Origin: Bacteroides sp.
Lineage (GTDB): Bacteria; Bacteroidota; Bacteroidia; Bacteroidales; Bacteroidaceae
NCBI GenBank assembly: GCA_017472925.1
Contig: JAFUNS010000034.1
Span: forward strand, 62,001-126,000
DNA: 64,000 nt
Direction: 5' to 3'
Shown here piece by piece: positions 1 through 64,000 of this stretch; within the stretch, counting starts at the first letter, position 1, and the number at the start of each line of letters is the position of its first letter. The translations under genes and the position numbers were made by a program. The notes beneath the pieces were generated by a model, which was given only the letters and a program-made list of their open reading frames with translations, ran no database searches and was not told the origin of the DNA.

Positions 1-39
1 GAATGGGGAGAAGTTCCAGCTGATTTTGGACGTAAATAA
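1..39 (+). CDS. C-terminal end of an unidentified gene (partial)
   Basis: An open frame enters from the left edge and encodes EWGEVPADFGRK before a TAA at 37-39. Twelve residues are too few to name a family. The stop codon runs directly into a perfect terminator hairpin, which supports this being the genuine end of a plus-strand gene. Confidence 0.5.
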   Translation, partial: EWGEVPADFGRK

Positions 40-71
40 AAAGTGGATGTGCTGAACACATCCACTTTTTA
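38..71. terminator. Bidirectional intrinsic terminator
   Basis: A perfect 14-bp inverted repeat, AAAAAGTGGATGTG at 38-51 and its complement at 57-70, encloses a 5-nt loop. The A run on the left and T run on the right let it work on both strands. It sits between two convergent genes and belongs to a terminator family seen again near 59.75 and 62.15 kb. Confidence 0.85.
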
Positions 72-73
72 TT

Positions 74-1009
74 TTATTTCAATCCATTCAGGATTTCTTC
101 AGATACTTTAAAGGCGGTACCGTGGCGTATACCTTTTGGGAAAGAAACAGAATCGGATACATCTTCCCAATGTTGCATGTCCTTGGAACGGATTGCACCG
201 TATTTCTTTTGTGTATATTTATCGAAATAAACATATACATAATCGCCCACCTGGAGTGGTGTAGGACCTTCTGCCCAATAGTCACCAGTAATGGGAGCCG
301 ATACTTCGGTTGGGAAATCAAAAGGCTTATTGTTGGAAGTGATACGCAAATTCTTTTCGGCCGGTGCAGAGTTCTCGTTCTTTACAAATAGATAATAAGT
401 GTTGTCTTTTTCAAGAATGGCACCATCAATCACAGAGAAACCGGGTTCGAAGAATAATTGGGTATCGCTGAAGGTCTTGAAGTCTTTGGTGGTTACATAA
501 TATTGACGATGGTTCAATCCCTTTTCACTTTCAGAAGTAGCTAATTCAGGGAAAGCTCCTGGTACGGTTGATGCCCAGAAAATGTAGAATGTTTTGTCCT
601 TTTTATCATAAAACAATTCAGGAGCCCAAGTATTTTTGGTTCCTTCAAACTTTTCCATAACAGGAATGTTTTGTTGTGCCGACCAGTTGATTAAGTCTTT
701 GGAAGAAGCGTAGCCAATTCCTTGGTCCCACCAACCGCTGGTCCATACCATGTGGAAGGTACCTGTTTCGTCTTGCACGATACTGGGGTCGCGCATCAGT
801 TTGTCCTTACCTATTTCAGGTTTCAAGAAAATGCTGTCGCCTTTCAAGGCTTCCCATTTCAAACCGTCCATGCTATAAGCTAAATGGAGTCCGTCGCCAT
901 TGCCATTAAAGTAAGAAAACAGATAAACATCCTTGGATTCTTTGGAAGAAGTACATGCACAGAATACCCATGCAATGATTGCTGTAAGAAATAATAGATT
1001 CTTTTTCAT
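74..1009 (-). CDS. GH43-like (five-bladed propeller) glycosidase lipoprotein
   Basis: A 311-residue secreted protein. The start at 1009 (MKKNLLFL) gives a proper lipoprotein signal ending near Cys19; the longer frame upstream would bury it. The mature part resembles GH32/GH43-clan five-bladed beta-propellers, with a RDPS motif (Asp74) where the catalytic base normally lies, a WAPE motif near residue 130, and AEGPTP near residue 260 as a possible acid Glu. Such enzymes trim arabinose, xylose or related sugars from glycans at the cell surface or in the periplasm. The substrate cannot be read from sequence, and the gene is not beside the SusCD locus further along. It is divergent from the sulfatase gene at 1107. 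Confidence 0.65.
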   Translation of the reverse strand: MKKNLLFLTAIIAWVFCACTSSKESKDVYLFSYFNGNGDGLHLAYSMDGLKWEALKGDSIFLKPEIGKDKLMRDPSIVQDETGTFHMVWTSGWWDQGIGYASSKDLINWSAQQNIPVMEKFEGTKNTWAPELFYDKKDKTFYIFWASTVPGAFPELATSESEKGLNHRQYYVTTKDFKTFSDTQLFFEPGFSVIDGAILEKDNTYYLFVKNENSAPAEKNLRITSNNKPFDFPTEVSAPITGDYWAEGPTPLQVGDYVYVYFDKYTQKKYGAIRSKDMQHWEDVSDSVSFPKGIRHGTAFKVSEEILNGLK

Positions 1010-1072
1010 GGTTATAATAGTTGATTTTTGACAAAAATACGAAAAACCTCCGTTATTTTGAAAAAGAAATTC

Positions 1073-1080
1073 TACTTTTG
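1073..1080 (+). promoter_or_regulatory. Bacteroidetes -7 box for the sulfatase at 1107
   Basis: TACTTTTG matches TAnnTTTG and lies 26 nt before the chosen ATG. The GTG at 1080 overlaps this box, which argues for the downstream ATG as the true start. Confidence 0.45.
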
Positions 1081-1106
1081 TGATTACATTATTGTTATTG
1101 TTCATT

Positions 1107-2930
1107 ATGAAGAAGAGGATTACCTTTATTATAAGCTATTTTTTTATTGTCTTTCTTTTGTTTGTTTGCCAGAAACCATTGTTTATGCTTTATAATGAAG
1201 CCATAGATAAGGGATTATCTTTCAATGATTTCTGTCAGGTAATGTTTCATGGGATGAGTCTGGATGCAACAACAGCAGGATACTTGACAGCTTTCCCATT
1301 CCTTTGTATTTTAGTGAGTATCTGGTTGAAGAAATTTCCGTTAAGAAAGATATTGTTACCCTATTACATTGTGATTTCGATACTCATCTCTTTGGTTTTT
1401 GTGGGTGATATGGCTCTGTATCCTTTTTGGGGATTTAAGTTGGATGCTTCTATTTTCTTGTATTTGGATTCGCCCAAAGAAGCTTTGGCCAGTGTGTCGA
1501 CAGGATTTGTATTGTTGAGGGTGGCGATTATCTTGTTGCTTGTTGTGTTTCATGTTTGGTTGATGCGGAAGGTTACACCGAAACGATTACAGGCTGTTTC
1601 TAAAAGATTGGCCGGAACCGGAGGAATGATACTCTTAGGAGGACTTTTGTTTGTTGTTGTTCGAGGTGGTGTCACAGAATCAACATCTAATGTAGGACAA
1701 GTGTATTTCAGCAATGATCAGTTCTTGAATCATTCGGCGGTAAATCCTAATTTCAGTCTGCTTTCTTCTATGGGTAAGTCTAAGGACTTTGCTTCAGAAT
1801 TCAATTTCTTTGATGAAAGTAGACGGGCTCAATTGTTTGATGGACTTTATACTACAGAAGATGGTGATTCCATAATAAGTGTTCTGAATACCAAGAAACC
1901 CAATATCTTGATTATTTTGATGGAGGGAATGGGAGGTGTTTTTGTAGAACCTTTGGGCGGATTATCTGATGTAACTCCTAATTTGAACCGTTTATCAGAA
2001 GAAGGAATATTCTTTACCCAATGTTATGCCAATAGTTTCCGTACCGATCGTGGAACAGTGTGTGCCTTGAGTGGTTATTTGGGACTTCCTACAGCTTCGG
2101 TTATGAAGATTCCTGCCAAGAGTCGTACATTGCCTGCTATCTCTGAAGAATTGGTAAAAGCTGGCTATACAACTGATTTCTTATATGGAGGTGACATTAA
2201 CTTTACCAATATGAAAAGTTATTTGTTGAGTAAGGGATATCAGAAACTGACTGCTGATACGGATTTCTCTTTGTCGGAACAAACAAGTAATGCATGGGGA
2301 GTGAATGATGACATTACATTTGAACATCTATATAATCAGTTAAAGGATAGAAAGGATGGACCATGGATGACCACTTTCTTGACGCTTAGTAGTCACGAAC
2401 CTTTTGATGTTCCTTATAACCGTCTGGAGGATAAGATACCGAATGCCTTTGCCTTCACGGACGATTGTTTGGGTAAATTTATAGAAAAGTTGAAACAAAC
2501 GCCGGTATGGGATAATTTGTTGGTGGTATGTATACCCGATCATGGCTTCCGATATCCTAAGGAAAAGGTTGACAGAGGGGGTGAGTTCTCACACATTCCT
2601 ATGTTATGGTTGGGTGGAGCCGTAAAACAACCGATGAAGGTTGATAAAATCATGAATCAGACCGATATGGCCGCTACCTTATTAGGACAGTTGGGTTTGG
2701 ATCATTCCATGTTCACTTTCAGTCGGAATGTTTTGGGAAGTGCCTATACTTATCCTTTCTCTTTCCATTGCCATGGTGGTGGCTTTGCATTCCGTGATAG
2801 TACCGGAGTCAGTGCTTATGATACGAAAGCCAATCAAATCTCTTTTGAAGAGCCTTCGGCCAATGAAGAACGACTGAATAGAGGAAAAGCCATTCTTCAG
2901 AGTGTTTATGATGATTTGGGAAGCAGATAA
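1107..2930 (+). CDS. LTA synthase family membrane sulfatase/phosphotransferase
   Basis: A 607-residue inner-membrane enzyme with about five N-terminal transmembrane helices (residues 1-200) followed by a periplasmic alkaline-phosphatase-superfamily domain. ILMEGMGG supplies a metal-binding Glu, FRTDRG the likely nucleophile Thr313, and PDHGF the C-terminal metal ligands. Family members (LtaS, OpgB, EptA-like) move phosphoglycerol or phosphoethanolamine from phospholipid onto surface glycans. Gram-negatives lack lipoteichoic acid, so the acceptor here is more likely LPS or another envelope glycan; that is inference. The ATG at 1107 is preferred to the GTG at 1080. It converges on the GT2 gene with a one-base gap, and a second sulfatase lies at 4271-6250. 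Confidence 0.85.
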   Translation: MKKRITFIISYFFIVFLLFVCQKPLFMLYNEAIDKGLSFNDFCQVMFHGMSLDATTAGYLTAFPFLCILVSIWLKKFPLRKILLPYYIVISILISLVFVGDMALYPFWGFKLDASIFLYLDSPKEALASVSTGFVLLRVAIILLLVVFHVWLMRKVTPKRLQAVSKRLAGTGGMILLGGLLFVVVRGGVTESTSNVGQVYFSNDQFLNHSAVNPNFSLLSSMGKSKDFASEFNFFDESRRAQLFDGLYTTEDGDSIISVLNTKKPNILIILMEGMGGVFVEPLGGLSDVTPNLNRLSEEGIFFTQCYANSFRTDRGTVCALSGYLGLPTASVMKIPAKSRTLPAISEELVKAGYTTDFLYGGDINFTNMKSYLLSKGYQKLTADTDFSLSEQTSNAWGVNDDITFEHLYNQLKDRKDGPWMTTFLTLSSHEPFDVPYNRLEDKIPNAFAFTDDCLGKFIEKLKQTPVWDNLLVVCIPDHGFRYPKEKVDRGGEFSHIPMLWLGGAVKQPMKVDKIMNQTDMAATLLGQLGLDHSMFTFSRNVLGSAYTYPFSFHCHGGGFAFRDSTGVSAYDTKANQISFEEPSANEERLNRGKAILQSVYDDLGSR

Positions 2931-2931
2931 C

Positions 2932-3882
2932 TTATTCGGTTATCTGCTTTTCAATAAAGTAACGTGGACGACGTTTCACTTCCTTATATATCTTACCGAT
3001 ATATTCACCGATGATTCCAATGGCGGTAAGAATGGCTCCTCCAATAAACCATAATGAAACAAGTAAGGAGGTCCATCCGGGGACGGTGTGACCTATGGCA
3101 TGGGTATAGAGCGCATAGCCAATGATACCGATGGAAACCAATATAAACAGAACTCCAAAAGTTGTTATCAATCTAAGAGGTTTGACAGAGAAAGAGGTAA
3201 TTCCATCGATGGCAAAGTTCAACATTTTGGATAAAGGATATTTGGATTCTCCGGCAAAACGTTCTTTGCGGTCGTAATATACCATGGCTGAAGGATACCC
3301 CAACTGGCGGACTAATCCTCTTAGGAACAGGTTTCGTTCGGGATGTGATACCAACGCTTGCAATGACCGTTTACTCATGAGTCGGAAATCGGCATGATTA
3401 TAGACAATGTCACCTCCCATAGTGCTCATGAGCTTGTAGAAAAGTTGGGCGGTATGTTTCTTAAAGAAAGTATCGGTCTTGCGTTCTTTTCGTACTCCAT
3501 ATACAATGTCGTAGCCTTCATTAAAGCATTTTGTCATCTCGATAATCGCTTCGACATCGTCTTGCAAATCGGCATCAATGGACACGATGGCATCAAACCG
3601 ACTGGTAGAGGCCCATTCCAAACCGGCCCATAAGGCTTGTTGGTGTCCCACATTATGGGCCAATTTCAATCCCATAACACGAGGGTTCTCTATAGAGAGT
3701 TGTTCTATCAAACTCCATGTAGCATCTTTACTACCGTCGTCTACATATAGCAAATGACCTTCGGCTATGGTGGCTTGTTGTTCCATTCGTGATAGAATAT
3801 CCGAAAGTTGGCGAGTGGTTTCTTTCAACACTTCTTCTTCGTTGTAGCAAGGAACTACTATGATAAGCTTGGTAGTACTCAT
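2932..3882 (-). CDS. GtrB/DPM1-like family 2 glycosyltransferase
   Basis: A 316-residue protein with an N-terminal GT-A domain (VPCYNEEEVL at the start, the DAD-type metal motif in SIDADLQDD near residue 100) and two C-terminal transmembrane helices (about 230-300). This is the layout of enzymes that load a sugar onto undecaprenyl or dolichyl phosphate on the cytoplasmic face. The GtrA-family gene lies five bases upstream, so the two probably form a lipid-linked sugar synthase/flippase pair. The ArnT-like GT39 enzyme at 6384 is a plausible user of the lipid-linked sugar. Confidence 0.85.
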   Translation of the reverse strand: MSTTKLIIVVPCYNEEEVLKETTRQLSDILSRMEQQATIAEGHLLYVDDGSKDATWSLIEQLSIENPRVMGLKLAHNVGHQQALWAGLEWASTSRFDAIVSIDADLQDDVEAIIEMTKCFNEGYDIVYGVRKERKTDTFFKKHTAQLFYKLMSTMGGDIVYNHADFRLMSKRSLQALVSHPERNLFLRGLVRQLGYPSAMVYYDRKERFAGESKYPLSKMLNFAIDGITSFSVKPLRLITTFGVLFILVSIGIIGYALYTHAIGHTVPGWTSLLVSLWFIGGAILTAIGIIGEYIGKIYKEVKRRPRYFIEKQITE

Positions 3883-3887
3883 AGGGG

Positions 3888-4265
3888 CTATTTTTTATGT
3901 TTAAAAACAAAGCGAACTAATAAAAAGTTGACGGGAATAGCAATGGCAAATACTGGAATGGGTGCCCATTCTTGAGGTATTCCCACTCGAAGGAATAGAT
4001 TTAGTAATAGGATATGGATGGCATAATTCACCAAATGCGCTCCTCCCATGCCGAATAGTTTTTTCCAGGAAGGAGAGCTTTTGAAGGTAAAATAGGAAGT
4101 AAGGTAAAAGTTGGCTATAAAACTTAGAATGTATCCTAAACTATAAGCTACATTGACATTGATATGCATTTGCAAAATATAGTAAATGCCATAATGTAAT
4201 GCGGTACAGATTCCTCCAACTATACCGAATCTCATGAATTCACGGATAATGAGTTTTATATCCAT
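3888..4265 (-). CDS. GtrA family membrane protein
   Basis: A 125-residue protein with four predicted transmembrane helices and the GtrA-type opening FMRFGIVGGICTALHYGIYY. GtrA proteins are proposed to flip bactoprenol-linked sugars made by a GtrB-type transferase. The coding sequence sits between the sulfatase stop (4271) and the GT2 start (3882) with gaps of about five bases, so the three genes look like one transcript read right to left. Confidence 0.85.
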   Translation of the reverse strand: MDIKLIIREFMRFGIVGGICTALHYGIYYILQMHINVNVAYSLGYILSFIANFYLTSYFTFKSSPSWKKLFGMGGAHLVNYAIHILLLNLFLRVGIPQEWAPIPVFAIAIPVNFLLVRFVFKHKK

Positions 4266-4270
4266 ATTGG

Positions 4271-6250
4271 TTAGGGATTAGAGGGTGGATAACTGACGGT
4301 CTTACCTTGTCTGACCAAATGTTCTGTACTTTGGAGCATAGAGAAGCAATACTCTTTTAGTGCTTGGAACGTATGATTGTCGTCCGATAGTTGGAGTTTA
4401 CCTTCTTTCAGTGTATATCTGAATTCTTGTCCGGTCTCTGGCGAATGGATATAAAGATTAGCAGAATCCCTTGCGGCAATGAGATTGTCGGCTGTATAGA
4501 AAATACATGGCCGCATTTCTGTTAGTAAGTCAACTCCAAAATTATTTTGGGTATAGTCAATGCCCAATATGCCTAAAAGCGTAGGAGCAATGTCTATTTG
4601 TCCACCGAAATCATGATGTTGCTTAGCTTCTATATCCTTTCCATAGATTAACAGCGGAACATGATTATAAGCTTCGGGCATTTCATTCTCTGGGGTACCT
4701 ACCAACTTGCCATGGTCGCCCACAAAGACAAACAATGTATTGTCAAACCAGGGCTGTTTTTGGGCTTCGGTCATAAACTTACGGATAGACCAGTCGGTAT
4801 ATTCTACTATCTGGTCTTCTATCCTTTCACTTTTGGGGTGGAAATAGTTGGGAATGATGTAAGGCGGATGATTGCTGATAGAGAGCAATGTGGCAAAGAA
4901 TGGTTTTCCCTCATTGGCTCTTTGAGTGAGTATGGGGAGTGCATATTCATAAAGATAGTCATCCTGCACGCCAAAATGATTGGCTATCTTTTCTTTTGGG
5001 TAGTTTTCTTCGGCATAAACTTCATCGAAACCATTGGTACGGAAAAATGCGTTCATGTTATCGTATTGTGATTCGTGGGTCATGAAGAACATGTTGTGAT
5101 ATCCGTTGTCTTTCAAGACGGTTGGTAATCCGCTATAGATAGGAATCACACTTCCTTTCATGGCATTCCGTTTCATAATGGTAGGAAAGGAATACAAGGT
5201 AGAGTAGAGTCCGTGGTTGGTATGGATACCCGCCGAATAGATGTTATTGAAGCTTAAGGATTCATGATATAGACTATCCAAATAAGGTGTCAAGGTCTTG
5301 GTTTGGCCGAAAGCTTGCATCAGTTTGGCAGACATGGACTCCATGAAGATAAGCACCACATTCCGATGGGTCGCAGTAGTGTCTTGTATAACTTTCCGTG
5401 CAATGGGAGAGATGTCTGCTATCCCATCTCTTGAAAGGTATTGCTGAACTTGTGCTACAGCTTTTTCTTCGTCCATCAGTTGCAGATAGCGGTTTTCCTT
5501 ACGGTTATCATCCAATGTGCTTGTCAGCAGATTAAAGACTGGACTTACCCCCAATTGGTTCAAGAAGGGATCCTCACAATAATAGGCCTGACTTACTTTG
5601 ATGGGGTTATATCCCATTCTTCCTCGAATACCGAAGAGACAAAGACCAACACACAAGAGACCTGCCATGAAAGTAACTATACGTTCTTTTATCTGGGGAG
5701 TTGGGCTGATTTGGAGACTTTGTTCGTAACATTTCTTTGACCAAAGGTGTACACCAATTCCCCATAAAGCGATGGAGGCTATTCCCAAACCGATAGGGAA
5801 ATAATAGGATGTTTCTCCGAATATCATACCGGCGGTAGTCCCTGCATATCCAAACCAATTGAAAATGGAAGAATTGATAATCTTGAAGAAGTATTCAAAA
5901 TAGGGGATGTTGGCCGCACAGATGATGAACGACAAGGAATAGAAACCGATGAACCAACCTCCAGTGAACAAATATAGCCATTTGGCGGTATAGTTGAATA
6001 AAGCGGCTATCCACATTACCACCAATGGAAGAATCAGAATGTAACAACCAATGACATTGTCAAACCACAATCCCTTGATGAAAGCAGTTGCTTGCAACAA
6101 CCGGTCACCTTGTATTTCGTCAGAAAAATCATAATTGATACTACAAAAGAGTATCAAACGGAAGACGAAAAAAAACAGCAAAGCTGCTGTATGGATGCCA
6201 AGCAAATAGTACAATGCCTGTAAGAAACGTGATATAGGGTATTTTTTCAT
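4271..6250 (-). CDS. LTA synthase family membrane sulfatase/phosphotransferase
   Basis: A 659-residue paralogue of the protein at 1107-2930: about five transmembrane helices in the first 190 residues, then a periplasmic sulfatase-fold domain. NVVLIFMESMSAKL carries the first metal ligand, GIHTNHG the likely nucleophile Thr344, and VGDHGKL the distal metal site. It is expected to transfer a phospho-alcohol head group onto an envelope glycan. It is the first gene of the operon sulfatase-gtrA-GT2 and is divergent from the ArnT-like gene at 6384. Substrate is unknown. Confidence 0.85.
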   Translation of the reverse strand: MKKYPISRFLQALYYLLGIHTAALLFFFVFRLILFCSINYDFSDEIQGDRLLQATAFIKGLWFDNVIGCYILILPLVVMWIAALFNYTAKWLYLFTGGWFIGFYSLSFIICAANIPYFEYFFKIINSSIFNWFGYAGTTAGMIFGETSYYFPIGLGIASIALWGIGVHLWSKKCYEQSLQISPTPQIKERIVTFMAGLLCVGLCLFGIRGRMGYNPIKVSQAYYCEDPFLNQLGVSPVFNLLTSTLDDNRKENRYLQLMDEEKAVAQVQQYLSRDGIADISPIARKVIQDTTATHRNVVLIFMESMSAKLMQAFGQTKTLTPYLDSLYHESLSFNNIYSAGIHTNHGLYSTLYSFPTIMKRNAMKGSVIPIYSGLPTVLKDNGYHNMFFMTHESQYDNMNAFFRTNGFDEVYAEENYPKEKIANHFGVQDDYLYEYALPILTQRANEGKPFFATLLSISNHPPYIIPNYFHPKSERIEDQIVEYTDWSIRKFMTEAQKQPWFDNTLFVFVGDHGKLVGTPENEMPEAYNHVPLLIYGKDIEAKQHHDFGGQIDIAPTLLGILGIDYTQNNFGVDLLTEMRPCIFYTADNLIAARDSANLYIHSPETGQEFRYTLKEGKLQLSDDNHTFQALKEYCFSMLQSTEHLVRQGKTVSYPPSNP

Positions 6251-6383
6251 TCTTTCAGTTTTCGTTTAACGAACAAAAGTAACTAAAATTTTACCTATAA
6301 GGCAGTAAAACAGGTGAAAATTTGCGGAGAAAGCATTTTTTTTATATACTTGTCGTTCTTTTTGAATCTAAGTGGAATAAAAT

Positions 6384-8078
6384 ATGAAATCGAAGGAATT
6401 TATAGGATTGGTACTTATCAGTATCTTGACTTTATTGCCCTTTTTGGGTATGACTGATTTTCATACGAAAGGGGAGCCCCGTGAAGCGATAGTTGCCTAC
6501 TCGATGTTGGAAACGGGTAATTGGATATTGCCACAGAACAATGGGGGAGACATTGCATATAAACCGCCATTCTTTCATTGGCTGATAGCGGGTTTCTCGG
6601 CATTGAATGGAGCTGTCACAGAATACACCTCGCGTATGCCTTCGGCTTTGGCGTTGATTGTCATGTCATTGGCAGGCTTCCTCTTTTATGTAAAACGGAG
6701 GGGAAAGGAAGTGGCTTTCTTGGCTTCTTTGATTTTATTGAGTAATTTCGAAGTGCATCGGGCGGCCTTTGCCTGTCGCGTGGATATGGTGCTGACGGTT
6801 TGTATTGTATTGGCTCTTTATCAGTTGTACCGATGGTATGAAAAAGGCATGAAAGGTCTTCCTTGGATAGCTGCCCTCTTCATGGGTTGTGCTACATTGA
6901 CTAAGGGACCGGTAGGTATATTGCTTCCATGTTTGGTTACAGGTGTCTTCTTGTTGATTAGAGGCATTTCTTTCTTCAAGGCCTTTTGGAAAATGGTTTT
7001 AGTCGGATTGGCTTCGTGTGTGTTACCGGCTTTATGGTATTTGGCAGCTTATCAACAAGGAGGAGATAATTTCATATCTTTGGTAATGGAAGAGAATTTG
7101 GGCAGGTTCATGGGTAAGATGAGTTATGAATCGCACGAAAATGGAGTACATTATTATTTCATCATGTTGGCCGCAGGACTCTTGCCTTATACGATATTAC
7201 TTCTTGTTCAGTTATTCTTCTTGAAGTATTCCCGTCCTTCAGGAGGTATAAAGAAACTATGGATTCGTTTGGTCAATTATTTGCGCCAGATGGATGCCGT
7301 TAGATTGTATTCCTTATTGAGTATTGTCGTCATCTTTGTTTTCTATTGCATCCCTAAGAGTAAGCGGAGTGTGTATTTGCTGCCCATCTTCCCCTTTATA
7401 GCTTATTATTTGGCCGAGTTACTGATTTATTTGTATCGTCAAAAGGCCAAATCATTGAAGATTTTCAGTATCATTCTTTGTTCCTTGGGAGCTTTGCTGA
7501 CACTTGTATTTGGTGTGGTACGGTTGGGATGGATACCCGAATCTGTATTTGGTGGAAAGCATGCTGCCGAAAACATAGCCTATTTACATGCGCTTGAATC
7601 CATGCCTTTAGGGATCGTTGAAATTGTTCTGATGTTGTTGCCATTCATTTTGGCTATCTATTTGTTTGTAGGTCCATTAAAGAAAAAGAATTATCACGCT
7701 ATGACCTATACGGTAATCGCTTCGGTCTTCGCTATCTTCTTAGCTTTGGATGGTGTGCTTCAGCCGGCAGTTCTCAATGTTAAATCCGATAAGCGATTGG
7801 CAGAAAAGGTAAAGGAATATGTGCCAGAAGGAAATCTCTATTCTTATATCAAAGTTGATATGATGCGTTTCTTTACCATTAATTTTTATTGTGGGAATCG
7901 TGTTTTACTGTTCGAATCGGAAAAACCGGAAGAAGGCTATTTGTTGATTGGCAAAAAGGATGCAGCCAATTATTTGCCACAACAATCATCATATAGTTTT
8001 GAGCAAGTGTATGAAAGTGACAAACGCAGTTGCGATACAAGGGATAATGTGCGTTTGTATCATTTTAAAAAGAAATAA
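6384..8078 (+). CDS. ArnT-like GT39 lipid-linked sugar transferase
   Basis: A 564-residue integral membrane protein with a dozen or so hydrophobic segments. The first periplasmic loop reads FHTKGEPREAIVAYSML, containing the acidic GEPR motif of ArnT/PMT GT-C enzymes, followed by KPPFFHWL. Enzymes of this class move aminoarabinose, mannose or another sugar from polyprenyl phosphate to lipid A or proteins in the periplasm. The nearby GtrA/GT2 pair could supply the donor. Its stop lies four bases before the next start, suggesting cotranscription with the glycerophosphotransferase-like gene. Confidence 0.8.
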   Translation: MKSKEFIGLVLISILTLLPFLGMTDFHTKGEPREAIVAYSMLETGNWILPQNNGGDIAYKPPFFHWLIAGFSALNGAVTEYTSRMPSALALIVMSLAGFLFYVKRRGKEVAFLASLILLSNFEVHRAAFACRVDMVLTVCIVLALYQLYRWYEKGMKGLPWIAALFMGCATLTKGPVGILLPCLVTGVFLLIRGISFFKAFWKMVLVGLASCVLPALWYLAAYQQGGDNFISLVMEENLGRFMGKMSYESHENGVHYYFIMLAAGLLPYTILLLVQLFFLKYSRPSGGIKKLWIRLVNYLRQMDAVRLYSLLSIVVIFVFYCIPKSKRSVYLLPIFPFIAYYLAELLIYLYRQKAKSLKIFSIILCSLGALLTLVFGVVRLGWIPESVFGGKHAAENIAYLHALESMPLGIVEIVLMLLPFILAIYLFVGPLKKKNYHAMTYTVIASVFAIFLALDGVLQPAVLNVKSDKRLAEKVKEYVPEGNLYSYIKVDMMRFFTINFYCGNRVLLFESEKPEEGYLLIGKKDAANYLPQQSSYSFEQVYESDKRSCDTRDNVRLYHFKKK

Positions 8079-8082
8079 GTGT

Positions 8083-9135
8083 ATGCGTATCGTTTTGTTT
8101 TGCGAAAATAAATATGCCGTCGATATTCTGCATCCCATCCAAAAGGAAGCGGATAAGGAAGGGGGCAATGAAGTGTTATGGTATGTTCATCAGTTGAAGA
8201 TACCTTCTTTCCCGTTAGCCAAAGAAGTTCGATGGACTCATAGTATGCAGGAAGTGTACGATTTCTCTCCGGAGGCTATATTTGTTCCAGGGAACATTGT
8301 ACCCTATTATTTGCCGGGTGTAAAGATTCAGGTGTTTCATGGCTATGCCGCAGAGAAAAAAGGACATTGGATTATCCGACATTATTTTGATACGTATTTT
8401 ACACAAGGTCCTTTCTTTACGGAAGGTTTCAAGAAATTGGCCCAGAAGTATGGTAACTTTGAAGTTTTGGAAACCGGATGGTCGCGCCAGGACTGGGTAA
8501 AGGAGCATTTGCATGCTTTTGATGCTGAGAAGGAAAAAATGCTGAAAGAAGCAGGCAGAAAACAAATGGTATTGTATGCCCCTACTTTCTCGCCTTCGCT
8601 TACCTCTTTGCCGGTTATGAAGGAAGCATTGGTGGAACTGGTTGAGAAGCGGGATGTATTGGTAGTCATTAAGTTGCATCCGTTGACCCGTAAAGAGTGG
8701 GTAGACGAGTATAAAGCGCTGGCCGAAGTTCACCCTTGTATAGTCTTTAAAGAAGATTTTTCTGTAGCCAAATATCAACTGATGGCCGATGTAATGATAA
8801 GCGATACATCGTCTACCATCTATGAGTTCCTGTTAAAGAACAAGCCGGTAATTACGTATCGGGCATCTGCTCCAAAAATCTATTGGAAGGATATAGCCGA
8901 TCCTGCCTTGTTGTGTGATGCTTTCGATGAAGTCCTTCACGACGAAGAGAATGCCCGTTTGCGTCAATGGGTTATAGATAATTACGATCCTTATATGGAT
9001 GGCAAGGTAGCCCATCGTATGTTAGACGGTGCACGCGACTATATTCGTAGGCATGGGGTGCCTCGAAAGCGTTCCACCAATCTTTGGCGGAAGTATACCA
9101 GCATCAAGAGTTTTGGATGGGTGAAGCGGAAATGA
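8083..9135 (+). CDS. CDP-glycerol glycerophosphotransferase (TagB/TagF)-like protein
   Basis: A 350-residue protein starting MRIVLFCENK at 8083; a longer in-frame extension back to 7948 only overlaps the previous gene. It has the TagF-type features FHGYAAEKK, YAPTFSPSL, VIKLHPLTRKEW and ISDTSSTIYEFLL, which build the CDP-glycerol binding GT-B fold. Teichoic acid enzymes of this family add glycerol phosphate units. In a Gram-negative it more likely decorates LPS or a capsule with glycerol phosphate or a related polyol phosphate. It converges on the acyltransferase gene with a one-base gap. Confidence 0.8.
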   Translation: MRIVLFCENKYAVDILHPIQKEADKEGGNEVLWYVHQLKIPSFPLAKEVRWTHSMQEVYDFSPEAIFVPGNIVPYYLPGVKIQVFHGYAAEKKGHWIIRHYFDTYFTQGPFFTEGFKKLAQKYGNFEVLETGWSRQDWVKEHLHAFDAEKEKMLKEAGRKQMVLYAPTFSPSLTSLPVMKEALVELVEKRDVLVVIKLHPLTRKEWVDEYKALAEVHPCIVFKEDFSVAKYQLMADVMISDTSSTIYEFLLKNKPVITYRASAPKIYWKDIADPALLCDAFDEVLHDEENARLRQWVIDNYDPYMDGKVAHRMLDGARDYIRRHGVPRKRSTNLWRKYTSIKSFGWVKRK

Positions 9136-9136
9136 T

Positions 9137-10054
9137 TTATTTTTTCGCTTCTTGTTGTTGTCTTCTAATCCATTCTTCCTTGGTGCGTTTCCATCGCTTG
9201 TGACTCCACAACCAATATTGGGGAGAATGGGTTATCATGTCTTCCAATAGACGGGTATATGTATCGGTCAGTTCAAAGTCGGGAATTGCTTTGGGATTAT
9301 CGGCCAACGGTTTGAATTCGCAATGGTAATACCCGCGTTTGATGCGCTTTACATCGGCATAGTAGATGAGTGCATCCACTTGTTTCCCAATCTTTTCCGT
9401 ACCAATGAATACAGCCGTTTCCCGATGGAAGAAGTTGGTCCAATGATGAATGCTGTTCCATTTGGGGCCTTGGTCGGATATGAATCCGATAATGGTCTTT
9501 TGCTTGGCTCGTTTCAACTCAATGATGCGTCGTAAGGTTTCTTTCATGGCGATGCATTCTCCACCAAACTGGTTGCGCAGCCGGAGGAAAAGTTTGTCCA
9601 TGGCCTTGTTGTAGAGCGGATGATAAATCTGTCCACAAAGCACATCTTCGGGTACCCAATAAGGCAGGGAAGCTATCCATTCCCAATTGCAGTAATGTCC
9701 TAAATAGACAAAACAGAAAGTCTTTTCTTGGGTATTCATTTTTTGCACTATTTCATCTACTCCTCCGAAGGTCATTCGTCTTTTCAGCTGTTCTTTCGAC
9801 ATGGAGAACAGTTTCAGCGTTTCGACCATATAATCGCAAAGGAAATGATAGAATTGCTTCTCTATGGTTTTGATTTCTTTCTCGTTTTTATTGGGGAAAG
9901 ATTGGGTGAGGTTCTTTCTTACCACTTTCTTTCTGTATCCGAACAAGTAATATATCGGAAAGAAGAGCAAGTCCGACAATACATACAACACTCGTAAGGG
10001 TAAGAGTGACAGCAAGTACCAGAAAACAAAGATTATGTAATAGACAATTTTCAT
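9137..10054 (-). CDS. LpxL/HtrB-type lipid A acyltransferase
   Basis: A 305-residue protein with an N-terminal hydrophobic anchor (about residues 5-40) and an acyltransferase domain. The catalytic HX4E motif reads HYCNWE near residue 120, and a later SDQGPKW block is typical of lipid A late acyltransferases. It would add a secondary acyl chain to lipid A at the inner membrane. It is the last gene of a four-gene operon with InaA-type kinase, GT9 and DUF4254 genes, all read leftward. Confidence 0.85.
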   Translation of the reverse strand: MKIVYYIIFVFWYLLSLLPLRVLYVLSDLLFFPIYYLFGYRKKVVRKNLTQSFPNKNEKEIKTIEKQFYHFLCDYMVETLKLFSMSKEQLKRRMTFGGVDEIVQKMNTQEKTFCFVYLGHYCNWEWIASLPYWVPEDVLCGQIYHPLYNKAMDKLFLRLRNQFGGECIAMKETLRRIIELKRAKQKTIIGFISDQGPKWNSIHHWTNFFHRETAVFIGTEKIGKQVDALIYYADVKRIKRGYYHCEFKPLADNPKAIPDFELTDTYTRLLEDMITHSPQYWLWSHKRWKRTKEEWIRRQQQEAKK

Positions 10055-10056
10055 GC

Positions 10057-10806
10057 TTATTTCTTTTTAAGTCCCAATAAGGATTGGAGTTTTCGTTTCT
10101 TTTGTACTTTGGCTTCAAAGGCTTCCAAATAGCGGAATACCGTTGAGGCGCATTCATCCGGATTCCATACCTTGATGCGAGCATATTCCCGAACGACATA
10201 ATCCATCAGCTTTTTGTTGTGGGTCAGTCGTTTCAAGTTTTCCATGCATACATCAAAATTAGGCGAGGGGATGAATTGGGAACGGTTGGTGTCTATCAAA
10301 GTAAATTGATATTGCCCGTTCTCTATTCTATAAAGGATGTTGTTCAAATTGATGTCGCCATGGAGTATTCCTTTCTGATGCAAATCGGCTAATAGGTGAG
10401 CCAATTGGGTAGCGGCTTGGGAGTCGAATGCTTCTTGGTTCAACAGAGGCATCAAAGGTGGGTCGCTACATTCGGTCGATACAAAATAGCTGTCGGTAAA
10501 TAATCCGTTGCTTTTGATTTCGATAAAGGCTATTTCGTGTGGCGTTTCAAATCCTTGTTCACGGAATTTGGCTGCATATAGATAGGCCCGTTCGGCCTTG
10601 CTTTTCTTGAAGAAAGTATAGGTTATCCGTTGGATGATGTGAGGTCGTTTGAACTTCTTCACGATAAGAGGTTCACCATTCACATAAAAACGGCGTATCT
10701 TGTTTCTTTTGTCATACAACAATTCCCCTTCGTTGGCAAAAAGAGTGGGAAGCTGCTGAACGAAGTTTGCTACATGCGCATACTGGGGATGTACAACAAT
10801 TCTCAT
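10057..10806 (-). CDS. LPS kinase, InaA/KdkA-like
   Basis: A 249-residue protein kinase-fold enzyme. The catalytic loop reads HGDINLNNILY near residue 145 and is followed by LIDTNRS, where the Asp takes the metal-binding role of DFG. Relatives phosphorylate Kdo or heptose in the LPS inner core. The start overlaps the GT9 stop by four bases and the stop is two bases before the acyltransferase, so translation is probably coupled. The exact sugar phosphorylated is not visible. Confidence 0.8.
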   Translation of the reverse strand: MRIVVHPQYAHVANFVQQLPTLFANEGELLYDKRNKIRRFYVNGEPLIVKKFKRPHIIQRITYTFFKKSKAERAYLYAAKFREQGFETPHEIAFIEIKSNGLFTDSYFVSTECSDPPLMPLLNQEAFDSQAATQLAHLLADLHQKGILHGDINLNNILYRIENGQYQFTLIDTNRSQFIPSPNFDVCMENLKRLTHNKKLMDYVVREYARIKVWNPDECASTVFRYLEAFEAKVQKKRKLQSLLGLKKK

Positions 10807-11834
10807 GACAAGAAGCTTTCTATTCGTTCGACAATCAATTCGGGAGAAATGCCATGCAAGCAGGCATAATCACCTCGATGGCAGGGTTTGTTCCCGAATA
10901 TGGAACAAGGACGGCACTCCATCTCTGTTTGGATGGCGTATGTATCCGGTTGTTTCCAACCCATAAAACCTGCATACGGATGTGTAGCTCCCCAAATGGA
11001 GAGGACAGGAGTGTGTACCATCGAAGCTAAATGCATGTTGCTGGAGTCCATGCTGACCATTACATCCAAATGGCTCATCAAGGTCAATTCTTCAGCCCAT
11101 TTCAATTTTCCGGCTATGCAGAGGGTAGAAGGGCATTGTTCTGCCCATTCACTAAGGATGCTTGTTTCTTTGGGACCGCCTCCAAACAAGAAGATTTTTA
11201 CATTGGGCAGTACGGAAAGTCGGGCCATTACTTCCTTCATTTTTTCCAACGGGTATATTTTCCCGGCATGGGTAGCAAAAGGAGCCATACCAATCCAACG
11301 GCAAGTTCCTTTTTCGCCGGTAATGGAGAGCAAGGAAGAAAGGTCACCTTTCCCTTCTCCGTAGATGGACTGGAAAGTAAGACTGACGGGAAATCCCAGT
11401 TCTTTCAATACATCGCTATAACGTTGGAAAGAACTTGCCAAAGGTCGTTTTACCTTGTTCTCTTTTCGAGTCAGCTGTTTCTTTTCTTTCCGGCCTTTGT
11501 GGATATGCGCCACTTTCTTTCCGGCCAATCGGAAACGGAGTCTCAAGTATTGGGTACGAAGCACATCGTGAAAGTCGGCTATATAGTCAAACCCTTCGGC
11601 TTTCAGTTCTTGATACAATCGGTTCAATCCTTGTATTCCCCGATGGTGTCCCTTGATGTCTGCTCCCCAGAAGGATACATTGGTCGGCATTTCCTTGAAA
11701 AGGGCAGACATATTGTTCCTGCTCAACACCGTAATCTGATGTTGGGGATATTGTGTGGCCAATGAATGGATAACAGGTACGGTCATTGCCACATCTCCGA
11801 TGGCGGATAGCCGGATGACCAATATCTTAGCCAT
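10803..11834 (-). CDS. GT9 heptosyltransferase family protein
   Basis: A 343-residue GT-B enzyme opening MAKILVIRLSAIGDVAMTVPV, the usual start of ADP-heptose:LPS heptosyltransferases (WaaC/WaaF). The C-terminal half has GMAPFATH, FLFGGGPKE, and VSMDSSNMHLASM leading to SIWGATHPYAG, which line the nucleotide-sugar site. It ends with a Cys-rich stretch (ECRPCSIFG) common in Bacteroidetes members. It would build the LPS core on the cytoplasmic side. The kinase downstream shares four bases with it. Confidence 0.85.
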   Translation of the reverse strand: MAKILVIRLSAIGDVAMTVPVIHSLATQYPQHQITVLSRNNMSALFKEMPTNVSFWGADIKGHHRGIQGLNRLYQELKAEGFDYIADFHDVLRTQYLRLRFRLAGKKVAHIHKGRKEKKQLTRKENKVKRPLASSFQRYSDVLKELGFPVSLTFQSIYGEGKGDLSSLLSITGEKGTCRWIGMAPFATHAGKIYPLEKMKEVMARLSVLPNVKIFLFGGGPKETSILSEWAEQCPSTLCIAGKLKWAEELTLMSHLDVMVSMDSSNMHLASMVHTPVLSIWGATHPYAGFMGWKQPDTYAIQTEMECRPCSIFGNKPCHRGDYACLHGISPELIVERIESFLS

Positions 11835-11845
11835 TACGTGAGGGC

Positions 11846-12451
11846 TTATTTCTTTCCGTAAAGAACCGGGTTCAAGTTCGGATCGTTGTACATCTTCATT
11901 TGCTTGTACACCTTCATGTACTTGCGACCGGCTTCAATATCAGCTATCAGTTGGTCGATGGCCGAAGACAGGTCTTTCTGTTGTTCAAGGAGTACGTTCA
12001 GCTTTGCTTCGCATTGGGCATGATGTTCGGGAGTGGTATCGGTACGATCCACTTCTTGTTGCATGTGGTATATCTTGAGCGCCAAAATAGACAGACGGTC
12101 AATGGCCCATGCGGGACTTTCGGTATTGATGGTTGCATCGGGCAATGCTTCCACGTCTTTATATTTGTCCAAGAAATAGCTGTCAATCATTTCCACCAAG
12201 TCGGTACGGTCCTGGTTGGACTTGTCAATTCTTCGTTTGAGTACCAATGCGGCATCCGGATTGATGTTCGGGTCGCGGATGATGTCTTCAAAATGCCACT
12301 GAACGGTATCAATCCAGTTCTTTAAATATAGATAGTATTCAATGCTTTGCCATTCATACGGATTGTTGATAGGAGTGTCTACATTGTCCGTTACATGATA
12401 ATCGTTGATGGATTGAACGAATATCGGATTGCAAAGTTGGGTAAATGTCAT
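11846..12451 (-). CDS. DUF4254 protein of the LPS operon
   Basis: A 201-residue, mostly helical cytoplasmic protein with no signal peptide. Its pattern (HFEDIIRDPNINPDAALVLKRRIDKSNQDR, AWAIDRLSILALKIYHM; each listed as a loose guide) fits the DUF4254 family that accompanies heptosyltransferase genes in Bacteroidetes. No catalytic motif is apparent. It is first in the operon DUF4254-GT9-InaA-LpxL, 11 bases before GT9, so a role in LPS core assembly is inferred from context only. Confidence 0.75.
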   Translation of the reverse strand: MTFTQLCNPIFVQSINDYHVTDNVDTPINNPYEWQSIEYYLYLKNWIDTVQWHFEDIIRDPNINPDAALVLKRRIDKSNQDRTDLVEMIDSYFLDKYKDVEALPDATINTESPAWAIDRLSILALKIYHMQQEVDRTDTTPEHHAQCEAKLNVLLEQQKDLSSAIDQLIADIEAGRKYMKVYKQMKMYNDPNLNPVLYGKK

Positions 12452-12533
12452 AGCCTTTTCTCTTTATAGTTATATAATTTACAAAACTACAGAAAGTTTT
12501 CCATTCGTCCAACTATTATTCATGAAAAGTGGC

Positions 12534-12541
12534 TACCTTTG
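12534..12541 (+). promoter_or_regulatory. Bacteroidetes -7 box of pdxB
   Basis: TACCTTTG fits TAnnTTTG and lies 24 nt before the pdxB start codon. No clear -33 TTTG was seen. Confidence 0.5.
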
Positions 12542-12564
12542 CAGCGTTTCAAGATTCGTAAGCT

Positions 12565-13578
12565 ATGAAAGTGATAGTAGATCATAAGATTCCTTATATA
12601 GAAGAAGCCATCCGTAGGGTGGCCGATGAAGTGGTGTTTTTACCGGGTCATGCCTTTACTCCGGAGGTGGTGAAGGATGCCGATGCATTGATTGTCCGTA
12701 CCCGTACACATTGCAACCGTGCGTTGTTGCAAGGCAGTAAGGTGAAGTTCATTGCTACGGCTACTATCGGGTTCGATCATATTGATACAGCCTATTGCGA
12801 GGAAGCGGGTATTACATGGACCAATTGCCCCGGTTGCAATGCCGGTTCTGTAGAGCAATACGTGCATAGTGTATTGTTACTCTTGAAGCACAAGAAAGGG
12901 GTAGATCTGAAGAACGCTACCTTGGGTGTTGTAGGAGTGGGACATGTAGGAAGTCGCGTAGCACGCATGGCCGAGGAATTGGGTATGAAGGTATTGTTGA
13001 ACGATCCACCACGAGCCGATAGGGGAGAAGAAGGCTTTGTTAGTTTGGATGTACTTGCCGATGAATGCGACATCATTACATTTCATACCCCTTTGCATCG
13101 CGAAGGCATTTACCGTACCTATCATTTGGCCGATGAAGATTTCTTCTTCCGTTTGAAACGCACTCCCTATATCATCAATTCCAGTCGTGGTGAAGTGGTA
13201 GATACAGCCTCTTTGTTGGCCGCATTGGCTGCCGGTCGGGTAAAGGATGCCATCATCGACACTTGGGAGTATGAACCTTGCATCAGTCGCGAGTTGATGG
13301 AAGTGGCTTGTATCGCCACTCCTCATATAGCCGGTTATTCGGCCGACGGCAAGGCCAATGCCACCCGCATGTCGCTCGAAGCCCTTTGTCGCTTTTTCAA
13401 GATTGATGCAACCATCCAAATCGCTCCCCCCTCTTTGCCCCCCATGCAACTTTCGGAAGACAAGGAGGAGGCATACCTTCAATATTACAATCCCTTATGT
13501 GATAGCGAGCGTTTGAAAGCTGCCCCCGATAAGTTTGAATGGCTCAGGGGCAACTATCCTTTGCGGAGGGAGTTGTGA
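12565..13578 (+). CDS. pdxB: 4-phosphoerythronate dehydrogenase
   Basis: A 337-residue NAD-dependent D-2-hydroxyacid dehydrogenase with the Rossmann motif GVVGVGHVGSRVA (about 120-132) and the catalytic His in ATPHIAGYS near residue 255. A C-terminal dimerization extension of about 60 residues marks PdxB rather than SerA or lactate dehydrogenase. It oxidizes 4-phospho-D-erythronate in the DXP-dependent route to pyridoxal phosphate. It converges with purN, four bases apart. Confidence 0.9.
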   Translation: MKVIVDHKIPYIEEAIRRVADEVVFLPGHAFTPEVVKDADALIVRTRTHCNRALLQGSKVKFIATATIGFDHIDTAYCEEAGITWTNCPGCNAGSVEQYVHSVLLLLKHKKGVDLKNATLGVVGVGHVGSRVARMAEELGMKVLLNDPPRADRGEEGFVSLDVLADECDIITFHTPLHREGIYRTYHLADEDFFFRLKRTPYIINSSRGEVVDTASLLAALAAGRVKDAIIDTWEYEPCISRELMEVACIATPHIAGYSADGKANATRMSLEALCRFFKIDATIQIAPPSLPPMQLSEDKEEAYLQYYNPLCDSERLKAAPDKFEWLRGNYPLRREL

Positions 13579-13582
13579 TAGC

Positions 13583-14140
13583 TTATAATAAATTCTCAAT
13601 CGCTACCGGGAAATGCTCATATTCTAATTGATGTACGCGCGAGGCTAATGTTTCGGGCGTATCGTTGGGAAGAACCGGACATTTGGCTTGAAGAATGATG
13701 GCACCCTGGTCGTAATGTTCGTTGACATGGTGGATGGTGATGCCACTTTCTGTATCGCCGGATGCCAATACCGCTTCGTGCACACGGAGCCCATACATGC
13801 CTTTCCCACCATACTTGGGGAGAAGCGACGGGTGGATGTTGACAATACGGTTTGGATAATTATGCAAAATGTCGTCGGGAACCATCAAGAGGAAGCCCGC
13901 CAGAATGATGAAGTCGACATCATATTCCTTCAATACCTGAAGTGCCTTCCCTTCCTTGAATTCTTTGGATGATACTACATGACAAGGAACATTCAGCCTT
14001 TCAGCACGTTCGATAACGCCGGCTCCTTCCTTATTAGTTATAATCAGTTTTACCTCGGCCGTCTTCTTTTCGGCAAAGTATTGGGTGATTCGTTCGGCAT
14101 TTGTACCTGTACCCGATGCTAAAATGGCTAATTTTTTCAT
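13583..14140 (-). CDS. purN: Phosphoribosylglycinamide formyltransferase
   Basis: A 185-residue enzyme beginning MKKLAILASGTGTNAERI at 14140; the extension to 14164 adds only unrelated residues. It has the folate/GAR-binding signature: Asn in NIHPSLLPKYGGKGMYG with the catalytic His, then GITIHHVNEHYDQGAII. It transfers a formyl group from 10-formyl-THF to GAR in purine synthesis. It is divergent from acpP, leaving about 150 bases of shared promoter region. Confidence 0.92.
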   Translation of the reverse strand: MKKLAILASGTGTNAERITQYFAEKKTAEVKLIITNKEGAGVIERAERLNVPCHVVSSKEFKEGKALQVLKEYDVDFIILAGFLLMVPDDILHNYPNRIVNIHPSLLPKYGGKGMYGLRVHEAVLASGDTESGITIHHVNEHYDQGAIILQAKCPVLPNDTPETLASRVHQLEYEHFPVAIENLL

Positions 14141-14208
14141 GTTTTTACGTCTTTTGGTGCACATAAAATAAAAAAATGTGCAAAATATTGCATTTATTTG
14201 CCTGAATA

Positions 14209-14240
14209 TTTGCGCAACTTAGAAAATGTTCGCACCTTTG
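14209..14240 (+). promoter_or_regulatory. Promoter of the acpP-fabF-rnc operon
   Basis: TTTG at 14209-14212 and CACCTTTG at 14233-14240 resemble the Bacteroidetes -33 and -7 elements (TTTG, TAnnTTTG; first base differs). The transcript would carry an AT-rich leader of about 50 bases before acpP. Confidence 0.5.
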
Positions 14241-14293
14241 CAGACGCAAAGAAATAAAAAATTATTCAATTTATAAACTAAAATTTTACAATT

Positions 14294-14527
14294 ATGTCTG
14301 AAATTCAAGAAAGAGTAAAAGCTATTATCGTAGATAAGTTGGGTGTTGAAGAATCAGAAGTTACAATGGAAGCAAGCTTCACTAACGATTTGGGAGCTGA
14401 TTCATTGGATACAGTTGAATTGATCATGGAATTCGAAAAGGAATTCGGTATCTCAATTCCAGACGATCAAGCTGAAAAGATCGGTACTGTAGGTGACGCT
14501 GTTTCTTATATTGAAGCTAACGCATAA
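14294..14527 (+). CDS. acpP: Acyl carrier protein
   Basis: A 77-residue acidic helical protein. Ser37 in [10 protein letters not shown] is the site of 4-phosphopantetheine attachment. It carries growing acyl chains for type II fatty acid synthesis. The fabF start follows 25 bases downstream, and the order acpP-fabF-rnc is a classic conserved cluster. Confidence 0.97.
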
Positions 14528-14552
14528 TATTTTATTCCCCTTTATATAAAAG

Positions 14553-15818
14553 ATGGAATTAAAGAGAGTAGTAGTAACAGGTCTTGGTGCTCTTACTCCC
14601 GTAGGCAATACTGTTGCCGAAACTTGGGAAAACCTGGTGAACGGGGTAAGCGGAGCAGGACCTATTACTCATTTTGATGCGTCCAAGTTCAAGACGCAAT
14701 TCGCTTGCGAAGTGAAGAACTTCAATGCGGCCGAATTCATCGACCGTAAGGAAGCACGCAAGATGGATGTGTATACACAATATGCCATCGTAGCGGCCAA
14801 GGAAGCGATTGCCGATTCGGCTATGGACCTCGAAAACGTAGACAAGAACAAGATTGGTGTAATTTTTGGTGTAGGTATTGGTGGTATCCGTACTTTCGAA
14901 GAAGAAATGATCGGTTATGCCGGCACAAAGGATACTATCGGCCCGAAGTTCAATCCGTTCTTTATTCCGAAAATGATTGCTGACATCGCTTCAGGCCATA
15001 TCTCAATCATGTACGGTTTCCATGGACCAAACTTCACTACCACATCAGCATGTGCTTCTTCATCAAACGCCATTGCCGATGCATTCAATTACATCCGTTT
15101 GGGTAAGGCGAATGTCATTGTGGCCGGTGGTGCCGAAGCTGCTATCTCTCCTGGGGGAGTGGGTGGTTTCAATGCCATGCATGCTTTGTCCACACGTAAT
15201 GATGATCCTACTCGTGCATCTCGTCCGTTTAGTGCAAGCCGCGACGGTTTCATCATGGCCGAAGGTGCAGGCTGTTTGATTCTTGAAGAATTGGAACATG
15301 CCAAGGCTCGTGGTGCCAAAATTTATGCCGAACTGGTAGGTGCAGGTCTGTCGGCCGATGCCCATCACTTGACAGCATCTCATCCGGAAGGTTTGGGTGC
15401 CAAGCTCGTGATGCAGAATGCCCTCGAAGATGCTGGATTGAAGCCCGAAGATATTGATTATATCAATGTGCACGGAACTTCTACCCCGGTGGGTGACGTT
15501 TCTGAAGCAAAGGCTATCAAGGAAGTGTTCGGTGAACATGCCTACAAGCTGAACATCAGCTCTACCAAGTCTATGACAGGTCACCTTTTGGGTGCTGCCG
15601 GAGCGGTAGAAGCGTTGGTCAGCGTTTTGGCTGTGAAGAATGACATTGTTCCTCCAACCATCAACCACGAAGAAGGTGATAACGATGAAAACATCGATTA
15701 CAACCTTAACTTCACATTCAATAAGGCTCAGAAGCGCGAAGTTCGTGCTGCATTGAGCAATACATTTGGTTTTGGTGGACACAATGCATGTGTAATTGTT
15801 AAAAAATACGCTGAATAA
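14553..15818 (+). CDS. fabF: 3-oxoacyl-ACP synthase II
   Basis: A 421-residue condensing enzyme. The catalytic triad is visible as Cys167 (TSACASS), His307 (NVHGTSTP) and His344 (SMTGHLLGAAGA), the Cys-His-His pattern of KAS I/II. It elongates acyl-ACP with malonyl-ACP. It lies between acpP and rnc; the rnc start follows its stop after two bases. Confidence 0.95.
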   Translation: MELKRVVVTGLGALTPVGNTVAETWENLVNGVSGAGPITHFDASKFKTQFACEVKNFNAAEFIDRKEARKMDVYTQYAIVAAKEAIADSAMDLENVDKNKIGVIFGVGIGGIRTFEEEMIGYAGTKDTIGPKFNPFFIPKMIADIASGHISIMYGFHGPNFTTTSACASSSNAIADAFNYIRLGKANVIVAGGAEAAISPGGVGGFNAMHALSTRNDDPTRASRPFSASRDGFIMAEGAGCLILEELEHAKARGAKIYAELVGAGLSADAHHLTASHPEGLGAKLVMQNALEDAGLKPEDIDYINVHGTSTPVGDVSEAKAIKEVFGEHAYKLNISSTKSMTGHLLGAAGAVEALVSVLAVKNDIVPPTINHEEGDNDENIDYNLNFTFNKAQKREVRAALSNTFGFGGHNACVIVKKYAE

Positions 15819-15820
15819 TC

Positions 15821-16744
15821 GTGTTTAATAATACTATTGACAAGATAAGACTTCTTTTCCGTAAGGATAAGGAGTCTTATCTTTGCTTTTATAAGATGCT
15901 GGGATTCTATCCGCATGACATCAGCATTTATGAACAGGCCTTGCTGCACAAATCATCGTCAGTGAAGTCTGATAAGGGACGTTTGCTCAATAATGAACGC
16001 TTGGAGTTCTTGGGCGACGCCATACTCGATGCGGTAGTGGCCGATATCCTTTATCAGAAGTTTGACGGGAAGCGCGAAGGGTTCTTGACTAACACGCGTT
16101 CAAAAATGGTGTCGCGTGAGACATTGAACCGCGTAGCCGAACAGATAGGCTTGTCCAAACTGATTAAATTCAATACCCGCCAATCGGCTCACAACAGCTA
16201 CATGGGCGGTAATGCCTTCGAAGCATTGGTAGGTGCCATCTATCTGGATAGAGGATACTATGCCTGCAAATATTTCATGGAGCATCGCATCATAGGGCAA
16301 TACATTGATTTGGAAAGAATTTCTCGTAAGGAAGTCAACTTCAAGTCAAAGCTTATCGAATGGAGTCAGAAAAACCGGATGGAGATATCGTTTGAACTGA
16401 TTAACCAGGGATATGATAACTTTAACAGTCCTACCTTCGAATCGGAAATCCTTGTAGAAGGTATCCATGCGGGTAAAGGTATGGGATACTCCAAAAAGGA
16501 GTCGCAACAGATTGCTGCTCATGAATCTCTGAACATGATCAAGAAGGATTCTTCGTTTATGGAAAAGGTGTTGGCCGCCAAGGCAGTCCGCGAAGGAGAA
16601 ACAGGTGAAGCTGTGGAGGTTTATGAAGAAAAAACAACGGCCGTTCCTGTTCAAACAGCCGTTATAGAAGAATTGAGGAAACCTGCCGACCGCGAATCTA
16701 TTATCAGTGCGGCCGAGGAGGCTGCCTTTCAGGGAGCGGAATAA
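15821..16744 (+). CDS. rnc: Ribonuclease III
   Basis: A 307-residue double-strand-specific endoribonuclease. It starts at a GTG two bases after fabF. The signature NNERLEFLGDAILDAVVAD (about residues 62-80) holds the catalytic acids, and a double-stranded RNA-binding domain follows at about 165-235. It is longer than the E. coli enzyme because of about 30 extra N-terminal residues and a 60-residue low-complexity acidic tail; such extensions are usual in Bacteroidetes. It matures rRNA and processes structured mRNAs. Confidence 0.93.
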   Translation: MFNNTIDKIRLLFRKDKESYLCFYKMLGFYPHDISIYEQALLHKSSSVKSDKGRLLNNERLEFLGDAILDAVVADILYQKFDGKREGFLTNTRSKMVSRETLNRVAEQIGLSKLIKFNTRQSAHNSYMGGNAFEALVGAIYLDRGYYACKYFMEHRIIGQYIDLERISRKEVNFKSKLIEWSQKNRMEISFELINQGYDNFNSPTFESEILVEGIHAGKGMGYSKKESQQIAAHESLNMIKKDSSFMEKVLAAKAVREGETGEAVEVYEEKTTAVPVQTAVIEELRKPADRESIISAAEEAAFQGAE

Positions 16745-17746
16745 TTAGCCGAAGCAAATTCCCATCCGCTTGCCTTGTACAATCAAATCGTGATTTTCGT
16801 CCACTAATTTTAGTTTGCCTGCCACATCTTCCAAGGGGATGGAACTTATTTGTGAACCTTTCAAGGCTACCATTCGTCCGAATTGTCCATTGGCTATCAT
16901 TTCGGTAGCATGACCACCCATGCGGGTTGCCAAATTACGGTCGAAAGGAGTGGGCGATCCTCCTCGTTGTATGTATCCTAATACGGTTTCACGGGTTTCG
17001 AAACCGGTTTCGTATTCTATTTCTTGAGCAATATATTCGGCAGCCTTTTTACCGTCGGCTGTCTGTATGCCTTCGGCCACAACGACGATGGAATAGGGCT
17101 TTCCTTTTTTCAGACGTTCAATGATGGTATTGCCAATGTTACGGATGTTGTAAGGTATTTCAGGGAGCAAGATAACGTCTCCTCCTCCGGCCATACCCGA
17201 ATAGAGGGCAATCCAACCGGCTTTGTGCCCCATCACTTCAATAACCATGACACGCTGATGCGAACTGGCAGTAGAGTGCAGTCGGTCGATGGCATCGGTG
17301 GCAATCGTTACAGCCGAATCGAACCCAAAGGACATGTCGGTTCCCCAGATGTCATTGTCGATGGTTTTAGGAACAGAAACCACGTTTACACCCAATTGCG
17401 ACAATTTATAGGCTGTCTTTTGAGTTCCGTTCCCGCCTATACATACTACACAATCCAATTGTAGGTTACGGATGTTCTCTAAAATCAATGAGGGCTTGTT
17501 ACCCATGGATTTCTTTTTGAATGGCTTTTCGCGGGATGTACCTAAAATGGTGCCTCCTAAATTCAATAAGCCGGACAAATCCTTTTCGGTTAAAGGGTTA
17601 ATATCATTGTCTATCAATCCACGAAATCCGCTATGGATACCATATACTTCCATCCCATAATGGTTGATGGCTGTCTTGCAAACTCCTCTGATGGTGGCAT
17701 TTATACCTGGGCAATCGCCTCCTGATGTCAAGATTCCTATTCTCAT
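16745..17746 (-). CDS. pfkA: 6-phosphofructokinase, mixed-signature type
   Basis: A 333-residue phosphofructokinase. It has GGDCPGIN at the start, GGNGTQKTA for the phosphate loop, PKTIDNDIWGTD around the catalytic Asp, MGHKAGW for fructose 6-phosphate and GYIQRGGSP near the end. Gly in GGNGT predicts ATP rather than pyrophosphate as donor, but Lys in PKTIDND is the residue usual in pyrophosphate enzymes, and the first loop Asp is Asn. Such mixed enzymes are generally ATP users; cofactor choice should be treated as unproven. It converges with rnc without a gap. Confidence 0.9.
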   Translation of the reverse strand: MRIGILTSGGDCPGINATIRGVCKTAINHYGMEVYGIHSGFRGLIDNDINPLTEKDLSGLLNLGGTILGTSREKPFKKKSMGNKPSLILENIRNLQLDCVVCIGGNGTQKTAYKLSQLGVNVVSVPKTIDNDIWGTDMSFGFDSAVTIATDAIDRLHSTASSHQRVMVIEVMGHKAGWIALYSGMAGGGDVILLPEIPYNIRNIGNTIIERLKKGKPYSIVVVAEGIQTADGKKAAEYIAQEIEYETGFETRETVLGYIQRGGSPTPFDRNLATRMGGHATEMIANGQFGRMVALKGSQISSIPLEDVAGKLKLVDENHDLIVQGKRMGICFG

Positions 17747-17863
17747 GGTTTTTTTATGTTTATAACAACATTCTAAATCGTGCGTAAAGATAAGAAAAAA
17801 TAAAAGTAATATAGAAAAGTATAAAAAAAATAATCAACTCTCTGCTATTCCATCAAAAAGGGT

Positions 17864-17871
17864 TATTTTTG
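17864..17871 (+). promoter_or_regulatory. -7 box for the GH3 family gene
   Basis: TATTTTTG fits TAnnTTTG and lies 26 nt before the ATG at 17897. Confidence 0.45.
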
Positions 17872-17896
17872 CAAATTGTTATCATACGGATAAAAA

Positions 17897-19405
17897 ATGA
17901 ATGAAACAAAATTAATAGGAACGTTATTTAAACCCCGCCAGAAAGCAATAGCCGGCTATGGAACTCATGCCGAAGCCATTCAGGAAAATGTGCTTCATTC
18001 ACTGGTAGGCAGAGCTGCTGAAACGGAATGGGGAAAGATATATGACTATAAACATATAGGAAATTATCAGGATTTCCAACGGGTGCCTGTCCAAACATAC
18101 GAGGATATTAAAGGTTATGTAGACCGTATGCGTCATGGCGAGAAGAATGTGTTGTGGCCGGGACGAGTGCGGTGGTATGCCAAATCATCGGGTACAACCA
18201 ACGATAAAAGTAAATTCATTCCTGTTTCCAACGACGGATTGAAGAGAGTGCATTATGCGGGTGGAAAAGATGCGGTAGCTTTGTACTTGCAACGTTATCC
18301 GGAAAGCCGACTGTTCTCAGGGAATGCATTGATTTTGGGAGGTAGTCATGCACCTAATTACAACTTGAAAGATAGTTTGGTTGGCGATTTGTCGGCTATC
18401 CTTATTGAGAACATCAATCCTTTGGTAAATCTTGTCCGGGTGCCGAAAAAAGAAGTGGCTTTGTTGAGTGACTTTGAAGAAAAGATGGAGAAGATAGCCC
18501 GCGCAGCCATGGATAAGAATGTAACCAACTTATCGGGAGTGCCTTCGTGGATGCTGGCGGTTATCAAACGGATTTTGGAATTGAAGGGCACTGATAACTT
18601 GTCAGAAGTATGGCCTAATCTGGAAATTTTCTTTCATGGGGGAGTGGCTTTTACTCCTTATCGTGAACAATATAAGCAGATAATCCGCAGCAACAAGATG
18701 CACTATATGGAGACATATAATGCCAGCGAAGGATTCTTTGGATTGCAGAATGATCCCGATGACCCTGCCATGATGCTGATGATTGATTATGATGTATTCT
18801 ATGAATTTATCCCAATGGATGAATTTGATTCGCCCAATCCTTCTATCGTGCCTTTGTGGGGAGTGGAATTGAATAAGAATTACGCAATGGTAATCAGCAC
18901 TTCTTGCGGATTGTGGCGTTATGTTATAGGTGATACGGTGAAGTTTACTTCGAAAAATCCCTATAAGTTCATCATTACTGGTCGTACCAAGCACTTTATC
19001 AATGCTTTTGGAGAAGAACTGATGGTAGATAATGCCGAACAGGGATTGGTGCGTGCTTGCGAAGCTACAGGAGCCCAAGTGGCTGAATATACAGCTGCTC
19101 CTGTGTTTATGGGTGCTGATGCCAAATGCCGTCACCAATGGTTGATAGAATTTGCAGTACAACCCGATTCGTTGGAGAAATTTGCGCAAGTGCTTGATAA
19201 TTCGTTGCAGGCCATTAACTCCGATTATGAAGCCAAACGATTTAAGAACATTACTTTGCAACCGCTCGATATTGTTGAGGCTCGTCCTCATCTTTTCCAT
19301 GATTGGCTGAAGAACAAGGGAAAGTTGGGTGGACAACACAAAGTACCCCGATTGAGCAATACGAGAGACTATATTGATGAACTCTTAAGCCTGAATCAAC
19401 AATAA
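17897..19405 (+). CDS. GH3 auxin-responsive promoter family (acyl-adenylating) protein
   Basis: A 502-residue ANL-superfamily protein of the GH3 type. YAKSSGTTNDKSKFIP (about residues 95-110) is the Ser/Gly/Thr-rich ATP loop, YNASEGFFG (about 275) the second adenylate motif and YVIGDTVKF (about 345) the hinge-side motif. Plant GH3 enzymes join amino acids to carboxylic-acid hormones; the bacterial substrate is unknown. Its stop shares a base with the start of the next gene, so the two are probably cotranscribed. Confidence 0.85.
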   Translation: MNETKLIGTLFKPRQKAIAGYGTHAEAIQENVLHSLVGRAAETEWGKIYDYKHIGNYQDFQRVPVQTYEDIKGYVDRMRHGEKNVLWPGRVRWYAKSSGTTNDKSKFIPVSNDGLKRVHYAGGKDAVALYLQRYPESRLFSGNALILGGSHAPNYNLKDSLVGDLSAILIENINPLVNLVRVPKKEVALLSDFEEKMEKIARAAMDKNVTNLSGVPSWMLAVIKRILELKGTDNLSEVWPNLEIFFHGGVAFTPYREQYKQIIRSNKMHYMETYNASEGFFGLQNDPDDPAMMLMIDYDVFYEFIPMDEFDSPNPSIVPLWGVELNKNYAMVISTSCGLWRYVIGDTVKFTSKNPYKFIITGRTKHFINAFGEELMVDNAEQGLVRACEATGAQVAEYTAAPVFMGADAKCRHQWLIEFAVQPDSLEKFAQVLDNSLQAINSDYEAKRFKNITLQPLDIVEARPHLFHDWLKNKGKLGGQHKVPRLSNTRDYIDELLSLNQQ

Positions 19406-21330
19406 TGAACTGGAAGAAACATAGATTGCCTTTTATTCTCTTACTGGTCATTGTAACCTATTCATGCGCCAGTATTGGTAATCCCGATGGTGGACCTTAT
19501 GATGAAGATCCTCCAAAATTTGTGGGAAGTACCCCCAGTTTGCGTGCCGTAAACTACAAGAAACAGAAGATTGAACTGGAATTCGATGAATTCATCAAAT
19601 TGGAGAAAGCATCGGAAAAGGTTATCTTTTCTCCACCACAAATGGAACAGCCGGAGTTGAAGGTGGTGGGAAAGAAGGTAGCGGTAGAATACCTTGATAC
19701 TTTGAAAGATTCGATGACTTATACCATCGATTTCTCGGATGCCATTGTAGATAATAATGAAGGTAATCCGATGGGTAACTTTTCGTTCTCTTTCTCTACC
19801 GGAGCGAATATCGATTCTATGGAAGTGGCAGGAACTGTTCTGCAAGCCGAGGATTTGGAACCCATAAAAGGCATTCAGGTGGGACTTCATCGGGATTTGA
19901 GCGATACAGCGTTTTCTACCAAACCTTTTGATCGTGTATCTCGAACCGATAGTCGCGGACGCTTCTCTATCCGTGGGGTAGCTCCTGGTAAATATCGCAT
20001 CTATGCATTGAAGGACGGTAATCAGAACTATTTATATGATTCGAAAACAGAGCAGGTAGCTTTTTACGATTCCATCATCATTCCTGATATGATGCCGGCT
20101 ACCCGTCAGGATACCGTTTGGAAAGATACACTGACCATCGATACCATCATGACGGTAGGTTATACCCGATTCTTGCCGGATAGTTTGATTCTTCGTGCCT
20201 TCAAGGCTGAGAATACCCGTCAATATCTCACTCGTAGCCAGCGCGACCAAGAGAATCATTTCATTTTGACATTCAGTGCCAAGGCGGATACATTGCCTAC
20301 CATCAAGGGGTTGAACTTTGATGAAAAGGATATGTTTGTCATCGAGACAACTCCGCGTAACGACTCTATTTGTTATTGGATAAAAGATTCGTTGGTTTAT
20401 CTGATGGATACATTGGCCATACAGCTTGATTATCTGTATACCGATACGCTGGATCAGTTGGTTCCTACAACAGATACATTGTATTTGGCCAATAAGCTGA
20501 CTCGTGCACAAAAGGAAAAATTGAAGAAGGAAGAAGAGGAAAAGAAAGAAAAGGAACGGAAAAAACGCGAAAAGAAAGGCTTGGAACCTGAAAAGGAACC
20601 GATGAAGTTCCTGGACATGAAGATAGATGCTGCCGGTTCCTTTGATATTTATAACAACATTGTGCTTTCTTTCCAGGAACCTTTGGCTTCTATTGATACT
20701 TCGGCCATCAAGATGGAAGTAAAAGTCGATACGCTTTGGGAACCGACACCTTTCATGTTTGTAGCAGATTCGGTAATGCCCCGAACTTATGAAATATTGG
20801 CGCAATGGGAACCCGAAAAGGAATATCAGCTGACCATTGACTCGGCTGCTATTGTCGGATTGTATGGATTGCATACCAACAAGGTTCAGCAAACAGTGAA
20901 GGTGAAGAAGCTGGATGAGTATGGTACGTTGCTGTTGAATATTGTTGGAGCACCGAAAGGTTCGTTGGTGGAATTGTTGGATAATGGTGGAAAAGTATTG
21001 CGCCAGCAACCGGTAAGTGCCGAAAACACAGCCGATTTCTATTTCTTGAATCCCAATACCAAGTATTACATCCGCCTGTTGGTAGACCGTAACGGTAATG
21101 GTAAATGGGATACCGGTAATTATGAACAAGGAATACAACCCGAAGAAGTCTATTATTTCCCGAAAGTCTGGGAGATGAAAGCCAACTTTGAATTTGAAGA
21201 AACATGGAATATTCACGAAGTTCCATTGGACCGTCAGAAATTGGATGAAATCAAGAAGCAAAAGCCGGAAGAGCAGAAAAAGGTGAAGGATAGAAATAAA
21301 GAACGGTTAAAGAAACTGGGAAGAGCATGA
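19405..21330 (+). CDS. Ig-like (Big_5) domain lipoprotein
   Basis: A 641-residue lipoprotein with signal ending at VTYSC near residue 22. The first 120 residues resemble a bacterial Ig-like Big_5 domain (EDPPKFVGSTP, ELEFDEFIKL, SFSTGANID). A carboxypeptidase-regulatory-like stretch follows (GRFSIRGVAPGKYRIYAL). A highly charged Lys/Glu helix lies at about 370-395. It appears envelope-exposed with no enzymatic motif. It overlaps its neighbours at both ends by a few bases (GH3-type gene and DUF3108 gene), so the three form one transcription unit conserved in Bacteroidales. Confidence 0.75.
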   Translation: MNWKKHRLPFILLLVIVTYSCASIGNPDGGPYDEDPPKFVGSTPSLRAVNYKKQKIELEFDEFIKLEKASEKVIFSPPQMEQPELKVVGKKVAVEYLDTLKDSMTYTIDFSDAIVDNNEGNPMGNFSFSFSTGANIDSMEVAGTVLQAEDLEPIKGIQVGLHRDLSDTAFSTKPFDRVSRTDSRGRFSIRGVAPGKYRIYALKDGNQNYLYDSKTEQVAFYDSIIIPDMMPATRQDTVWKDTLTIDTIMTVGYTRFLPDSLILRAFKAENTRQYLTRSQRDQENHFILTFSAKADTLPTIKGLNFDEKDMFVIETTPRNDSICYWIKDSLVYLMDTLAIQLDYLYTDTLDQLVPTTDTLYLANKLTRAQKEKLKKEEEEKKEKERKKREKKGLEPEKEPMKFLDMKIDAAGSFDIYNNIVLSFQEPLASIDTSAIKMEVKVDTLWEPTPFMFVADSVMPRTYEILAQWEPEKEYQLTIDSAAIVGLYGLHTNKVQQTVKVKKLDEYGTLLLNIVGAPKGSLVELLDNGGKVLRQQPVSAENTADFYFLNPNTKYYIRLLVDRNGNGKWDTGNYEQGIQPEEVYYFPKVWEMKANFEFEETWNIHEVPLDRQKLDEIKKQKPEEQKKVKDRNKERLKKLGRA

Positions 21331-22139
21331 GAAAATGGATAGTTATAATAGGTTGTATACTTGTGTCCTTCATGGACATAAAGGCGCAATGTACAGCCCA
21401 AAATGAAGCTATACAGGTAGGGGAGAAGCTGACATACGAATTGAAATTCAATTGGAAATTCATTTGGGTGAATGCTGGTGAGGCTAAAATGGACCTTACA
21501 GCTACCACTTATAATGGAAAGCCTTGCTACAAGACGGAGTTATTGTGTGTAAGTAACTCGAAAGTGGATTTTTTCTTCAAGATGCGCGATACACTTACTT
21601 GCATTACAACCGACCGCCTTCAACCTCAATATTTCCGTAAAGGAGCCGAAGAAGGAAGCCGCTATTCGGTGGATGAGGTATGGTTTGATTATGCCGATGG
21701 TAAGAGTGTGGTAAACCAGCAGCGCAAGGTGCGTGGGCGCAAAACCATTACTGCCAAGGATGTCACGGAAGATTGTGTGTTTGATATGCTCAGTATTCTG
21801 CTTCAGGCTCGTTCCTATGACCCTAAAGATTATAAGGTAGGCGATAAGATTCTTTTCCCCATGGCAACAGGAAGAAGAATAGAACAGCAGACACTTATCT
21901 ATCGGGGTAAAAAGAATTTCAAGGCCGAGAATGATGTAAAATACCGTTGCTTGGTGTTCTCGTTGGTAGAATACAACAAGAAAGGTAAGGAAGAGGAAGT
22001 GATAACCTTCTATGTAACCGATGACAAAAACCATTTGCCTGTCCGTTTGGACTTGTATTTGAACTTCGGTTCTGCCAAGGCATTCCTCAAGACGGTAGAA
22101 GGCAATCGCCACCCACTGACTTCCATCATCAAGGATTAA
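21327..22139 (+). CDS. DUF3108 secreted protein
   Basis: A 270-residue protein with a cleavable signal peptide (about residues 1-20, ending MDIKAQC) and the beta-rich DUF3108 pattern: GEKLTYELKFNWKFIWVNAG near the start and YFRKGAEEGSRYSVDEVWF in the middle. The fold is thought to be lipid-binding or outer-membrane associated; the job is unknown. The start overlaps the previous stop by four bases. Confidence 0.8.
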   Translation: MRKWIVIIGCILVSFMDIKAQCTAQNEAIQVGEKLTYELKFNWKFIWVNAGEAKMDLTATTYNGKPCYKTELLCVSNSKVDFFFKMRDTLTCITTDRLQPQYFRKGAEEGSRYSVDEVWFDYADGKSVVNQQRKVRGRKTITAKDVTEDCVFDMLSILLQARSYDPKDYKVGDKILFPMATGRRIEQQTLIYRGKKNFKAENDVKYRCLVFSLVEYNKKGKEEEVITFYVTDDKNHLPVRLDLYLNFGSAKAFLKTVEGNRHPLTSIIKD

Positions 22140-22190
22140 GGTCGATTGTTGGTTTCTTGTTATTTCTTCGTTTTGTTATCCTTCTTTATT

Positions 22191-22222
22191 GTGTCATCCT
22201 GAGCATAGCGAAGGATCTGGAG
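22191..22222. repeat. REP-like dispersed palindromic element (partial)
   Basis: GTGTCATCCTGAGCATAGCG followed by AAGGATCTGG resembles a short repeat dispersed between genes in many bacteria, which when translated gives SIAKDL-like peptides. AATCCT-type and AGGAT arms can pair across a short loop. The first 13 bases recur in the terminator at 48402. Confidence 0.5.
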
Positions 22223-22232
22223 ACATTTTCTA

Positions 22233-23060
22233 TTATTCGTCAAACAATCTGGATTGGCGTGATACGATATGAAGTTTTGCGCCAAGTTCCATTGCCTTCA
22301 GAATATGTTCTGCACCTTTACCCATTACTTTACATAAAGAGTATTTGGGACCTACAATTTCTTGGATACGTACTTCGCCTATTTTATGCTCCAAATAGTT
22401 TTCTGCCATCGAAGTCTGTACCATTACATCAAAGCGTTGTCCTTCTTTGATAGGGTCATCGTATCCTAAATTGATATACACTTTCTTGGCTTTCTTTCCA
22501 TTGTCGGCCACTAATTCTACGATGGAGCCATGCACCTTGAAGTTCTGTTCTATCATGTCCCTCATTTTATAGGGGATGTTTACCAATGCTCTTTCCAACG
22601 CATAATATTGACTGGCCTCTTTTCCCGAGGATGAACCGTTTTCTTCATAGTTTCGGGTATAGATGGTGGTGCCGTCGCTTGTACGTATCAGTTGCAATCG
22701 AATCGTGAACTTCTCCTTGTAGCTGTTTTCGCGGCTATGAAAACGTCTTGAAGAGATACCGTCATCGGTAGCTTCGCGATTCAGTAGTTTCCCTTGTAGC
22801 ATATATCCGGCCCTGTACTGCAAGGCATTCTCCATGGGTGAATATTGGGGGGTAGGTGGAAGGGTCAAAGCATCTATCAGTTGTACACGATTGGTTTTTG
22901 TTATACCGTCGATGACGGCAGCTCGTATATTGGTCAATACATTTTCGGGCACTTTGATGTCGCTACTGAATTCATTGACAAATACAATCTGTTTCTGCGC
23001 ATGCAGAGATACAGAAAAACAGAACAGAAGACAGGATAATAGAATATTTTGTATTTTCAT
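22233..23060 (-). CDS. Secreted CsgG/TolB-N-like protein, function unknown
   Basis: A 275-residue protein with a clear signal peptide (cleavage near LHAQ, residue 22). The mature N-terminal part (QIVFVNEFSSDIKVPENVLTNIRAAVIDGI ... as a loose region, about 23-150) resembles the ABD-like domains of CsgG, TolB or FlgT, which build a seven-residue beta pattern. The C-terminal part is unassigned. It is probably periplasmic or outer-membrane associated. No partner gene is adjacent; the next gene upstream is across the virE leader. Confidence 0.5.
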   Translation of the reverse strand: MKIQNILLSCLLFCFSVSLHAQKQIVFVNEFSSDIKVPENVLTNIRAAVIDGITKTNRVQLIDALTLPPTPQYSPMENALQYRAGYMLQGKLLNREATDDGISSRRFHSRENSYKEKFTIRLQLIRTSDGTTIYTRNYEENGSSSGKEASQYYALERALVNIPYKMRDMIEQNFKVHGSIVELVADNGKKAKKVYINLGYDDPIKEGQRFDVMVQTSMAENYLEHKIGEVRIQEIVGPKYSLCKVMGKGAEHILKAMELGAKLHIVSRQSRLFDE

Positions 23061-23242
23061 GGCCTTAATGAATAGATATTAGGCACGAAAGTAGAGCTTT
23101 TGTTTCTTATTTGCAAAATTTAGCTGTTAAAATATCATTCGTTATTTTATTGTCGGTTCTCTTTTTATTCTATCGATACACAATATAAAAATCGTGATAT
23201 CATCATACACACTTGCACTATGTATTGTAAAACGTTGTATAT

Positions 23243-23289
23243 AAGATGGATAATGTGTGTAAGATGGTGTGTAAGATGTGTGTAAGATG
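23243..23289 (+). repeat. Tandem GTGTGTAAGATG motifs upstream of virE
   Basis: GTGTGTAAGATG occurs at 23255-23266 and 23267-23278, followed by TGTGTAAGATG at 23279-23289; another AAGATG lies at 23243-23248. The same motif appears in inverse orientation just after virE (25758-25769). Confidence 0.8.
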
Positions 23290-23412
23290 AACTTTATCTT
23301 GCATACATTAAAAAGCGTGAATATGTATAGAAATATAACCATTCCTACTGTTTACAAGAGAAAAACATCGATTATCAGCTAATTTTCAATAAAATACGCC
23401 TATACATGCTTT

Positions 23413-23496
23413 GTACTGCGATGTAGTACCATCGTACTCCACTGTAGTACCATTGTACTGCGGTGTAGTTTCATCGTACTGCGGTGCAGTACAATC
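23413..23496. repeat. Four-unit 21-bp iteron-like array upstream of virE
   Basis: Units begin at 23413, 23434, 23455 and 23476. Each starts GTACT and contains a near-palindrome of the form GTACT-N6/7-AGTAC followed by CATC/CATT. The 593-bp gap 23061-23653 holds only this array, the motif cluster before it, and the virE promoter; I see no gene in it. Confidence 0.85.
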
Positions 23497-23594
23497 AATA
23501 TATCTTTCTTTTGAACGAATTTATTACCGTTTTATTCCTTTTATCAAGGGTGTTCAAAAGAAGTCCTACTTGCGTAAAAACAAAGCCTAAACAC

Positions 23595-23625
23595 TTGACA
23601 TCCCCTTTATTTTTTAGTATATTTG
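23595..23625 (+). promoter_or_regulatory. Promoter of the virE gene
   Basis: TTG at 23595-23597 and TATATTTG at 23618-23625 fit the Bacteroidetes -33/-7 pattern. They lie about 100 bp after the 21-bp array and 29 nt before the start codon. Confidence 0.5.
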
Positions 23626-23653
23626 TAGACGTAACCCAAAATCAATAAAATGT

Positions 23654-25741
23654 ATGAAGATAACCCTGATTAAGAAATCCGAAGAACGACCGGCCGAGAC
23701 TTGGAGTGCTTGCAGCTTGGGAAACTGGATAGAGAAACTGAAGCATGAGAACAAGGAAACGTATATTTCGCAACTGCGCTATGCGCTGCCTTCATTGGAA
23801 GGCTCGCGAGGGCGTTTCATCTACATAGACCGTATTCCCCGTGTATATCCGGCAGTAGAATACAAGCGTACTTCAAACGGGCGTCAGTTCAAGGCTTATC
23901 AAGGTATCGTACAGTTGGAAATAAACCGCTTGTCGGGATGGGCCGAAGTGGAATACATCAAGAAACAGGCATCCCTGCTTCCACAAACTTTGGTGGCCTT
24001 TGCAGGTAGTAGTGGAAAGAGTGTGAAGGTGTGGGTGCTATTCACGTTGACCGACGGTTCACTTCCCGCTACCGAAGAGCAGGCGGCCCTTTTCCATGCC
24101 CACGCCTACCGCCTGGCCGTACAATGCTATCAACCCATGTTTCCGTATTCCATCACGCTGAAGGAACCCACCTTGCAACAAAGTTGCCGCATGTCGGTGG
24201 ACGAAACACCCTATTACAATCCCGATTCCGTGCCTTTCTGTATGGAACAACCCTTGGTCATGCCCGGCGAAACCACTTTCCGCGAACGCAGGCAACAGGA
24301 AAAGAACCCATTGTTACGGGCAGAAGCCGATGATGATGCCTACATCAGCATGGGGGTACGTTTTCAGACGATACTGAAGCGGGTACTTTCTGACGTAGAA
24401 GATTGGAAACGGGGCGATGACCTCTCCGTATTGCTGCCCCGCTTGGGCGAAGAATGCTACAAGGCCGGTATCCCCGAAGAGGAGGCCGTGAGCCGTACAC
24501 TGAGGCATTACTATGAATGGGAAGACAAGGAATTGGTGCGTGCCACCTACCGTACCCTATATATGGAACTGAATGGATTCGGAAGCAAGCCGGCCGTTAC
24601 CCGTGAACAGGAAACGGCTATCCAGTTCGAGGATTTTTTGAAGCGCCGGTACGAACTGCGTTTCAATACGGTGACCGATGATTTGGAATACCGCGAACGG
24701 GACAGCATTCATTTCCACTTCCGTCCGGTAGACAAGCGGGTGCGGAACAGCATCGCCATCAACGCCTTGAAGGAAGGTATCCGCGTGTGGGACAGGGACG
24801 TGGACCGCTATCTGCATTCCGATTACGTGCCCGTGTTCAATCCGGTGGAAGAATACTTGTTCGAAGTGGGCAAATGGGACGGGCGCGACCGCATCCGTGA
24901 GCTGGCCGACTGTGTGCCTTGCAACCAACCCCATTGGCGTGAACTGTTCTATCGCTGGTTTCTGAGCATGGTGGCCCATTGGCAAGGGCTGGACAAACAG
25001 CACGGCAATGCCACCACTCCCATACTGATTGGTGCACAAGGGTATCGTAAGTCCACTTTCTGCCGTATCCTGCTTCCTCCCGAACTGCGTTTCGGCTATA
25101 CGGACAGCCTCAACTTCAGCAGTAAAGTGGAAGCCGAACGTTGCCTGAGCCGTTTCTTCCTGATAAACTTGGATGAGTTCGACCAGATAAGCATCCACCA
25201 GCAAGGGTTCTTGAAGCACTTGTTGCAAAAACCGTCGGCCAATTTGCGCAAGCCCTACGGCATAAGCATCCGTGAGATGCGTCGCTATGCCTCGTTCATC
25301 GCCACCAGCAATCACAAGGATTTGTTGACCGACCTTTCAGGCAACCGTCGCTTTATCTGTGTGGAAGTGAAAGCCCCTATCGAAACGAACATCACCATCG
25401 ACTACAAGCAACTATATGCCCAGGCCGTTCATGCCATCCGTCACCGCGAGCGCTATTGGCTGGACGATGCCGATGAGGCCGTTTTGAAGGAAAGCAACGA
25501 AGAGTTCCGTCAGACAAGTCCGTTGGAACAATTGTTCCACCATTGTTTCCAGGTGGCTGAAGAAGGTGAAGGGGAATGGTATACCACCATGCAGATTTTC
25601 AGTTATTTGCAGAAAAATACCCGCGAGAAATTCTCCAACGGTAAGGTAGTTATTTTAGGTCGTCTGTTGCAACAATTGGGAGTGCCTTCCAAGAGATCCA
25701 GAAGCGGAACAGTGTATTATTTAAGAAAAAGTGCAAGATGA
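23654..25741 (+). CDS. VirE/BT4734-type primase-helicase-like protein
   Basis: A 695-residue protein of the kind common in Bacteroides mobile regions. The N-terminal 200 residues match the BT4734/BF3469-like domain, related to archaeo-eukaryotic primases. The C-terminal half is a VirE-type P-loop ATPase: Walker A GAQGYRKST from about residue 460, Walker B FLINLDEFD around Asp507, and NRRFICVEV as a sensor/arginine-finger region. It probably acts in DNA replication of a phage- or plasmid-derived element. By eye it is richer in GC than the genes after it. The stop codon lies in the loop of a terminator hairpin, and repeated AAGATG motifs flank the gene on both sides. No integrase or replication partner is adjacent. 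Confidence 0.85.
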   Translation: MKITLIKKSEERPAETWSACSLGNWIEKLKHENKETYISQLRYALPSLEGSRGRFIYIDRIPRVYPAVEYKRTSNGRQFKAYQGIVQLEINRLSGWAEVEYIKKQASLLPQTLVAFAGSSGKSVKVWVLFTLTDGSLPATEEQAALFHAHAYRLAVQCYQPMFPYSITLKEPTLQQSCRMSVDETPYYNPDSVPFCMEQPLVMPGETTFRERRQQEKNPLLRAEADDDAYISMGVRFQTILKRVLSDVEDWKRGDDLSVLLPRLGEECYKAGIPEEEAVSRTLRHYYEWEDKELVRATYRTLYMELNGFGSKPAVTREQETAIQFEDFLKRRYELRFNTVTDDLEYRERDSIHFHFRPVDKRVRNSIAINALKEGIRVWDRDVDRYLHSDYVPVFNPVEEYLFEVGKWDGRDRIRELADCVPCNQPHWRELFYRWFLSMVAHWQGLDKQHGNATTPILIGAQGYRKSTFCRILLPPELRFGYTDSLNFSSKVEAERCLSRFFLINLDEFDQISIHQQGFLKHLLQKPSANLRKPYGISIREMRRYASFIATSNHKDLLTDLSGNRRFICVEVKAPIETNITIDYKQLYAQAVHAIRHRERYWLDDADEAVLKESNEEFRQTSPLEQLFHHCFQVAEEGEGEWYTTMQIFSYLQKNTREKFSNGKVVILGRLLQQLGVPSKRSRSGTVYYLRKSAR

Positions 25742-25754
25742 TCTTGCACTTTTT
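25726..25754 (+). terminator. Terminator hairpin overlapping the virE stop codon
   Basis: AAAAAGTGCAAGA (25726-25738) pairs perfectly with TCTTGCACTTTTT (25742-25754); the loop is exactly the TGA stop codon. Confidence 0.85.
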
Positions 25755-25757
25755 GCT

Positions 25758-25835
25758 CATCTTACACACCATCTTGCACATATTAAGTATCTTTTAATTA
25801 GATAGTTATCTTAAATTGTGCAAGTGTGCAAGATG
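25758..25835 (-). repeat. Inverted AAGATG motifs downstream of virE
   Basis: CATCTTACACAC (25758-25769) is the exact complement of the upstream motif; CATCTTGCACAT (25770-25781) is a one-base variant. TGTGCAAGATG follows in direct orientation at 25825-25835. The repeats may mark the limits of a virE unit. Confidence 0.75.
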
Positions 25836-26048
25836 AATTGTGAAATTCTCTATTGTGTAGATTACCACTTAACCTTTGGAGTATCAGCAGTAAAATTATA
25901 CGAGATTACAAATTCTAAGGGAGAAAAAGTTTTAATAAGACAAGATAAACCTGCTTTATACAAAGACGGTGGAATGCAACCAGCGCATTTTAATGCAGGC
26001 TTTAAAAAAGATATAAAACTAAAACAGCATCATTATTATGGAAATTAA
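25833..26048 (+). pseudogene. Orphan C-terminal fragment of a polymorphic toxin (CT1)
   Basis: About 72 codons ending KLKQHHYYGN. The stretch EKVLIRQDKPALYKDGGMQP with AHFNAG and KQHHYY resembles the C-terminal part of HNH-like nuclease toxins carried by RHS and contact-dependent systems; the His-rich end would be catalytic. The first 20 residues look unrelated, and no RHS core or secretion region precedes it, so it is a displaced tail rather than a full gene. Its last 11 bases overlap the next gene, the usual arrangement of a toxin and its immunity gene. Confidence 0.5.
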
Positions 26049-26532
26049 AACCAATGAAATAAAAGAAATTTATAAAGGGCATTATTTTATGCTATTGGAT
26101 TTCCCAACAATAGATATATTGAATTATATGTTAGATAAATCATATCAATATGTATGGGGGGTTAACTATGAAAAACATGGTTGTAAATGGGAAAAGGATT
26201 CTTGTAAATTATTTGAAAAAGAATGGGATGGACTTTATACAAGAAATGTAAATATGGAGTTCTTAATGAATACTTCCGATTTTATGGAAAGACTTCCGTA
26301 TATACAAGATAATCTTCATATCATGCAGATAAATAAGATGCCTCCATATTATTTAAATTTGAACCGCATAAAAGGGAAAACAAGATATGATTTATTAAAG
26401 ACTGAAACAGACTATTTATTTGAAGTGAAATTACCTTTTTCTTCTATATCCTCTGATTACACAGAAATTGTTAGTCCTAATTTGGATTTTTTGATTGGGA
26501 TAAAAGAAAAACTTTCTTTATCAGATAAATAG
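26038..26532 (+). CDS. Putative immunity protein (Imm1)
   Basis: A 164-residue, AT-rich gene with no signal peptide or membrane segment, so the product is cytoplasmic. I do not recognise its family. It overlaps the toxin tail CT1 by 11 bases and is followed by the cassette-end repeat. From that position it probably neutralises the CT1 nuclease-like toxin; the assignment rests on context only. Confidence 0.55.
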   Translation: MEIKTNEIKEIYKGHYFMLLDFPTIDILNYMLDKSYQYVWGVNYEKHGCKWEKDSCKLFEKEWDGLYTRNVNMEFLMNTSDFMERLPYIQDNLHIMQINKMPPYYLNLNRIKGKTRYDLLKTETDYLFEVKLPFSSISSDYTEIVSPNLDFLIGIKEKLSLSDK

Positions 26533-26536
26533 GTGT

Positions 26537-26624
26537 AAGGTAAATTCAACTTTAAAATGCAATTGAATTCATATTAGAAGAGTCTGTGTCAGAATACAAA
26601 TTTTGATGCAGACTCTCTTTTTCT
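26537..26624 (+). repeat. Cassette-end junction repeat J1 with hairpin
   Basis: GGTAAATTCAACTTT is followed by a hairpin with AGAGTCTG (26579-26586) pairing with CAGACTCT (26609-26616) and CTTTTTCT after it. The hairpin and its 22-nt loop are homologous to J3. RHS core sequence begins directly after the T tract. Confidence 0.75.
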
Positions 26625-27149
26625 ACCACCTACGGTGACAGCTATACCTACAACGTGCGCGGATGGACTACGGGAATCACCAACGGCAACTTTACCCAGA
26701 GCTTGACCTACAACAACGGTACTGCCGGATTCAATGGTAACATCACCGCCATGACCTGGACGGCCGGCGGTAGCAGCCACAGCTATGCGTTCACTTACGA
26801 CGGATTGAACCGTATGCTGAACGCCACCCATGACACCAATGCCTATACGGAAAAGGTTACGGGATATGGCAAGAACGGGAACATTACCGGATTGCAGCGT
26901 TATGGTAACGGACTGATTGACAATCTGGCCTATACCTACAACGGTAACCGGCTCACCAAGGTAGAGGATGCGACGGGCAATGCAACCGGTTTTACCGACG
27001 GTGCAAGCCAGGCAAATGAATACACCTACGACAATAATGGAAATTTAACATAGGATTAGAACAAGGGAATAACCAACATATCGTATAATTATTTAAATTT
27101 GCCGCAACAAATCCGTTATTCCAATAATATGAATATTTATTTGAATTAA
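26625..27149 (+). pseudogene. RHS/YD-repeat core fragment
   Basis: An open frame from about 26625 to 27050 encodes typical YD-repeat protein: YTYNVRGW, FTYDGLNRM, YGKNGNITGLQRY, YTYNGNRLTKVEDATG, YTYDNNGNLT. It has no start signal of its own and no N-terminal secretion part. At 27051 TAG and at 27057 TAG interrupt the frame, after which RHS-like residues continue (NKGITNISYN) until about 27132. It is a displaced piece of an RHS toxin carrier and is clearly more GC-rich than the cassettes on each side. Confidence 0.8.
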
Positions 27150-27161
27150 TAAGGAGGAAAT

Positions 27162-27632
27162 ATGATGTATATAAGAAGCATAGGGATATTATTAATATTC
27201 CTGATGTTAAAATGTGATTTATTTGCACAATCTATAATTACGGCAGATAAAGATATTACACAATATCTGAAACAAAAAGAAGTGTGCTATGATGAAAAGT
27301 ATGGTTTAGGAACTGCTTTTGCAGTGAATTTATTGACCTTTGAAGGGGTAACTACAAATGACAAATATGGACTTTATAAAATAGGGACATTTAACAGTCA
27401 TTCTTCTTCTCATTTAATGTGGTTAGAAAACGGCAAAAAACATTTTATTGATTGTATAAAAAATCTATCTGAAACATTGCAAAAAGTATTTGCCTTATGG
27501 AAGGAGTCAAAATGTAAATTACCAGATTCGGAAAAATTGATCTACATAGAACAAATTATAAGTATATTTGATAACAATCAACCAAATCTAGATGAACTAG
27601 AACCGAATGTGATAATGATTATAAAAAAGTAA
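27162..27632 (+). CDS. Secreted orphan immunity-like protein (Imm2)
   Basis: A 156-residue protein with a signal peptide (about residues 1-22, ending LFAQS), so it is exported. The remainder is unrecognised. An AAGGAGGA stretch 4-11 bases before the ATG is a strong Shine-Dalgarno site, rare in this lineage. It follows decayed RHS sequence and precedes a toxin tail that belongs to the next pair, so its own toxin appears to be gone. Call as immunity is by location. Confidence 0.4.
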   Translation: MMYIRSIGILLIFLMLKCDLFAQSIITADKDITQYLKQKEVCYDEKYGLGTAFAVNLLTFEGVTTNDKYGLYKIGTFNSHSSSHLMWLENGKKHFIDCIKNLSETLQKVFALWKESKCKLPDSEKLIYIEQIISIFDNNQPNLDELEPNVIMIIKK

Positions 27633-27826
27633 ATGGACGGATAAAATTTGACTTAAATGAATCCCGTGATGCTGTTTGGAATTATGTGCAATATTTAGGA
27701 GCAACGACCCGTAAATTGAATGTTCCAACTCCTACTTTAGAGAACCCGAATCGCAAACGAGATTGTTATACATGGAATGACAAGTCTAAAATCAATAGTT
27801 CAAATATAATAATCATGGATAAATGA
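27596..27826 (+). pseudogene. Orphan toxin C-terminal fragment (CT3)
   Basis: A frame open from 27596 encodes about 76 residues, with VNGRIKFDLNES followed by ENPNRKRDCYTWND, before TGA at 27824. The first part overlaps the end of the preceding gene in another frame. GRIKFDL plus a PNR(K)-type tail is reminiscent of RNase-like toxin ends, but the family is not certain. The stop overlaps the next start as ATGA, which indicates a coupled toxin-immunity pair. Confidence 0.45.
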
Positions 27827-28596
27827 GAAGTATATTATCAATAATTATGTTATTTACACTATTTGGGGATATATATCCCCAAATAGCAGTAATCTATAAT
27901 CAAAAAAGAAATACATTATTTTTTAAAGATGATTATTTGTATGATGATGTATACAAATATAAAATTGGAGAAGAAAATGGTAGTATAAAATTCTATGTAT
28001 ATGATGATAATGAATGCGAGAAGGAAGTCTTCTCTTCTTTCGGGGCTTCGCAATATGAGTTTTGTAGTAATGACACCTGTACTATCTTTAGTGTGTATAG
28101 TTTTTTCTCTCATAGCCTTGGATCGAATTCTGAAATTATATGTATTGATGAGGACGAATTACCGTGTAGGCCCAAAAAAAATGAAGCGGGCTTAGTTTTT
28201 CATTTTAAGATAGAAAAGGGAATATTTTCATGCATGTGTTTGTTTAATAAAAGCCCTCAATTGTTGTTTATAAAAAAACTTCCACCTCTTCATGACATAT
28301 TGGCTTCTCCTTTTTATTATAAAGATTTCCTAAATGAAATAGTTGTTCTAATGATGAATGAAGGATACGATAACGAATATATTCATCTGTTTATAAAGGA
28401 TTTTGATACAAAACTTCAAAAGAATAAATCTTTTATAGAAGCAATAAATAAGGCAAGTGATTATCCATCACATTATTATTTTATGAGAAACATATTTTCT
28501 ATACTTCTTCCTGTTTCGGGTAAAGATTTGTCGCTTGACCAATTTTTACTTTTAAGCAAAGATATGGAACATGTATTTGATGAAGTTAAATTTTGA
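27823..28596 (+). CDS. Putative immunity protein (Imm3)
   Basis: A 257-residue, very AT-rich gene coupled by ATGA to CT3. The N terminus MRSILSIIMLFTLFGDIYPQ looks like a signal peptide, suggesting action in the periplasm. The family is not recognised; there are several Cys residues (CEKEVF, CSNDTC). The cassette-end repeat J2 begins within ten bases of its stop. Confidence 0.5.
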   Translation: MRSILSIIMLFTLFGDIYPQIAVIYNQKRNTLFFKDDYLYDDVYKYKIGEENGSIKFYVYDDNECEKEVFSSFGASQYEFCSNDTCTIFSVYSFFSHSLGSNSEIICIDEDELPCRPKKNEAGLVFHFKIEKGIFSCMCLFNKSPQLLFIKKLPPLHDILASPFYYKDFLNEIVVLMMNEGYDNEYIHLFIKDFDTKLQKNKSFIEAINKASDYPSHYYFMRNIFSILLPVSGKDLSLDQFLLLSKDMEHVFDEVKF

Positions 28597-28604
28597 GTAA
28601 CAGG

Positions 28605-28660
28605 AAGTAGATTCAACTTTTAAATGCAATCATCCTTATAAAAGAAACTCCTTGGCAAAA
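28605..28660 (+). repeat. Cassette-end junction repeat J2
   Basis: GTAGATTCAACTTTTAAATG followed by CAATCATCCTTATAAAAGAA and ACTCCTTGGCAAAA. The last 14 bases equal the left arm of the J4 terminator, but the right arm is missing and toxin coding begins instead. Confidence 0.75.
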
Positions 28661-28793
28661 AACTAAAGATCCTGAAATAATGCCAACTGATATACCCATG
28701 GAAAAAGGAGAACTGTATTTAAAAGAATTGCATAAACGACTGGAATTAAATATACCTCAATGGCAAACTATTGGAATTCATTGGTTCAAATAA
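28611..28793 (+). pseudogene. Orphan toxin C-terminal fragment (CT4)
   Basis: An open frame runs through J2 and on to TAA at 28791. The part after J2 encodes about 45 residues, including EIMPTDIPMEKGELYLKEL and a hydrophobic WQTIGIHWFK end. It is a short tail of a larger toxin and cannot be classed. The next gene is a recognisable NTF2-fold immunity protein, which supports the toxin call. Confidence 0.45.
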
Positions 28794-28803
28794 GAAATAA
28801 GAT

Positions 28804-29214
28804 ATGAAAAGAATATACGTAATGTTGACTATGTCTTTAATGATAACGTCGTGTCATAAAACCGATTCATTGAAGCAGAAAGAGAAACAGAAATCTGTAG
28901 AAATCTGTTATGTATTGGATGACAATCTTTCATCGGATTTTTATTCAACTCTTTCTAGCATAGAACTTAAAGAAGGGATCGTATCTTCACCTGAAGTAGC
29001 TGTAGGTATAGCTCAAGCTGTATGGACAGGTATTTATGGCAAAGATATTGTAGAAAAAGAAAAACCTTTTTCTGTTAATTTGGAAAATGAAATATGGATT
29101 GTTGAAGGTGCTCCTCCTAAAGGCGAAGAAGGAACCATTATTTTCGGTGGAAATCTTTATATTGAAATAAAGAAAAGCACTGGAGAAGTTATCAAAGTAT
29201 TTAGGGTGAAGTAA
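28804..29214 (+). CDS. NTF2-fold immunity lipoprotein (Imm4)
   Basis: A 136-residue lipoprotein with lipobox ending ITSC at Cys17. The C-terminal 75 residues (VAVGIAQAVWTGIYGKDIV, PFSVNLENEIWIVEGAPPKG, GGNLYIEIKKSTGEVIKVF) match the NTF2 fold immunity family found beside polymorphic toxins. It would bind and block the cognate toxin at the periplasmic face. Only a short tail of that toxin (CT4) remains upstream. Confidence 0.75.
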   Translation: MKRIYVMLTMSLMITSCHKTDSLKQKEKQKSVEICYVLDDNLSSDFYSTLSSIELKEGIVSSPEVAVGIAQAVWTGIYGKDIVEKEKPFSVNLENEIWIVEGAPPKGEEGTIIFGGNLYIEIKKSTGEVIKVFRVK

Positions 29215-29238
29215 GACTTGAATCGTTAGTTCCCCTAA

Positions 29239-29321
29239 GAGGTAGATTCAACTTTTAATACAATTAATCCTTATAGTAGAGGCTGTGTTAAAATGTAAAT
29301 TTTGGCGCAGCCTCATTTTTC
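29239..29321 (+). repeat. Cassette-end junction repeat J3 with hairpin
   Basis: GGTAGATTCAACTTTTAATA is followed by a hairpin with GAGGCTG (29279-29285) pairing with CAGCCTC (29308-29314) and ATTTTTCT after it. Sequence and loop length match J1. RHS core sequence starts at 29325. Confidence 0.75.
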
Positions 29322-30592
29322 TGAACACCTACGACAATAATGGAAATTTAACAAAAGATTTGAATAAGGGAATATTCAATATATCGTATAATTCATTATC
29401 TTTGCCTCAAGTAGTTACGTTCAGTAATGGCAATACCATCACTTACCTGTATACTGCGGACGGAAGGAAACTTCGCACGGTGCATGTAACAAACGGTACA
29501 GCCACAACCACGGACTACTGCGGAAATGTGATCTATGAAAATGGCACCCAGAAACTGTTGCTGACAGAAGAAGGGTACATCAACTTGAATAGCCCCACCA
29601 CCTACTATTATTACCTGAAAGACCATCAGGGTAATAACCGGGTAGTAGTAAATTCAAGTGGCGCTGTGCAGGAAGTGAACCATTACTATCCGTTTGGCGG
29701 TACCTTTGCATCATCCAATGTTCAGCCATACAAGTACAACGGTAAGGAATTAGATACCAAGAACGGCTTGAACTGGTATGATTATGGGGCACGACATTAT
29801 GATGCGGTATTAGGATGTTGGTTTGCGACTGATCCACTAGCTGAGAAGTATTATGCAGAAAGTCCTTATACCTATTGCGGCAGCAATCCTGTGAATCGGA
29901 TAGATTTGTTCGGCATGGATTATTGGAGTACAAGTAATCCTGATGAAATCAATAGATTCTGGAGCTGGATGTCACAAAATGGTGGAAATGGTATTGACTC
30001 ATATTCATTCATGACTGATTCTTGGAACAGAATGACTGACAAAAAATTCCTTGAAGCGTATGAACAGGCTCTGACTTATAATGACCAAACAAATAAACTC
30101 TATTCATCGTATGTGACGTATGAAAATGGTGAATTTGTGGTGAATGGGGTTAGTGTTAATCGTGCTATTTTATTGGGAAATCAAGAGTATACCTTCACTT
30201 TTAATAATTTGATTCCAGCTTTTGGAACAAGCTCAGAGGTCATTTCTGAACTCTTTTATTCAAAAAGATATGGTACTTGGTTAGGTAAAGATGGGAAACT
30301 TCATGATATGACAATCAAAGGGAATCAATATATGGGAGGTAAAAATAAGTATGCTAAAAAATGGTCCAAACGATTTAAATATTTATCTAAAAATATTGCA
30401 GGATATAGTATATATAACACTTGGGATGATTATAGTAAAGGCCAAAATAGTTTTGAAGGTGCCGTTATTGATACTACAGTAGATTATTGCCATTACCATT
30501 TCCCTTTAATGTATGGTTTGATTTTTGGTTTGAAATGGGGAAAATATATGGTCCTAGTTCAAGAAGTAGCAAGTAATTTAAATGCCATTTAA
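29285..30592 (+). CDS. RHS core C-terminal part fused to toxin domain CT5 (5'-truncated)
   Basis: A 435-codon frame. RHS core starts at 29325 with TYDNNGNLT and continues YLYTADGRKL, YYYYLKDHQGNNRVV, the hallmark YDYGARHYDAVLGCWFATDP, and NPVNRIDLFGMD (ending about 29920). The last 220 residues are a variable toxin domain (CT5). Its end has a hydrophobic segment (FPLMYGLIFGLKWGKYMV), hinting at membrane action. The only start (GTG 29285) lies inside the J3 hairpin and no signal peptide or shell region is present, so the gene is probably a silent remnant unless joined to upstream RHS sequence. Confidence 0.75.
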   Translation: MLKCKFWRSLIFLNTYDNNGNLTKDLNKGIFNISYNSLSLPQVVTFSNGNTITYLYTADGRKLRTVHVTNGTATTTDYCGNVIYENGTQKLLLTEEGYINLNSPTTYYYYLKDHQGNNRVVVNSSGAVQEVNHYYPFGGTFASSNVQPYKYNGKELDTKNGLNWYDYGARHYDAVLGCWFATDPLAEKYYAESPYTYCGSNPVNRIDLFGMDYWSTSNPDEINRFWSWMSQNGGNGIDSYSFMTDSWNRMTDKKFLEAYEQALTYNDQTNKLYSSYVTYENGEFVVNGVSVNRAILLGNQEYTFTFNNLIPAFGTSSEVISELFYSKRYGTWLGKDGKLHDMTIKGNQYMGGKNKYAKKWSKRFKYLSKNIAGYSIYNTWDDYSKGQNSFEGAVIDTTVDYCHYHFPLMYGLIFGLKWGKYMVLVQEVASNLNAI

Positions 30593-30594
30593 TT

Positions 30595-30987
30595 ATGATT
30601 AATTTTTTTGATTGTATCTTTTTTACAATGTATCGATGGATAGCATTTTTGGAATCTAAATATTTGAGCGTTGGAGCTGATACTACTATTTTCTCTACAT
30701 TTTTTTATATCGCTTTCTTATTCTCATTGAATTTGTATGTAATATATTCTGGAATATCTATTTGGGCTGATTTAAGCTTTGCAGTAAATACATTAGAGGA
30801 GTTAATTGTATGTATGTTGTTAACTTATGGATTTTGTTATTTATATTATTTCCGAAATAAAAGATATATAAGAATAATTAGATTTAAGCAGTTAAATATT
30901 ATGCAAATAACAACTACAATACTATATGTTATTATTACAGTGATGACTTTTATAGGTATATTATATGTAGAGAGAAATAAATTATAA
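30595..30987 (+). CDS. Membrane immunity-like protein for CT5 (Imm5)
   Basis: A 130-residue protein with about three transmembrane helices (near 34-54, 68-86 and 103-124). It starts two bases after the CT5 stop and is followed by junction repeat J4. Integral membrane immunity proteins usually protect against pore-forming or membrane-targeted toxins, which agrees with the hydrophobic end of CT5. The family is not recognised. Confidence 0.5.
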   Translation: MINFFDCIFFTMYRWIAFLESKYLSVGADTTIFSTFFYIAFLFSLNLYVIYSGISIWADLSFAVNTLEELIVCMLLTYGFCYLYYFRNKRYIRIIRFKQLNIMQITTTILYVIITVMTFIGILYVERNKL

Positions 30988-31002
30988 TTCCGTTTGTAGC
31001 AA

Positions 31003-31078
31003 AGGTCGATTCAATTTTTAATTGCGACCGAACTCATTCAATAAAAACTCCTTGGCAAAATGTCAAGGAGTTCTTTTT
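31003..31078 (+). repeat. Cassette-end junction repeat J4 with terminator
   Basis: GGTCGATTCAATTTTTAATTG is the divergent repeat core (split here: GGTCGATTCAA, then TTTTTAATTG). AACTCCTTG (31046-31054) pairs with CAAGGAGTT (31064-31072), followed by CTTTTT: an intrinsic terminator. Confidence 0.75.
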
Positions 31079-31099
31079 GAAGGGTGAATCATATAAGGG

Positions 31100-31147
31100 A
31101 ATAATTTAACACAAAATTTAAACAAAGGGATTAGCAACATATCGTAA
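31100..31147 (+). pseudogene. RHS core remnant
   Basis: In one frame this reads NLTQNLNKGISNIS and stops. The same residues follow NGNLT at 27041 and 29344, so it is a third copy of the same RHS core position, cut off at about 31147. In the 30988-31419 gap I see this remnant, J4, a possible minus-strand gene scrap and a large inverted repeat. Confidence 0.6.
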
Positions 31148-31149
31148 GT

Positions 31150-31245
31150 GTTGGAAGAGAGAGCGAGCAAATCGTCTATGGCCGAATCAATCATTTGGGA
31201 AGTACAAACCTCTCCTTGTAAGGTCATGGTATAGAGGATGTTCAT
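31150..31245 (-). pseudogene. Possible N-terminal scrap of a disrupted gene
   Basis: Minus-strand codons from 31245 read MNILYTMTLQGEVCTSQMID and SAIDDLLALSSNT, then run into antisense RHS sequence. It may be the first 33 residues of a gene cut by insertion of the RHS material. I do not recognise it, and it could be chance. Confidence 0.25.
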
Positions 31246-31274
31246 AGTCTTGCTCTCATTTCTGTAAATATAAT

Positions 31275-31333
31275 GACTTTCCTTCGAATTATCATAAAAT
31301 GATTATCATAAGATGATAATTTGAAGGAAAGTC
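31275..31333. repeat. Large inverted repeat, 21-bp arms
   Basis: The arm 31275-31295 (GACTTTCCTTC then GAATTATCAT) matches the complement of 31313-31333 at 20 of 21 positions, with a 17-bp AT-rich spacer. There is no T tract, so it is not an ordinary terminator. It lies between the RHS island and the GH51 gene. Confidence 0.75.
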
Positions 31334-31419
31334 TTGTTATGTCTTTAAGCGCCAGTTGGTTATTGAACTCCTTCTGTTGTCATTACAATGCGCTTGAAGA
31401 TGACAGGGAAATTTACTTT

Positions 31420-33393
31420 TTATTCTTTTGTAAACTTATAGATGGCAAATGTCTTGGCTCCAACTTCTGTATTGAATACAGTGCCTTCGATGCTGACTTT
31501 GCTTTCTTTTGGAAGAACTACGTTCGGGTTGTCAACGGTATTGTCGGCATCCAAATTGTCTGAATGGAAAGTAATGCACTTACCGTTAGTCAACTTGTTT
31601 TTCTTCTTCAAGCCCTTGAAGTCGAGGGTTACAGGTTGTGCCTTGTCTGAAGTGTTGATAACCTTTACAATGTATTCCTTAGTGTCATTATCCCATACGG
31701 CGCTGGCGAACAAACCATCTTGTCCTTCCTGACCACCTACAGGCTTCTTGTCCATAGTCAAAGGAACTACGTTGGTACCCTTGTTGTGAGAATACAACTG
31801 CTGTACATAATAGCTACAAGTGCGAACAGACTTCAAGTTATCAAACCAAATCATATCGGGACGCCATTGCCAACCTTCTACGTGAGCGAAGAGTGGAGCG
31901 TATGTAGCCATGTGAACGATATCGGCATTGCGTTCAATGTTGGTCATGAAAGCAGCTTCGAGCAAAGCGGCATTGAAGTGGTTCCACTTCTTACCTTTAC
32001 CGTGACAAGCATATTCACCGGCAAATACCTTCGGGCCTTTGCGGTCGTACTTGTCATAGCGCATACCTTCGGCCAAGAACCACTTTTCCGGACGATAGAA
32101 GTGTTCGTCTACCAAGTCTACTTTCAACTTAGCCATTTCCGGCCACAAGTAGTCGAATTGTTCACCTTCAGAGTTAGGACCGGAGCTACCGATGATGTTC
32201 ATATCAGGATAAGCCTTGCGGATAGCTTCAACAAATGGCTTGAGGTGTTCAGGATATTCAGGTCCCCATTGTTCGTTACCGATACCGATGAACTTCAAGT
32301 TGAATGGTTCTGGGTGTCCCATTTCGGCGCGGAGCTTACCCCACTTGGTGTTAACGTCGCCATTGGCAAATTCAATCAAGTCCAATGCATCTTGGATATA
32401 GCTGCCCAAATCGCAAACCTTTACGTGAGCTTCTTCGCTTTCATTTTGGAATTGGCAAGCCAAACCACAACTCAATACTGGCAAAGGTTCTGAACCGATT
32501 TCTTCCGACAACAAGAAGAATTCATAGAAACCAAGACCGTATGTCTGGAAATAGTCGGGGAAGAAACGATGTGGGAAAGTATAGTGCCAACGGTTTTCGT
32601 TCAATGGACGGTTTTCAACCGGACCTACTGTGTTTTTCCAATTATAGCGGGTTTCAAGGTCGGTACCTTCTACAATACATCCACCCGGGAAACGGAATAC
32701 ACCTGGCTTGATATCGCGAAGCGCTTCTACCAAGTCCTTACGCAAACCATTCTTGCGGCCTTTCCAAGTATCAACAGGGAAGAGTGATACGTGTTCCAAA
32801 TCAACGGTACCCGGAGAAGCAAGGAAAATACGGAGATGAGCCTTGGCCTCAGTAACGGGAGCTTTCAAAATCACTTCGTACTGCTTCCAATCTTTAGAAT
32901 TGATTTCCAAGTTCTTGGCAACAAGCACTTGAGTTTCGCCCATCGAGCTGTTATCGATGATTTCAATTCTGATTTTCTGGTTTTCACCACGTGCCCATAC
33001 AGAAAAACGATAATCGGCATCTTTCTTGACTGATACTCCGAAGAAACCTTCGTTTTCAATACCTGTGCGCTTGTGGGCATGTCCCGGATCACCCAAACGT
33101 ACGTAATGAGGGTTACGTTCGAACGGACCGTCGTGCATCAACTTGACATTACCGAAGGTTGTCCATCCCATGAAACTTTGTGGAAATTCAAACGAACGGT
33201 TCTTGATCATTTCTGCATAGAGACCTCCATCAGCTCCGTAGTTGATGTCTTCGAAGAAGAGTCCATACATGGTAGGCTGTATTTCAGCTCCTATTTTATT
33301 GGTTTGCACAACCATTTGATGTGCATTCTGCGCGTTGAGCGCCATACCTGCCGACAAGACCAATGCCGACATGATTGCTTTGTGTAACTTCAT
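31420..33393 (-). CDS. GH51 alpha-L-arabinofuranosidase
   Basis: A 657-residue secreted enzyme with a signal peptide (cleavage near ALNAQ, residue 22). Residues about 60-210 form a CBM4/9-like beta-sandwich; the GH51 TIM barrel follows, with acid/base Glu374 in GIGNEQWG and nucleophile Glu460 in VFAGEYACHG; a beta-sandwich ends the protein. It removes terminal alpha-L-arabinofuranose from arabinan or arabinoxylan. It is divergent from the hybrid regulator and completes the arabinan locus. A hairpin lies about 60-95 bases before its start. Confidence 0.92.
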   Translation of the reverse strand: MKLHKAIMSALVLSAGMALNAQNAHQMVVQTNKIGAEIQPTMYGLFFEDINYGADGGLYAEMIKNRSFEFPQSFMGWTTFGNVKLMHDGPFERNPHYVRLGDPGHAHKRTGIENEGFFGVSVKKDADYRFSVWARGENQKIRIEIIDNSSMGETQVLVAKNLEINSKDWKQYEVILKAPVTEAKAHLRIFLASPGTVDLEHVSLFPVDTWKGRKNGLRKDLVEALRDIKPGVFRFPGGCIVEGTDLETRYNWKNTVGPVENRPLNENRWHYTFPHRFFPDYFQTYGLGFYEFFLLSEEIGSEPLPVLSCGLACQFQNESEEAHVKVCDLGSYIQDALDLIEFANGDVNTKWGKLRAEMGHPEPFNLKFIGIGNEQWGPEYPEHLKPFVEAIRKAYPDMNIIGSSGPNSEGEQFDYLWPEMAKLKVDLVDEHFYRPEKWFLAEGMRYDKYDRKGPKVFAGEYACHGKGKKWNHFNAALLEAAFMTNIERNADIVHMATYAPLFAHVEGWQWRPDMIWFDNLKSVRTCSYYVQQLYSHNKGTNVVPLTMDKKPVGGQEGQDGLFASAVWDNDTKEYIVKVINTSDKAQPVTLDFKGLKKKNKLTNGKCITFHSDNLDADNTVDNPNVVLPKESKVSIEGTVFNTEVGAKTFAIYKFTKE

Positions 33394-33450
33394 GGTGTTT
33401 TTCTTTTATAGTTATATTTTAAATCTAAATTTTATCTTATTTAGGAACAA

Positions 33451-33487
33451 AAGCCGTAAGTCAATGCCTTCATTGCACTTACGGCTT
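33451..33487. promoter_or_regulatory. Leader hairpin upstream of the GH51 gene
   Basis: AAGCCGTAAGT (33451-33461) pairs with ACTTACGGCTT (33477-33487); CAATG/CATTG extend the stem past a one-base bulge to a CCTT loop. On the GH51 strand it is followed by TTTTGTT, so it might attenuate GH51 or end a transcript. The rest of the 33394-33699 gap shows only promoter-like sequence. Confidence 0.5.
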
Positions 33488-33658
33488 CTTCTACCTAATT
33501 TAACCAACCTATTTAACAATACAATTCTAACTGCTTGTTGGTTACAAATATCGTATTAAATAAAGAACCGTAAGTGGACAATTGTACACGAAGGGTGGAC
33601 AATGTGCTGGTTACTCAAAAAAAGAAACTTATACTTTCGTAAATATCACAATTTAAAG

Positions 33659-33666
33659 TAACTTTG
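33659..33666 (+). promoter_or_regulatory. -7 box of the hybrid regulator gene
   Basis: TAACTTTG fits TAnnTTTG, 34 nt before the ATG at 33700. Confidence 0.45.
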
Positions 33667-33699
33667 TCCTATAATAATTGGTCAAATCTACGAAAAACC

Positions 33700-36600
33700 A
33701 TGCAGATAAGCAAATTTATTATTGTTTTATTCCTTTTTTATATAGCTCCGTTGGATTTAGTCGCGGAGAATGTAACCCGAAAGTGGATAGAGAGATATAA
33801 TGTAACCTATCTTACCATAGACGAGGGGTTGCCTTATAATTCGGTAGAGGATATTGTAAAAGATAGCTATGGCTTTTTATGGATAGCCAGTAGTAGTGAA
33901 GGTATAACCCGATACGATGGCTATGAATACATATCGTTCAATATGGGTACAGAACGTGCCAAATTACGAAGTAACTTTATACACAAATTATGTGAGGACC
34001 GTTTTGGACGTTTATGGATAGCCAGTGAGGAAGGTATAGACATTATTGACTTGAAACATCTGGTCAATACGCAGATTCCGGATGCGACCAATCAATTTGC
34101 TTCGTTTTGTAATTTGCCGGTGAGTCATCTTTGGCTTAGTAGTGCAGGTAATCTTTGGATTTGTTCGGGAAACAAGCTTTTTAAAGTAACGTTCCAGACG
34201 GATGGTGGCATAGAGCATATTATACAAGTGTGCCAATTACCCGAAGGAAAAAGTATTCGAACCATTTGTGAAGTGGATGATTATTTGTGGCTGAATTACC
34301 AGGATGGTGTCTATCGGATCAAAGAATCTGTTTTGAAAGGGCAAGAACCTACTATTGTTTCTCAAACACTTCATTTACCGGGTGTAGAGATTAATGTGAT
34401 TAAAAAGAAGGAGGATGAAATTTGGATTGGTAGTGCTCAGGGACTTTTCCGCTATAATGTAAATACCGATCGTATCAGATATTACTCACACGATGGTCAA
34501 AATCCAAATACGTTGTCGCAGAATATGATAACGGATGTTGTAGTTACTGGCACTCATTCTCTTTTAGTCGCTACTTTCAAGGGACTGAATGTATACAATC
34601 CTTTGACCGATTCATTTGAACGTATCAATCTGGATAGTGGGGGAAATACACTGAACAGTGACTTTATTAATTGTTTGCTTTCTGATGGAGATATTATTTG
34701 GGCTGGTACGGCTATTGGTGGGGTAAACAAAATAGGGAAACGCACACTGAATCTTCGTAACTATTCCCATTCGAATGATCAGGCTGGAAGTATTTCACAC
34801 AATCCTATAAATGCTATTTACGAGGACAAGGCGGGGGGACTTTGGGTAGGTACGGTAGAAGGCGGACTTAATTATAAGTGCCCCGGTAGTGAAACCTTTT
34901 TGCACTATACCACGGATGCGCCGGCAAGATTGACGCATAATTCTGTCAGTTGTTTTACAGAGGACAACCGTAATCGTTTATGGATAGGTACATGGGGAGG
35001 AGGTTTTGGTTGGATAAATATGTCGGGGAATGACAAAACGTTCCATCATGTCAGTGATAATCGGTTTCCTGATGCTTCTTTAGGCTTTGTCGGTGCTATC
35101 TGTTATGATTCGCTAAACGATGTAATTTGGATTGGCACAAGTACTAACATCTATACTTATAACTTGAGAACCAATACCTTTTCAGAACCTTTCAGTGAAA
35201 GACTATTGGGAGGTATAGATGGGTGTACGGGGTATTACATCGAAAATGGTACGCATCTGTGGATAGGATTGACCAAAGGTCTTTGTCGTATTGATCTTCG
35301 TACATTGAATAAGGAGACACCAGTATATCAGCTTTGGAGTTATAAACTGGATAATCCCGAATCGAAATTGGTGGAGAGAATTACGTATATCATTCAGGGA
35401 AATGACGGTACTTTCTGGATAGGGAGTAACGGATATGGTTTTTATCGGGCTTCAAAGAAAAGCAACGGGGAATATACTTTCAAAGGATATACTACTGAAG
35501 ATGGCTTAATCAGCAATAGTGTACGTGGTTTGCAAGAAGACAGTGAAGGTCGTATTTGGATTACTACAACCAATGGTTTGTCTTGTTACGATCCGGAGAT
35601 GGATATCTTTCATAATTATACACGAAAGGACGGACTTCTTTCCAATCAGTATTATTGGAATGCCATAGGAAAATCAAGTAATGGGAACATTTATTTAGGT
35701 AGTATTGATGGGTTGACAGAAATATACCCGTCTATTGATATGGAAGAACAAGTAACTGTACCATTGGCGTTTACCCATTTACGTATAGCCGAGCAAGAAC
35801 AATTATTGGGTGAGGAACGTGTACAATTGCATGAAGAGGACAAATACCTTTCCATTGATTTTGCTGCCTTAGATTATAATGCTTCCGATTTTGCTGCCTA
35901 TTCCTATCGTTTGAAAGGGTTTGATGACAAATGGGTAAAAGTATTTGCCAACCAAAGAACAGCTACTTTTACCAATCTGAATGCCGGGAATTATATTTTT
36001 GAATTGCGCTATGCACCCGATGGACGTCAATGGCAGGAACAGACGGCTACATTAAATATATATGTAGCTCCTTATTACTATAAGACACCGTGGTTCATGG
36101 TATTGGCGCTTTTATTTCTTGTATTTTTGGTATATTGGATTGTGTCATGGCGCATACGGTCTATTCAGGAACAACGTCGTTTGTTACATATCAAGGTAGA
36201 AGAACGTACCCATGAACTGCAAGAGCAGAAAGAAGTGCTCGCTGCTCAAGCTGGAGAACTTTATAGCCAGAACGAGTTGTTGAAACAACAGAATGTGAAG
36301 ATCTTGAAACAACAGGAGCAGCTTATAGAAATGTCTAACAAGGTACAGGAACTGACGATAGACAAACTTGCTTTCTTTACCAATATCACTCATGAATTCC
36401 GAACACCTATTACCTTGATTATAGGTCCTATTGAACGTGCACTAAAACTTAGTTATAATCCACAAGTGATAGAACAATTGCATTTTGTGGAGCGGAATTC
36501 CAAGTATTTGCTTTCGTTGGTCAACCAATTGATGGATTTCCGTAAGATTGAATCGGGGAAAATGGAAATATCTCCGAATCCGGGTAACTTTAAGAAATTC

Positions 36601-37914
36601 TTGTCTGAATTCCTATTACCGTTTGAAGCGTATGCCAACGAACATCAGATGACACTGAAACTTCGCATTTCGTTGCCTGAACAAAACATGATGTATGACG
36701 AAAGTGCCATGCAGAAGGTCTTGACAAATTTAATGGGGAATGCCATTAAGTTCACTCCGCAGGGTGGACAAATAGCACTTTATGTTAAGGTAATACGCCG
36801 CCAGGACGAAGATTGGCTCTATCTTTGTGTACAGGACAATGGACCGGGTATTCCTGCGAATGATTTGGAAAGAATCTTTGGCCGTTTTTATCAGGTTAAA
36901 GGTCAGACTAATACTTCTGTTAGCGGACAGAGTGGTACAGGGATTGGATTGTATCTATGTCAACAGATTATAGAATTGCATAAGGGTAAGATTTATGCGC
37001 GGAATAACCATACCCAAGGTAGCTCTTTCCGAGTTTTGATTCCTTGGGTAAAGGCCGAAGCGATGGAAGACCTGGAAGTGAAAGATTTGAATGTAGAGGA
37101 AAATCAGGAAGTACCGTCACTTTCTATGGGGAACGGAAAACTGACGATACTTGTAGTGGAAGACAATTCGGATATGCGGAACTATATCCGTTCCATTCTT
37201 GAAGAGTATTATAATGTGGTAGAAGCTACTCAGGGGAAAGAAGCCCTGGATATGCTTTCTACTCACAACATCGATTTTATAGTCAGTGATTTGATGATGC
37301 CCGTTATGGATGGTATGGAACTGTCCAAGCGTGTAAAAGCCAATATCAATATTTCTCACATTCCATTCTTAATGCTGACGGCAAAGACCTCTAACGAGAC
37401 TCGTATTGAAAGTTTCCGTATTGGAGTTGATGAATATTTGTTGAAACCCTTTGATGATACCTTGTTGCTGGCACGTATAGCCAATATCTTGGAGAACCGT
37501 AAACGTTATCAGCAGAAGTTTACTTTCAATATGGATATCGAAGAACTGAATATTGATGAAGAATCGAGCGATAAGAAATTCCTGAATAAAGCGATGCAGA
37601 TTATTAAGGAAAACTATAAGGACTCTTATTACGAAGTAAGCGATTTTATTGAAGCTATGGGAGTAAGTAAAAGCCTTATGAATAAAAAAATGAAAAACCT
37701 GACGGGGCAATCGGCCGGACAATTTATCCGTAACTATCGTTTGAATATTGCCCGTGAGTTAATTTTGAAAAATAAAGTAACGCGCAACAAGAATATTTCT
37801 GAAATAGCCTATGAGGTAGGGTTCAACGATCCCAAGTATTTTACCCGCTGTTTTACCCGACATTTCAATCAGACTCCAAGTTCCATGATGGGATCATCGG
37901 AAGAGGATGAATAA
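33700..37914 (+). CDS. Hybrid two-component system sensor/regulator of the arabinan locus
   Basis: A 1404-residue single-chain sensor and regulator. Start at 33700 (MQISKFIIV) places the signal peptide first. The periplasmic part (about 30-780) has repeated propeller motifs such as LWIASSSEGITRYDGYEY, ending in a Y_Y_Y domain. A transmembrane helix lies near 810-830, then a coiled coil, HisKA with phospho-acceptor His898 (NITHEFRTP), HATPase (NLMGNAIKFTP), a receiver with Asp1197 (VSDLMMPVMDG) and an AraC-type DNA-binding domain at the end. Such proteins bind an oligosaccharide outside and switch on the adjacent susCD genes. Arabino-oligosaccharides are the inferred signal. A 22-bp repeat array lies just after the gene. 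Confidence 0.93.
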   Translation: MQISKFIIVLFLFYIAPLDLVAENVTRKWIERYNVTYLTIDEGLPYNSVEDIVKDSYGFLWIASSSEGITRYDGYEYISFNMGTERAKLRSNFIHKLCEDRFGRLWIASEEGIDIIDLKHLVNTQIPDATNQFASFCNLPVSHLWLSSAGNLWICSGNKLFKVTFQTDGGIEHIIQVCQLPEGKSIRTICEVDDYLWLNYQDGVYRIKESVLKGQEPTIVSQTLHLPGVEINVIKKKEDEIWIGSAQGLFRYNVNTDRIRYYSHDGQNPNTLSQNMITDVVVTGTHSLLVATFKGLNVYNPLTDSFERINLDSGGNTLNSDFINCLLSDGDIIWAGTAIGGVNKIGKRTLNLRNYSHSNDQAGSISHNPINAIYEDKAGGLWVGTVEGGLNYKCPGSETFLHYTTDAPARLTHNSVSCFTEDNRNRLWIGTWGGGFGWINMSGNDKTFHHVSDNRFPDASLGFVGAICYDSLNDVIWIGTSTNIYTYNLRTNTFSEPFSERLLGGIDGCTGYYIENGTHLWIGLTKGLCRIDLRTLNKETPVYQLWSYKLDNPESKLVERITYIIQGNDGTFWIGSNGYGFYRASKKSNGEYTFKGYTTEDGLISNSVRGLQEDSEGRIWITTTNGLSCYDPEMDIFHNYTRKDGLLSNQYYWNAIGKSSNGNIYLGSIDGLTEIYPSIDMEEQVTVPLAFTHLRIAEQEQLLGEERVQLHEEDKYLSIDFAALDYNASDFAAYSYRLKGFDDKWVKVFANQRTATFTNLNAGNYIFELRYAPDGRQWQEQTATLNIYVAPYYYKTPWFMVLALLFLVFLVYWIVSWRIRSIQEQRRLLHIKVEERTHELQEQKEVLAAQAGELYSQNELLKQQNVKILKQQEQLIEMSNKVQELTIDKLAFFTNITHEFRTPITLIIGPIERALKLSYNPQVIEQLHFVERNSKYLLSLVNQLMDFRKIESGKMEISPNPGNFKKFLSEFLLPFEAYANEHQMTLKLRISLPEQNMMYDESAMQKVLTNLMGNAIKFTPQGGQIALYVKVIRRQDEDWLYLCVQDNGPGIPANDLERIFGRFYQVKGQTNTSVSGQSGTGIGLYLCQQIIELHKGKIYARNNHTQGSSFRVLIPWVKAEAMEDLEVKDLNVEENQEVPSLSMGNGKLTILVVEDNSDMRNYIRSILEEYYNVVEATQGKEALDMLSTHNIDFIVSDLMMPVMDGMELSKRVKANINISHIPFLMLTAKTSNETRIESFRIGVDEYLLKPFDDTLLLARIANILENRKRYQQKFTFNMDIEELNIDEESSDKKFLNKAMQIIKENYKDSYYEVSDFIEAMGVSKSLMNKKMKNLTGQSAGQFIRNYRLNIARELILKNKVTRNKNISEIAYEVGFNDPKYFTRCFTRHFNQTPSSMMGSSEEDE

Positions 37915-37969
37915 GCAGAAAATGCGATGAAATGGGCGATTTTTGACTATATTGAGCTGTCATGACATA

Positions 37970-38009
37970 CGAGAGTAGTCTCATTTATCCCCGAGACTAC
38001 TCTCGTTTT
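37970..38009 (+). terminator. Terminator hairpin after the hybrid regulator
   Basis: CGAGAGTAGTCTC (37970-37982) pairs perfectly with GAGACTACTCTCG (37993-38005) over a 10-nt loop and is followed by TTTT. The arms are also the first two units of a repeat array. Confidence 0.7.
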
Positions 38010-38104
38010 ATAATGAAACTACTTGTATACCCCCTATAAGACTACTTACGTATGATAACGAGACTACTCTCGGCGTTTGATGAAAGTACTCTCACTTTTT
38101 ATCC
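37971..38104. repeat. Six-unit 22-bp array between the hybrid regulator and susC
   Basis: Nine-base cores at 37971 (GAGAGTAGT), 37993 (GAGACTACT), 38015 (GAAACTACT), 38038 (AAGACTACT), 38060 (GAGACTACT) and 38082 (GAAAGTACT) are spaced 22, 22, 23, 22 and 22 bases. The 421-bp gap 37915-38335 holds this array, the terminator, and the susC promoter and leader. Confidence 0.8.
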
Positions 38105-38148
38105 ACGTTAAGTGTTTTTTTGTCCACTTTATATTTGATGACACTTTT

Positions 38149-38156
38149 TAAATTTG
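38149..38156 (+). promoter_or_regulatory. -7 box of the susC operon
   Basis: TAAATTTG fits TAnnTTTG and lies about 45 bp after the repeat array, giving a leader of about 175 bases before susC. Confidence 0.45.
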
Positions 38157-38335
38157 CATCATTGATAATTGCATTTATTAACAATAAACCTATGAATCTG
38201 TATTATGAAGACTAAAGAAAAATACTTCATGTCGCAATGATTATTTCCCATTGCCATCTTTTCCGTCCATGTTGGACATATAATCCAGCTAACAATTAAT
38301 AACTATATTAAATTCCAAATCTAAAATCAATTACA

Positions 38336-41300
38336 ATGAGAAAACATGTATTATTCTCTGCAATGCTATTTTGGGGGGCAATGGCAGGTTTTACTGTCTG
38401 CCCTACTCCTGCAATGGCAGTTGTACAACAGCAACAGACCATTAAGGTCAGTGGCCAAGTTGTAGATCAGAATGGAGAGCCACTCATTGGTGCAACCATC
38501 CGGTTGAAGAATGCCGAAGGCGGTGTTGTTACTGACTTAGACGGTAATTTTTCAATGGATGTTCCGGCCAATGCCACTCTCGTAGTGAGTTATGTAGGTT
38601 ACAAGGACCGTGAAATTGCAGTTCGTGGTCGTGCTGTCTTGAATCAGATTCAATTGGAATCTGATGTTCAGATGCTTGACCAAGTAGTAGTTGTTGGTTA
38701 TGGTGTACAGAAGAAGGCAGACTTGACCGGTTCTGTAGCTGTAGTTAATACCGATGAACTTAAAAGAGTTTCTAATTCCAATATCTCTACCATGTTGGAA
38801 GGTAAAGTAGCTGGTGTGCAGATTACTTCCGACGGTCAGCCGGGTGCCGACCCAACCGTACGTATCCGTGGTATCGGTTCATTTGGTAGTACCGCACCTT
38901 TGTATGTTGTTGATGGTGTTCCTATGGGTACCACTATCCGTGACTTCTCTCCGAATGATATCGAAACCATTCAAGTGTTGAAAGATGCTTCGGCAGGTGC
39001 TATTTATGGTTCTCGTGCAGCTAACGGTGTGGTTATTATTACTACTAAGAATGGTCAGAAAGACCAGCCTTTGAAGGTAGATTATAAAGGCTATTTGGGT
39101 GTAGACCGTATCAGCAAAGGTGTATACGATGTAATGGATGCTAACCAATATAGTACATATTTGGGTCAGGCTTGTACCAACTCAGGTACACCGTTGCCTG
39201 GTGGATACAGTTTGGTAAGTGGTTCAGCCAATCAATATCAGTTTATGGACAATACCAATACCGATTGGTTCAATGAAGTGTTCAAGACTGGTATCCGTCA
39301 AAACCATAACGTAAATTTCAGTGGTGGTAGCGCCAATAGTACTTATAATATAGGTTTGGACTATTTCGACCAAAGAGGTACTCTTGAAGGTGCAGGTCCT
39401 AACTACGAACGTTATACAGCCCGTGTAAACAACACAATGGATGCCAAGTTCATCAAATTCCGTACCAGCCTTGTTTATTCACACTCGAATCAGGACGGTA
39501 TGGGTTTGTCAAACGCATCAGAATATGTACAAGGTCTTTATGGTGATGTTACCAATGTACTTCGCGGCACCTTGTTAATGCAGCCTACCATCAAGGCATA
39601 CGATCCTTCTACATGGGTACTCGATGATAAGGTAGGTTCAGCCAGCAGCTTTAACTACGATGCGTATGGTTTTGGTGTTTATTATGATACTATTCATGGT
39701 GATATTTCCGCTTCCAACCCATTGTTGGTTAATACTCTGTTGACTCGTAATACCATCGTTGACCGTTTTGTAGGTTCTGGTTCTGCTGATGTAGACCTTT
39801 TGGGAATGTTGGGTATCAAGAGCAAGAATCACAAGTTGATTTACAAGTTGAACTTGTCATATAGCAAGACTATGGCTAAGGACAAGACTTGGATTCCTGC
39901 ATGGATTCAGAGTAACCGTGTATATTTGGACAAGAGTAATGAAAGACTGACTATCAACAACCGTACTTATACCGATGCGTTGATTGAAAATACATTGACA
40001 TACGACGGTACTATGGGTAAGCACCATGTAAACCTTTTGGTTGGTCAGACTTATCAGGAAGAAAATACTCAGACCAATTCCGGTTGGGGCCTTAACTTCT
40101 CTGAACCTTATTTCTTGCAACTTCAGAATGCAAACGATACTTATTCGGATTCTTGGGAATACAAACATGCATTGGCATCTTACATTGCTCGTTTGAATTA
40201 TGATTTCGATGGCAAATATTTGATTTCTGCTGTTGTACGTCGTGACGGTAGTTCTCGTTTGACAAAGGATATCCGTTGGGAAACTTTCCCATCCGTTTCT
40301 TTGGGCTGGCGTTTTGATAAGGAAAACTTCTTCCCATTCAATCGTGATGTAGTCAATATGTTCAAGGTTCGCGGTAGTTACGGTATCTTGGGTAACGAAA
40401 ACATCGGTGAATATATGTACCAAGCTACTTTAGCTCGTAACAATATGACCTATAGTTTCGGTAACAATGTAGTGACCGGTTCGGCTGTTTCTACTTTCGT
40501 GAATGAAAAAATAGCATGGGAAAAGAAGAAAACTGCTAACGTGGGTATCGATTTGGCATTCTTGAATAATCGTATTGAATTTACTGCTGAATGGTATAAG
40601 AATACTTCAGAAGATTTGCTTTATAGTGTTCCTGTTCCTGCCAGTGCCGGTGTGGCCAATACATCTGTTACTATGAATGCCGCTTCTATGGAAAACAGCG
40701 GTTTCGAATTCTCTTTGACTTATCGCAATAGCGATCACCCGTTGAAGCATCAAATCAGTGCTAATGTTAGTACATTGAAGAACAAGGTTACTTCTCTTGG
40801 TTTCGGTACAGAAAAATACATTACAGGTGCATATGCTACTTATGTTGGTGAAGAAATTGGTCAGTTCTATGGTTGGGTTTACGAAGGTATTGCCCGTACA
40901 CAAGCCGATTTGGACAACCATCCAACTCAGGAAGGTGCCAATGTAGGTGACTGTCTCTATAAGGATATCAACGATGACGGTATTGTGAATGGTGATGACC
41001 AAACCGTACTTGGCAGCGGTTTGCCAAAGATTAACTTCGGTTTGAGCGCACACCTGGAATACAAGAACTTTGACTTGAGCATTTCTACATTCGGAGCTTT
41101 GGATTATCATGTAGCAGACGACATCTATAACAGCTTGAACTCTTGCTATGGTTATGGTAACAAAGATGTGGCCATGTTGAATGCTAATCAATGGGATGGC
41201 GATACTTACATTTCAAATATTCCACGTACTTATGCAGCCAATAATGCAACTTTGGCTTGGAACGACCTCTTCAGCAGCCGTAAGATCCAGAATGCAGCTT

Positions 41301-41527
41301 ATTGGAAGATTGCCAACATTGAATTGGGTTATAACTTCCCAGACCAATGGTTCCGTGGTTATGTGAACAATGTACGCCTTTATGTTTCAGCTCAGAACCT
41401 TCATACCTTTACAGGATATAAGGGTTACAATGTGGACTATGCCGGTGGTACATTTACTCCGGGATATAACTTCTGTTCATTCCCAAGTGCACAGAGCTTC
41501 ATGTGTGGTGTACTCTTCTCATTCTAA
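38336..41527 (+). CDS. SusC/RagA family TonB-dependent outer-membrane transporter
   Basis: A 1063-residue outer-membrane protein. After the signal peptide (to about residue 30) come a carboxypeptidase-regulatory-like domain (KVSGQVVDQNGEPLIGATI), the TonB box region (DQVVVVGYGVQKKADLTGSV), the plug domain (VRIRGIGSFGSTAPLYVVDG, LKDASAGAIYGSRAANGVV) and a 22-strand barrel ending in aromatic CGVLFSF. It imports oligosaccharides with the SusD partner encoded next. Enzyme content of the operon suggests arabino-oligosaccharides. Confidence 0.96.
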   Translation: MRKHVLFSAMLFWGAMAGFTVCPTPAMAVVQQQQTIKVSGQVVDQNGEPLIGATIRLKNAEGGVVTDLDGNFSMDVPANATLVVSYVGYKDREIAVRGRAVLNQIQLESDVQMLDQVVVVGYGVQKKADLTGSVAVVNTDELKRVSNSNISTMLEGKVAGVQITSDGQPGADPTVRIRGIGSFGSTAPLYVVDGVPMGTTIRDFSPNDIETIQVLKDASAGAIYGSRAANGVVIITTKNGQKDQPLKVDYKGYLGVDRISKGVYDVMDANQYSTYLGQACTNSGTPLPGGYSLVSGSANQYQFMDNTNTDWFNEVFKTGIRQNHNVNFSGGSANSTYNIGLDYFDQRGTLEGAGPNYERYTARVNNTMDAKFIKFRTSLVYSHSNQDGMGLSNASEYVQGLYGDVTNVLRGTLLMQPTIKAYDPSTWVLDDKVGSASSFNYDAYGFGVYYDTIHGDISASNPLLVNTLLTRNTIVDRFVGSGSADVDLLGMLGIKSKNHKLIYKLNLSYSKTMAKDKTWIPAWIQSNRVYLDKSNERLTINNRTYTDALIENTLTYDGTMGKHHVNLLVGQTYQEENTQTNSGWGLNFSEPYFLQLQNANDTYSDSWEYKHALASYIARLNYDFDGKYLISAVVRRDGSSRLTKDIRWETFPSVSLGWRFDKENFFPFNRDVVNMFKVRGSYGILGNENIGEYMYQATLARNNMTYSFGNNVVTGSAVSTFVNEKIAWEKKKTANVGIDLAFLNNRIEFTAEWYKNTSEDLLYSVPVPASAGVANTSVTMNAASMENSGFEFSLTYRNSDHPLKHQISANVSTLKNKVTSLGFGTEKYITGAYATYVGEEIGQFYGWVYEGIARTQADLDNHPTQEGANVGDCLYKDINDDGIVNGDDQTVLGSGLPKINFGLSAHLEYKNFDLSISTFGALDYHVADDIYNSLNSCYGYGNKDVAMLNANQWDGDTYISNIPRTYAANNATLAWNDLFSSRKIQNAAYWKIANIELGYNFPDQWFRGYVNNVRLYVSAQNLHTFTGYKGYNVDYAGGTFTPGYNFCSFPSAQSFMCGVLFSF

Positions 41528-41566
41528 GAGTTCGTAAGTATACATATATATAAATAAGAATAGAAT

Positions 41567-43348
41567 ATGAAACTATATAAATTTTCTTTCGCCCTTTTAT
41601 TGGGCCTCGGCACGATGATGATGTCGTCGTGTGAAGGTAAGCTGGATTTGACTAACCCCAACCAGCAGACAACCGGTACCTTCGGATTGACTACCGATGA
41701 GTTGGAAGAAACTGTTATTGCAGCTTACAACCACCTCCGTATGGAAGGAAGTTATGCCCGTGTAGGTTATAACATTGATGTTTGTCGTGGTGATGAAGTT
41801 TGGAACTCTTCACAGGTATGGTACATGCCTTTCGACGATTTGAACGAACCTATCACCGATGAAATCGGACAATGGTCTTGGCGCGAATGGTATTATACCA
41901 TTAATGTATGTAACTATATCCTTTCACGTTGTGGTGAAGAGGATGCACAACTCTCTACTCAGATGCAGCGTATTAAGGGACAAGCCCTTTTCATCCGTGG
42001 TTTGTCTTATTATAATCTGGCTATGCTTTACCAGAATCCTCCATTAATTACTGATTATAGCCAATATTCTTCATTGGATGGTCTTTATTGTTCAAATGGC
42101 GCTGTTGAAGATCCTAACGCTCAGTTTGATTTGGTGCTTGACCAAGTTGAAGCAGACTTAACAGGTGCCATGGCATTGCTCCCCAGTCGTGATGCTGGTG
42201 GTGAATGGGCTAAAGGTCGTGCAACTTGTGGCTCTGCAGCCGGATACTATGCCCGCGTTTTGATGCAACGTCACAAATACAGCGATGCTCTCCAAGTATT
42301 GAAGGATATCATTGGTAAGAAGTATGGTTCTTATAAGTTGATGGCCAACTATGGTGACAACTTCCGTGAAGGTGCTGCTTACGAAAACAATGATGAAAGC
42401 TTGTTCGAAGTACAATTCCTGGATTATGGTACTCAAGGTACTGACGATGAATGGACACCAGTTAATACCAGTCCGAATGCAACACAAGGTCATGCTATTG
42501 AAAGTAACTTCGGTCCTGGTGATTGTGGTGGATGGGCTGACCTCTCGGCTTCACCTTGGCTTTACAACTTGTTCAAAGCCGAACGCACTACAAGTGGAAG
42601 CCTTGACCCACGTCTCTATTGGACTATCGGTACTTACGAATCAGAATGGGATGGCTTTGAATATGGTAATGTAGCATATACTCAACCGATGACTGCTGAC
42701 GCATTTGTTGTAACCAACAATGGTTATGGTGGTCTTCCTATCGCTAAGTGGACTAACTTTCGTACAGGTCTTTATGACAAGGTTGTAACCGGTTTGAAAT
42801 GTGGCATCAACCTTCGTATGATGCGTTATTCGGATGTATTGCTTCGTGCTGCTGAGTGCGAAAATGAAGTGAACGGTCCTACACAACAAGCTATCGATTG
42901 GATTAACGAAGTTCGTAGCCGTGCTGGTTTGGCTGGTTTGCAACTTGCTAACTTCAACTCTAAAGACAAATTGTTCGAACAAATTGCCAATGTAGAACGT
43001 CCAAAAGAATTTGGTTGTGAATTTGGCCGTGGATGGGACCTCATCCGTTGGGGATTCTTCTATAGCGCAGACCGTTTGCAACAATTGAAGGATCACGGTT
43101 CATTCAATTTCTGGACCAAGACAGGTACTTACGACTATACTCCTAAGGATGCAGTGGACTATGCTACTTGTAGCAAGAGTAGCTATGATTCATGGATAAC
43201 CGGTCATGAATTCCTGCCTATCTATCAAGGTACTTTGAACGATAATCCTAACTTGGTAGGTAATTCTGCCAACTATAGTACAAGCAATGCTAACTATTTT
43301 GCAGCTAAGGGTTGGACTATTCATCCGGTAGTCGATTTGAATAATTAA
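41567..43348 (+). CDS. SusD/RagB family glycan-binding lipoprotein
   Basis: A 593-residue lipoprotein with lipobox MMSSC (Cys about 22) followed by an acidic residue, a signal for surface display. The TPR-rich SusD fold shows in IKGQALFIRGLSYYNLAMLY near residue 135 and the C-terminal RPKEFGCEFGRGWDLIRWG. It forms the lid on the SusC barrel and captures glycan. Spacing to susC is 39 bases. Confidence 0.95.
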   Translation: MKLYKFSFALLLGLGTMMMSSCEGKLDLTNPNQQTTGTFGLTTDELEETVIAAYNHLRMEGSYARVGYNIDVCRGDEVWNSSQVWYMPFDDLNEPITDEIGQWSWREWYYTINVCNYILSRCGEEDAQLSTQMQRIKGQALFIRGLSYYNLAMLYQNPPLITDYSQYSSLDGLYCSNGAVEDPNAQFDLVLDQVEADLTGAMALLPSRDAGGEWAKGRATCGSAAGYYARVLMQRHKYSDALQVLKDIIGKKYGSYKLMANYGDNFREGAAYENNDESLFEVQFLDYGTQGTDDEWTPVNTSPNATQGHAIESNFGPGDCGGWADLSASPWLYNLFKAERTTSGSLDPRLYWTIGTYESEWDGFEYGNVAYTQPMTADAFVVTNNGYGGLPIAKWTNFRTGLYDKVVTGLKCGINLRMMRYSDVLLRAAECENEVNGPTQQAIDWINEVRSRAGLAGLQLANFNSKDKLFEQIANVERPKEFGCEFGRGWDLIRWGFFYSADRLQQLKDHGSFNFWTKTGTYDYTPKDAVDYATCSKSSYDSWITGHEFLPIYQGTLNDNPNLVGNSANYSTSNANYFAAKGWTIHPVVDLNN

Positions 43349-43374
43349 AAACAAACCTATTAAATCAAAAGATT

Positions 43375-45312
43375 ATGAAACATTTGAATAAAATGGCATC
43401 CTTCTTTGGTGCTGCTGCCTTTGGGCTATTGGCTTTGACCAATTGTGAAGGAGGCGAGCTATATAGCGTGGATGCTCCCGATTGGATCGCAGAAAAAGTC
43501 GATTCTATCAATAATGCAAAACCGGAGCCTGATAATTCTGAAATAGAAGGTTTGGAAGAAGATGTGTATACCGTTGGTAATACAGACTATTCTACCGGAT
43601 GGTGGGCTGTTTTTTCCAAATATTATGTGATTCCTGACGGCGAAAAGTGGATTGCCCAATTCAACTTGGGTATTAATCCTTCTGCACCAAATACTTATAA
43701 GAACTTTGCTCTTATTCTTTGTTCTGACGATGATCGCGGTGGCGCTGGTTATGCGGAATATGGTGCTATCCGTTTCGACAACCAACCCAGTGGTAACTCG
43801 GAATGGGGAGATCACATTGACCGTAGTTGCGTGGAGAGTACACTGACATTTGCTACCGATACCGATGCTGGTGTAGAAAAATTGGGTGGTAAGGTAACTC
43901 TGACGGTAGACCGTACGGATCCAAGTGGCTTCTCTGTGACTATGACTAATGGTACTGTTACTAAAACCTACAAGGCAAAGGAACCTCTGCCTATTCTCAA
44001 TGCCGATGCTGCCAATACTAACATTCGTGCATTCCTTGTGCCTGAAGGTTCTTACATCAATTTCTTGGGTTCAACTATCGAACCGATTGGTGGCTTTACT
44101 TCTGCAGAAGACAAGTTGCCTCTTTCTATGGAATTGGTTGGTGTACCTAAAAAAGTACTTCAAGGTACAGAACTTGCTGATGCTTTTGCAAACATTTCTG
44201 CAACCGTACATTTCGAAACAGGTGTTACGAAAGCGGTGACTGCTGCTGATTTGACATTCGAAGCTATTCCTGATATGGCATCATTGGGTACAAAGACATT
44301 GGTTGTTGTATACAATAAGACTTATAAGGGTGAAAATAGTCCTCAACCGATTATTGCTTATTCATCATTTGAAGTAGTTGACAAGATGTACACATCTGTT
44401 GGTGCAACAGATAACTCTACTGGATGGTGGGGTGCTCATTCTGAAAACATCAAGGTTGGACCGGGTGAAACTTTCGTTTCTACATTTACCAATTACGGTA
44501 GTGGTGTATCTAACTGGAATAACTTTGTAATAGTACTTTGTGCTGCTGATAATTCTGAATACGCTGTTTTACGTGCCGACAACTATGGTTGGGGTGCTGG
44601 TTACGATGGTAACGCTGATTTGGTTACCAGCGGTGGTCAGACTGACTGGGCTACATGGCTTGCAGCAATAAATGGTGGTAAGGTTACTGTATATGTTACC
44701 AATAATGGTGATGGTACTGCCGACGTGAAGACAGTGATGTTGGGTACTGATGGTAATACTTATTATCAAGATTACTTAGGCATTAATACAATCAATCCAG
44801 ATGATTTCTACTTCCGTTATACAGTAGATAGCAGCCATCTTGAATTTGACAATGTGGTTGGTGCAGAAGATAATTCAACTGCATTCTGGGGTGCACATTC
44901 AGATATGATACAAGTACCTGCCGGAGCAACTTATACAACACGCTTCAGAAACCGCACAAGTGCTTTGTCTAACTGGAACAACTTCGTAGTAGTTCTTACT
45001 CGTCAGGACAATACTGAATATGCAGTGCTTCGTGCCGATAATTATGGTTGGGGTGCTAGTTACGAAGGTAATGCAAGCTTGGTTACCAGTGGTGGACAAA
45101 CTGATTGGGCTGCATGGCTTGCTGCAATGGATGATGCATTGGTTACTGTTTCTGTTGTTAACAAGGGCGATGGAACAGCCGATGTGAAAGCTGTTATGGT
45201 AGGTAACGATGGAAATACTTACTATCAAGATTATATCGGTATCACTCCGGTTGATGCAGATGACTTGTATTTCCGTTTTACTGTTGATGGTAGTCACCTT
45301 GTATTCGAATAA
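43375..45312 (+). CDS. Modular surface glycan-binding lipoprotein (SGBP-like)
   Basis: A 645-residue lipoprotein (lipobox LTNC, then EGGE, an acidic surface-export signal). It has no enzymatic motif. It consists of a first binding-type module (about 60-235), an Ig-like Big_3/DUF-type spacer (about 240-338) and two closely similar modules (about 341-492 and 493-645) that share LRADNYGWGA, LVTSGGQTDWA and TYYQDY blocks. The aromatic WWGAH/FWGAH and YGWGA motifs would suit glycan binding. By position after susCD it is the surface-binding component, probably for arabinan. Its family name is not recalled. Confidence 0.75.
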   Translation: MKHLNKMASFFGAAAFGLLALTNCEGGELYSVDAPDWIAEKVDSINNAKPEPDNSEIEGLEEDVYTVGNTDYSTGWWAVFSKYYVIPDGEKWIAQFNLGINPSAPNTYKNFALILCSDDDRGGAGYAEYGAIRFDNQPSGNSEWGDHIDRSCVESTLTFATDTDAGVEKLGGKVTLTVDRTDPSGFSVTMTNGTVTKTYKAKEPLPILNADAANTNIRAFLVPEGSYINFLGSTIEPIGGFTSAEDKLPLSMELVGVPKKVLQGTELADAFANISATVHFETGVTKAVTAADLTFEAIPDMASLGTKTLVVVYNKTYKGENSPQPIIAYSSFEVVDKMYTSVGATDNSTGWWGAHSENIKVGPGETFVSTFTNYGSGVSNWNNFVIVLCAADNSEYAVLRADNYGWGAGYDGNADLVTSGGQTDWATWLAAINGGKVTVYVTNNGDGTADVKTVMLGTDGNTYYQDYLGINTINPDDFYFRYTVDSSHLEFDNVVGAEDNSTAFWGAHSDMIQVPAGATYTTRFRNRTSALSNWNNFVVVLTRQDNTEYAVLRADNYGWGASYEGNASLVTSGGQTDWAAWLAAMDDALVTVSVVNKGDGTADVKAVMVGNDGNTYYQDYIGITPVDADDLYFRFTVDGSHLVFE

Positions 45313-45342
45313 TAAGGTATTTGCCAATTAAGCATTATAATC

Positions 45343-45375
45343 AAAGGGGGCGGACAGCAATTGCCCGTCCCCTTT
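45343..45375 (+). terminator. Hairpin between the SGBP and first GH43 gene
   Basis: AAAGGGGGCGG pairs with CCGTCCCCTTT (one G-U pair) around an AT-rich loop. The tail is TTTATTAA, a weak U tract, so it may be a partial terminator or RNA-stability hairpin inside the operon. Confidence 0.6.
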
Positions 45376-45400
45376 ATTAATCACTATAAACTTTCTGACA

Positions 45401-46426
45401 ATGAAGCGAACATCCTTTTTACTACTGACTCTTGTTATATGTATGACTTTACAAGCCCAACAACGGAGACGTTTTCCACGTGAAGTGTTTACAACGGATA
45501 CACCCATGTTGCATGATCCCGTTATGGCATACGAAGACAGTACCTATTATATCTTTGCTACTGGTTTAGGCATCCAACAGATGACCTCGAAAGACCGTCA
45601 GACATGGAACGTTTCACCAAATCCCGTCATGTCTGTTATTCCTACATGGGCACAAGACAGTGTTCCCGGCTTTCGTAATCATGTGTGGGCACCCGATGTA
45701 ATCAAGTGGCACGGTAAATGGTGGTTGGCCTATAGCTGTTCTACCTTCGGTAAGAATGGTTCTGCTATTGGTCTGTTGTCCAATCGTTCATTGTCTTTCC
45801 CTATTTGGGAAGACGAAGGTTGCATTGTCAGTTCACAAGAAAAACGTGATAATTGGAATGCCATTGACCCTAATTTCGTGATTGATGAAAACGACCAACC
45901 ATGGATAACATGGGGTTCGTTTTGGGATGGTATCCAAATAGCGCGTCTTGATTCAACCATGCACATTGCTGCAGGTGAACAACCACGTACCATCGCTCGT
46001 CGTTATCCTGTCAAGGAAGCCAAAGATAATTTACCAAAGAACCCTACTTCACAATATGCAGGACCGAATGCCATTGAAGCTCCCTTCATCTTCAAGCATG
46101 ATGGCTATTATTATCTTTTCGTGTCATGGGATTATTGTTGCCAAGGCAGTAAGAGCACTTATCGGGTAGCAGTTGGCCGTAGTAAATCTGTTGATGGTCC
46201 ATACTTAGACCGCGAGGGTGTTGATATGCGCGATGGTGGTGGTGTTCCATTTATTGAAGGCGACAAGAAAGCGTTCGATGCTATCGGTCATTGTGCGGTG
46301 TATCATTTCAATGGTGAAGACATCTTCGTCAGCCACGGATATAGCATTGCTCACGAAGGTGCATCCATTTTGGTGCAAAGGCCTATTCAATGGACTACCG
46401 ACGGATGGCCTGTACTTTTGAAATAA
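45401..46426 (+). CDS. GH43 endo-alpha-1,5-L-arabinanase-like enzyme
   Basis: A 341-residue secreted enzyme with a short signal peptide (MKRTSFLLLTLVICMTLQAQ). The GH43 five-bladed propeller carries base Asp39 (HDPVM), pKa modulator Asp156 (NAIDPNF) and acid Glu226 (AIEAPF). These motif contexts are those of endo-arabinanases, which cut the 1,5-linked arabinan backbone. It follows the SGBP gene by 88 bases, with a hairpin between them, and precedes the larger GH43 by 21 bases. Confidence 0.88.
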   Translation: MKRTSFLLLTLVICMTLQAQQRRRFPREVFTTDTPMLHDPVMAYEDSTYYIFATGLGIQQMTSKDRQTWNVSPNPVMSVIPTWAQDSVPGFRNHVWAPDVIKWHGKWWLAYSCSTFGKNGSAIGLLSNRSLSFPIWEDEGCIVSSQEKRDNWNAIDPNFVIDENDQPWITWGSFWDGIQIARLDSTMHIAAGEQPRTIARRYPVKEAKDNLPKNPTSQYAGPNAIEAPFIFKHDGYYYLFVSWDYCCQGSKSTYRVAVGRSKSVDGPYLDREGVDMRDGGGVPFIEGDKKAFDAIGHCAVYHFNGEDIFVSHGYSIAHEGASILVQRPIQWTTDGWPVLLK

Positions 46427-46447
46427 CCTATTAAATTATCAACCTAT

Positions 46448-48385
46448 ATGAAACAATACAAATATCTTATCTTTTCTGTTTTTACCTTGATGGTGTGCAG
46501 CATGAATGTTGCATGTAGTGGTGGAGGCGAAGACGACCCAACAGAAGAACCGAACAATCAGGTTATTCCTATTACACTCACTACTCCTACTATAACGGAA
46601 GTAACTCATCAGAGTGCTGTACTTACTTCCAAAATGTCGGGTAACATGCAAGTCTTGAAAAAAGGCTTCTGTTATTCTTCGACTAACAAAGGACCGATGA
46701 TTAATGATTTTACGGCAGAGGTTACTACCGCAGGAAATGATTTGCAAACATCGTTAACTGATTTAAAGGCCGGTACAACCTATTATGTACGGGCTTATGC
46801 AACGGTATCCGAAACCAATACCTATTATTCTACGGTCACTTCCTTTGTTACGGGCACCAATACATCGGAAAACAAGGACCTTGCATCGTATGTAGCTCCC
46901 ACCTATGCCGATGATTATACCAGCATAGCCGATTGGAGCAAGCGTTCTCAATGGAATTTGGCTAATGTTCATGATCCAACAGTAGTGCTTGCCGATGATG
47001 GATATTATTATATGTATCAAACCGATGCATCTTACGGAAATGCTCATGAAAAGGGTGGACACTTCCATGGCCGTCGTTCTAAAGATTTGGTGAACTGGGA
47101 ATATCTGGGTGGTACCATGAAGAGTTTACCCGATTGGGTGATTCCTAAGTTGAATGAAATTCGTAAAGCTATGGGATTACCTGAGGTTAACCCCAACAAG
47201 AATTCCTTCGGCTATTGGGCACCTTGTGTAAGAAAAGTAAAGACAGGTCTTTATCGTATGTATTATTCCATTGTTTGCCCTGGTTATATAGACAACAACA
47301 AAACCAGTTGGAGCGAACGTGCTTTTATCGGTATGATGGAAAATTCCGATCCTGCCAATAACGATGGATGGGTAGACAAGGGATATGTCATTACCAATGC
47401 ATCCGATAAACAACTGAATTTTTATGTCAAGCCGGATAATTGGGGTAATTGTTATTTCAAATGGAATGCCATTGACCCAAGTTATATCATTACACCCGAA
47501 GGTAAGCATTGGCTGATTTATGGTTCTTGGCACAGTGGATTCCCCGCTATCGAACTGAATGCCGAAACCGGTAAACCAATGATGGATCTTCCTAATCCAT
47601 GGGGAAACAATAACGATATTGCACCTTATGGTAAGTTAGTGGCTACCCGTAAGATGGGCGACCGTTGGCAAGCTTCCGAAGGACCGGAAGTGGTTTATAA
47701 TCCAGCTACAGGTTACTATTATCTGTTTGTAGCCTACGACGCATTGGATGTTCCTTACAATACCCGTGTAGTTCGTTCGAAGAATGTAGATGGTCCTTAT
47801 GTAGGAATTGATGGCACCGATGTAACCAATACAGGAGGGGATATGTATCCTATCGTGACTCATCCTTATAAATTCAGCAAAGGATACGGTTGGGTAGGTA
47901 TTTCGCATTGTTGCGTATTCGACGACGGAAAGGGTAATTGGTACTATGCATCCCAAGCACGTTTCCCGGCCAATGTAGGCGGTAATCCGTATAGTAATGC
48001 CATTATGATGGGCCATGTGCGCAGCATCCGTTGGACAGAAGACGGTTGGCCGCTTGTTATGCCTGAACGTTACGGTGCTGTACCTCAGATAGCTATTACT
48101 GAAGAAGAACTGGTCGGCAATTGGGAACACATTGATTTAGGATATAGTTACGGCAATCAGAAAACCTCAAGTGTGATGACATTAGGAGCCGATCATAAGA
48201 TTACCGCAGGAACATGGAAGGGAAGCTCTTGGAGTTTCGATGCTTCCAAACAAATATTGACCGCCAATGGTGTACAATTGTATGTACAGCGTGAAACCGA
48301 CTGGGAAGCCAATCCTCGTAAGCATACCATTGTATATGTTGGTTTGAACAAGCAAAAGACTTATTGGGGAAAGAAATCCAATTAA
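46448..48385 (+). CDS. Large GH43 arabinanase lipoprotein with C-terminal domain
   Basis: A 645-residue lipoprotein (lipobox NVAC followed by SGGGEDD, acidic and probably surface exposed). A fibronectin-like domain covers about 40-130. The GH43 domain follows with Asp176 (HDPTVV), Asp343 (NAIDPSY) and Glu411 (ASEGPEVV). The C-terminal 100 residues (ELVGNWEHIDLGYSYGNQ) match the extra beta-barrel domain of extracellular endo-arabinanases. It likely cuts arabinan at the cell surface for import by the SusCD pair. A terminator follows within 20 bases. Confidence 0.9.
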   Translation: MKQYKYLIFSVFTLMVCSMNVACSGGGEDDPTEEPNNQVIPITLTTPTITEVTHQSAVLTSKMSGNMQVLKKGFCYSSTNKGPMINDFTAEVTTAGNDLQTSLTDLKAGTTYYVRAYATVSETNTYYSTVTSFVTGTNTSENKDLASYVAPTYADDYTSIADWSKRSQWNLANVHDPTVVLADDGYYYMYQTDASYGNAHEKGGHFHGRRSKDLVNWEYLGGTMKSLPDWVIPKLNEIRKAMGLPEVNPNKNSFGYWAPCVRKVKTGLYRMYYSIVCPGYIDNNKTSWSERAFIGMMENSDPANNDGWVDKGYVITNASDKQLNFYVKPDNWGNCYFKWNAIDPSYIITPEGKHWLIYGSWHSGFPAIELNAETGKPMMDLPNPWGNNNDIAPYGKLVATRKMGDRWQASEGPEVVYNPATGYYYLFVAYDALDVPYNTRVVRSKNVDGPYVGIDGTDVTNTGGDMYPIVTHPYKFSKGYGWVGISHCCVFDDGKGNWYYASQARFPANVGGNPYSNAIMMGHVRSIRWTEDGWPLVMPERYGAVPQIAITEEELVGNWEHIDLGYSYGNQKTSSVMTLGADHKITAGTWKGSSWSFDASKQILTANGVQLYVQRETDWEANPRKHTIVYVGLNKQKTYWGKKSN

Positions 48386-48401
48386 TGTCAGCATAAGTAT
48401 C

Positions 48402-48437
48402 GTGTCATCCTGAGTCTCAGGATGACACTCTTTTTTT
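48402..48437 (+). terminator. Terminator of the arabinan operon
   Basis: GTGTCATCCTGAG and CTCAGGATGACAC form a 13-bp inverted repeat with a single T between them, followed by TCTTTTTTT. The first half also occurs in the REP-like element at 22191. Confidence 0.85.
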
Positions 48438-48479
48438 CTTTTTTATACCTTTCTGTCATGCTTTCCTCATAATTATTTT

Positions 48480-48487
48480 TACCTTTG
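48480..48487 (+). promoter_or_regulatory. -7 box of cysS
   Basis: TACCTTTG fits TAnnTTTG, 22 nt before the cysS start codon. Confidence 0.5.
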
Positions 48488-48508
48488 CACTTTTAAACAG
48501 AAAGCATT

Positions 48509-49987
48509 ATGGAAAATCAATTACTCATCTACAATACATTGACCCGCCAGAAGGAGCTGTTTGTTCCGCTTCATGCTCCTCATGTGGGCATGTATGTTTG
48601 TGGTCCCACCGTATACGGTGACGCACATTTGGGACACGCCCGTCCGGCAATTACTTTCGATATTCTGTACCGTTACCTCACCCACTTGGGCTATAAGGTG
48701 CGTTATGTACGCAACATTACCGATGTAGGCCATCTGGAACACGATGCCGATGAAGGTGAAGACAAGATAGCCAAGAAGGCTCGTTTGGAACAATTGGAAC
48801 CTATGGAAGTGGTACAACATTACTTGAACCGATACCACAAGGCTATGGAAGCGCTCAACGTACTTCCTCCCAGCATCGAACCTCATGCATCGGGACACAT
48901 CATCGAACAGATTCAGTTGGTGGAAGAAATTCTGAAGAATGGTTATGCCTACGAAAGTCAAGGCTCAGTGTATTTTGATGTAGCCAAATACAACAACGAC
49001 CATCATTACGGTAAGCTTTCGGGACGTAACTTGGACGATGTACTGAACACATGGCGTGAACTCGACGGACAGAGCGAAAAGCGTAATCCGGCCGACTTTG
49101 CCTTGTGGAAATGTGCCCAACCCGAACACATCATGCGCTGGCCTTCACCATGGAGCGATGGTTTCCCCGGTTGGCATTGCGAATGTACCGCTATGGGTCG
49201 CAAATACTTGGGCGGTCACTTCGATATTCACGGAGGCGGTATGGACCTTATCTTCCCGCATCACGAATGTGAAATAGCACAGAGTGTAGCTTCGCAAGGC
49301 GATGATATGGTACACTACTGGATGCACAACAACATGATTACCATCAACGGCCAGAAGATGGGTAAGAGCTATGGCAACTTCATCAACTTGAGCGAATTCT
49401 TCGAAGGCTCGCACAAATTGTTGACTCAGGCCTATACTCCGATGACTATCCGTTTCTTCATCCTACAAGCCCACTATCGTAGCACCGTAGACTTTGGTAA
49501 CGAAGCTTTGCAGGCTGCCGAAAAGGGATTGGCCCGACTTACTGAGGCTGTAAAGGGATTGGAACGCATCACTCCTGCCAAGGCAACTACCATCGAGGGT
49601 ATCAAGGAACTGCGTGGCAAGTGTTACGATGCCATGAACGACGACTTGAACACGCCGATTGTTATTGCCCACTTGTTTGATGGCGCACGCATCATCAATA
49701 CCCTTCTCGATAAGAAAGCTACCGTTACTGCTGAGGATTTGGAAGAACTGAAGAGTGTATTCCACCTCTTTATGTACGAAGTACTTGGTTTGAAGGAAGA
49801 AACCGCCAACAACGAAGCTCGTGAGGAAGCATTCGGCAAGGTGGTTGACATGCTCCTTGAACAACGCATGAAAGCCAAAGCCAACAAGGATTGGGCTACC
49901 AGCGACAAGATTCGTGACGAGTTGGCCGCCCTCGGTTTCGAAGTAAAAGATACCAAAGACGGATTTACTTGGAGACTGAACAAATAA
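48509..49987 (+). CDS. cysS: Cysteinyl-tRNA synthetase
   Basis: A 492-residue class I synthetase that attaches cysteine to tRNA-Cys. It has the HIGH-type motif HLGHARPA near residue 38, zinc-binding Cys in [20 protein letters not shown] and HHECEIAQ, and KMGKSYGN as the KMSKS loop near residue 285. Length fits the family. It is a single-gene unit with its own promoter and a terminator after it. Confidence 0.96.
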
Positions 49988-50005
49988 TTTGATATTAATA
50001 TAAGG

Positions 50006-50041
50006 TAAGTGGGTATGTTAAATGCATATCCACTTATTTAT
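50006..50041. terminator. Terminator between cysS and the propeller lipoprotein gene
   Basis: TAAGTGGGTATG (50006-50017) pairs with CATATCCACTTA (50025-50036), one G-U pair, followed by TTTATTTTC. It is a diverged relative of the GTGGATGTG terminator family and lies between convergent genes. Confidence 0.65.
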
Positions 50042-50085
50042 TTTCTACCGAGCAACATCATTTAGGAATAATCGACAGAATAGGA

Positions 50086-51198
50086 TTATTTCTTAAAATA
50101 GAGTTTCAACAAACAAGGGTTATCGTCTTCTGTCATCGCTTCCAGCTTTTTATATTCTGAATCAGGAAGGATGGACTTAAAATTGTAGTAATTATTTCGA
50201 TTTAAAAGGATTATTAAATAATCATCTGTAAACACCAAAGCATTGGTTGGCATATTCCATGTTTCTTCACCGAAAACAAGATATTTCCCATCGCTCTTTC
50301 GATAAAAAATATTTTTGTCATATTTGTATTGATGGCGCAGACAAGCATAATAGTATTTACTGTTTTGTCCCTGATTTATAATTAAATAGGGAATGGTCCC
50401 ATTTTTCATATATTCCCAATATAAATCTTTCTCTGCTTGATAGTTCTCATCTTCATATGTAAATTCTAAATCATACATATTGAGATTGTCCTTGCCAAAA
50501 TCCCACTGGTATGATATTTCCAAAGAGTCCTTAGTTACTTTATATACGTAATTCTCTTGGTATTTAAAAAAATACAAATCCTCATTGCACGAGTAAAAGT
50601 CTCCATCTTGTAACAATATTGGGCCATTTCCGTATGTGTTGATTATCTCCATTGTTTGAGGATTAATGATGATGATACAGTCACTTTCATTGTCAATAGG
50701 TGGAGACCATAATACAATATGGTCATCTAAATGATGCATACTGTGATAAACACTACCGTTGGGATATCTTCTTGTTGCTATTAGTTTCCCGTCAAGGGCG
50801 AAGTCATGAAACTTTCCTATTGGTTCAATTAAATGCAATACATCATTTTTCTTATCTATTGAAATAGATTGTAGCCAACTGTATTCTCCTGGCCCTTGTC
50901 CTTTACGTCCAATCTGACGAATAAATTTCCCCTTTTGATCAAAGACGCATGTTTTGGCTAAATGTAGATCATAGATATAAAGATTTTCTTTATACTCTAT
51001 GGCTTCGAACGGGTAAACAATCAGTGAGCTATCAGTCGTTTCTAATGGTATAACTTCCGCACCACTGAATACATCATTATAATATAAAGATGATCGGTTT
51101 AGGTCAACCGACAAAGTAAGACAGTCGATACCTATATTCTTTTGAGTACAGCCGAACATAAAGTATGAGGCTAATAAAACTAGTATAAACTTCTTCAT
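50086..51198 (-). CDS. 6-bladed beta-propeller lipoprotein
   Basis: A 370-residue lipoprotein (lipobox MFGC, Cys about 17). The mature protein fits the Bacteroidetes 6-bladed beta-propeller family: VIPLETTDSSLIV near residue 50, GKFIRQIGRKGQGPGEY near 95 and repeating blade motifs after. These proteins are exported and of unknown function. It is divergent from a membrane-bound winged-helix regulator, and three palindromes lie in the shared 244-bp promoter region, so it may be that regulator's target. Confidence 0.75.
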   Translation of the reverse strand: MKKFILVLLASYFMFGCTQKNIGIDCLTLSVDLNRSSLYYNDVFSGAEVIPLETTDSSLIVYPFEAIEYKENLYIYDLHLAKTCVFDQKGKFIRQIGRKGQGPGEYSWLQSISIDKKNDVLHLIEPIGKFHDFALDGKLIATRRYPNGSVYHSMHHLDDHIVLWSPPIDNESDCIIIINPQTMEIINTYGNGPILLQDGDFYSCNEDLYFFKYQENYVYKVTKDSLEISYQWDFGKDNLNMYDLEFTYEDENYQAEKDLYWEYMKNGTIPYLIINQGQNSKYYYACLRHQYKYDKNIFYRKSDGKYLVFGEETWNMPTNALVFTDDYLIILLNRNNYYNFKSILPDSEYKKLEAMTEDDNPCLLKLYFKK

Positions 51199-51238
51199 TG
51201 GTTTCTAATTTTAATGAACAACTTTCTATACTTTACAA

Positions 51239-51256
51239 CATTAGTGGACACTAATG
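51239..51256. promoter_or_regulatory. Palindrome in the divergent promoter region
   Basis: CATTAGTG-GA-CACTAATG: perfect 8-bp arms with a 2-bp spacer, about 45 bp before the lipoprotein start. Candidate operator. Confidence 0.45.
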
Positions 51257-51331
51257 ATTGGTATTAATATATATACTCTGAATTATTTGTTTAAAGTTAC
51301 TGCTATTATGAATAGAATCCTAATATTTGTG

Positions 51332-51370
51332 CTTAAATCGATTTAAGATGAGCCTTAAATTAATTTAAGG
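51332..51370. promoter_or_regulatory. Paired palindromic operator candidate
   Basis: CTTAAATCGATTTAAG (51332-51347) and CCTTAAATTAATTTAAGG (51353-51370) are perfect palindromes sharing the arm CTTAAAT/ATTTAAG. Their centres are 22 bp apart, so both face the same side of the helix. Confidence 0.6.
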
Positions 51371-51414
51371 TGAAAAAAGGTCGTATTCATCGTATGAATA
51401 CTGAATTATGTTTA

Positions 51415-51422
51415 TACTTTTG
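51415..51422 (+). promoter_or_regulatory. -7 box of the winged-helix regulator
   Basis: TACTTTTG fits TAnnTTTG, 20 nt before the ATG and 45 bp after the paired palindromes. Confidence 0.45.
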
Positions 51423-51442
51423 CGATAAGAATAAGAATAGAT

Positions 51443-52405
51443 ATGCTACAGAAAAAGATTACAACCGTTAAAAAGATAGCTCTTTGTATAGTGGCCATAA
51501 GCATGTTAATAGGGTATACCTTTCTATTATATGATGAAAAGGACACTCTTATCAAAGCTACAGAATATGCATTGGAGGAGGTGATAGAAAAAGATTTTCA
51601 AGAAAGGGAGTTTACAGAATTAAAGTATGCGGGTAGGAAATTAGGACGAAAAGTGAAAGGAGTGACTGTTGTTACAGAAAATGGAGAGGAAGATTTTGAG
51701 TTTGAGGATAGCATTGATGAAAGGATAGCACATCGTTTAGTTACGCAATACTTATTGGCTAAAATACATCCTATCCATCCCGACACATTGAATGGATTGT
51801 TACAGAGGAGTTTGAAGAAATATGATATTACAATTCCAAGCGGTATCATCTATACATATAATGGGCAGAAACAATATAGTGATAATGATTCCATGTCATT
51901 TAAACGTCCTTTTCTGTATTGGAGCCATCAGCGTACGCTTGATGTAAAAGGAATTGTTGATGTGCAAGCTTGGATAGATATTGGCCCTTGGCATTTGTTC
52001 CGGAATGTTCATTCAGGTGCTTTTTGGAGCCTTTTGATGTTTGGTGTTGTTGCCTTTTGGATGATTGTCACGCCATGGGGCAAGAAAGATTCAAACAAAG
52101 TGAAATTTGGTAATATGTTGTTTGACAAGATAGACCGCAAAGTAATAATCGATGGCAAGGAATGCAAATTGCGAAATCAAGAATTTCAATTATTATTGAT
52201 GTTCGTCGAAAAGCCAAATCATACGTTAAACCGTGATGAGATAAAACATGCTTTCTGGAAAGATGAACATGGAACAGAAAATCGGGTAAGTAATCTTCTC
52301 AGCACTTTGCGTTATGCTTTAAAGGATTTTCCAGAATATCAAGTTGTGGCAGATGAAGTAAAAAATTATAAATTGATTTTGATGCAGCCTATTTCATCAA
52401 TATAA
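51443..52405 (+). CDS. Membrane-anchored winged-helix transcriptional regulator
   Basis: A 320-residue protein with a transmembrane helix at about 12-30 (IALCIVAISMLIGYTFLLY), an extracytoplasmic domain of about 155 residues, a second helix at about 195-212 (FWSLLMFGVVAFWMIVTPWG) and a C-terminal cytoplasmic OmpR/PhoB-type winged helix (CKLRNQEFQLLLMFVEKPNH, ENRVSNLLSTLRYALKDF). Topology puts the DNA-binding domain inside and a sensor outside, like a C-terminal version of ToxR. It faces the propeller lipoprotein gene across palindromes and may regulate both genes. The signal sensed is unknown. Confidence 0.75.
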   Translation: MLQKKITTVKKIALCIVAISMLIGYTFLLYDEKDTLIKATEYALEEVIEKDFQEREFTELKYAGRKLGRKVKGVTVVTENGEEDFEFEDSIDERIAHRLVTQYLLAKIHPIHPDTLNGLLQRSLKKYDITIPSGIIYTYNGQKQYSDNDSMSFKRPFLYWSHQRTLDVKGIVDVQAWIDIGPWHLFRNVHSGAFWSLLMFGVVAFWMIVTPWGKKDSNKVKFGNMLFDKIDRKVIIDGKECKLRNQEFQLLLMFVEKPNHTLNRDEIKHAFWKDEHGTENRVSNLLSTLRYALKDFPEYQVVADEVKNYKLILMQPISSI

Positions 52406-52487
52406 TACGGTTTATAAGTGGAGTAAGCATTAATTTATCCTTGATTTGTAAGAAGATGATTTATGAAGAATCTAAAAAGTTCGAAAA

Positions 52488-52722
52488 CATCCTTCACATC
52501 TTTCACCAGCTTGCAAATGATTGGTTGTCAGCGAGAAATGGTGAAGGATGGCAGGTTTCAACATCTTTCACATCCTTCACACTATAAAAACGACGATTTC
52601 TATCTCGTAAAACGACGTTTTATCATGGCTAACTCATCGTTTTATAAAAGTGGGTCGATGTAGTAGATATACACTCAAAAGTGTGAAGGATGTGAACCTT
52701 TAAAATAGAGTTATCCTTCACC
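52488..52722. repeat. Gene-free tract with inverted GTGAAGGATG motifs and a 22-bp array
   Basis: CATCCTTCAC or a one-base variant occurs at 52488, 52498 (partial), 52562 and 52571; GTGAAGGATG at 52541 and 52683; ATCCTTCACC at 52713. Between them are units spaced 22 bp: ACGACG at 52590 and 52612, CGTTTTAT-type blocks at 52616 and 52638. The 434-bp gap 52406-52840 has no believable gene; the design resembles the flanks of virE. Confidence 0.65.
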
Positions 52723-52803
52723 ATTATTATCTGATTATGTGAGAATTATAGGCCTGTGACAGATGTGAAAGTTGTTTTCGAACATAAAAATAATTAGGCA
52801 ACT

Positions 52804-52836
52804 TTGATATTTCTCGCTCGTTTATACGTATTTTTG
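52804..52836 (+). promoter_or_regulatory. Promoter of mnmA, possibly leaderless
   Basis: TTTG at 52804-52807 and TATTTTTG at 52829-52836 fit the -33/-7 pattern. The start codon at 52841 is only four bases after the -7 box, where transcription should begin. Confidence 0.55.
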
Positions 52837-52840
52837 TAAT

Positions 52841-53887
52841 ATGGAACCAAATAACAAGGTATTGTTGGGAATGAGCGGAGGAACGGACAGTTCGGTGGCT
52901 GCCCTCTTGCTGAAGGATGCCGGGTATGATGTAACCGGTGTGACTTTCCGCTTTTATGAAAAGGACGGGCAGACGGAATATCTGGACGATGCCCGCGATT
53001 TATGCCAACGAATAGGGATTCCACATTTGGTGTATGATGCCAGGGAAATGTTTCAAAAGACCATAGTCGACTATTTTATTGATGAATATATGGCGGGGCA
53101 TACGCCGGTACCCTGTACACTTTGCAACAATTATTTGAAATGGCCGTTGCTGGCCCGATTGGCTGATGAGCGAGGTATCTATCACATTGCAACGGGTCAC
53201 TATGTGCAACGGACTACGGTAGAAGGTCGTCATTATATCATTCAAGGGGCAGATGCCGACAAAGACCAGTCCTTTTTCTTATGGGGACTTCCTCAAGACA
53301 TTTTGGAGCGAATGCTTCTGCCTATGGGTGGAATGACTAAAACACAAGTCAGACAAATGGCCGAAGAACGGGGCTTCTTGAAGGTAGCCCGTAAAAAAGA
53401 CAGTATCGGGGTATGCTTCTGCCCCATGGATTACCGTACTTTTCTACGCAATCATGTACCTGAAGCAAGGATTCAGCCAGGTAAGTTTTATGATGACCAA
53501 GGCAACTATATTGCTAAACATGAGGGATATCCTTTTTATACCATCGGTCAGCGAAGGGGATTGGGCATTGACTTGAATCGTGCTGTATTCGTAAAGGAAA
53601 TCATTCCGGAAGAAAACAAAGTGATATTGGGCGATTTGAAATCGTTGGAACGAACAGAGATGAGGCTGAAGAATTGGAACATTGTGTCTCCTGAAATGTT
53701 ATTGGATAGGGATGATGTGATAGTGAAAATACGTTATCGCAAGCAAGCCAACCGTTGCACCGTGAGTTTGTTGCCCGACCAAACACTTTTGGTAAAGCTC
53801 CATGAGCCACTTACCGCCATTGCATCGGGACAAGCGGCTGCTTTTTATGATGGAAACCGAGTATTGGGTGGAGGAATCATCCTTTAA
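52841..53887 (+). CDS. mnmA: tRNA 2-thiouridylase
   Basis: A 348-residue ATP-dependent enzyme that puts sulfur on U34 of tRNA for Lys, Glu and Gln. The PP-loop reads [17 protein letters not shown] at the start; catalytic cysteines are in [11 protein letters not shown] (about residue 90) and GVCFCPMDY (about 190). [10 protein letters not shown] marks the tRNA-binding domain. Bacteroidales often carry more than one mnmA-like gene, so this may be one of two. Confidence 0.88.
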
Positions 53888-53936
53888 GGAGAATGATAAC
53901 AAATATAAAAAAGAGAGGCAATCTCAAATAAAGTTG

Positions 53937-53944
53937 TACCTTTG
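53937..53944 (+). promoter_or_regulatory. -7 box of the rhomboid operon
   Basis: TACCTTTG fits TAnnTTTG, 31 nt before the ATG at 53975. Confidence 0.5.
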
Positions 53945-53974
53945 CACCCGATAAACTTAATAGACTGAATCTTT

Positions 53975-54649
53975 ATGAACAATATGCCTACAGTTACCAA
54001 GAACCTGCTCATCATTAATGTATTGTGCTTTTTAGGTTACGAGGTTCTTAAAAGACACGGAATGGATTTGAACGGAATGTGTGGTCTCCATTTCTTTATG
54101 GCCTCTGACTTTAATTTGGCACAACTCATATCCTATATGTTCCTTCATGCCAATTGGGAACATCTTTTCTTCAATATGTTTGCGGTATGGATGTTTGGTA
54201 GCGCCGTTGAACTTGTTTGGGGGCCCAAACGTTATCTTACATATTACATGGTGTGCGGTATAGGTGCTGGGTTGATACAGGAACTGGTACAATACATTGA
54301 GTTTGCAACCATATTGCAGAACTATCAGAATGTAGATATTGGTACTACTGTCATCCCCATGTCTGAATACTTGAACCTGATGAATACGGTGGGAGCTTCG
54401 GGAGCCGTTTATGGCATATTGCTGGCGTTCGGCATGATGTTCCCTGAAAGCAGGATTTTGGTATTCTTTGTCCTTCCGGTAAAGGCCAAGTATCTGGTGA
54501 TAGGATATGCCATATTGGAATTGATGGCCGGATTAGGAAGTAGTGCCGATGGTATTGCCCACTTTGCCCACTTGGGTGGTATGATTTTTGGCTTCTTATT
54601 AATAATGTATTGGAAAAAGAAACGAAACAATGGCTCCTATAATTACTGA
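53975..54649 (+). CDS. Rhomboid family intramembrane serine protease
   Basis: A 224-residue protein with six transmembrane helices. The catalytic Ser lies in GASGAVYGIL (about residue 146) and the His in HFAHLGGMIFG (about 200); HANWEHLFFNM holds the conserved L1/TM2 region. It cuts transmembrane substrates within the membrane. Its 3' end overlaps the next rhomboid gene by 20 bases. Confidence 0.9.
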   Translation: MNNMPTVTKNLLIINVLCFLGYEVLKRHGMDLNGMCGLHFFMASDFNLAQLISYMFLHANWEHLFFNMFAVWMFGSAVELVWGPKRYLTYYMVCGIGAGLIQELVQYIEFATILQNYQNVDIGTTVIPMSEYLNLMNTVGASGAVYGILLAFGMMFPESRILVFFVLPVKAKYLVIGYAILELMAGLGSSADGIAHFAHLGGMIFGFLLIMYWKKKRNNGSYNY

Positions 54650-55523
54650 TTTGAAAAACGATTTCCGTAGAGCAAGCATCAGTCAGCAGTTTATCTATAT
54701 AAATTGCGGCATCTTCGTAGTGACCGCTTTGGTGGCCATCGTGAGGATGTTGTTCAATGTTGGCAATTATTCATGGATGGAATGGTTGGAACTTCCGGCC
54801 TGGTTGCCACAATTCATCAAGCAACCCTGGTCATTGGTAACCTATATGTTTCTTCATGCAGGTCTATTCCACTTGTTGTTCAATATGTTGTGGCTATATA
54901 GCTTTGGTCAGTTGTTCCTGATGTTCTTCTCGGCCCGTCATTTCAGGGGATTGTATTTCTTGGGTGGATTTTGTGGGGGCTTGCTGTACATGTTGGCTTA
55001 CAACGTATTTCCTTATTTCTCTTCCTATTTATATGGTTCATATTTATTGGGTGCTTCGGCATCTGTTATAGCCATTGTTATTGCTACAGCCATACGTGAA
55101 CCGGAATTTAGAGTGAGTTTATTGTTCTTTGGTCAGGTGAGATTGAAATACTTGGCTTTGATTATGATAATAACCGACTTGTTGTTCGTTACTTCAAACA
55201 ATGCAGGCGGACACATCGCTCATTTGGGAGGTGCGCTGGCCGGATGGTGGTTTGCTGCCGGTTTGCGTAAGGGTACGGATGTAACCAAATGGATAAACCA
55301 AGCAATAGATTGGTTGCTGGGTGGATGGAAGGTAAAACGTGCCCCCAAGAAACCAAAGATGAAAGTACACTATGGCGGACGTGCAAACGATTACGAATAC
55401 AATGCCCGCAAGAAGGAGCAGGACGAAGAGGTAGACCGCATTCTGGACAAGTTGAAGAAATCGGGTTATGGAAGCCTGACTACCGAAGAAAAAAAGCGGT
55501 TGTTTGATGCCAGCAAGCGATAA
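54630..55523 (+). CDS. Second rhomboid family protease with C-terminal tail
   Basis: A 297-residue protein with six transmembrane helices, catalytic Ser in LLGASASVIAI (about residue 140) and His in GGHIAHLGGALAG (about 195), so it may be active. A cytoplasmic tail of about 75 residues ends DRILDKLKKSGYGSLTTEEK, a short helical SHOCT-like motif. It overlaps the first rhomboid gene by 20 bases and is three bases before the EEP gene, so the three are cotranscribed. Confidence 0.88.
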   Translation: MAPIITDLKNDFRRASISQQFIYINCGIFVVTALVAIVRMLFNVGNYSWMEWLELPAWLPQFIKQPWSLVTYMFLHAGLFHLLFNMLWLYSFGQLFLMFFSARHFRGLYFLGGFCGGLLYMLAYNVFPYFSSYLYGSYLLGASASVIAIVIATAIREPEFRVSLLFFGQVRLKYLALIMIITDLLFVTSNNAGGHIAHLGGALAGWWFAAGLRKGTDVTKWINQAIDWLLGGWKVKRAPKKPKMKVHYGGRANDYEYNARKKEQDEEVDRILDKLKKSGYGSLTTEEKKRLFDASKR

Positions 55524-55526
55524 TTC

Positions 55527-56609
55527 ATGAAATATATAGGAAGATTTTTAGGTTGGATCCTGCTGGGGATAAATGTAGTGATTGCCGGTTTGTTGTTGCT
55601 ATCGGCATACAGTCCTTACATTCAGCCCCAAGAGTACCCGTTGCTTTCGTGTATTGGTTTGGCCTTTCCCATCTTTTGGTGTGCTAATTTCTTGTTCTTG
55701 CTTTTCTGGTTGGTTGTTTATCGTAAATACACTTTATTCCCCATATTGGTCATAGTTGCTTGTTGGGGAACTCTACGGACTTATTTCCCGATTAATTTGT
55801 TTGAAGAGGAGAAACCGGAGAACAGTATCAAGTTCCTTTCGTATAACACGATGGCTTTTGCGTTGGGAGAGAAGCATACCAAAGAATCGCCCAATAGGGT
55901 ATTGGCTTATCTGGCAGCCAGTGATGCCGATATCATTTGCATTCAGGAGTGTATTTGGATGAGCAGAATGAAACAGAAAGAGGCCGATTATGCTTTACGG
56001 AACTATAGATACAAGCATTATTATTCATTTGCCGGTGGTTTCAATGGATTGGCTTGTTACTCGCGTTATCCCATATTGTCGGCTATACCTATTAAATATA
56101 AGGATTCACGGAATGGTTCCATTGTTTATCGGATAGCCGTAGGGAAAGATACGCTGACTGTCTTCAACAATCATTTAGAATCCAATAAAATAGAAGCATC
56201 GGAAAAAGCTATTTATCAGGAAATGATTGATACACCCAATAAGGAAAATATTGCTTCCGGCTCACGTATGCTATTGAAGAAGTTGACGGAAGCATCGGCT
56301 ATTCGTGCTTCGCAAGCCGATTCTTTAGTTTCATATATAAAGGAATTGCAAGGGGAGAAAGTTGTGGTTTGCGGTGATTTTAATGATTCACCGGTTTCGT
56401 ATGCCCATCGTGTGGTAGGACAATATCTGCAAGATGCTTTTGCGCAATCTGGCAACGGGCTGGGGATATCCTATCATGAAAATCGTTTCTATTTCCGGAT
56501 AGACCATGTTTTTTTGAGTAAGAACATGAAATCTTATGAATGTACGGTAGACCGTTCTGTCAAAGCTTCTGACCATTATCCCATTTGGTGCTATATTTCT
56601 CTCGAATAA
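55527..56609 (+). CDS. Endonuclease/exonuclease/phosphatase family membrane protein
   Basis: A 360-residue protein with three N-terminal transmembrane helices (first 95 residues) and an EEP-fold domain. Key motifs are FLSYNTM (Asn), IICIQEC (Glu), NNHLES (His/Asn), VVCGDFNDSP (Asp, Asn) and ASDHYPIW (Asp-His). The fold includes nucleases and sphingomyelinase-like phosphodiesterases; membrane topology suggests an outward-facing catalytic domain. The substrate is unknown. It is the last gene of the rhomboid operon. Confidence 0.85.
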   Translation: MKYIGRFLGWILLGINVVIAGLLLLSAYSPYIQPQEYPLLSCIGLAFPIFWCANFLFLLFWLVVYRKYTLFPILVIVACWGTLRTYFPINLFEEEKPENSIKFLSYNTMAFALGEKHTKESPNRVLAYLAASDADIICIQECIWMSRMKQKEADYALRNYRYKHYYSFAGGFNGLACYSRYPILSAIPIKYKDSRNGSIVYRIAVGKDTLTVFNNHLESNKIEASEKAIYQEMIDTPNKENIASGSRMLLKKLTEASAIRASQADSLVSYIKELQGEKVVVCGDFNDSPVSYAHRVVGQYLQDAFAQSGNGLGISYHENRFYFRIDHVFLSKNMKSYECTVDRSVKASDHYPIWCYISLE

Positions 56610-56631
56610 CTACCAAAAGAGAAGAAAAACA

Positions 56632-56650
56632 CCCGTTTACGGCTTTTTTT
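56632..56650 (+). terminator. Weak terminator after the EEP gene
   Basis: CCGT-TT-ACGG with flanking C/G and a run of seven T. The stem is short. Confidence 0.35.
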
Positions 56651-56705
56651 ATACCTCAAAAAGCAAATATTTCTTTTTTATTCCGTTGGATTGTGAAAAA
56701 AATCC

Positions 56706-56713
56706 TATATTTG
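56706..56713 (+). promoter_or_regulatory. -7 box of secDF
   Basis: TATATTTG fits TAnnTTTG, followed by a leader of about 50 bases before the start. Confidence 0.5.
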
Positions 56714-56768
56714 CAACCTTGTATAAATTAGGAATCAAATAAACAATAAAATAATAAATTAAATCAAG

Positions 56769-59726
56769 ATGCAAAACAAAGGATTTGTAAAGGTTTTCGC
56801 AGTATTACTGACCCTTGTGTGTCTGTTTTATCTTTCGTTCTCTTTTGTGACCCGTCATCACATGAACAAGGCCGCAGAAGATCCGCAAGGTGAAGCACAT
56901 TACCTTGATTCTGTTCAGAATGAAAAGGTATACTTGGGAGTTTACTCGCTGAAACAATGTCGTGAGATGGAAATCGGTCTGGGTCTGGACCTGAAGGGTG
57001 GTATGAACGTTATCTTGGAAGTGTCAGTTCCTGACGTAGTGAAGGCATTGGCTGATCACAAGAGTGACGAAGCATTCAACCAAGCAGTTGCAACAGCTTC
57101 AAAGCAAGCTATTACCAGTCAAGACGATTTCATTACTTTATTTGTCAATGAGTATAAGAAATTGGCTCCGCAAGGAACATTGGCAGAGTTATTTGCTACT
57201 CAACAGTTGAAAGACAAGGTTAATACCCGCAGTACAGATGCGGAAGTGGAAAAAGTGTTGCGCGATGAAGTGAAAGCTGCTATCGACAACTCTTACAACG
57301 TGCTCCGTACCCGTATCGACCGCTTTGGTGTGGCTCAGCCTAACATCCAATCATTGGAAGGAAGCATGGGACGTATCATGGTGGAACTTCCAGGTATTAA
57401 GGAACCGGAACGTGTACGTAAGTTGCTCCAAGGTTCTGCTAACCTTGAATTCTGGGAAACTTATAACGGTAGCGAAATTGTTCCTACATTGCAAAGTGTA
57501 GACATGAAGTTGCGTGATGTATTGGCCGTTGCTTCTGGTGAAGAAGTTGCTGAAGAAGCTGCAACAGAATCTGCCGTATCAGCTACAGACAGCTTGGCTG
57601 CTGCATTGAAGGGCGAAACAGTGAATAATGAAGCTGCTTTGGCTCAAATGAAGAAGGAACATCCGTTGCAATCAGTGTTGCAGTTGGGTGGCTATGGTGC
57701 TGTTGTAGGTATTGCCAATCACAGAGATACTGCTGAAGTTAACAAGTTGTTGGCTATGAAAGAAGCTAAAGCTATCCTTCCTAAGGATCTTAGCTTGAAG
57801 TGGGGTGTAAAGGCAATGGATAATGCCGGTCAAATGTTTGAATTGTATGCTATCAAGGTTACAGAACGTAACGGTAAGGCTCCATTGGAAGGTGATGTAA
57901 TCACTGATGCCCGCAATGAATACGACCAATACAACAAGCCATGTGTAGGTATGTCTATGAACACAGACGGTTCTCGTCGTTGGGCCGTATTGACAAAGAA
58001 CAACATTGGTCGTGCTATCGCTATCGTATTGGATGGTTATGTATACAGCGCTCCGAACGTAAGCGGTGAAATCACTGGTGGTAACTCACAAATCTCTGGT
58101 AGCTTTACTCCGGAAGAAACACTCGACTTGGCAAACGTGTTGAAGTCTGGTAAGATGCCGGCTCCTGCACGTATCGTTCAAGAAGACATCGTAGGTCCAT
58201 CACTCGGTCAGGAATCTATTAATCAGGGTATCGTATCATTCATTGTAGCATTGGTATTGTTGATGATTTACATGTGTGCGATGTATGGTCTTATCCCGGG
58301 TATGGTTGCTAACTGTGCATTGTTCGTGAACTTCTTCTTTACTTTAGGTATCCTTACTTCATTCCAGGCTGCTTTGACTATGTCTGGTATTGCCGGTATG
58401 GTGTTGTCACTCGGTATGGCAGTGGATGCTAACGTGTTGATTTACGAACGTACTAAGGAAGAATTGAGAGCTGGTAAGACTGTAAAGGCTGCTTTGGCTG
58501 ATGGTTATTCCAATGCATTCTCAGCAATCTTCGACTCTAACTTGACATCCATTATCACTGGTATCATCTTGTTTAACTTTGGTACAGGTCCTATCCGTGG
58601 TTTTGCCACTACATTGATTATCGGTATCCTCTGCTCATTCTTTACTGCAGTGTTCTTGACACGTATTGTATATGAATGGCGAATGGGTAAAGAAAAGTGG
58701 TTGAACTTGACCTTCTGCACTAACCTTTCAAAGAATTTGATGCAAGGTACTAAGTATAACTTTATGGGTAGCTACAAACGTTCATTTGCTATCTTTGGTG
58801 CTATCGTTGTTATTTCTATCGTATCATTCTTTGTTCGTGGTTTGGCTCAAAGTATCGACTTCACAGGTGGACGTAACTTCGTAGTTCAGTTCGAACAACA
58901 AGTAGAGCCTGAAACTGTTCGTGATCTGTTGAGAACCAAGATTACAGAAGATAATGTACAAGCTATCGCTTTGGGTACAGACAAGAAGACTATTCGTATT
59001 ACTACCAACTATCGTATCGAAGAAGAATCTCCAACTATTGATTCTGAAGTAGAAGCCTTTATTTATGAATCTTTGAAAGAAGGTGGTTTGTTAGGCGAAG
59101 GTACTACATTGGATATCTTTATTGATCGTGAAAACCGTACAGGTGGTTCTATCATCAGTTCACAGAAGGTAGGTCCAAGTATTGCAGATGATATCAAGAC
59201 TTCGGCTATTTGGTCGATTGTTTTAGCCTTGATTGCCATCGGTGCTTATATTTTGTTGCGTTTCCGTAACATCGCTTATTCAGTAGGTGCAACTGCATCG
59301 TTGGTTGTAGAAGTGCTGATGATTATGGGTATGTATTCTTTGTGTCATACATGGGCTCCGTTCTCTTTGGAAATCGACCAGACATTCATCGGTGCTATCT
59401 TGACAGCTATCGGTTACTCTATCAACGATAAGGTGGTAGTATTTGACCGTATCCGTGAATTCTTCGGTTTGTATCCAAAGCGCGACCGTCAACAGTTGTT
59501 CAATGATTCGTTGAACACTACTTTGGCCCGTACTATCAATACATCAGTAAGTACATTGGTTGTATTGGTTTGTATCTTCGCATTGGGTGGAGATAGCATT
59601 CGTAGCTTCGCATTCGCCATGATACTTGGTGTGGTATTCGGTACTTGCGGTTCCTTGTTCTTCGCTGCTCCTGTAGCATTCCTTACTATGGGTAAGAAGA
59701 TTAAGGAAGAAGAAGTGAAAGCTTGA
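56769..59726 (+). CDS. secDF: Fused SecD-SecF protein translocase subunit
   Basis: A 985-residue fusion of SecD and SecF, the proton-driven partners of SecYEG. The SecD part (1-640) has LGLDLKGGMNVILEV near residue 78, a large periplasmic domain including a low-complexity Ala/Glu stretch near 255-285, and the membrane block around SLGMAVDANVLIYER. The SecF part (about 660-985) begins near SFAIFGAIVV and repeats the pattern at FTGGRNFVVQF and GYSINDKVVVFDRIRE. Single-chain SecDF is standard in Bacteroidetes. Confidence 0.95.
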   Translation: MQNKGFVKVFAVLLTLVCLFYLSFSFVTRHHMNKAAEDPQGEAHYLDSVQNEKVYLGVYSLKQCREMEIGLGLDLKGGMNVILEVSVPDVVKALADHKSDEAFNQAVATASKQAITSQDDFITLFVNEYKKLAPQGTLAELFATQQLKDKVNTRSTDAEVEKVLRDEVKAAIDNSYNVLRTRIDRFGVAQPNIQSLEGSMGRIMVELPGIKEPERVRKLLQGSANLEFWETYNGSEIVPTLQSVDMKLRDVLAVASGEEVAEEAATESAVSATDSLAAALKGETVNNEAALAQMKKEHPLQSVLQLGGYGAVVGIANHRDTAEVNKLLAMKEAKAILPKDLSLKWGVKAMDNAGQMFELYAIKVTERNGKAPLEGDVITDARNEYDQYNKPCVGMSMNTDGSRRWAVLTKNNIGRAIAIVLDGYVYSAPNVSGEITGGNSQISGSFTPEETLDLANVLKSGKMPAPARIVQEDIVGPSLGQESINQGIVSFIVALVLLMIYMCAMYGLIPGMVANCALFVNFFFTLGILTSFQAALTMSGIAGMVLSLGMAVDANVLIYERTKEELRAGKTVKAALADGYSNAFSAIFDSNLTSIITGIILFNFGTGPIRGFATTLIIGILCSFFTAVFLTRIVYEWRMGKEKWLNLTFCTNLSKNLMQGTKYNFMGSYKRSFAIFGAIVVISIVSFFVRGLAQSIDFTGGRNFVVQFEQQVEPETVRDLLRTKITEDNVQAIALGTDKKTIRITTNYRIEEESPTIDSEVEAFIYESLKEGGLLGEGTTLDIFIDRENRTGGSIISSQKVGPSIADDIKTSAIWSIVLALIAIGAYILLRFRNIAYSVGATASLVVEVLMIMGMYSLCHTWAPFSLEIDQTFIGAILTAIGYSINDKVVVFDRIREFFGLYPKRDRQQLFNDSLNTTLARTINTSVSTLVVLVCIFALGGDSIRSFAFAMILGVVFGTCGSLFFAAPVAFLTMGKKIKEEEVKA

Positions 59727-59743
59727 TAAATGTTCTATAGAGG

Positions 59744-59778
59744 AAAGTGGATGTGTTGAAAGGCACATCCACTTTTTT
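59744..59778 (+). terminator. secDF terminator
   Basis: Perfect 12-bp stem AAAGTGGATGTG/CACATCCACTTT with an 8-nt loop and T6. Same family as 38-71. Confidence 0.85.
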
Positions 59779-59813
59779 ATTGTCTTTAATGAATAAGCAA
59801 TCACTTTTTTGCG

Positions 59814-59821
59814 TATATTTG
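59814..59821 (+). promoter_or_regulatory. -7 box of the tdh-kbl operon
   Basis: TATATTTG fits TAnnTTTG, 50 nt before the tdh start. Confidence 0.5.
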
Positions 59822-59870
59822 TACATTAGTAGAATTAAGAGAAAATTTTTAGCTCTAAGTCAAGAATATT

Positions 59871-60896
59871 ATGAAAGCTTTAGTCAAGAAAGAACCTCAG
59901 AAAGGTATCTGGATGGAAGAAGTTCCAGTACCTAAAGTTGGTGTGAACGATGTTCTCATCAAGATTAAGAAAACGGCTATTTGTGGTACCGACCTGCACA
60001 TCTACAAATGGGATGAATGGAGCCAGAAGACTATCAAGACTCCTATGACCATTGGTCATGAATATGTAGGCGTTGTTGCCGAAGTAGGACCGGGTGTACG
60101 TAATATTGCTGTAGGTGATCGTGTAACCGGTGAAGGTCACATTGCCTGTGGACATTGTCGTAACTGCCGTCGTGGTTTACAACACATCTGTGAAAACAGC
60201 ATTGGTGTGGGTGTCAATCGTGATGGTGCATTTGCAGAATATCTTTGTATTCCTGAGTCAAATGTGGTAAAGTTAGATGACCGTATCTCGGATGATATGG
60301 CAGCTATCATGGACCCGTTTGGGAATGCTACTCATACAGCTCTTTCTTTCCCACTTTTGGGTGAAGATGTCCTTATTACAGGAGCTGGTTTGATTGGAAC
60401 GATGGCTACTGCCATTGCCCGATTTGCAGGAGCCAAGAATGTAGTGGTGACTGACCTTAGCGATTACCGTCTGGATATTGCCAAGAAAATGGGAGCTACC
60501 ATTACTGTCAATGCATCGAAAGGTGAGACAGTTGCTGGTGCTATGGAAAAGTTAGGTATGCGCGGTTTTGACGTAGGTTTGGAAATGTCAGGCTCACCCA
60601 TTGCTTTCCGTGATATGGTAGCCAATATGTATAATGGTTCAAAAATAGCCCAATTAGGAATTCTTCCTCCGACAACAACCGTTGACTGGAGTGAAATCAT
60701 CTTCAAAGCCTTGACTATTAAAGGTATCTATGGTCGTGAAATGTGGGAAACTTGGTACAAGATGCAACAAATGCTTATCTCTGGTTTGGATCTGACTCCG
60801 GTTATCACTCATCACTTCCCGATTGCCGAATTCCAAAAAGGTTTCGACGTAATGGAATCCGGACAATGTGGTAAAGTAATCTTGGATTGGGAATAA
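59871..60896 (+). CDS. tdh: L-threonine 3-dehydrogenase
   Basis: A 341-residue zinc-dependent medium-chain dehydrogenase. The catalytic zinc region is [21 protein letters not shown] follows, and the structural zinc site is [18 protein letters not shown] binds at [15 protein letters not shown]. It oxidises threonine to 2-amino-3-ketobutyrate, which the enzyme encoded 23 bases downstream splits. Residues fit Tdh rather than a general alcohol dehydrogenase. Confidence 0.94.
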
Positions 60897-60919
60897 TTAT
60901 AAACTAAATAATATAAACT

Positions 60920-62110
60920 ATGTATGGTAAAATGAAAGAGTTCCTTTCTCAAGAACTCGAAAATATAAAGGCAGCAGGATTGTATAAGAACGAACGAATC
61001 ATTACAACTCCTCAACGTGCTGACATCAAAGTGAATGCAGGTCAACCGGTATTGAACTTCTGTGCCAACAACTATTTAGGTTTGGCTGATAACAAACGAT
61101 TGATTGAAGCAGCCAAAGCTGCTATGGACAGCCACGGTTATGGTATGTCGTCAGTGCGTTTTATTTGCGGGACACAAGATTTGCATAAGCAACTTGAAGC
61201 AGCTATTTCTGATTACTTCAAGACAGAAGATACTATTCTTTATGCTGCTTGTTTCGATGCTAACGGTGGTGTGTTTGAACCATTGTTCACTGAAGAAGAT
61301 GCTATTATTTCTGATGCATTGAACCACGCTTCTATTATTGATGGTGTACGTCTCTGTAAAGCTAAGCGTTATCGCTACGCCAATGCCGATATGGCGGAAT
61401 TGGAAAAATGCTTGCAAGAAGCACAAGCCCAACGTCATCGCATCATTGTAACTGATGGTGTGTTCTCAATGGACGGTAATGTAGCTCCTATGGACAAGAT
61501 TTGTGACTTGGCTGAAAAATACGATGCTTTAGTAATGGTTGACGAATCACACTCTGCTGGTGTAGTAGGTCCTACTGGTCATGGTGTAGCTGAACAATAC
61601 GATGCCTATGGCCGTATTGATATCTTTACCGGTACTTTAGGTAAGGCATTTGGTGGTGCTATGGGTGGTTTCACTACAGGTAGAAAGGAAATTATTGACA
61701 TGCTCCGGCAGCGTTCTCGTCCTTATTTGTTCTCAAATTCGGTTGCTCCATCCATTGTAGGTGCCAGCATTGAAATGTTCAAGATATTGAAAGAAAGCAA
61801 TGCCCTTCACGATAAGTTGATGGAAAATGTAACTTATTTCCGTGATAAGATGCTTGCTGCTGGTTTCGATATCAAGCCCACACAAAGTGCTATCTGCGCC
61901 GTAATGCTTTACGATGCAAAACTTTCTCAGGACTTTGCAGCCAAGATGCAGGAAGAAGGTATTTATGTTACAGGTTTCTATTATCCTGTAGTTCCAAAGG
62001 GACAAGCCCGTATTCGTGTACAGCTTTCGGCCGGTCATGAGCGCGAGCATTTGGATAAGGCTATTGCCGCCTTTATTAAAGTAGGTAAGGAACTTGGAGT
62101 AATTAAGTAA
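60920..62110 (+). CDS. kbl: Glycine C-acetyltransferase (2-amino-3-ketobutyrate CoA ligase)
   Basis: A 396-residue PLP enzyme of the alpha-oxoamine synthase family. Lys242 in FTGTLGKAFGGAMGG binds PLP; MVDESHSAGVVG holds the cofactor Asp and His; NNYLGLADN is the substrate region. It cleaves 2-amino-3-ketobutyrate with CoA to glycine and acetyl-CoA. Pairing with tdh separates it from BioF and serine palmitoyltransferase. Confidence 0.94.
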   Translation: MYGKMKEFLSQELENIKAAGLYKNERIITTPQRADIKVNAGQPVLNFCANNYLGLADNKRLIEAAKAAMDSHGYGMSSVRFICGTQDLHKQLEAAISDYFKTEDTILYAACFDANGGVFEPLFTEEDAIISDALNHASIIDGVRLCKAKRYRYANADMAELEKCLQEAQAQRHRIIVTDGVFSMDGNVAPMDKICDLAEKYDALVMVDESHSAGVVGPTGHGVAEQYDAYGRIDIFTGTLGKAFGGAMGGFTTGRKEIIDMLRQRSRPYLFSNSVAPSIVGASIEMFKILKESNALHDKLMENVTYFRDKMLAAGFDIKPTQSAICAVMLYDAKLSQDFAAKMQEEGIYVTGFYYPVVPKGQARIRVQLSAGHEREHLDKAIAAFIKVGKELGVIK

Positions 62111-62134
62111 GATCAAGAAAAAGATTATAATAGG

Positions 62135-62171
62135 AAAAAGTGGGTGTGTCGAAATGCACATCCACTTTTTT
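62135..62171. terminator. Bidirectional terminator between kbl and tRNA-Arg
   Basis: AAAAAGTGGGTGTG pairs with CACATCCACTTTTT (one G-U pair) around an 8-nt loop. A and T tracts on both sides serve the convergent kbl and tRNA genes. Confidence 0.8.
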
Positions 62172-62189
62172 TAGGCACGGATTTTTTTG

Positions 62190-62261
62190 TAGCCCCGAGG
62201 GGAATCGAACCCCTATCTAAAGTTTAGGAAACTTCTATTCTATCCGTTGAACTACAAGGCC
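62190..62261 (-). tRNA. tRNA-Arg (anticodon CCU)
   Basis: A 72-nt tRNA on the minus strand. The acceptor stem is GGCCTTG with CGGGGCT (several G-U pairs) and discriminator A; T8-A9 follow. The D arm is GTTC/GAAT, the anticodon arm GAAGT-TTCCTAA-ACTTT, giving anticodon CCT, and the T arm AGGGG-TTCGATT-CCCCT. It reads AGG codons. The 3' CCA is not encoded. Confidence 0.92.
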
Positions 62262-62458
62262 GCCTACATAAAGCGGTGCAAAGGTAGTCCTTTTTGTTTT
62301 ATCTGCCAACAAAGAGTATAAAAAATAGATAGATATTCGTTCTTTTGTATATTTATATAATGTTTGATGACTTTTTTGCAAGAATATTTGGTTATTTAAT
62401 GGAACTTTGCGAACTTTGCGGCATTAAAAAATTACGATATATCACTAATTTATAAGTT

Positions 62459-64000
62459 ATGGCAGAAAAAATGATAGTCAAGGAACTGGACCAAGTGGTG
62501 GTTCGTTTCTCCGGTGACTCAGGAGATGGTATGCAGCTTGCCGGAAATCTCTTTTCGACTATTTCGGCTACGGTGGGAAATGACATCAGTACATTCCCGG
62601 ATTATCCAGCGGACATTCGTGCCCCGCAAGGTTCTTTAACGGGTGTTTCAGGTTTCCAGGTGCATATTGGTGCTGGTAAAGTGTTCACTCCGGGTGACCA
62701 ATGCGATGTATTGGTAGCTATGAATGCAGCCGCACTCAAAACTCAGTATAAGTTTGCTAAATCTACAGCTTGTATCATTATTGATACAGATTGCTTCCAA
62801 AAGTCAGATTTGGAAAAGGCGGCTTTTAAGACAGACAATCCAATTGAAGAAATGGGTATCAAGAACGATGTGATTGCAGCTCCTATTTCGCAGATGGTAA
62901 AAGATTGTTTGGCTGATAGTGGCATGGACAACAAATCGATGTTGAAATGTCGTAATATGTTCGCTTTGGGATTGGTTTGTTGGTTGTTTAACCGTGATTT
63001 GACTATCGCTGAAAACTTCCTTCGTGAAAAGTTTGCCAAGAAACCAGCTATTGCCGAAGCTAATATTAAGGTAATTCATGCCGGTTATGATTACGGTCAC
63101 AATACACACTCCAGTGTAGCTCATACTTATAGAATTGAAAGCAAGACAACCGTACCAGGTAAATATATGGACATTACCGGTAACAAGGCTACAGCATACG
63201 GTTTCATTGCTGCTGCTGAAAAAGCCGGGTTGAAGTTATATTTAGGTTCATATCCTATCACTCCGGCTACAGATGTGCTTCATGAATTGTCCAAGCACAA
63301 GTCTTTGGGCGTGGTTACTGTTCAATGTGAAGACGAAATCGCAGGTTGTGCTTCGGCTGTAGGTGCATCCTATGCAGGAGCTTTGGCTGTTACTTCCACT
63401 TCTGGCCCTGGTATCTGCTTGAAATCAGAGGCTATGAACTTGGCGGTAATCATGGAACTCCCATTGGTAGTGCTCGATGTACAACGTGGTGGTCCGGCTA
63501 CCGGTTTGCCTACTAAGAGTGAACAAACCGACTTGTTGCAAGTTTTGTTTGGCCGTAACGGTGAAAGTCCAATGCCTGTATTGGCTGCTACTTCTCCAAC
63601 AGATTGTTTTGAAGCGGCATTCGAGGCCTCAAAAATAGCTCTTGAGCATATGACACCTGTTGTTCTTTTGACTGATGCGTTTGTTGCCAATGGTTCGGCA
63701 GCATGGAAACTTCCGAAGTTGGCAGATTATCCAACTATTAATCCTCCTTATGTTCCTGCTGAATTGAAGGGTTCATGGACTCCTTATCAACGTAATGAAG
63801 ATGGCGTACGCTATTGGGCTATCCCCGGTCAGGAAGGATTTACTCACATCCTTGGTGGTTTGGAAAAAGACAATGCAACCGGTGCTATTTCGACCAATCC
63901 TGAAAACCATCATTTGATGACACAACTCCGCCAACAGAAGATTGACAAGATTCAAGTGCCTGATGTGGTGGTGGAAGGTGATAAGGATGATGCTGAATTG
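62459..64000 (+). CDS. korA: 2-oxoglutarate:ferredoxin oxidoreductase alpha subunit (partial)
   Basis: The first 514 codons of a gene running off the right edge. Start ATG 62459 (MAEKMIVKELDQVVVRFSGD). The N-terminal 190 residues are the gamma-type domain (GDSGDGMQLAGNLF), followed by the alpha-type pyrimidine-binding domain (YLGSYPITPATDVLHEL, CEDEIAGCASAVGASYAG, TSTSGPGICLKSEA, DVQRGGPATGLPTKSEQTD). The gamma-alpha fusion is typical of KorA of Bacteroidetes, which with KorB makes succinyl-CoA or the reverse with ferredoxin. A beta-subunit gene is expected beyond the window. Confidence 0.88.
   Translation, partial: MAEKMIVKELDQVVVRFSGDSGDGMQLAGNLFSTISATVGNDISTFPDYPADIRAPQGSLTGVSGFQVHIGAGKVFTPGDQCDVLVAMNAAALKTQYKFAKSTACIIIDTDCFQKSDLEKAAFKTDNPIEEMGIKNDVIAAPISQMVKDCLADSGMDNKSMLKCRNMFALGLVCWLFNRDLTIAENFLREKFAKKPAIAEANIKVIHAGYDYGHNTHSSVAHTYRIESKTTVPGKYMDITGNKATAYGFIAAAEKAGLKLYLGSYPITPATDVLHELSKHKSLGVVTVQCEDEIAGCASAVGASYAGALAVTSTSGPGICLKSEAMNLAVIMELPLVVLDVQRGGPATGLPTKSEQTDLLQVLFGRNGESPMPVLAATSPTDCFEAAFEASKIALEHMTPVVLLTDAFVANGSAAWKLPKLADYPTINPPYVPAELKGSWTPYQRNEDGVRYWAIPGQEGFTHILGGLEKDNATGAISTNPENHHLMTQLRQQKIDKIQVPDVVVEGDKDDAEL

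Follow-up and report, generated by a model that had tools for sequence, protein, structure and literature searches.

How does a Bacteroides genome come to hold a row of RHS toxin ends and small immunity-type genes, and what kind of junction joins the parts of such a row? The window, i.e., the whole 64-kb stretch of DNA that was analysed and to which all coordinates refer, contains such an array at 25869-31146. It is composed of three RHS core places, three amputated toxin tails, one open-frame toxin and five small genes that are intact; every part lies on the + strand, in AT-rich DNA with 28-39% G+C per 1-kb segment. In our view the array is probably a decaying row of displaced Rhs toxin/immunity cassettes, built by homologous recombination.

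A tblastn search of the whole window with an 803-aa carrier core returned two RHS segments, and a third piece was added by blastn. The first, matched by tblastn at 26610-27125 (core residues 464-640), is a core remnant delimited at 26626..27149, corresponding to carrier core residues about 475-640; the second, matched at 29327-29914 and delimited at 29325..29914, comprises core residues 607-803, including Rhs_assc_core, and runs up to a toxin start (tblastn); the last is a remnant of just 54 bp at 31093..31146, 78% alike to 27034-27085 (blastn). The NCBIfam model Rhs_assc_core (TIGR03696) matches the ORF 29285-30592 above its cut-off (E 3.6e-17), with the core preceding the toxin. A Pfam RHS_repeat profile search of the whole genome gave no match, which we read as low sensitivity of this 38-position model; the ORF 26655-27053, searched singly, passes the same cut-off (23.2 vs 22 bits). 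These searches bear out the core at three places that a previous sequence-only reading of this DNA had described, as well as its AT-rich toxin fragments, its five small genes (ORFs at 26038, 27162, 27823, 28804 and 30595) and its statement that the window has no RHS N-terminal region: indeed, tblastn found no N-terminal, export or carrier region in the 64 kb.

That reading had also proposed a search of the host genome for a full RHS gene. Searching the assembled genome (79 contigs, 79.7% complete) with a 460-aa N-terminal query from the carrier of a sister species (G006) gave no carrier N-terminus; as a positive control, this query matches 5 of 61 congeneric genomes. The 1070-aa upstream partner from another relative (G016), a query used with no positive control, likewise matched nothing in the same genome. 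The claim that an intact carrier is missing holds for the assembled 79.7%; a carrier may have been lost in assembly, since in the sister species the two RHS contigs open with one common repeated sequence. Carriers followed downstream by displaced cassettes are present in three relatives (G006, G016 and G070). The set of loci used for comparison leans to close relatives because the best 80 of 429 relatives were kept (72 loci).

The first toxin tail (25869..26048) is the C-terminal end of a probable HNH-type, Tox-HNH-EHHH-like toxin (sub-threshold in Pfam: 19.7 bits for a cut-off of 25); the remainder of the toxin is absent and a VapE-type gene stands upstream. It shares 66-72% identity with toxin ends at two loci of other genomes (L086, from Bacteroides heparinolyticus, and L100), where homologues of imm1 (26038..26532, 164 aa; 42-44%) are adjacent to the same toxin end, and at L086 both stand behind a full carrier core. 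The third tail (28650..28793) is an open-frame toxin C-terminal end, 50% alike over 40 aa to a tail (L080) that likewise adjoins a homologue of imm4 (28804..29214, 136 aa; 44% to L080 8153-8557). The assignment of the gene at 28804 to the NTF2-fold immunity family is confirmed by an above-cut-off match to Imm-NTF2-2 (E 2.4e-15). In other Bacteroidales, too, the partners of each pair (tail 1 with imm1, tail 3 with imm4) lie side by side after RHS core; imm1, by its toxin pairing, and imm4, by family and pairing, are presumed immunity genes. With two pairs found behind full carriers or displaced cores elsewhere, and with carriers of relatives trailing such arrays, the view of the locus as a displaced toxin-immunity array stands.

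The second tail (27596..27825) is an open frame read as the end of a presumed toxin, with a stop that overlaps the start of imm3, and it had no homologue among the fetched loci. The fourth toxin (29915..30592), the only one with an open frame behind its core, has a hydrophobic end by eye and is 57% alike to the toxin of a carrier in a relative (L054) over the first 149 of its 225 residues; imm5 (30595..30987, 130 aa, membrane-protein-like by eye) is named for its position directly behind it and has a sub-threshold match to Bfi1-immunity (E 0.016). Profile placement of the small genes succeeded for imm4 and fell short for imm5. Two further ORFs, imm2 (27162..27632, 156 aa) and imm3 (27823..28596, 257 aa), both with a signal-peptide-like start by eye, were searched for in 399 of the family's genomes: imm2 had no homologue outside its own genome, and the only matches to imm3, eight weak and partial ones with E near 1e-4 per genome, lay within open frames of 478-713 aa and were rejected as homologues. 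With no convincing homologue in these genomes, the term immunity rests on position for both, and the array offers them as two presumed immunity genes that have no recognised relative in this set of family genomes.

The sequence-only reading had seen in this layout a reservoir from which cassettes might be exchanged onto a carrier. This fits one cassette, 29285-30592, the only one that still joins core to toxin; in the other three toxins the 5' part and the core, the would-be homology arm, are gone. The same decay raises the alternative of a functionless graveyard, in which broken RHS remains are being lost and no immunity is live; an assembly without a carrier, truncated toxins in three cases out of four and a last core of a few dozen bases are what it would leave, yet five genes of 130-257 aa stay open in DNA of such low G+C and the visible joints all lie outside them, so that we hold it to be rather unlikely. 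A presumed retention of immunity would fit the open frames of all five small genes, although this is a biased count, as immunity genes deleted outright would be invisible.

How the cassettes are delimited is indicated by their ends. Of 13 genes that occupy an immunity position in this genome and the sister species, 12 lead into GTAGATTCAACTTTTAAATGCAAT, or a sequence close to it, and in most cases an intrinsic terminator comes next. Within the array, the repeat is followed by terminator hairpin T3 at 26540..26616 and by hairpin T1 at 29242..29314; at 28607..28662 it is followed by the left half of the T2 hairpin and then directly by tail 3; at 31005..31072 a diverged repeat precedes the T2 hairpin; imm2 has no such end behind it. 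In the T1/T3 hairpin, one stem pair is altered on both sides among seven copies. Outside the genus, GTAGATTCAACTTTTAAATGCAAT is the end of IS30-family elements, complete or broken: an element of 1129 bp (L190) has the motif at 21/22 at one end, and its two ends agree with each other at 18/22, and the IS30 model NF033563 matches a second locus (L192) above the cut-off and L190 below it. The idea that the motif is an RHS-specific attachment site was dropped, as its matches outside the genus are the ends of these elements. The sole exact match in viral contigs lies inside an unrelated coding gene. Next to the motif in one relative (G074), inspection by eye suggested a remnant of IS30 type (L183), for which Pfam gave no match. 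The family motif scan did not return G006, G009, G070 or G074 among its matching genomes, although a separate search found the motif in them at 3 mismatches.

A transposon-type end invites the explanation that it is a working 3' boundary, which a transposase from elsewhere would cut or target, so that incoming cassettes would be joined exactly at its outer edge and accumulate in a row. An alignment of 17 copies, each preceded by an unrelated gene, shows conservation beginning abruptly at that edge, and some ORFs terminate inside the repeat; besides the IS30 elements that bear the same end, the unit occurs behind non-RHS genes and in a Mediterranea RHS array. A second outer heptamer lies 9-11 nt upstream in 3 of 24 copies, a result reached by 4 of 20000 shuffles, for a heptamer picked after inspection and copies that are partly non-independent. 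However, all copies at RHS genes have the same orientation and no inverted partner in the scanned stretches, so that ordinary transposition of a cassette with these ends alone is impossible; no IS30 gene was seen beside any copy in this genome, and cassettes in other genomes share common junctions without the repeat (partly by eye). We judge a transposase-made boundary improbable; were it true of this clade of Bacteroides-like bacteria, toxin repertoires would grow by transposase-assisted capture too, in addition to homologous or illegitimate recombination.

Construction by homologous recombination, the reading we prefer, is addressed by the recurrence of the repeat, the terminator and the core start as one block between unrelated flanks. 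When the junctions at 26539 and 29242 on the window's contig (C21) are compared with junctions on another contig of the genome (C8), the repeat plus terminator are 93% and 76% alike and the following 480-560 bp 84-85%, while the 200 bp on either side of the blocks show 46-49%, against 47% for random pairs. Over 119 copies from 30 genomes, same-genome junction stretches were alike in 51 of 251 pairs and control stretches in 4 of 251, so the shared block is not general. This comparison left out copies that begin no later than core residue 60 or have less than 700 bp upstream, L082 (identical to L055), exact duplicates, stretches with runs of N and genomes with a single displaced copy; L078 and L079, on the same contigs as L053 and L054, were omitted from both core and junction comparisons. 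A breakpoint hot spot at core residues about 580-640 was dropped, since the peak was in part made by the method: the query started at residue 607, with a variable stretch just before. The recurrence of the block supports recombination through repeated blocks, and an active role of the IS30-type end could still accompany it.

Such similarity between C21 and C8 might also arise if a metagenome assembly had merged RHS repeats from several loci or strains, and the number of contigs, together with the one repeat in which the two RHS contigs of the sister species begin, agrees with this. A difference of about 15% between repeats should nevertheless lie far above what one assembly would merge, and the same array type with the same cassette ends is seen in separately assembled genomes, which makes an artefact very unlikely.

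As a model for the displaced row, a new cassette, consisting of core end, toxin, immunity gene and cassette end, would be integrated into a carrier through homologous recombination within the core, and each entry would shift the older cassettes downstream. The cassettes here lie between direct repeats of a single block (IS30-type inverted repeat, intrinsic terminator and core start); two blocks could recombine to release a cassette as a circle, and the core of the circle could recombine with a carrier to reinsert it. Later deletions would have taken most toxin 5' parts, the cores and the carrier side of the locus and spared the five small genes, whose products may still protect the cell; we infer this passage through a circle, the succession of events and the protection. 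Against this explanation, two joints (imm2 with tail 2, and the half terminator with tail 3) require illegitimate deletions rather than block recombination, the assembly has no carrier, and imm2 and imm3 lack a homologue paired to a toxin. To our knowledge, the gain of new tips by polymorphic toxin loci has been modelled but not shown; the transposon-like cassette end and the repeated terminator/core block provide defined junctions, at which RecA- or transposase-dependent movement is testable.

Rows of displaced cassettes are already known, and the shared cassette end may bear on how they are built. For Rhs C-terminal displacement arrays of Enterobacteriaceae, Jackson et al. (2009; PMC2935791) propose circular intermediates formed by homologous recombination; as described there, those arrays share with ours partial cores of varying length, unlike tips, low G+C and a position downstream of, or apart from, the carrier, whereas ours is in Bacteroidota, belongs to a DUF6443-kind carrier (a domain for which the literature search gave no paper), has most toxins amputated and ends its cassettes in a common IS30-type repeat plus terminator. 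In Vibrio cholerae, T6SS immunity gene arrays arise by sequential displacement, and Kirchberger et al. (2017; PMC5361080) found neither specific sites of integration nor signs of an integrase; there too, on that account, an old effector is replaced, its 3' remnant and immunity gene are kept, and tails and immunity genes stand in a row, while our array has a specific repeated cassette end and involves no T6SS gene as far as seen. The rAID clusters of gut Bacteroidales, according to Azhieh et al. (2025; PMC12247911), possess a recombinase and correspond to effectors of T6SS; they resemble the array as a row of orphan immunity genes in a Bacteroidales genome and differ from it in that here RHS core and toxin tails sit between the genes; inspection by eye of the ORFs of at least 50 aa at 22000-36000 revealed no recombinase. 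With IS30-family insertion sequences (NF033563), the array shares a cassette end equal to the terminal inverted repeat of elements in other genera, but it has one end only, in constant orientation and with no transposase, and a terminator hairpin follows immediately on the inner side. Set beside integron cassette arrays, which have an integrase gene and attC sites, the cassette end of this array matches IS30 ends instead. No description of Rhs cassettes that finish in an IS30 end was seen in the literature searched, which left most subscription journals outside its scope. With three partial cores in a row, unlike tails and the same tips on carriers elsewhere, the array is a case of Rhs C-terminal displacement as in Jackson et al., here decayed, and its new element is the cassette boundary, a shared IS30-type end plus terminator in an otherwise known kind of array.

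The array (window 25869-31146) lies on contig C21, of which the window covers 62001-126000, and occupies an AT-rich stretch between a VapE-type gene (23654-25741) on its left and an arabinofuranosidase on the minus strand (31420-33393) on its right, with all its parts on the plus strand. The first half runs from toxin tail 1 through imm1, a cassette end, RHS core, imm2 and tail 2 to imm3; the second comprises a cassette end whose hairpin is only half present, tail 3, imm4 and another cassette end, and the 3′ end is formed by RHS core with toxin 4, imm5, a cassette end and a final 54-bp core remnant. The arabinofuranosidase is kept in two congeneric genomes, G033 (88% identity) and the sister species G006 (83%); blastn found no RHS in the roughly 15 kb fetched on that side in either, thus the array at this site is not common to those two. 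The VapE-type gene (BT4734-like N domain, VapE, DUF3874) is flanked by inverted repeats (23177-25859), pairing 23177-23224 with 25812-25859 (73%) and 23240-23278 with 25758-25796 (85%); gene and repeats together may form a small mobile element responsible for the loss of the array's carrier side. Another AT-rich stretch lies at 50000-52500 (32-37% G+C in 1-kb windows).

The sequence-only reading had counted five immunity-like genes; this role is well supported for two of them, while for the other three it rests mainly on position. Tail 1 and imm1 are matched by neighbouring homologues in two of the loci compared: in L086 (Bacteroides heparinolyticus), directly behind a carrier core (5120-7588), and in L100, there behind a displaced core. 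For tail 3 and imm4, such neighbours occur in L080. Toxin 4 shares 57% identity with the toxin of L054, a carrier from G006, across the first 149 of 225 residues, with weaker partial matches in L096, L142 and L143. The NTF2-fold assignment of the gene at 28804 was upheld, imm4 being the only small gene above a curated family cut-off (Imm-NTF2-2); imm5 gave a sub-threshold Bfi1 immunity match, and imm2 and imm3 have no convincing relative in the 399 family genomes searched.

In relatives, the full design starts with a YD-repeat partner, continues downstream with the carrier (about 1000 aa), its toxin and its immunity gene, and ends in displaced cassettes; DUF6443 is present in both G006 carriers tested. 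As a query, the N-terminal part (460 aa) of the G006 carrier matches 5 of 61 congeneric genomes (G006, G016, G023, G033 and G070) and has no match in the source genome (2.8 Mb, 79 contigs, 79.7% complete). Since both G006 RHS contigs start inside one repeated sequence, carriers readily drop out of assemblies of this kind. A second array of the source genome, on contig C8, holds two core-toxin ORFs, each followed by a small gene, and adjoins a DDE transposase close to the contig end; contig C33 retains one RHS core remnant (L009 9478), beside which lies an AbiE-type toxin/antitoxin-like ORF pair (7674-9124, by eye).

GTAGATTCAACTTTTAAATGCAAT or a close variant stands behind six of the seven immunity-position small genes of the two arrays, imm2 being the exception, starting 7-27 nt past the stop codon or overlapping it, and behind all six such genes of G006 (-14 to 59 nt); an extra G006 copy (L053 12352) lacks a clear immunity gene upstream. 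At L054 6321-6416, an RHS core piece is joined straight to the repeat and no cassette separates the two. An alignment of 17 copies, of which three lie away from RHS genes, shows conservation that sets in abruptly at GT and declines beyond about 24 nt. Most copies are followed by a hairpin, either of the T1/T3 family, where one stem pair is T-A in three copies, G-C in three and G-T in one, or the unrelated T2 (nine copies). Terminator scoring was positive for three of the four window cassette ends, the fourth having half a hairpin (5 sites against 2.5 expected by shuffling). The 28-base pattern has 10 matches in the source genome at 2 mismatches; the motif occurs in 5/61 genomes of the genus at 3 mismatches and in 6/399 of the family at 2, and all controls, reversed for the source genome, gave 0. 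A second outer heptamer, a word picked after inspection of the copies, lies 9-11 nt upstream in 3/24 copies, matched by 4 of 20000 mononucleotide shuffles.

Outside the genus, the motif has eight matches in five genomes: six adjoin IS30-type transposase pieces (recognised by eye), one shows the same end as two transposase-flanked ones with no visible gene, and one breaks off at a contig end. The L190 element is 1129 bp long; at one end it agrees with the motif at 21/22 positions, and its opposite end agrees with the first at 18/22. Of the two ORFs compared with the IS30 model, that of L192 scored above the cut-off (E 1.9e-34) and that of L190, a fragment, below it (1.2e-13). The outer GT and the bases just inside (CGAA) likewise agree, so that the cassette end resembles one end of the IS30 family; no inverted partner was found in the stretches scanned. 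Judged from its sequence, it looks like a single IS30-family end in one orientation, lacking the transposase that elements of this family carry. IS30 prefers its own ends as target.

The repeat is also found away from RHS genes: with T2 behind a DUF805-like gene (C43, L076 712), partially, with T2, behind a TonB-receptor-like gene (C33, L009 14467), and with different downstream sequences behind a ychF-like gene (L075 8159) and a penicillin-binding-protein-like gene of G070 (L182 7690), all gene names being by eye. Within the set of 72 named loci, and allowing up to 5 mismatches, the motif is confined to L078, L079, L081, L082 and L088 (0 for the reversed control). L088 (1420), from Mediterranea massiliensis SIG138, has a variant with 4/25 mismatches and T2 before a displaced core; it may reflect inter-genus transfer or mis-binning, the latter because SIG genomes appear to have a common source. 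In G074 (L183 4538-4819), the terminal 93 aa of a peptidase gene (171-2447) are present a second time on the downstream side of a short insert, a pattern that would fit entry of DNA into the 3′ end of the gene with its duplication.

Window junctions 26539 and 29242 align with the C8 junctions across repeat, terminator and core, at 84/90 and 68/89 columns for repeat plus terminator and 405/484 and 472/558 for the core stretch that follows; the 200 bp on either side of the block show 46-49%, as random pairs do (47%, highest value 52%). In a comparison of 119 displaced copies from 30 genomes, 51/251 same-genome pairs, 10 from the source genome and 10 from G006, have similar junction stretches against 4/251 for control stretches, as do 64/6770 between-genome pairs against 11/6770; in other genomes, the common junction part resembles, by eye, a terminator without the repeat. 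Recombination via direct repeats or circles would predict repeated blocks of this sort. It is unlikely that the IS30-type end takes an active part in cassette movement; it may instead be a passenger copied along with the block.

The array type itself is already known, and this is a further example; the literature searched gave no description of a repeated IS30-type cassette end at Rhs arrays. Circular intermediates were proposed for enterobacterial rhs by Jackson et al. (PMC2935791), and the abstract of PMC3299598 reports a minicircle stage of IS30 transposition with abutted ends. Kirchberger et al. (PMC5361080) found neither specific sites nor evidence of an integrase; they report illegitimate losses with immunity kept, and the two window joints outside the block pattern, imm2 to tail 2 and half terminator to tail 3, look like losses of the same kind.
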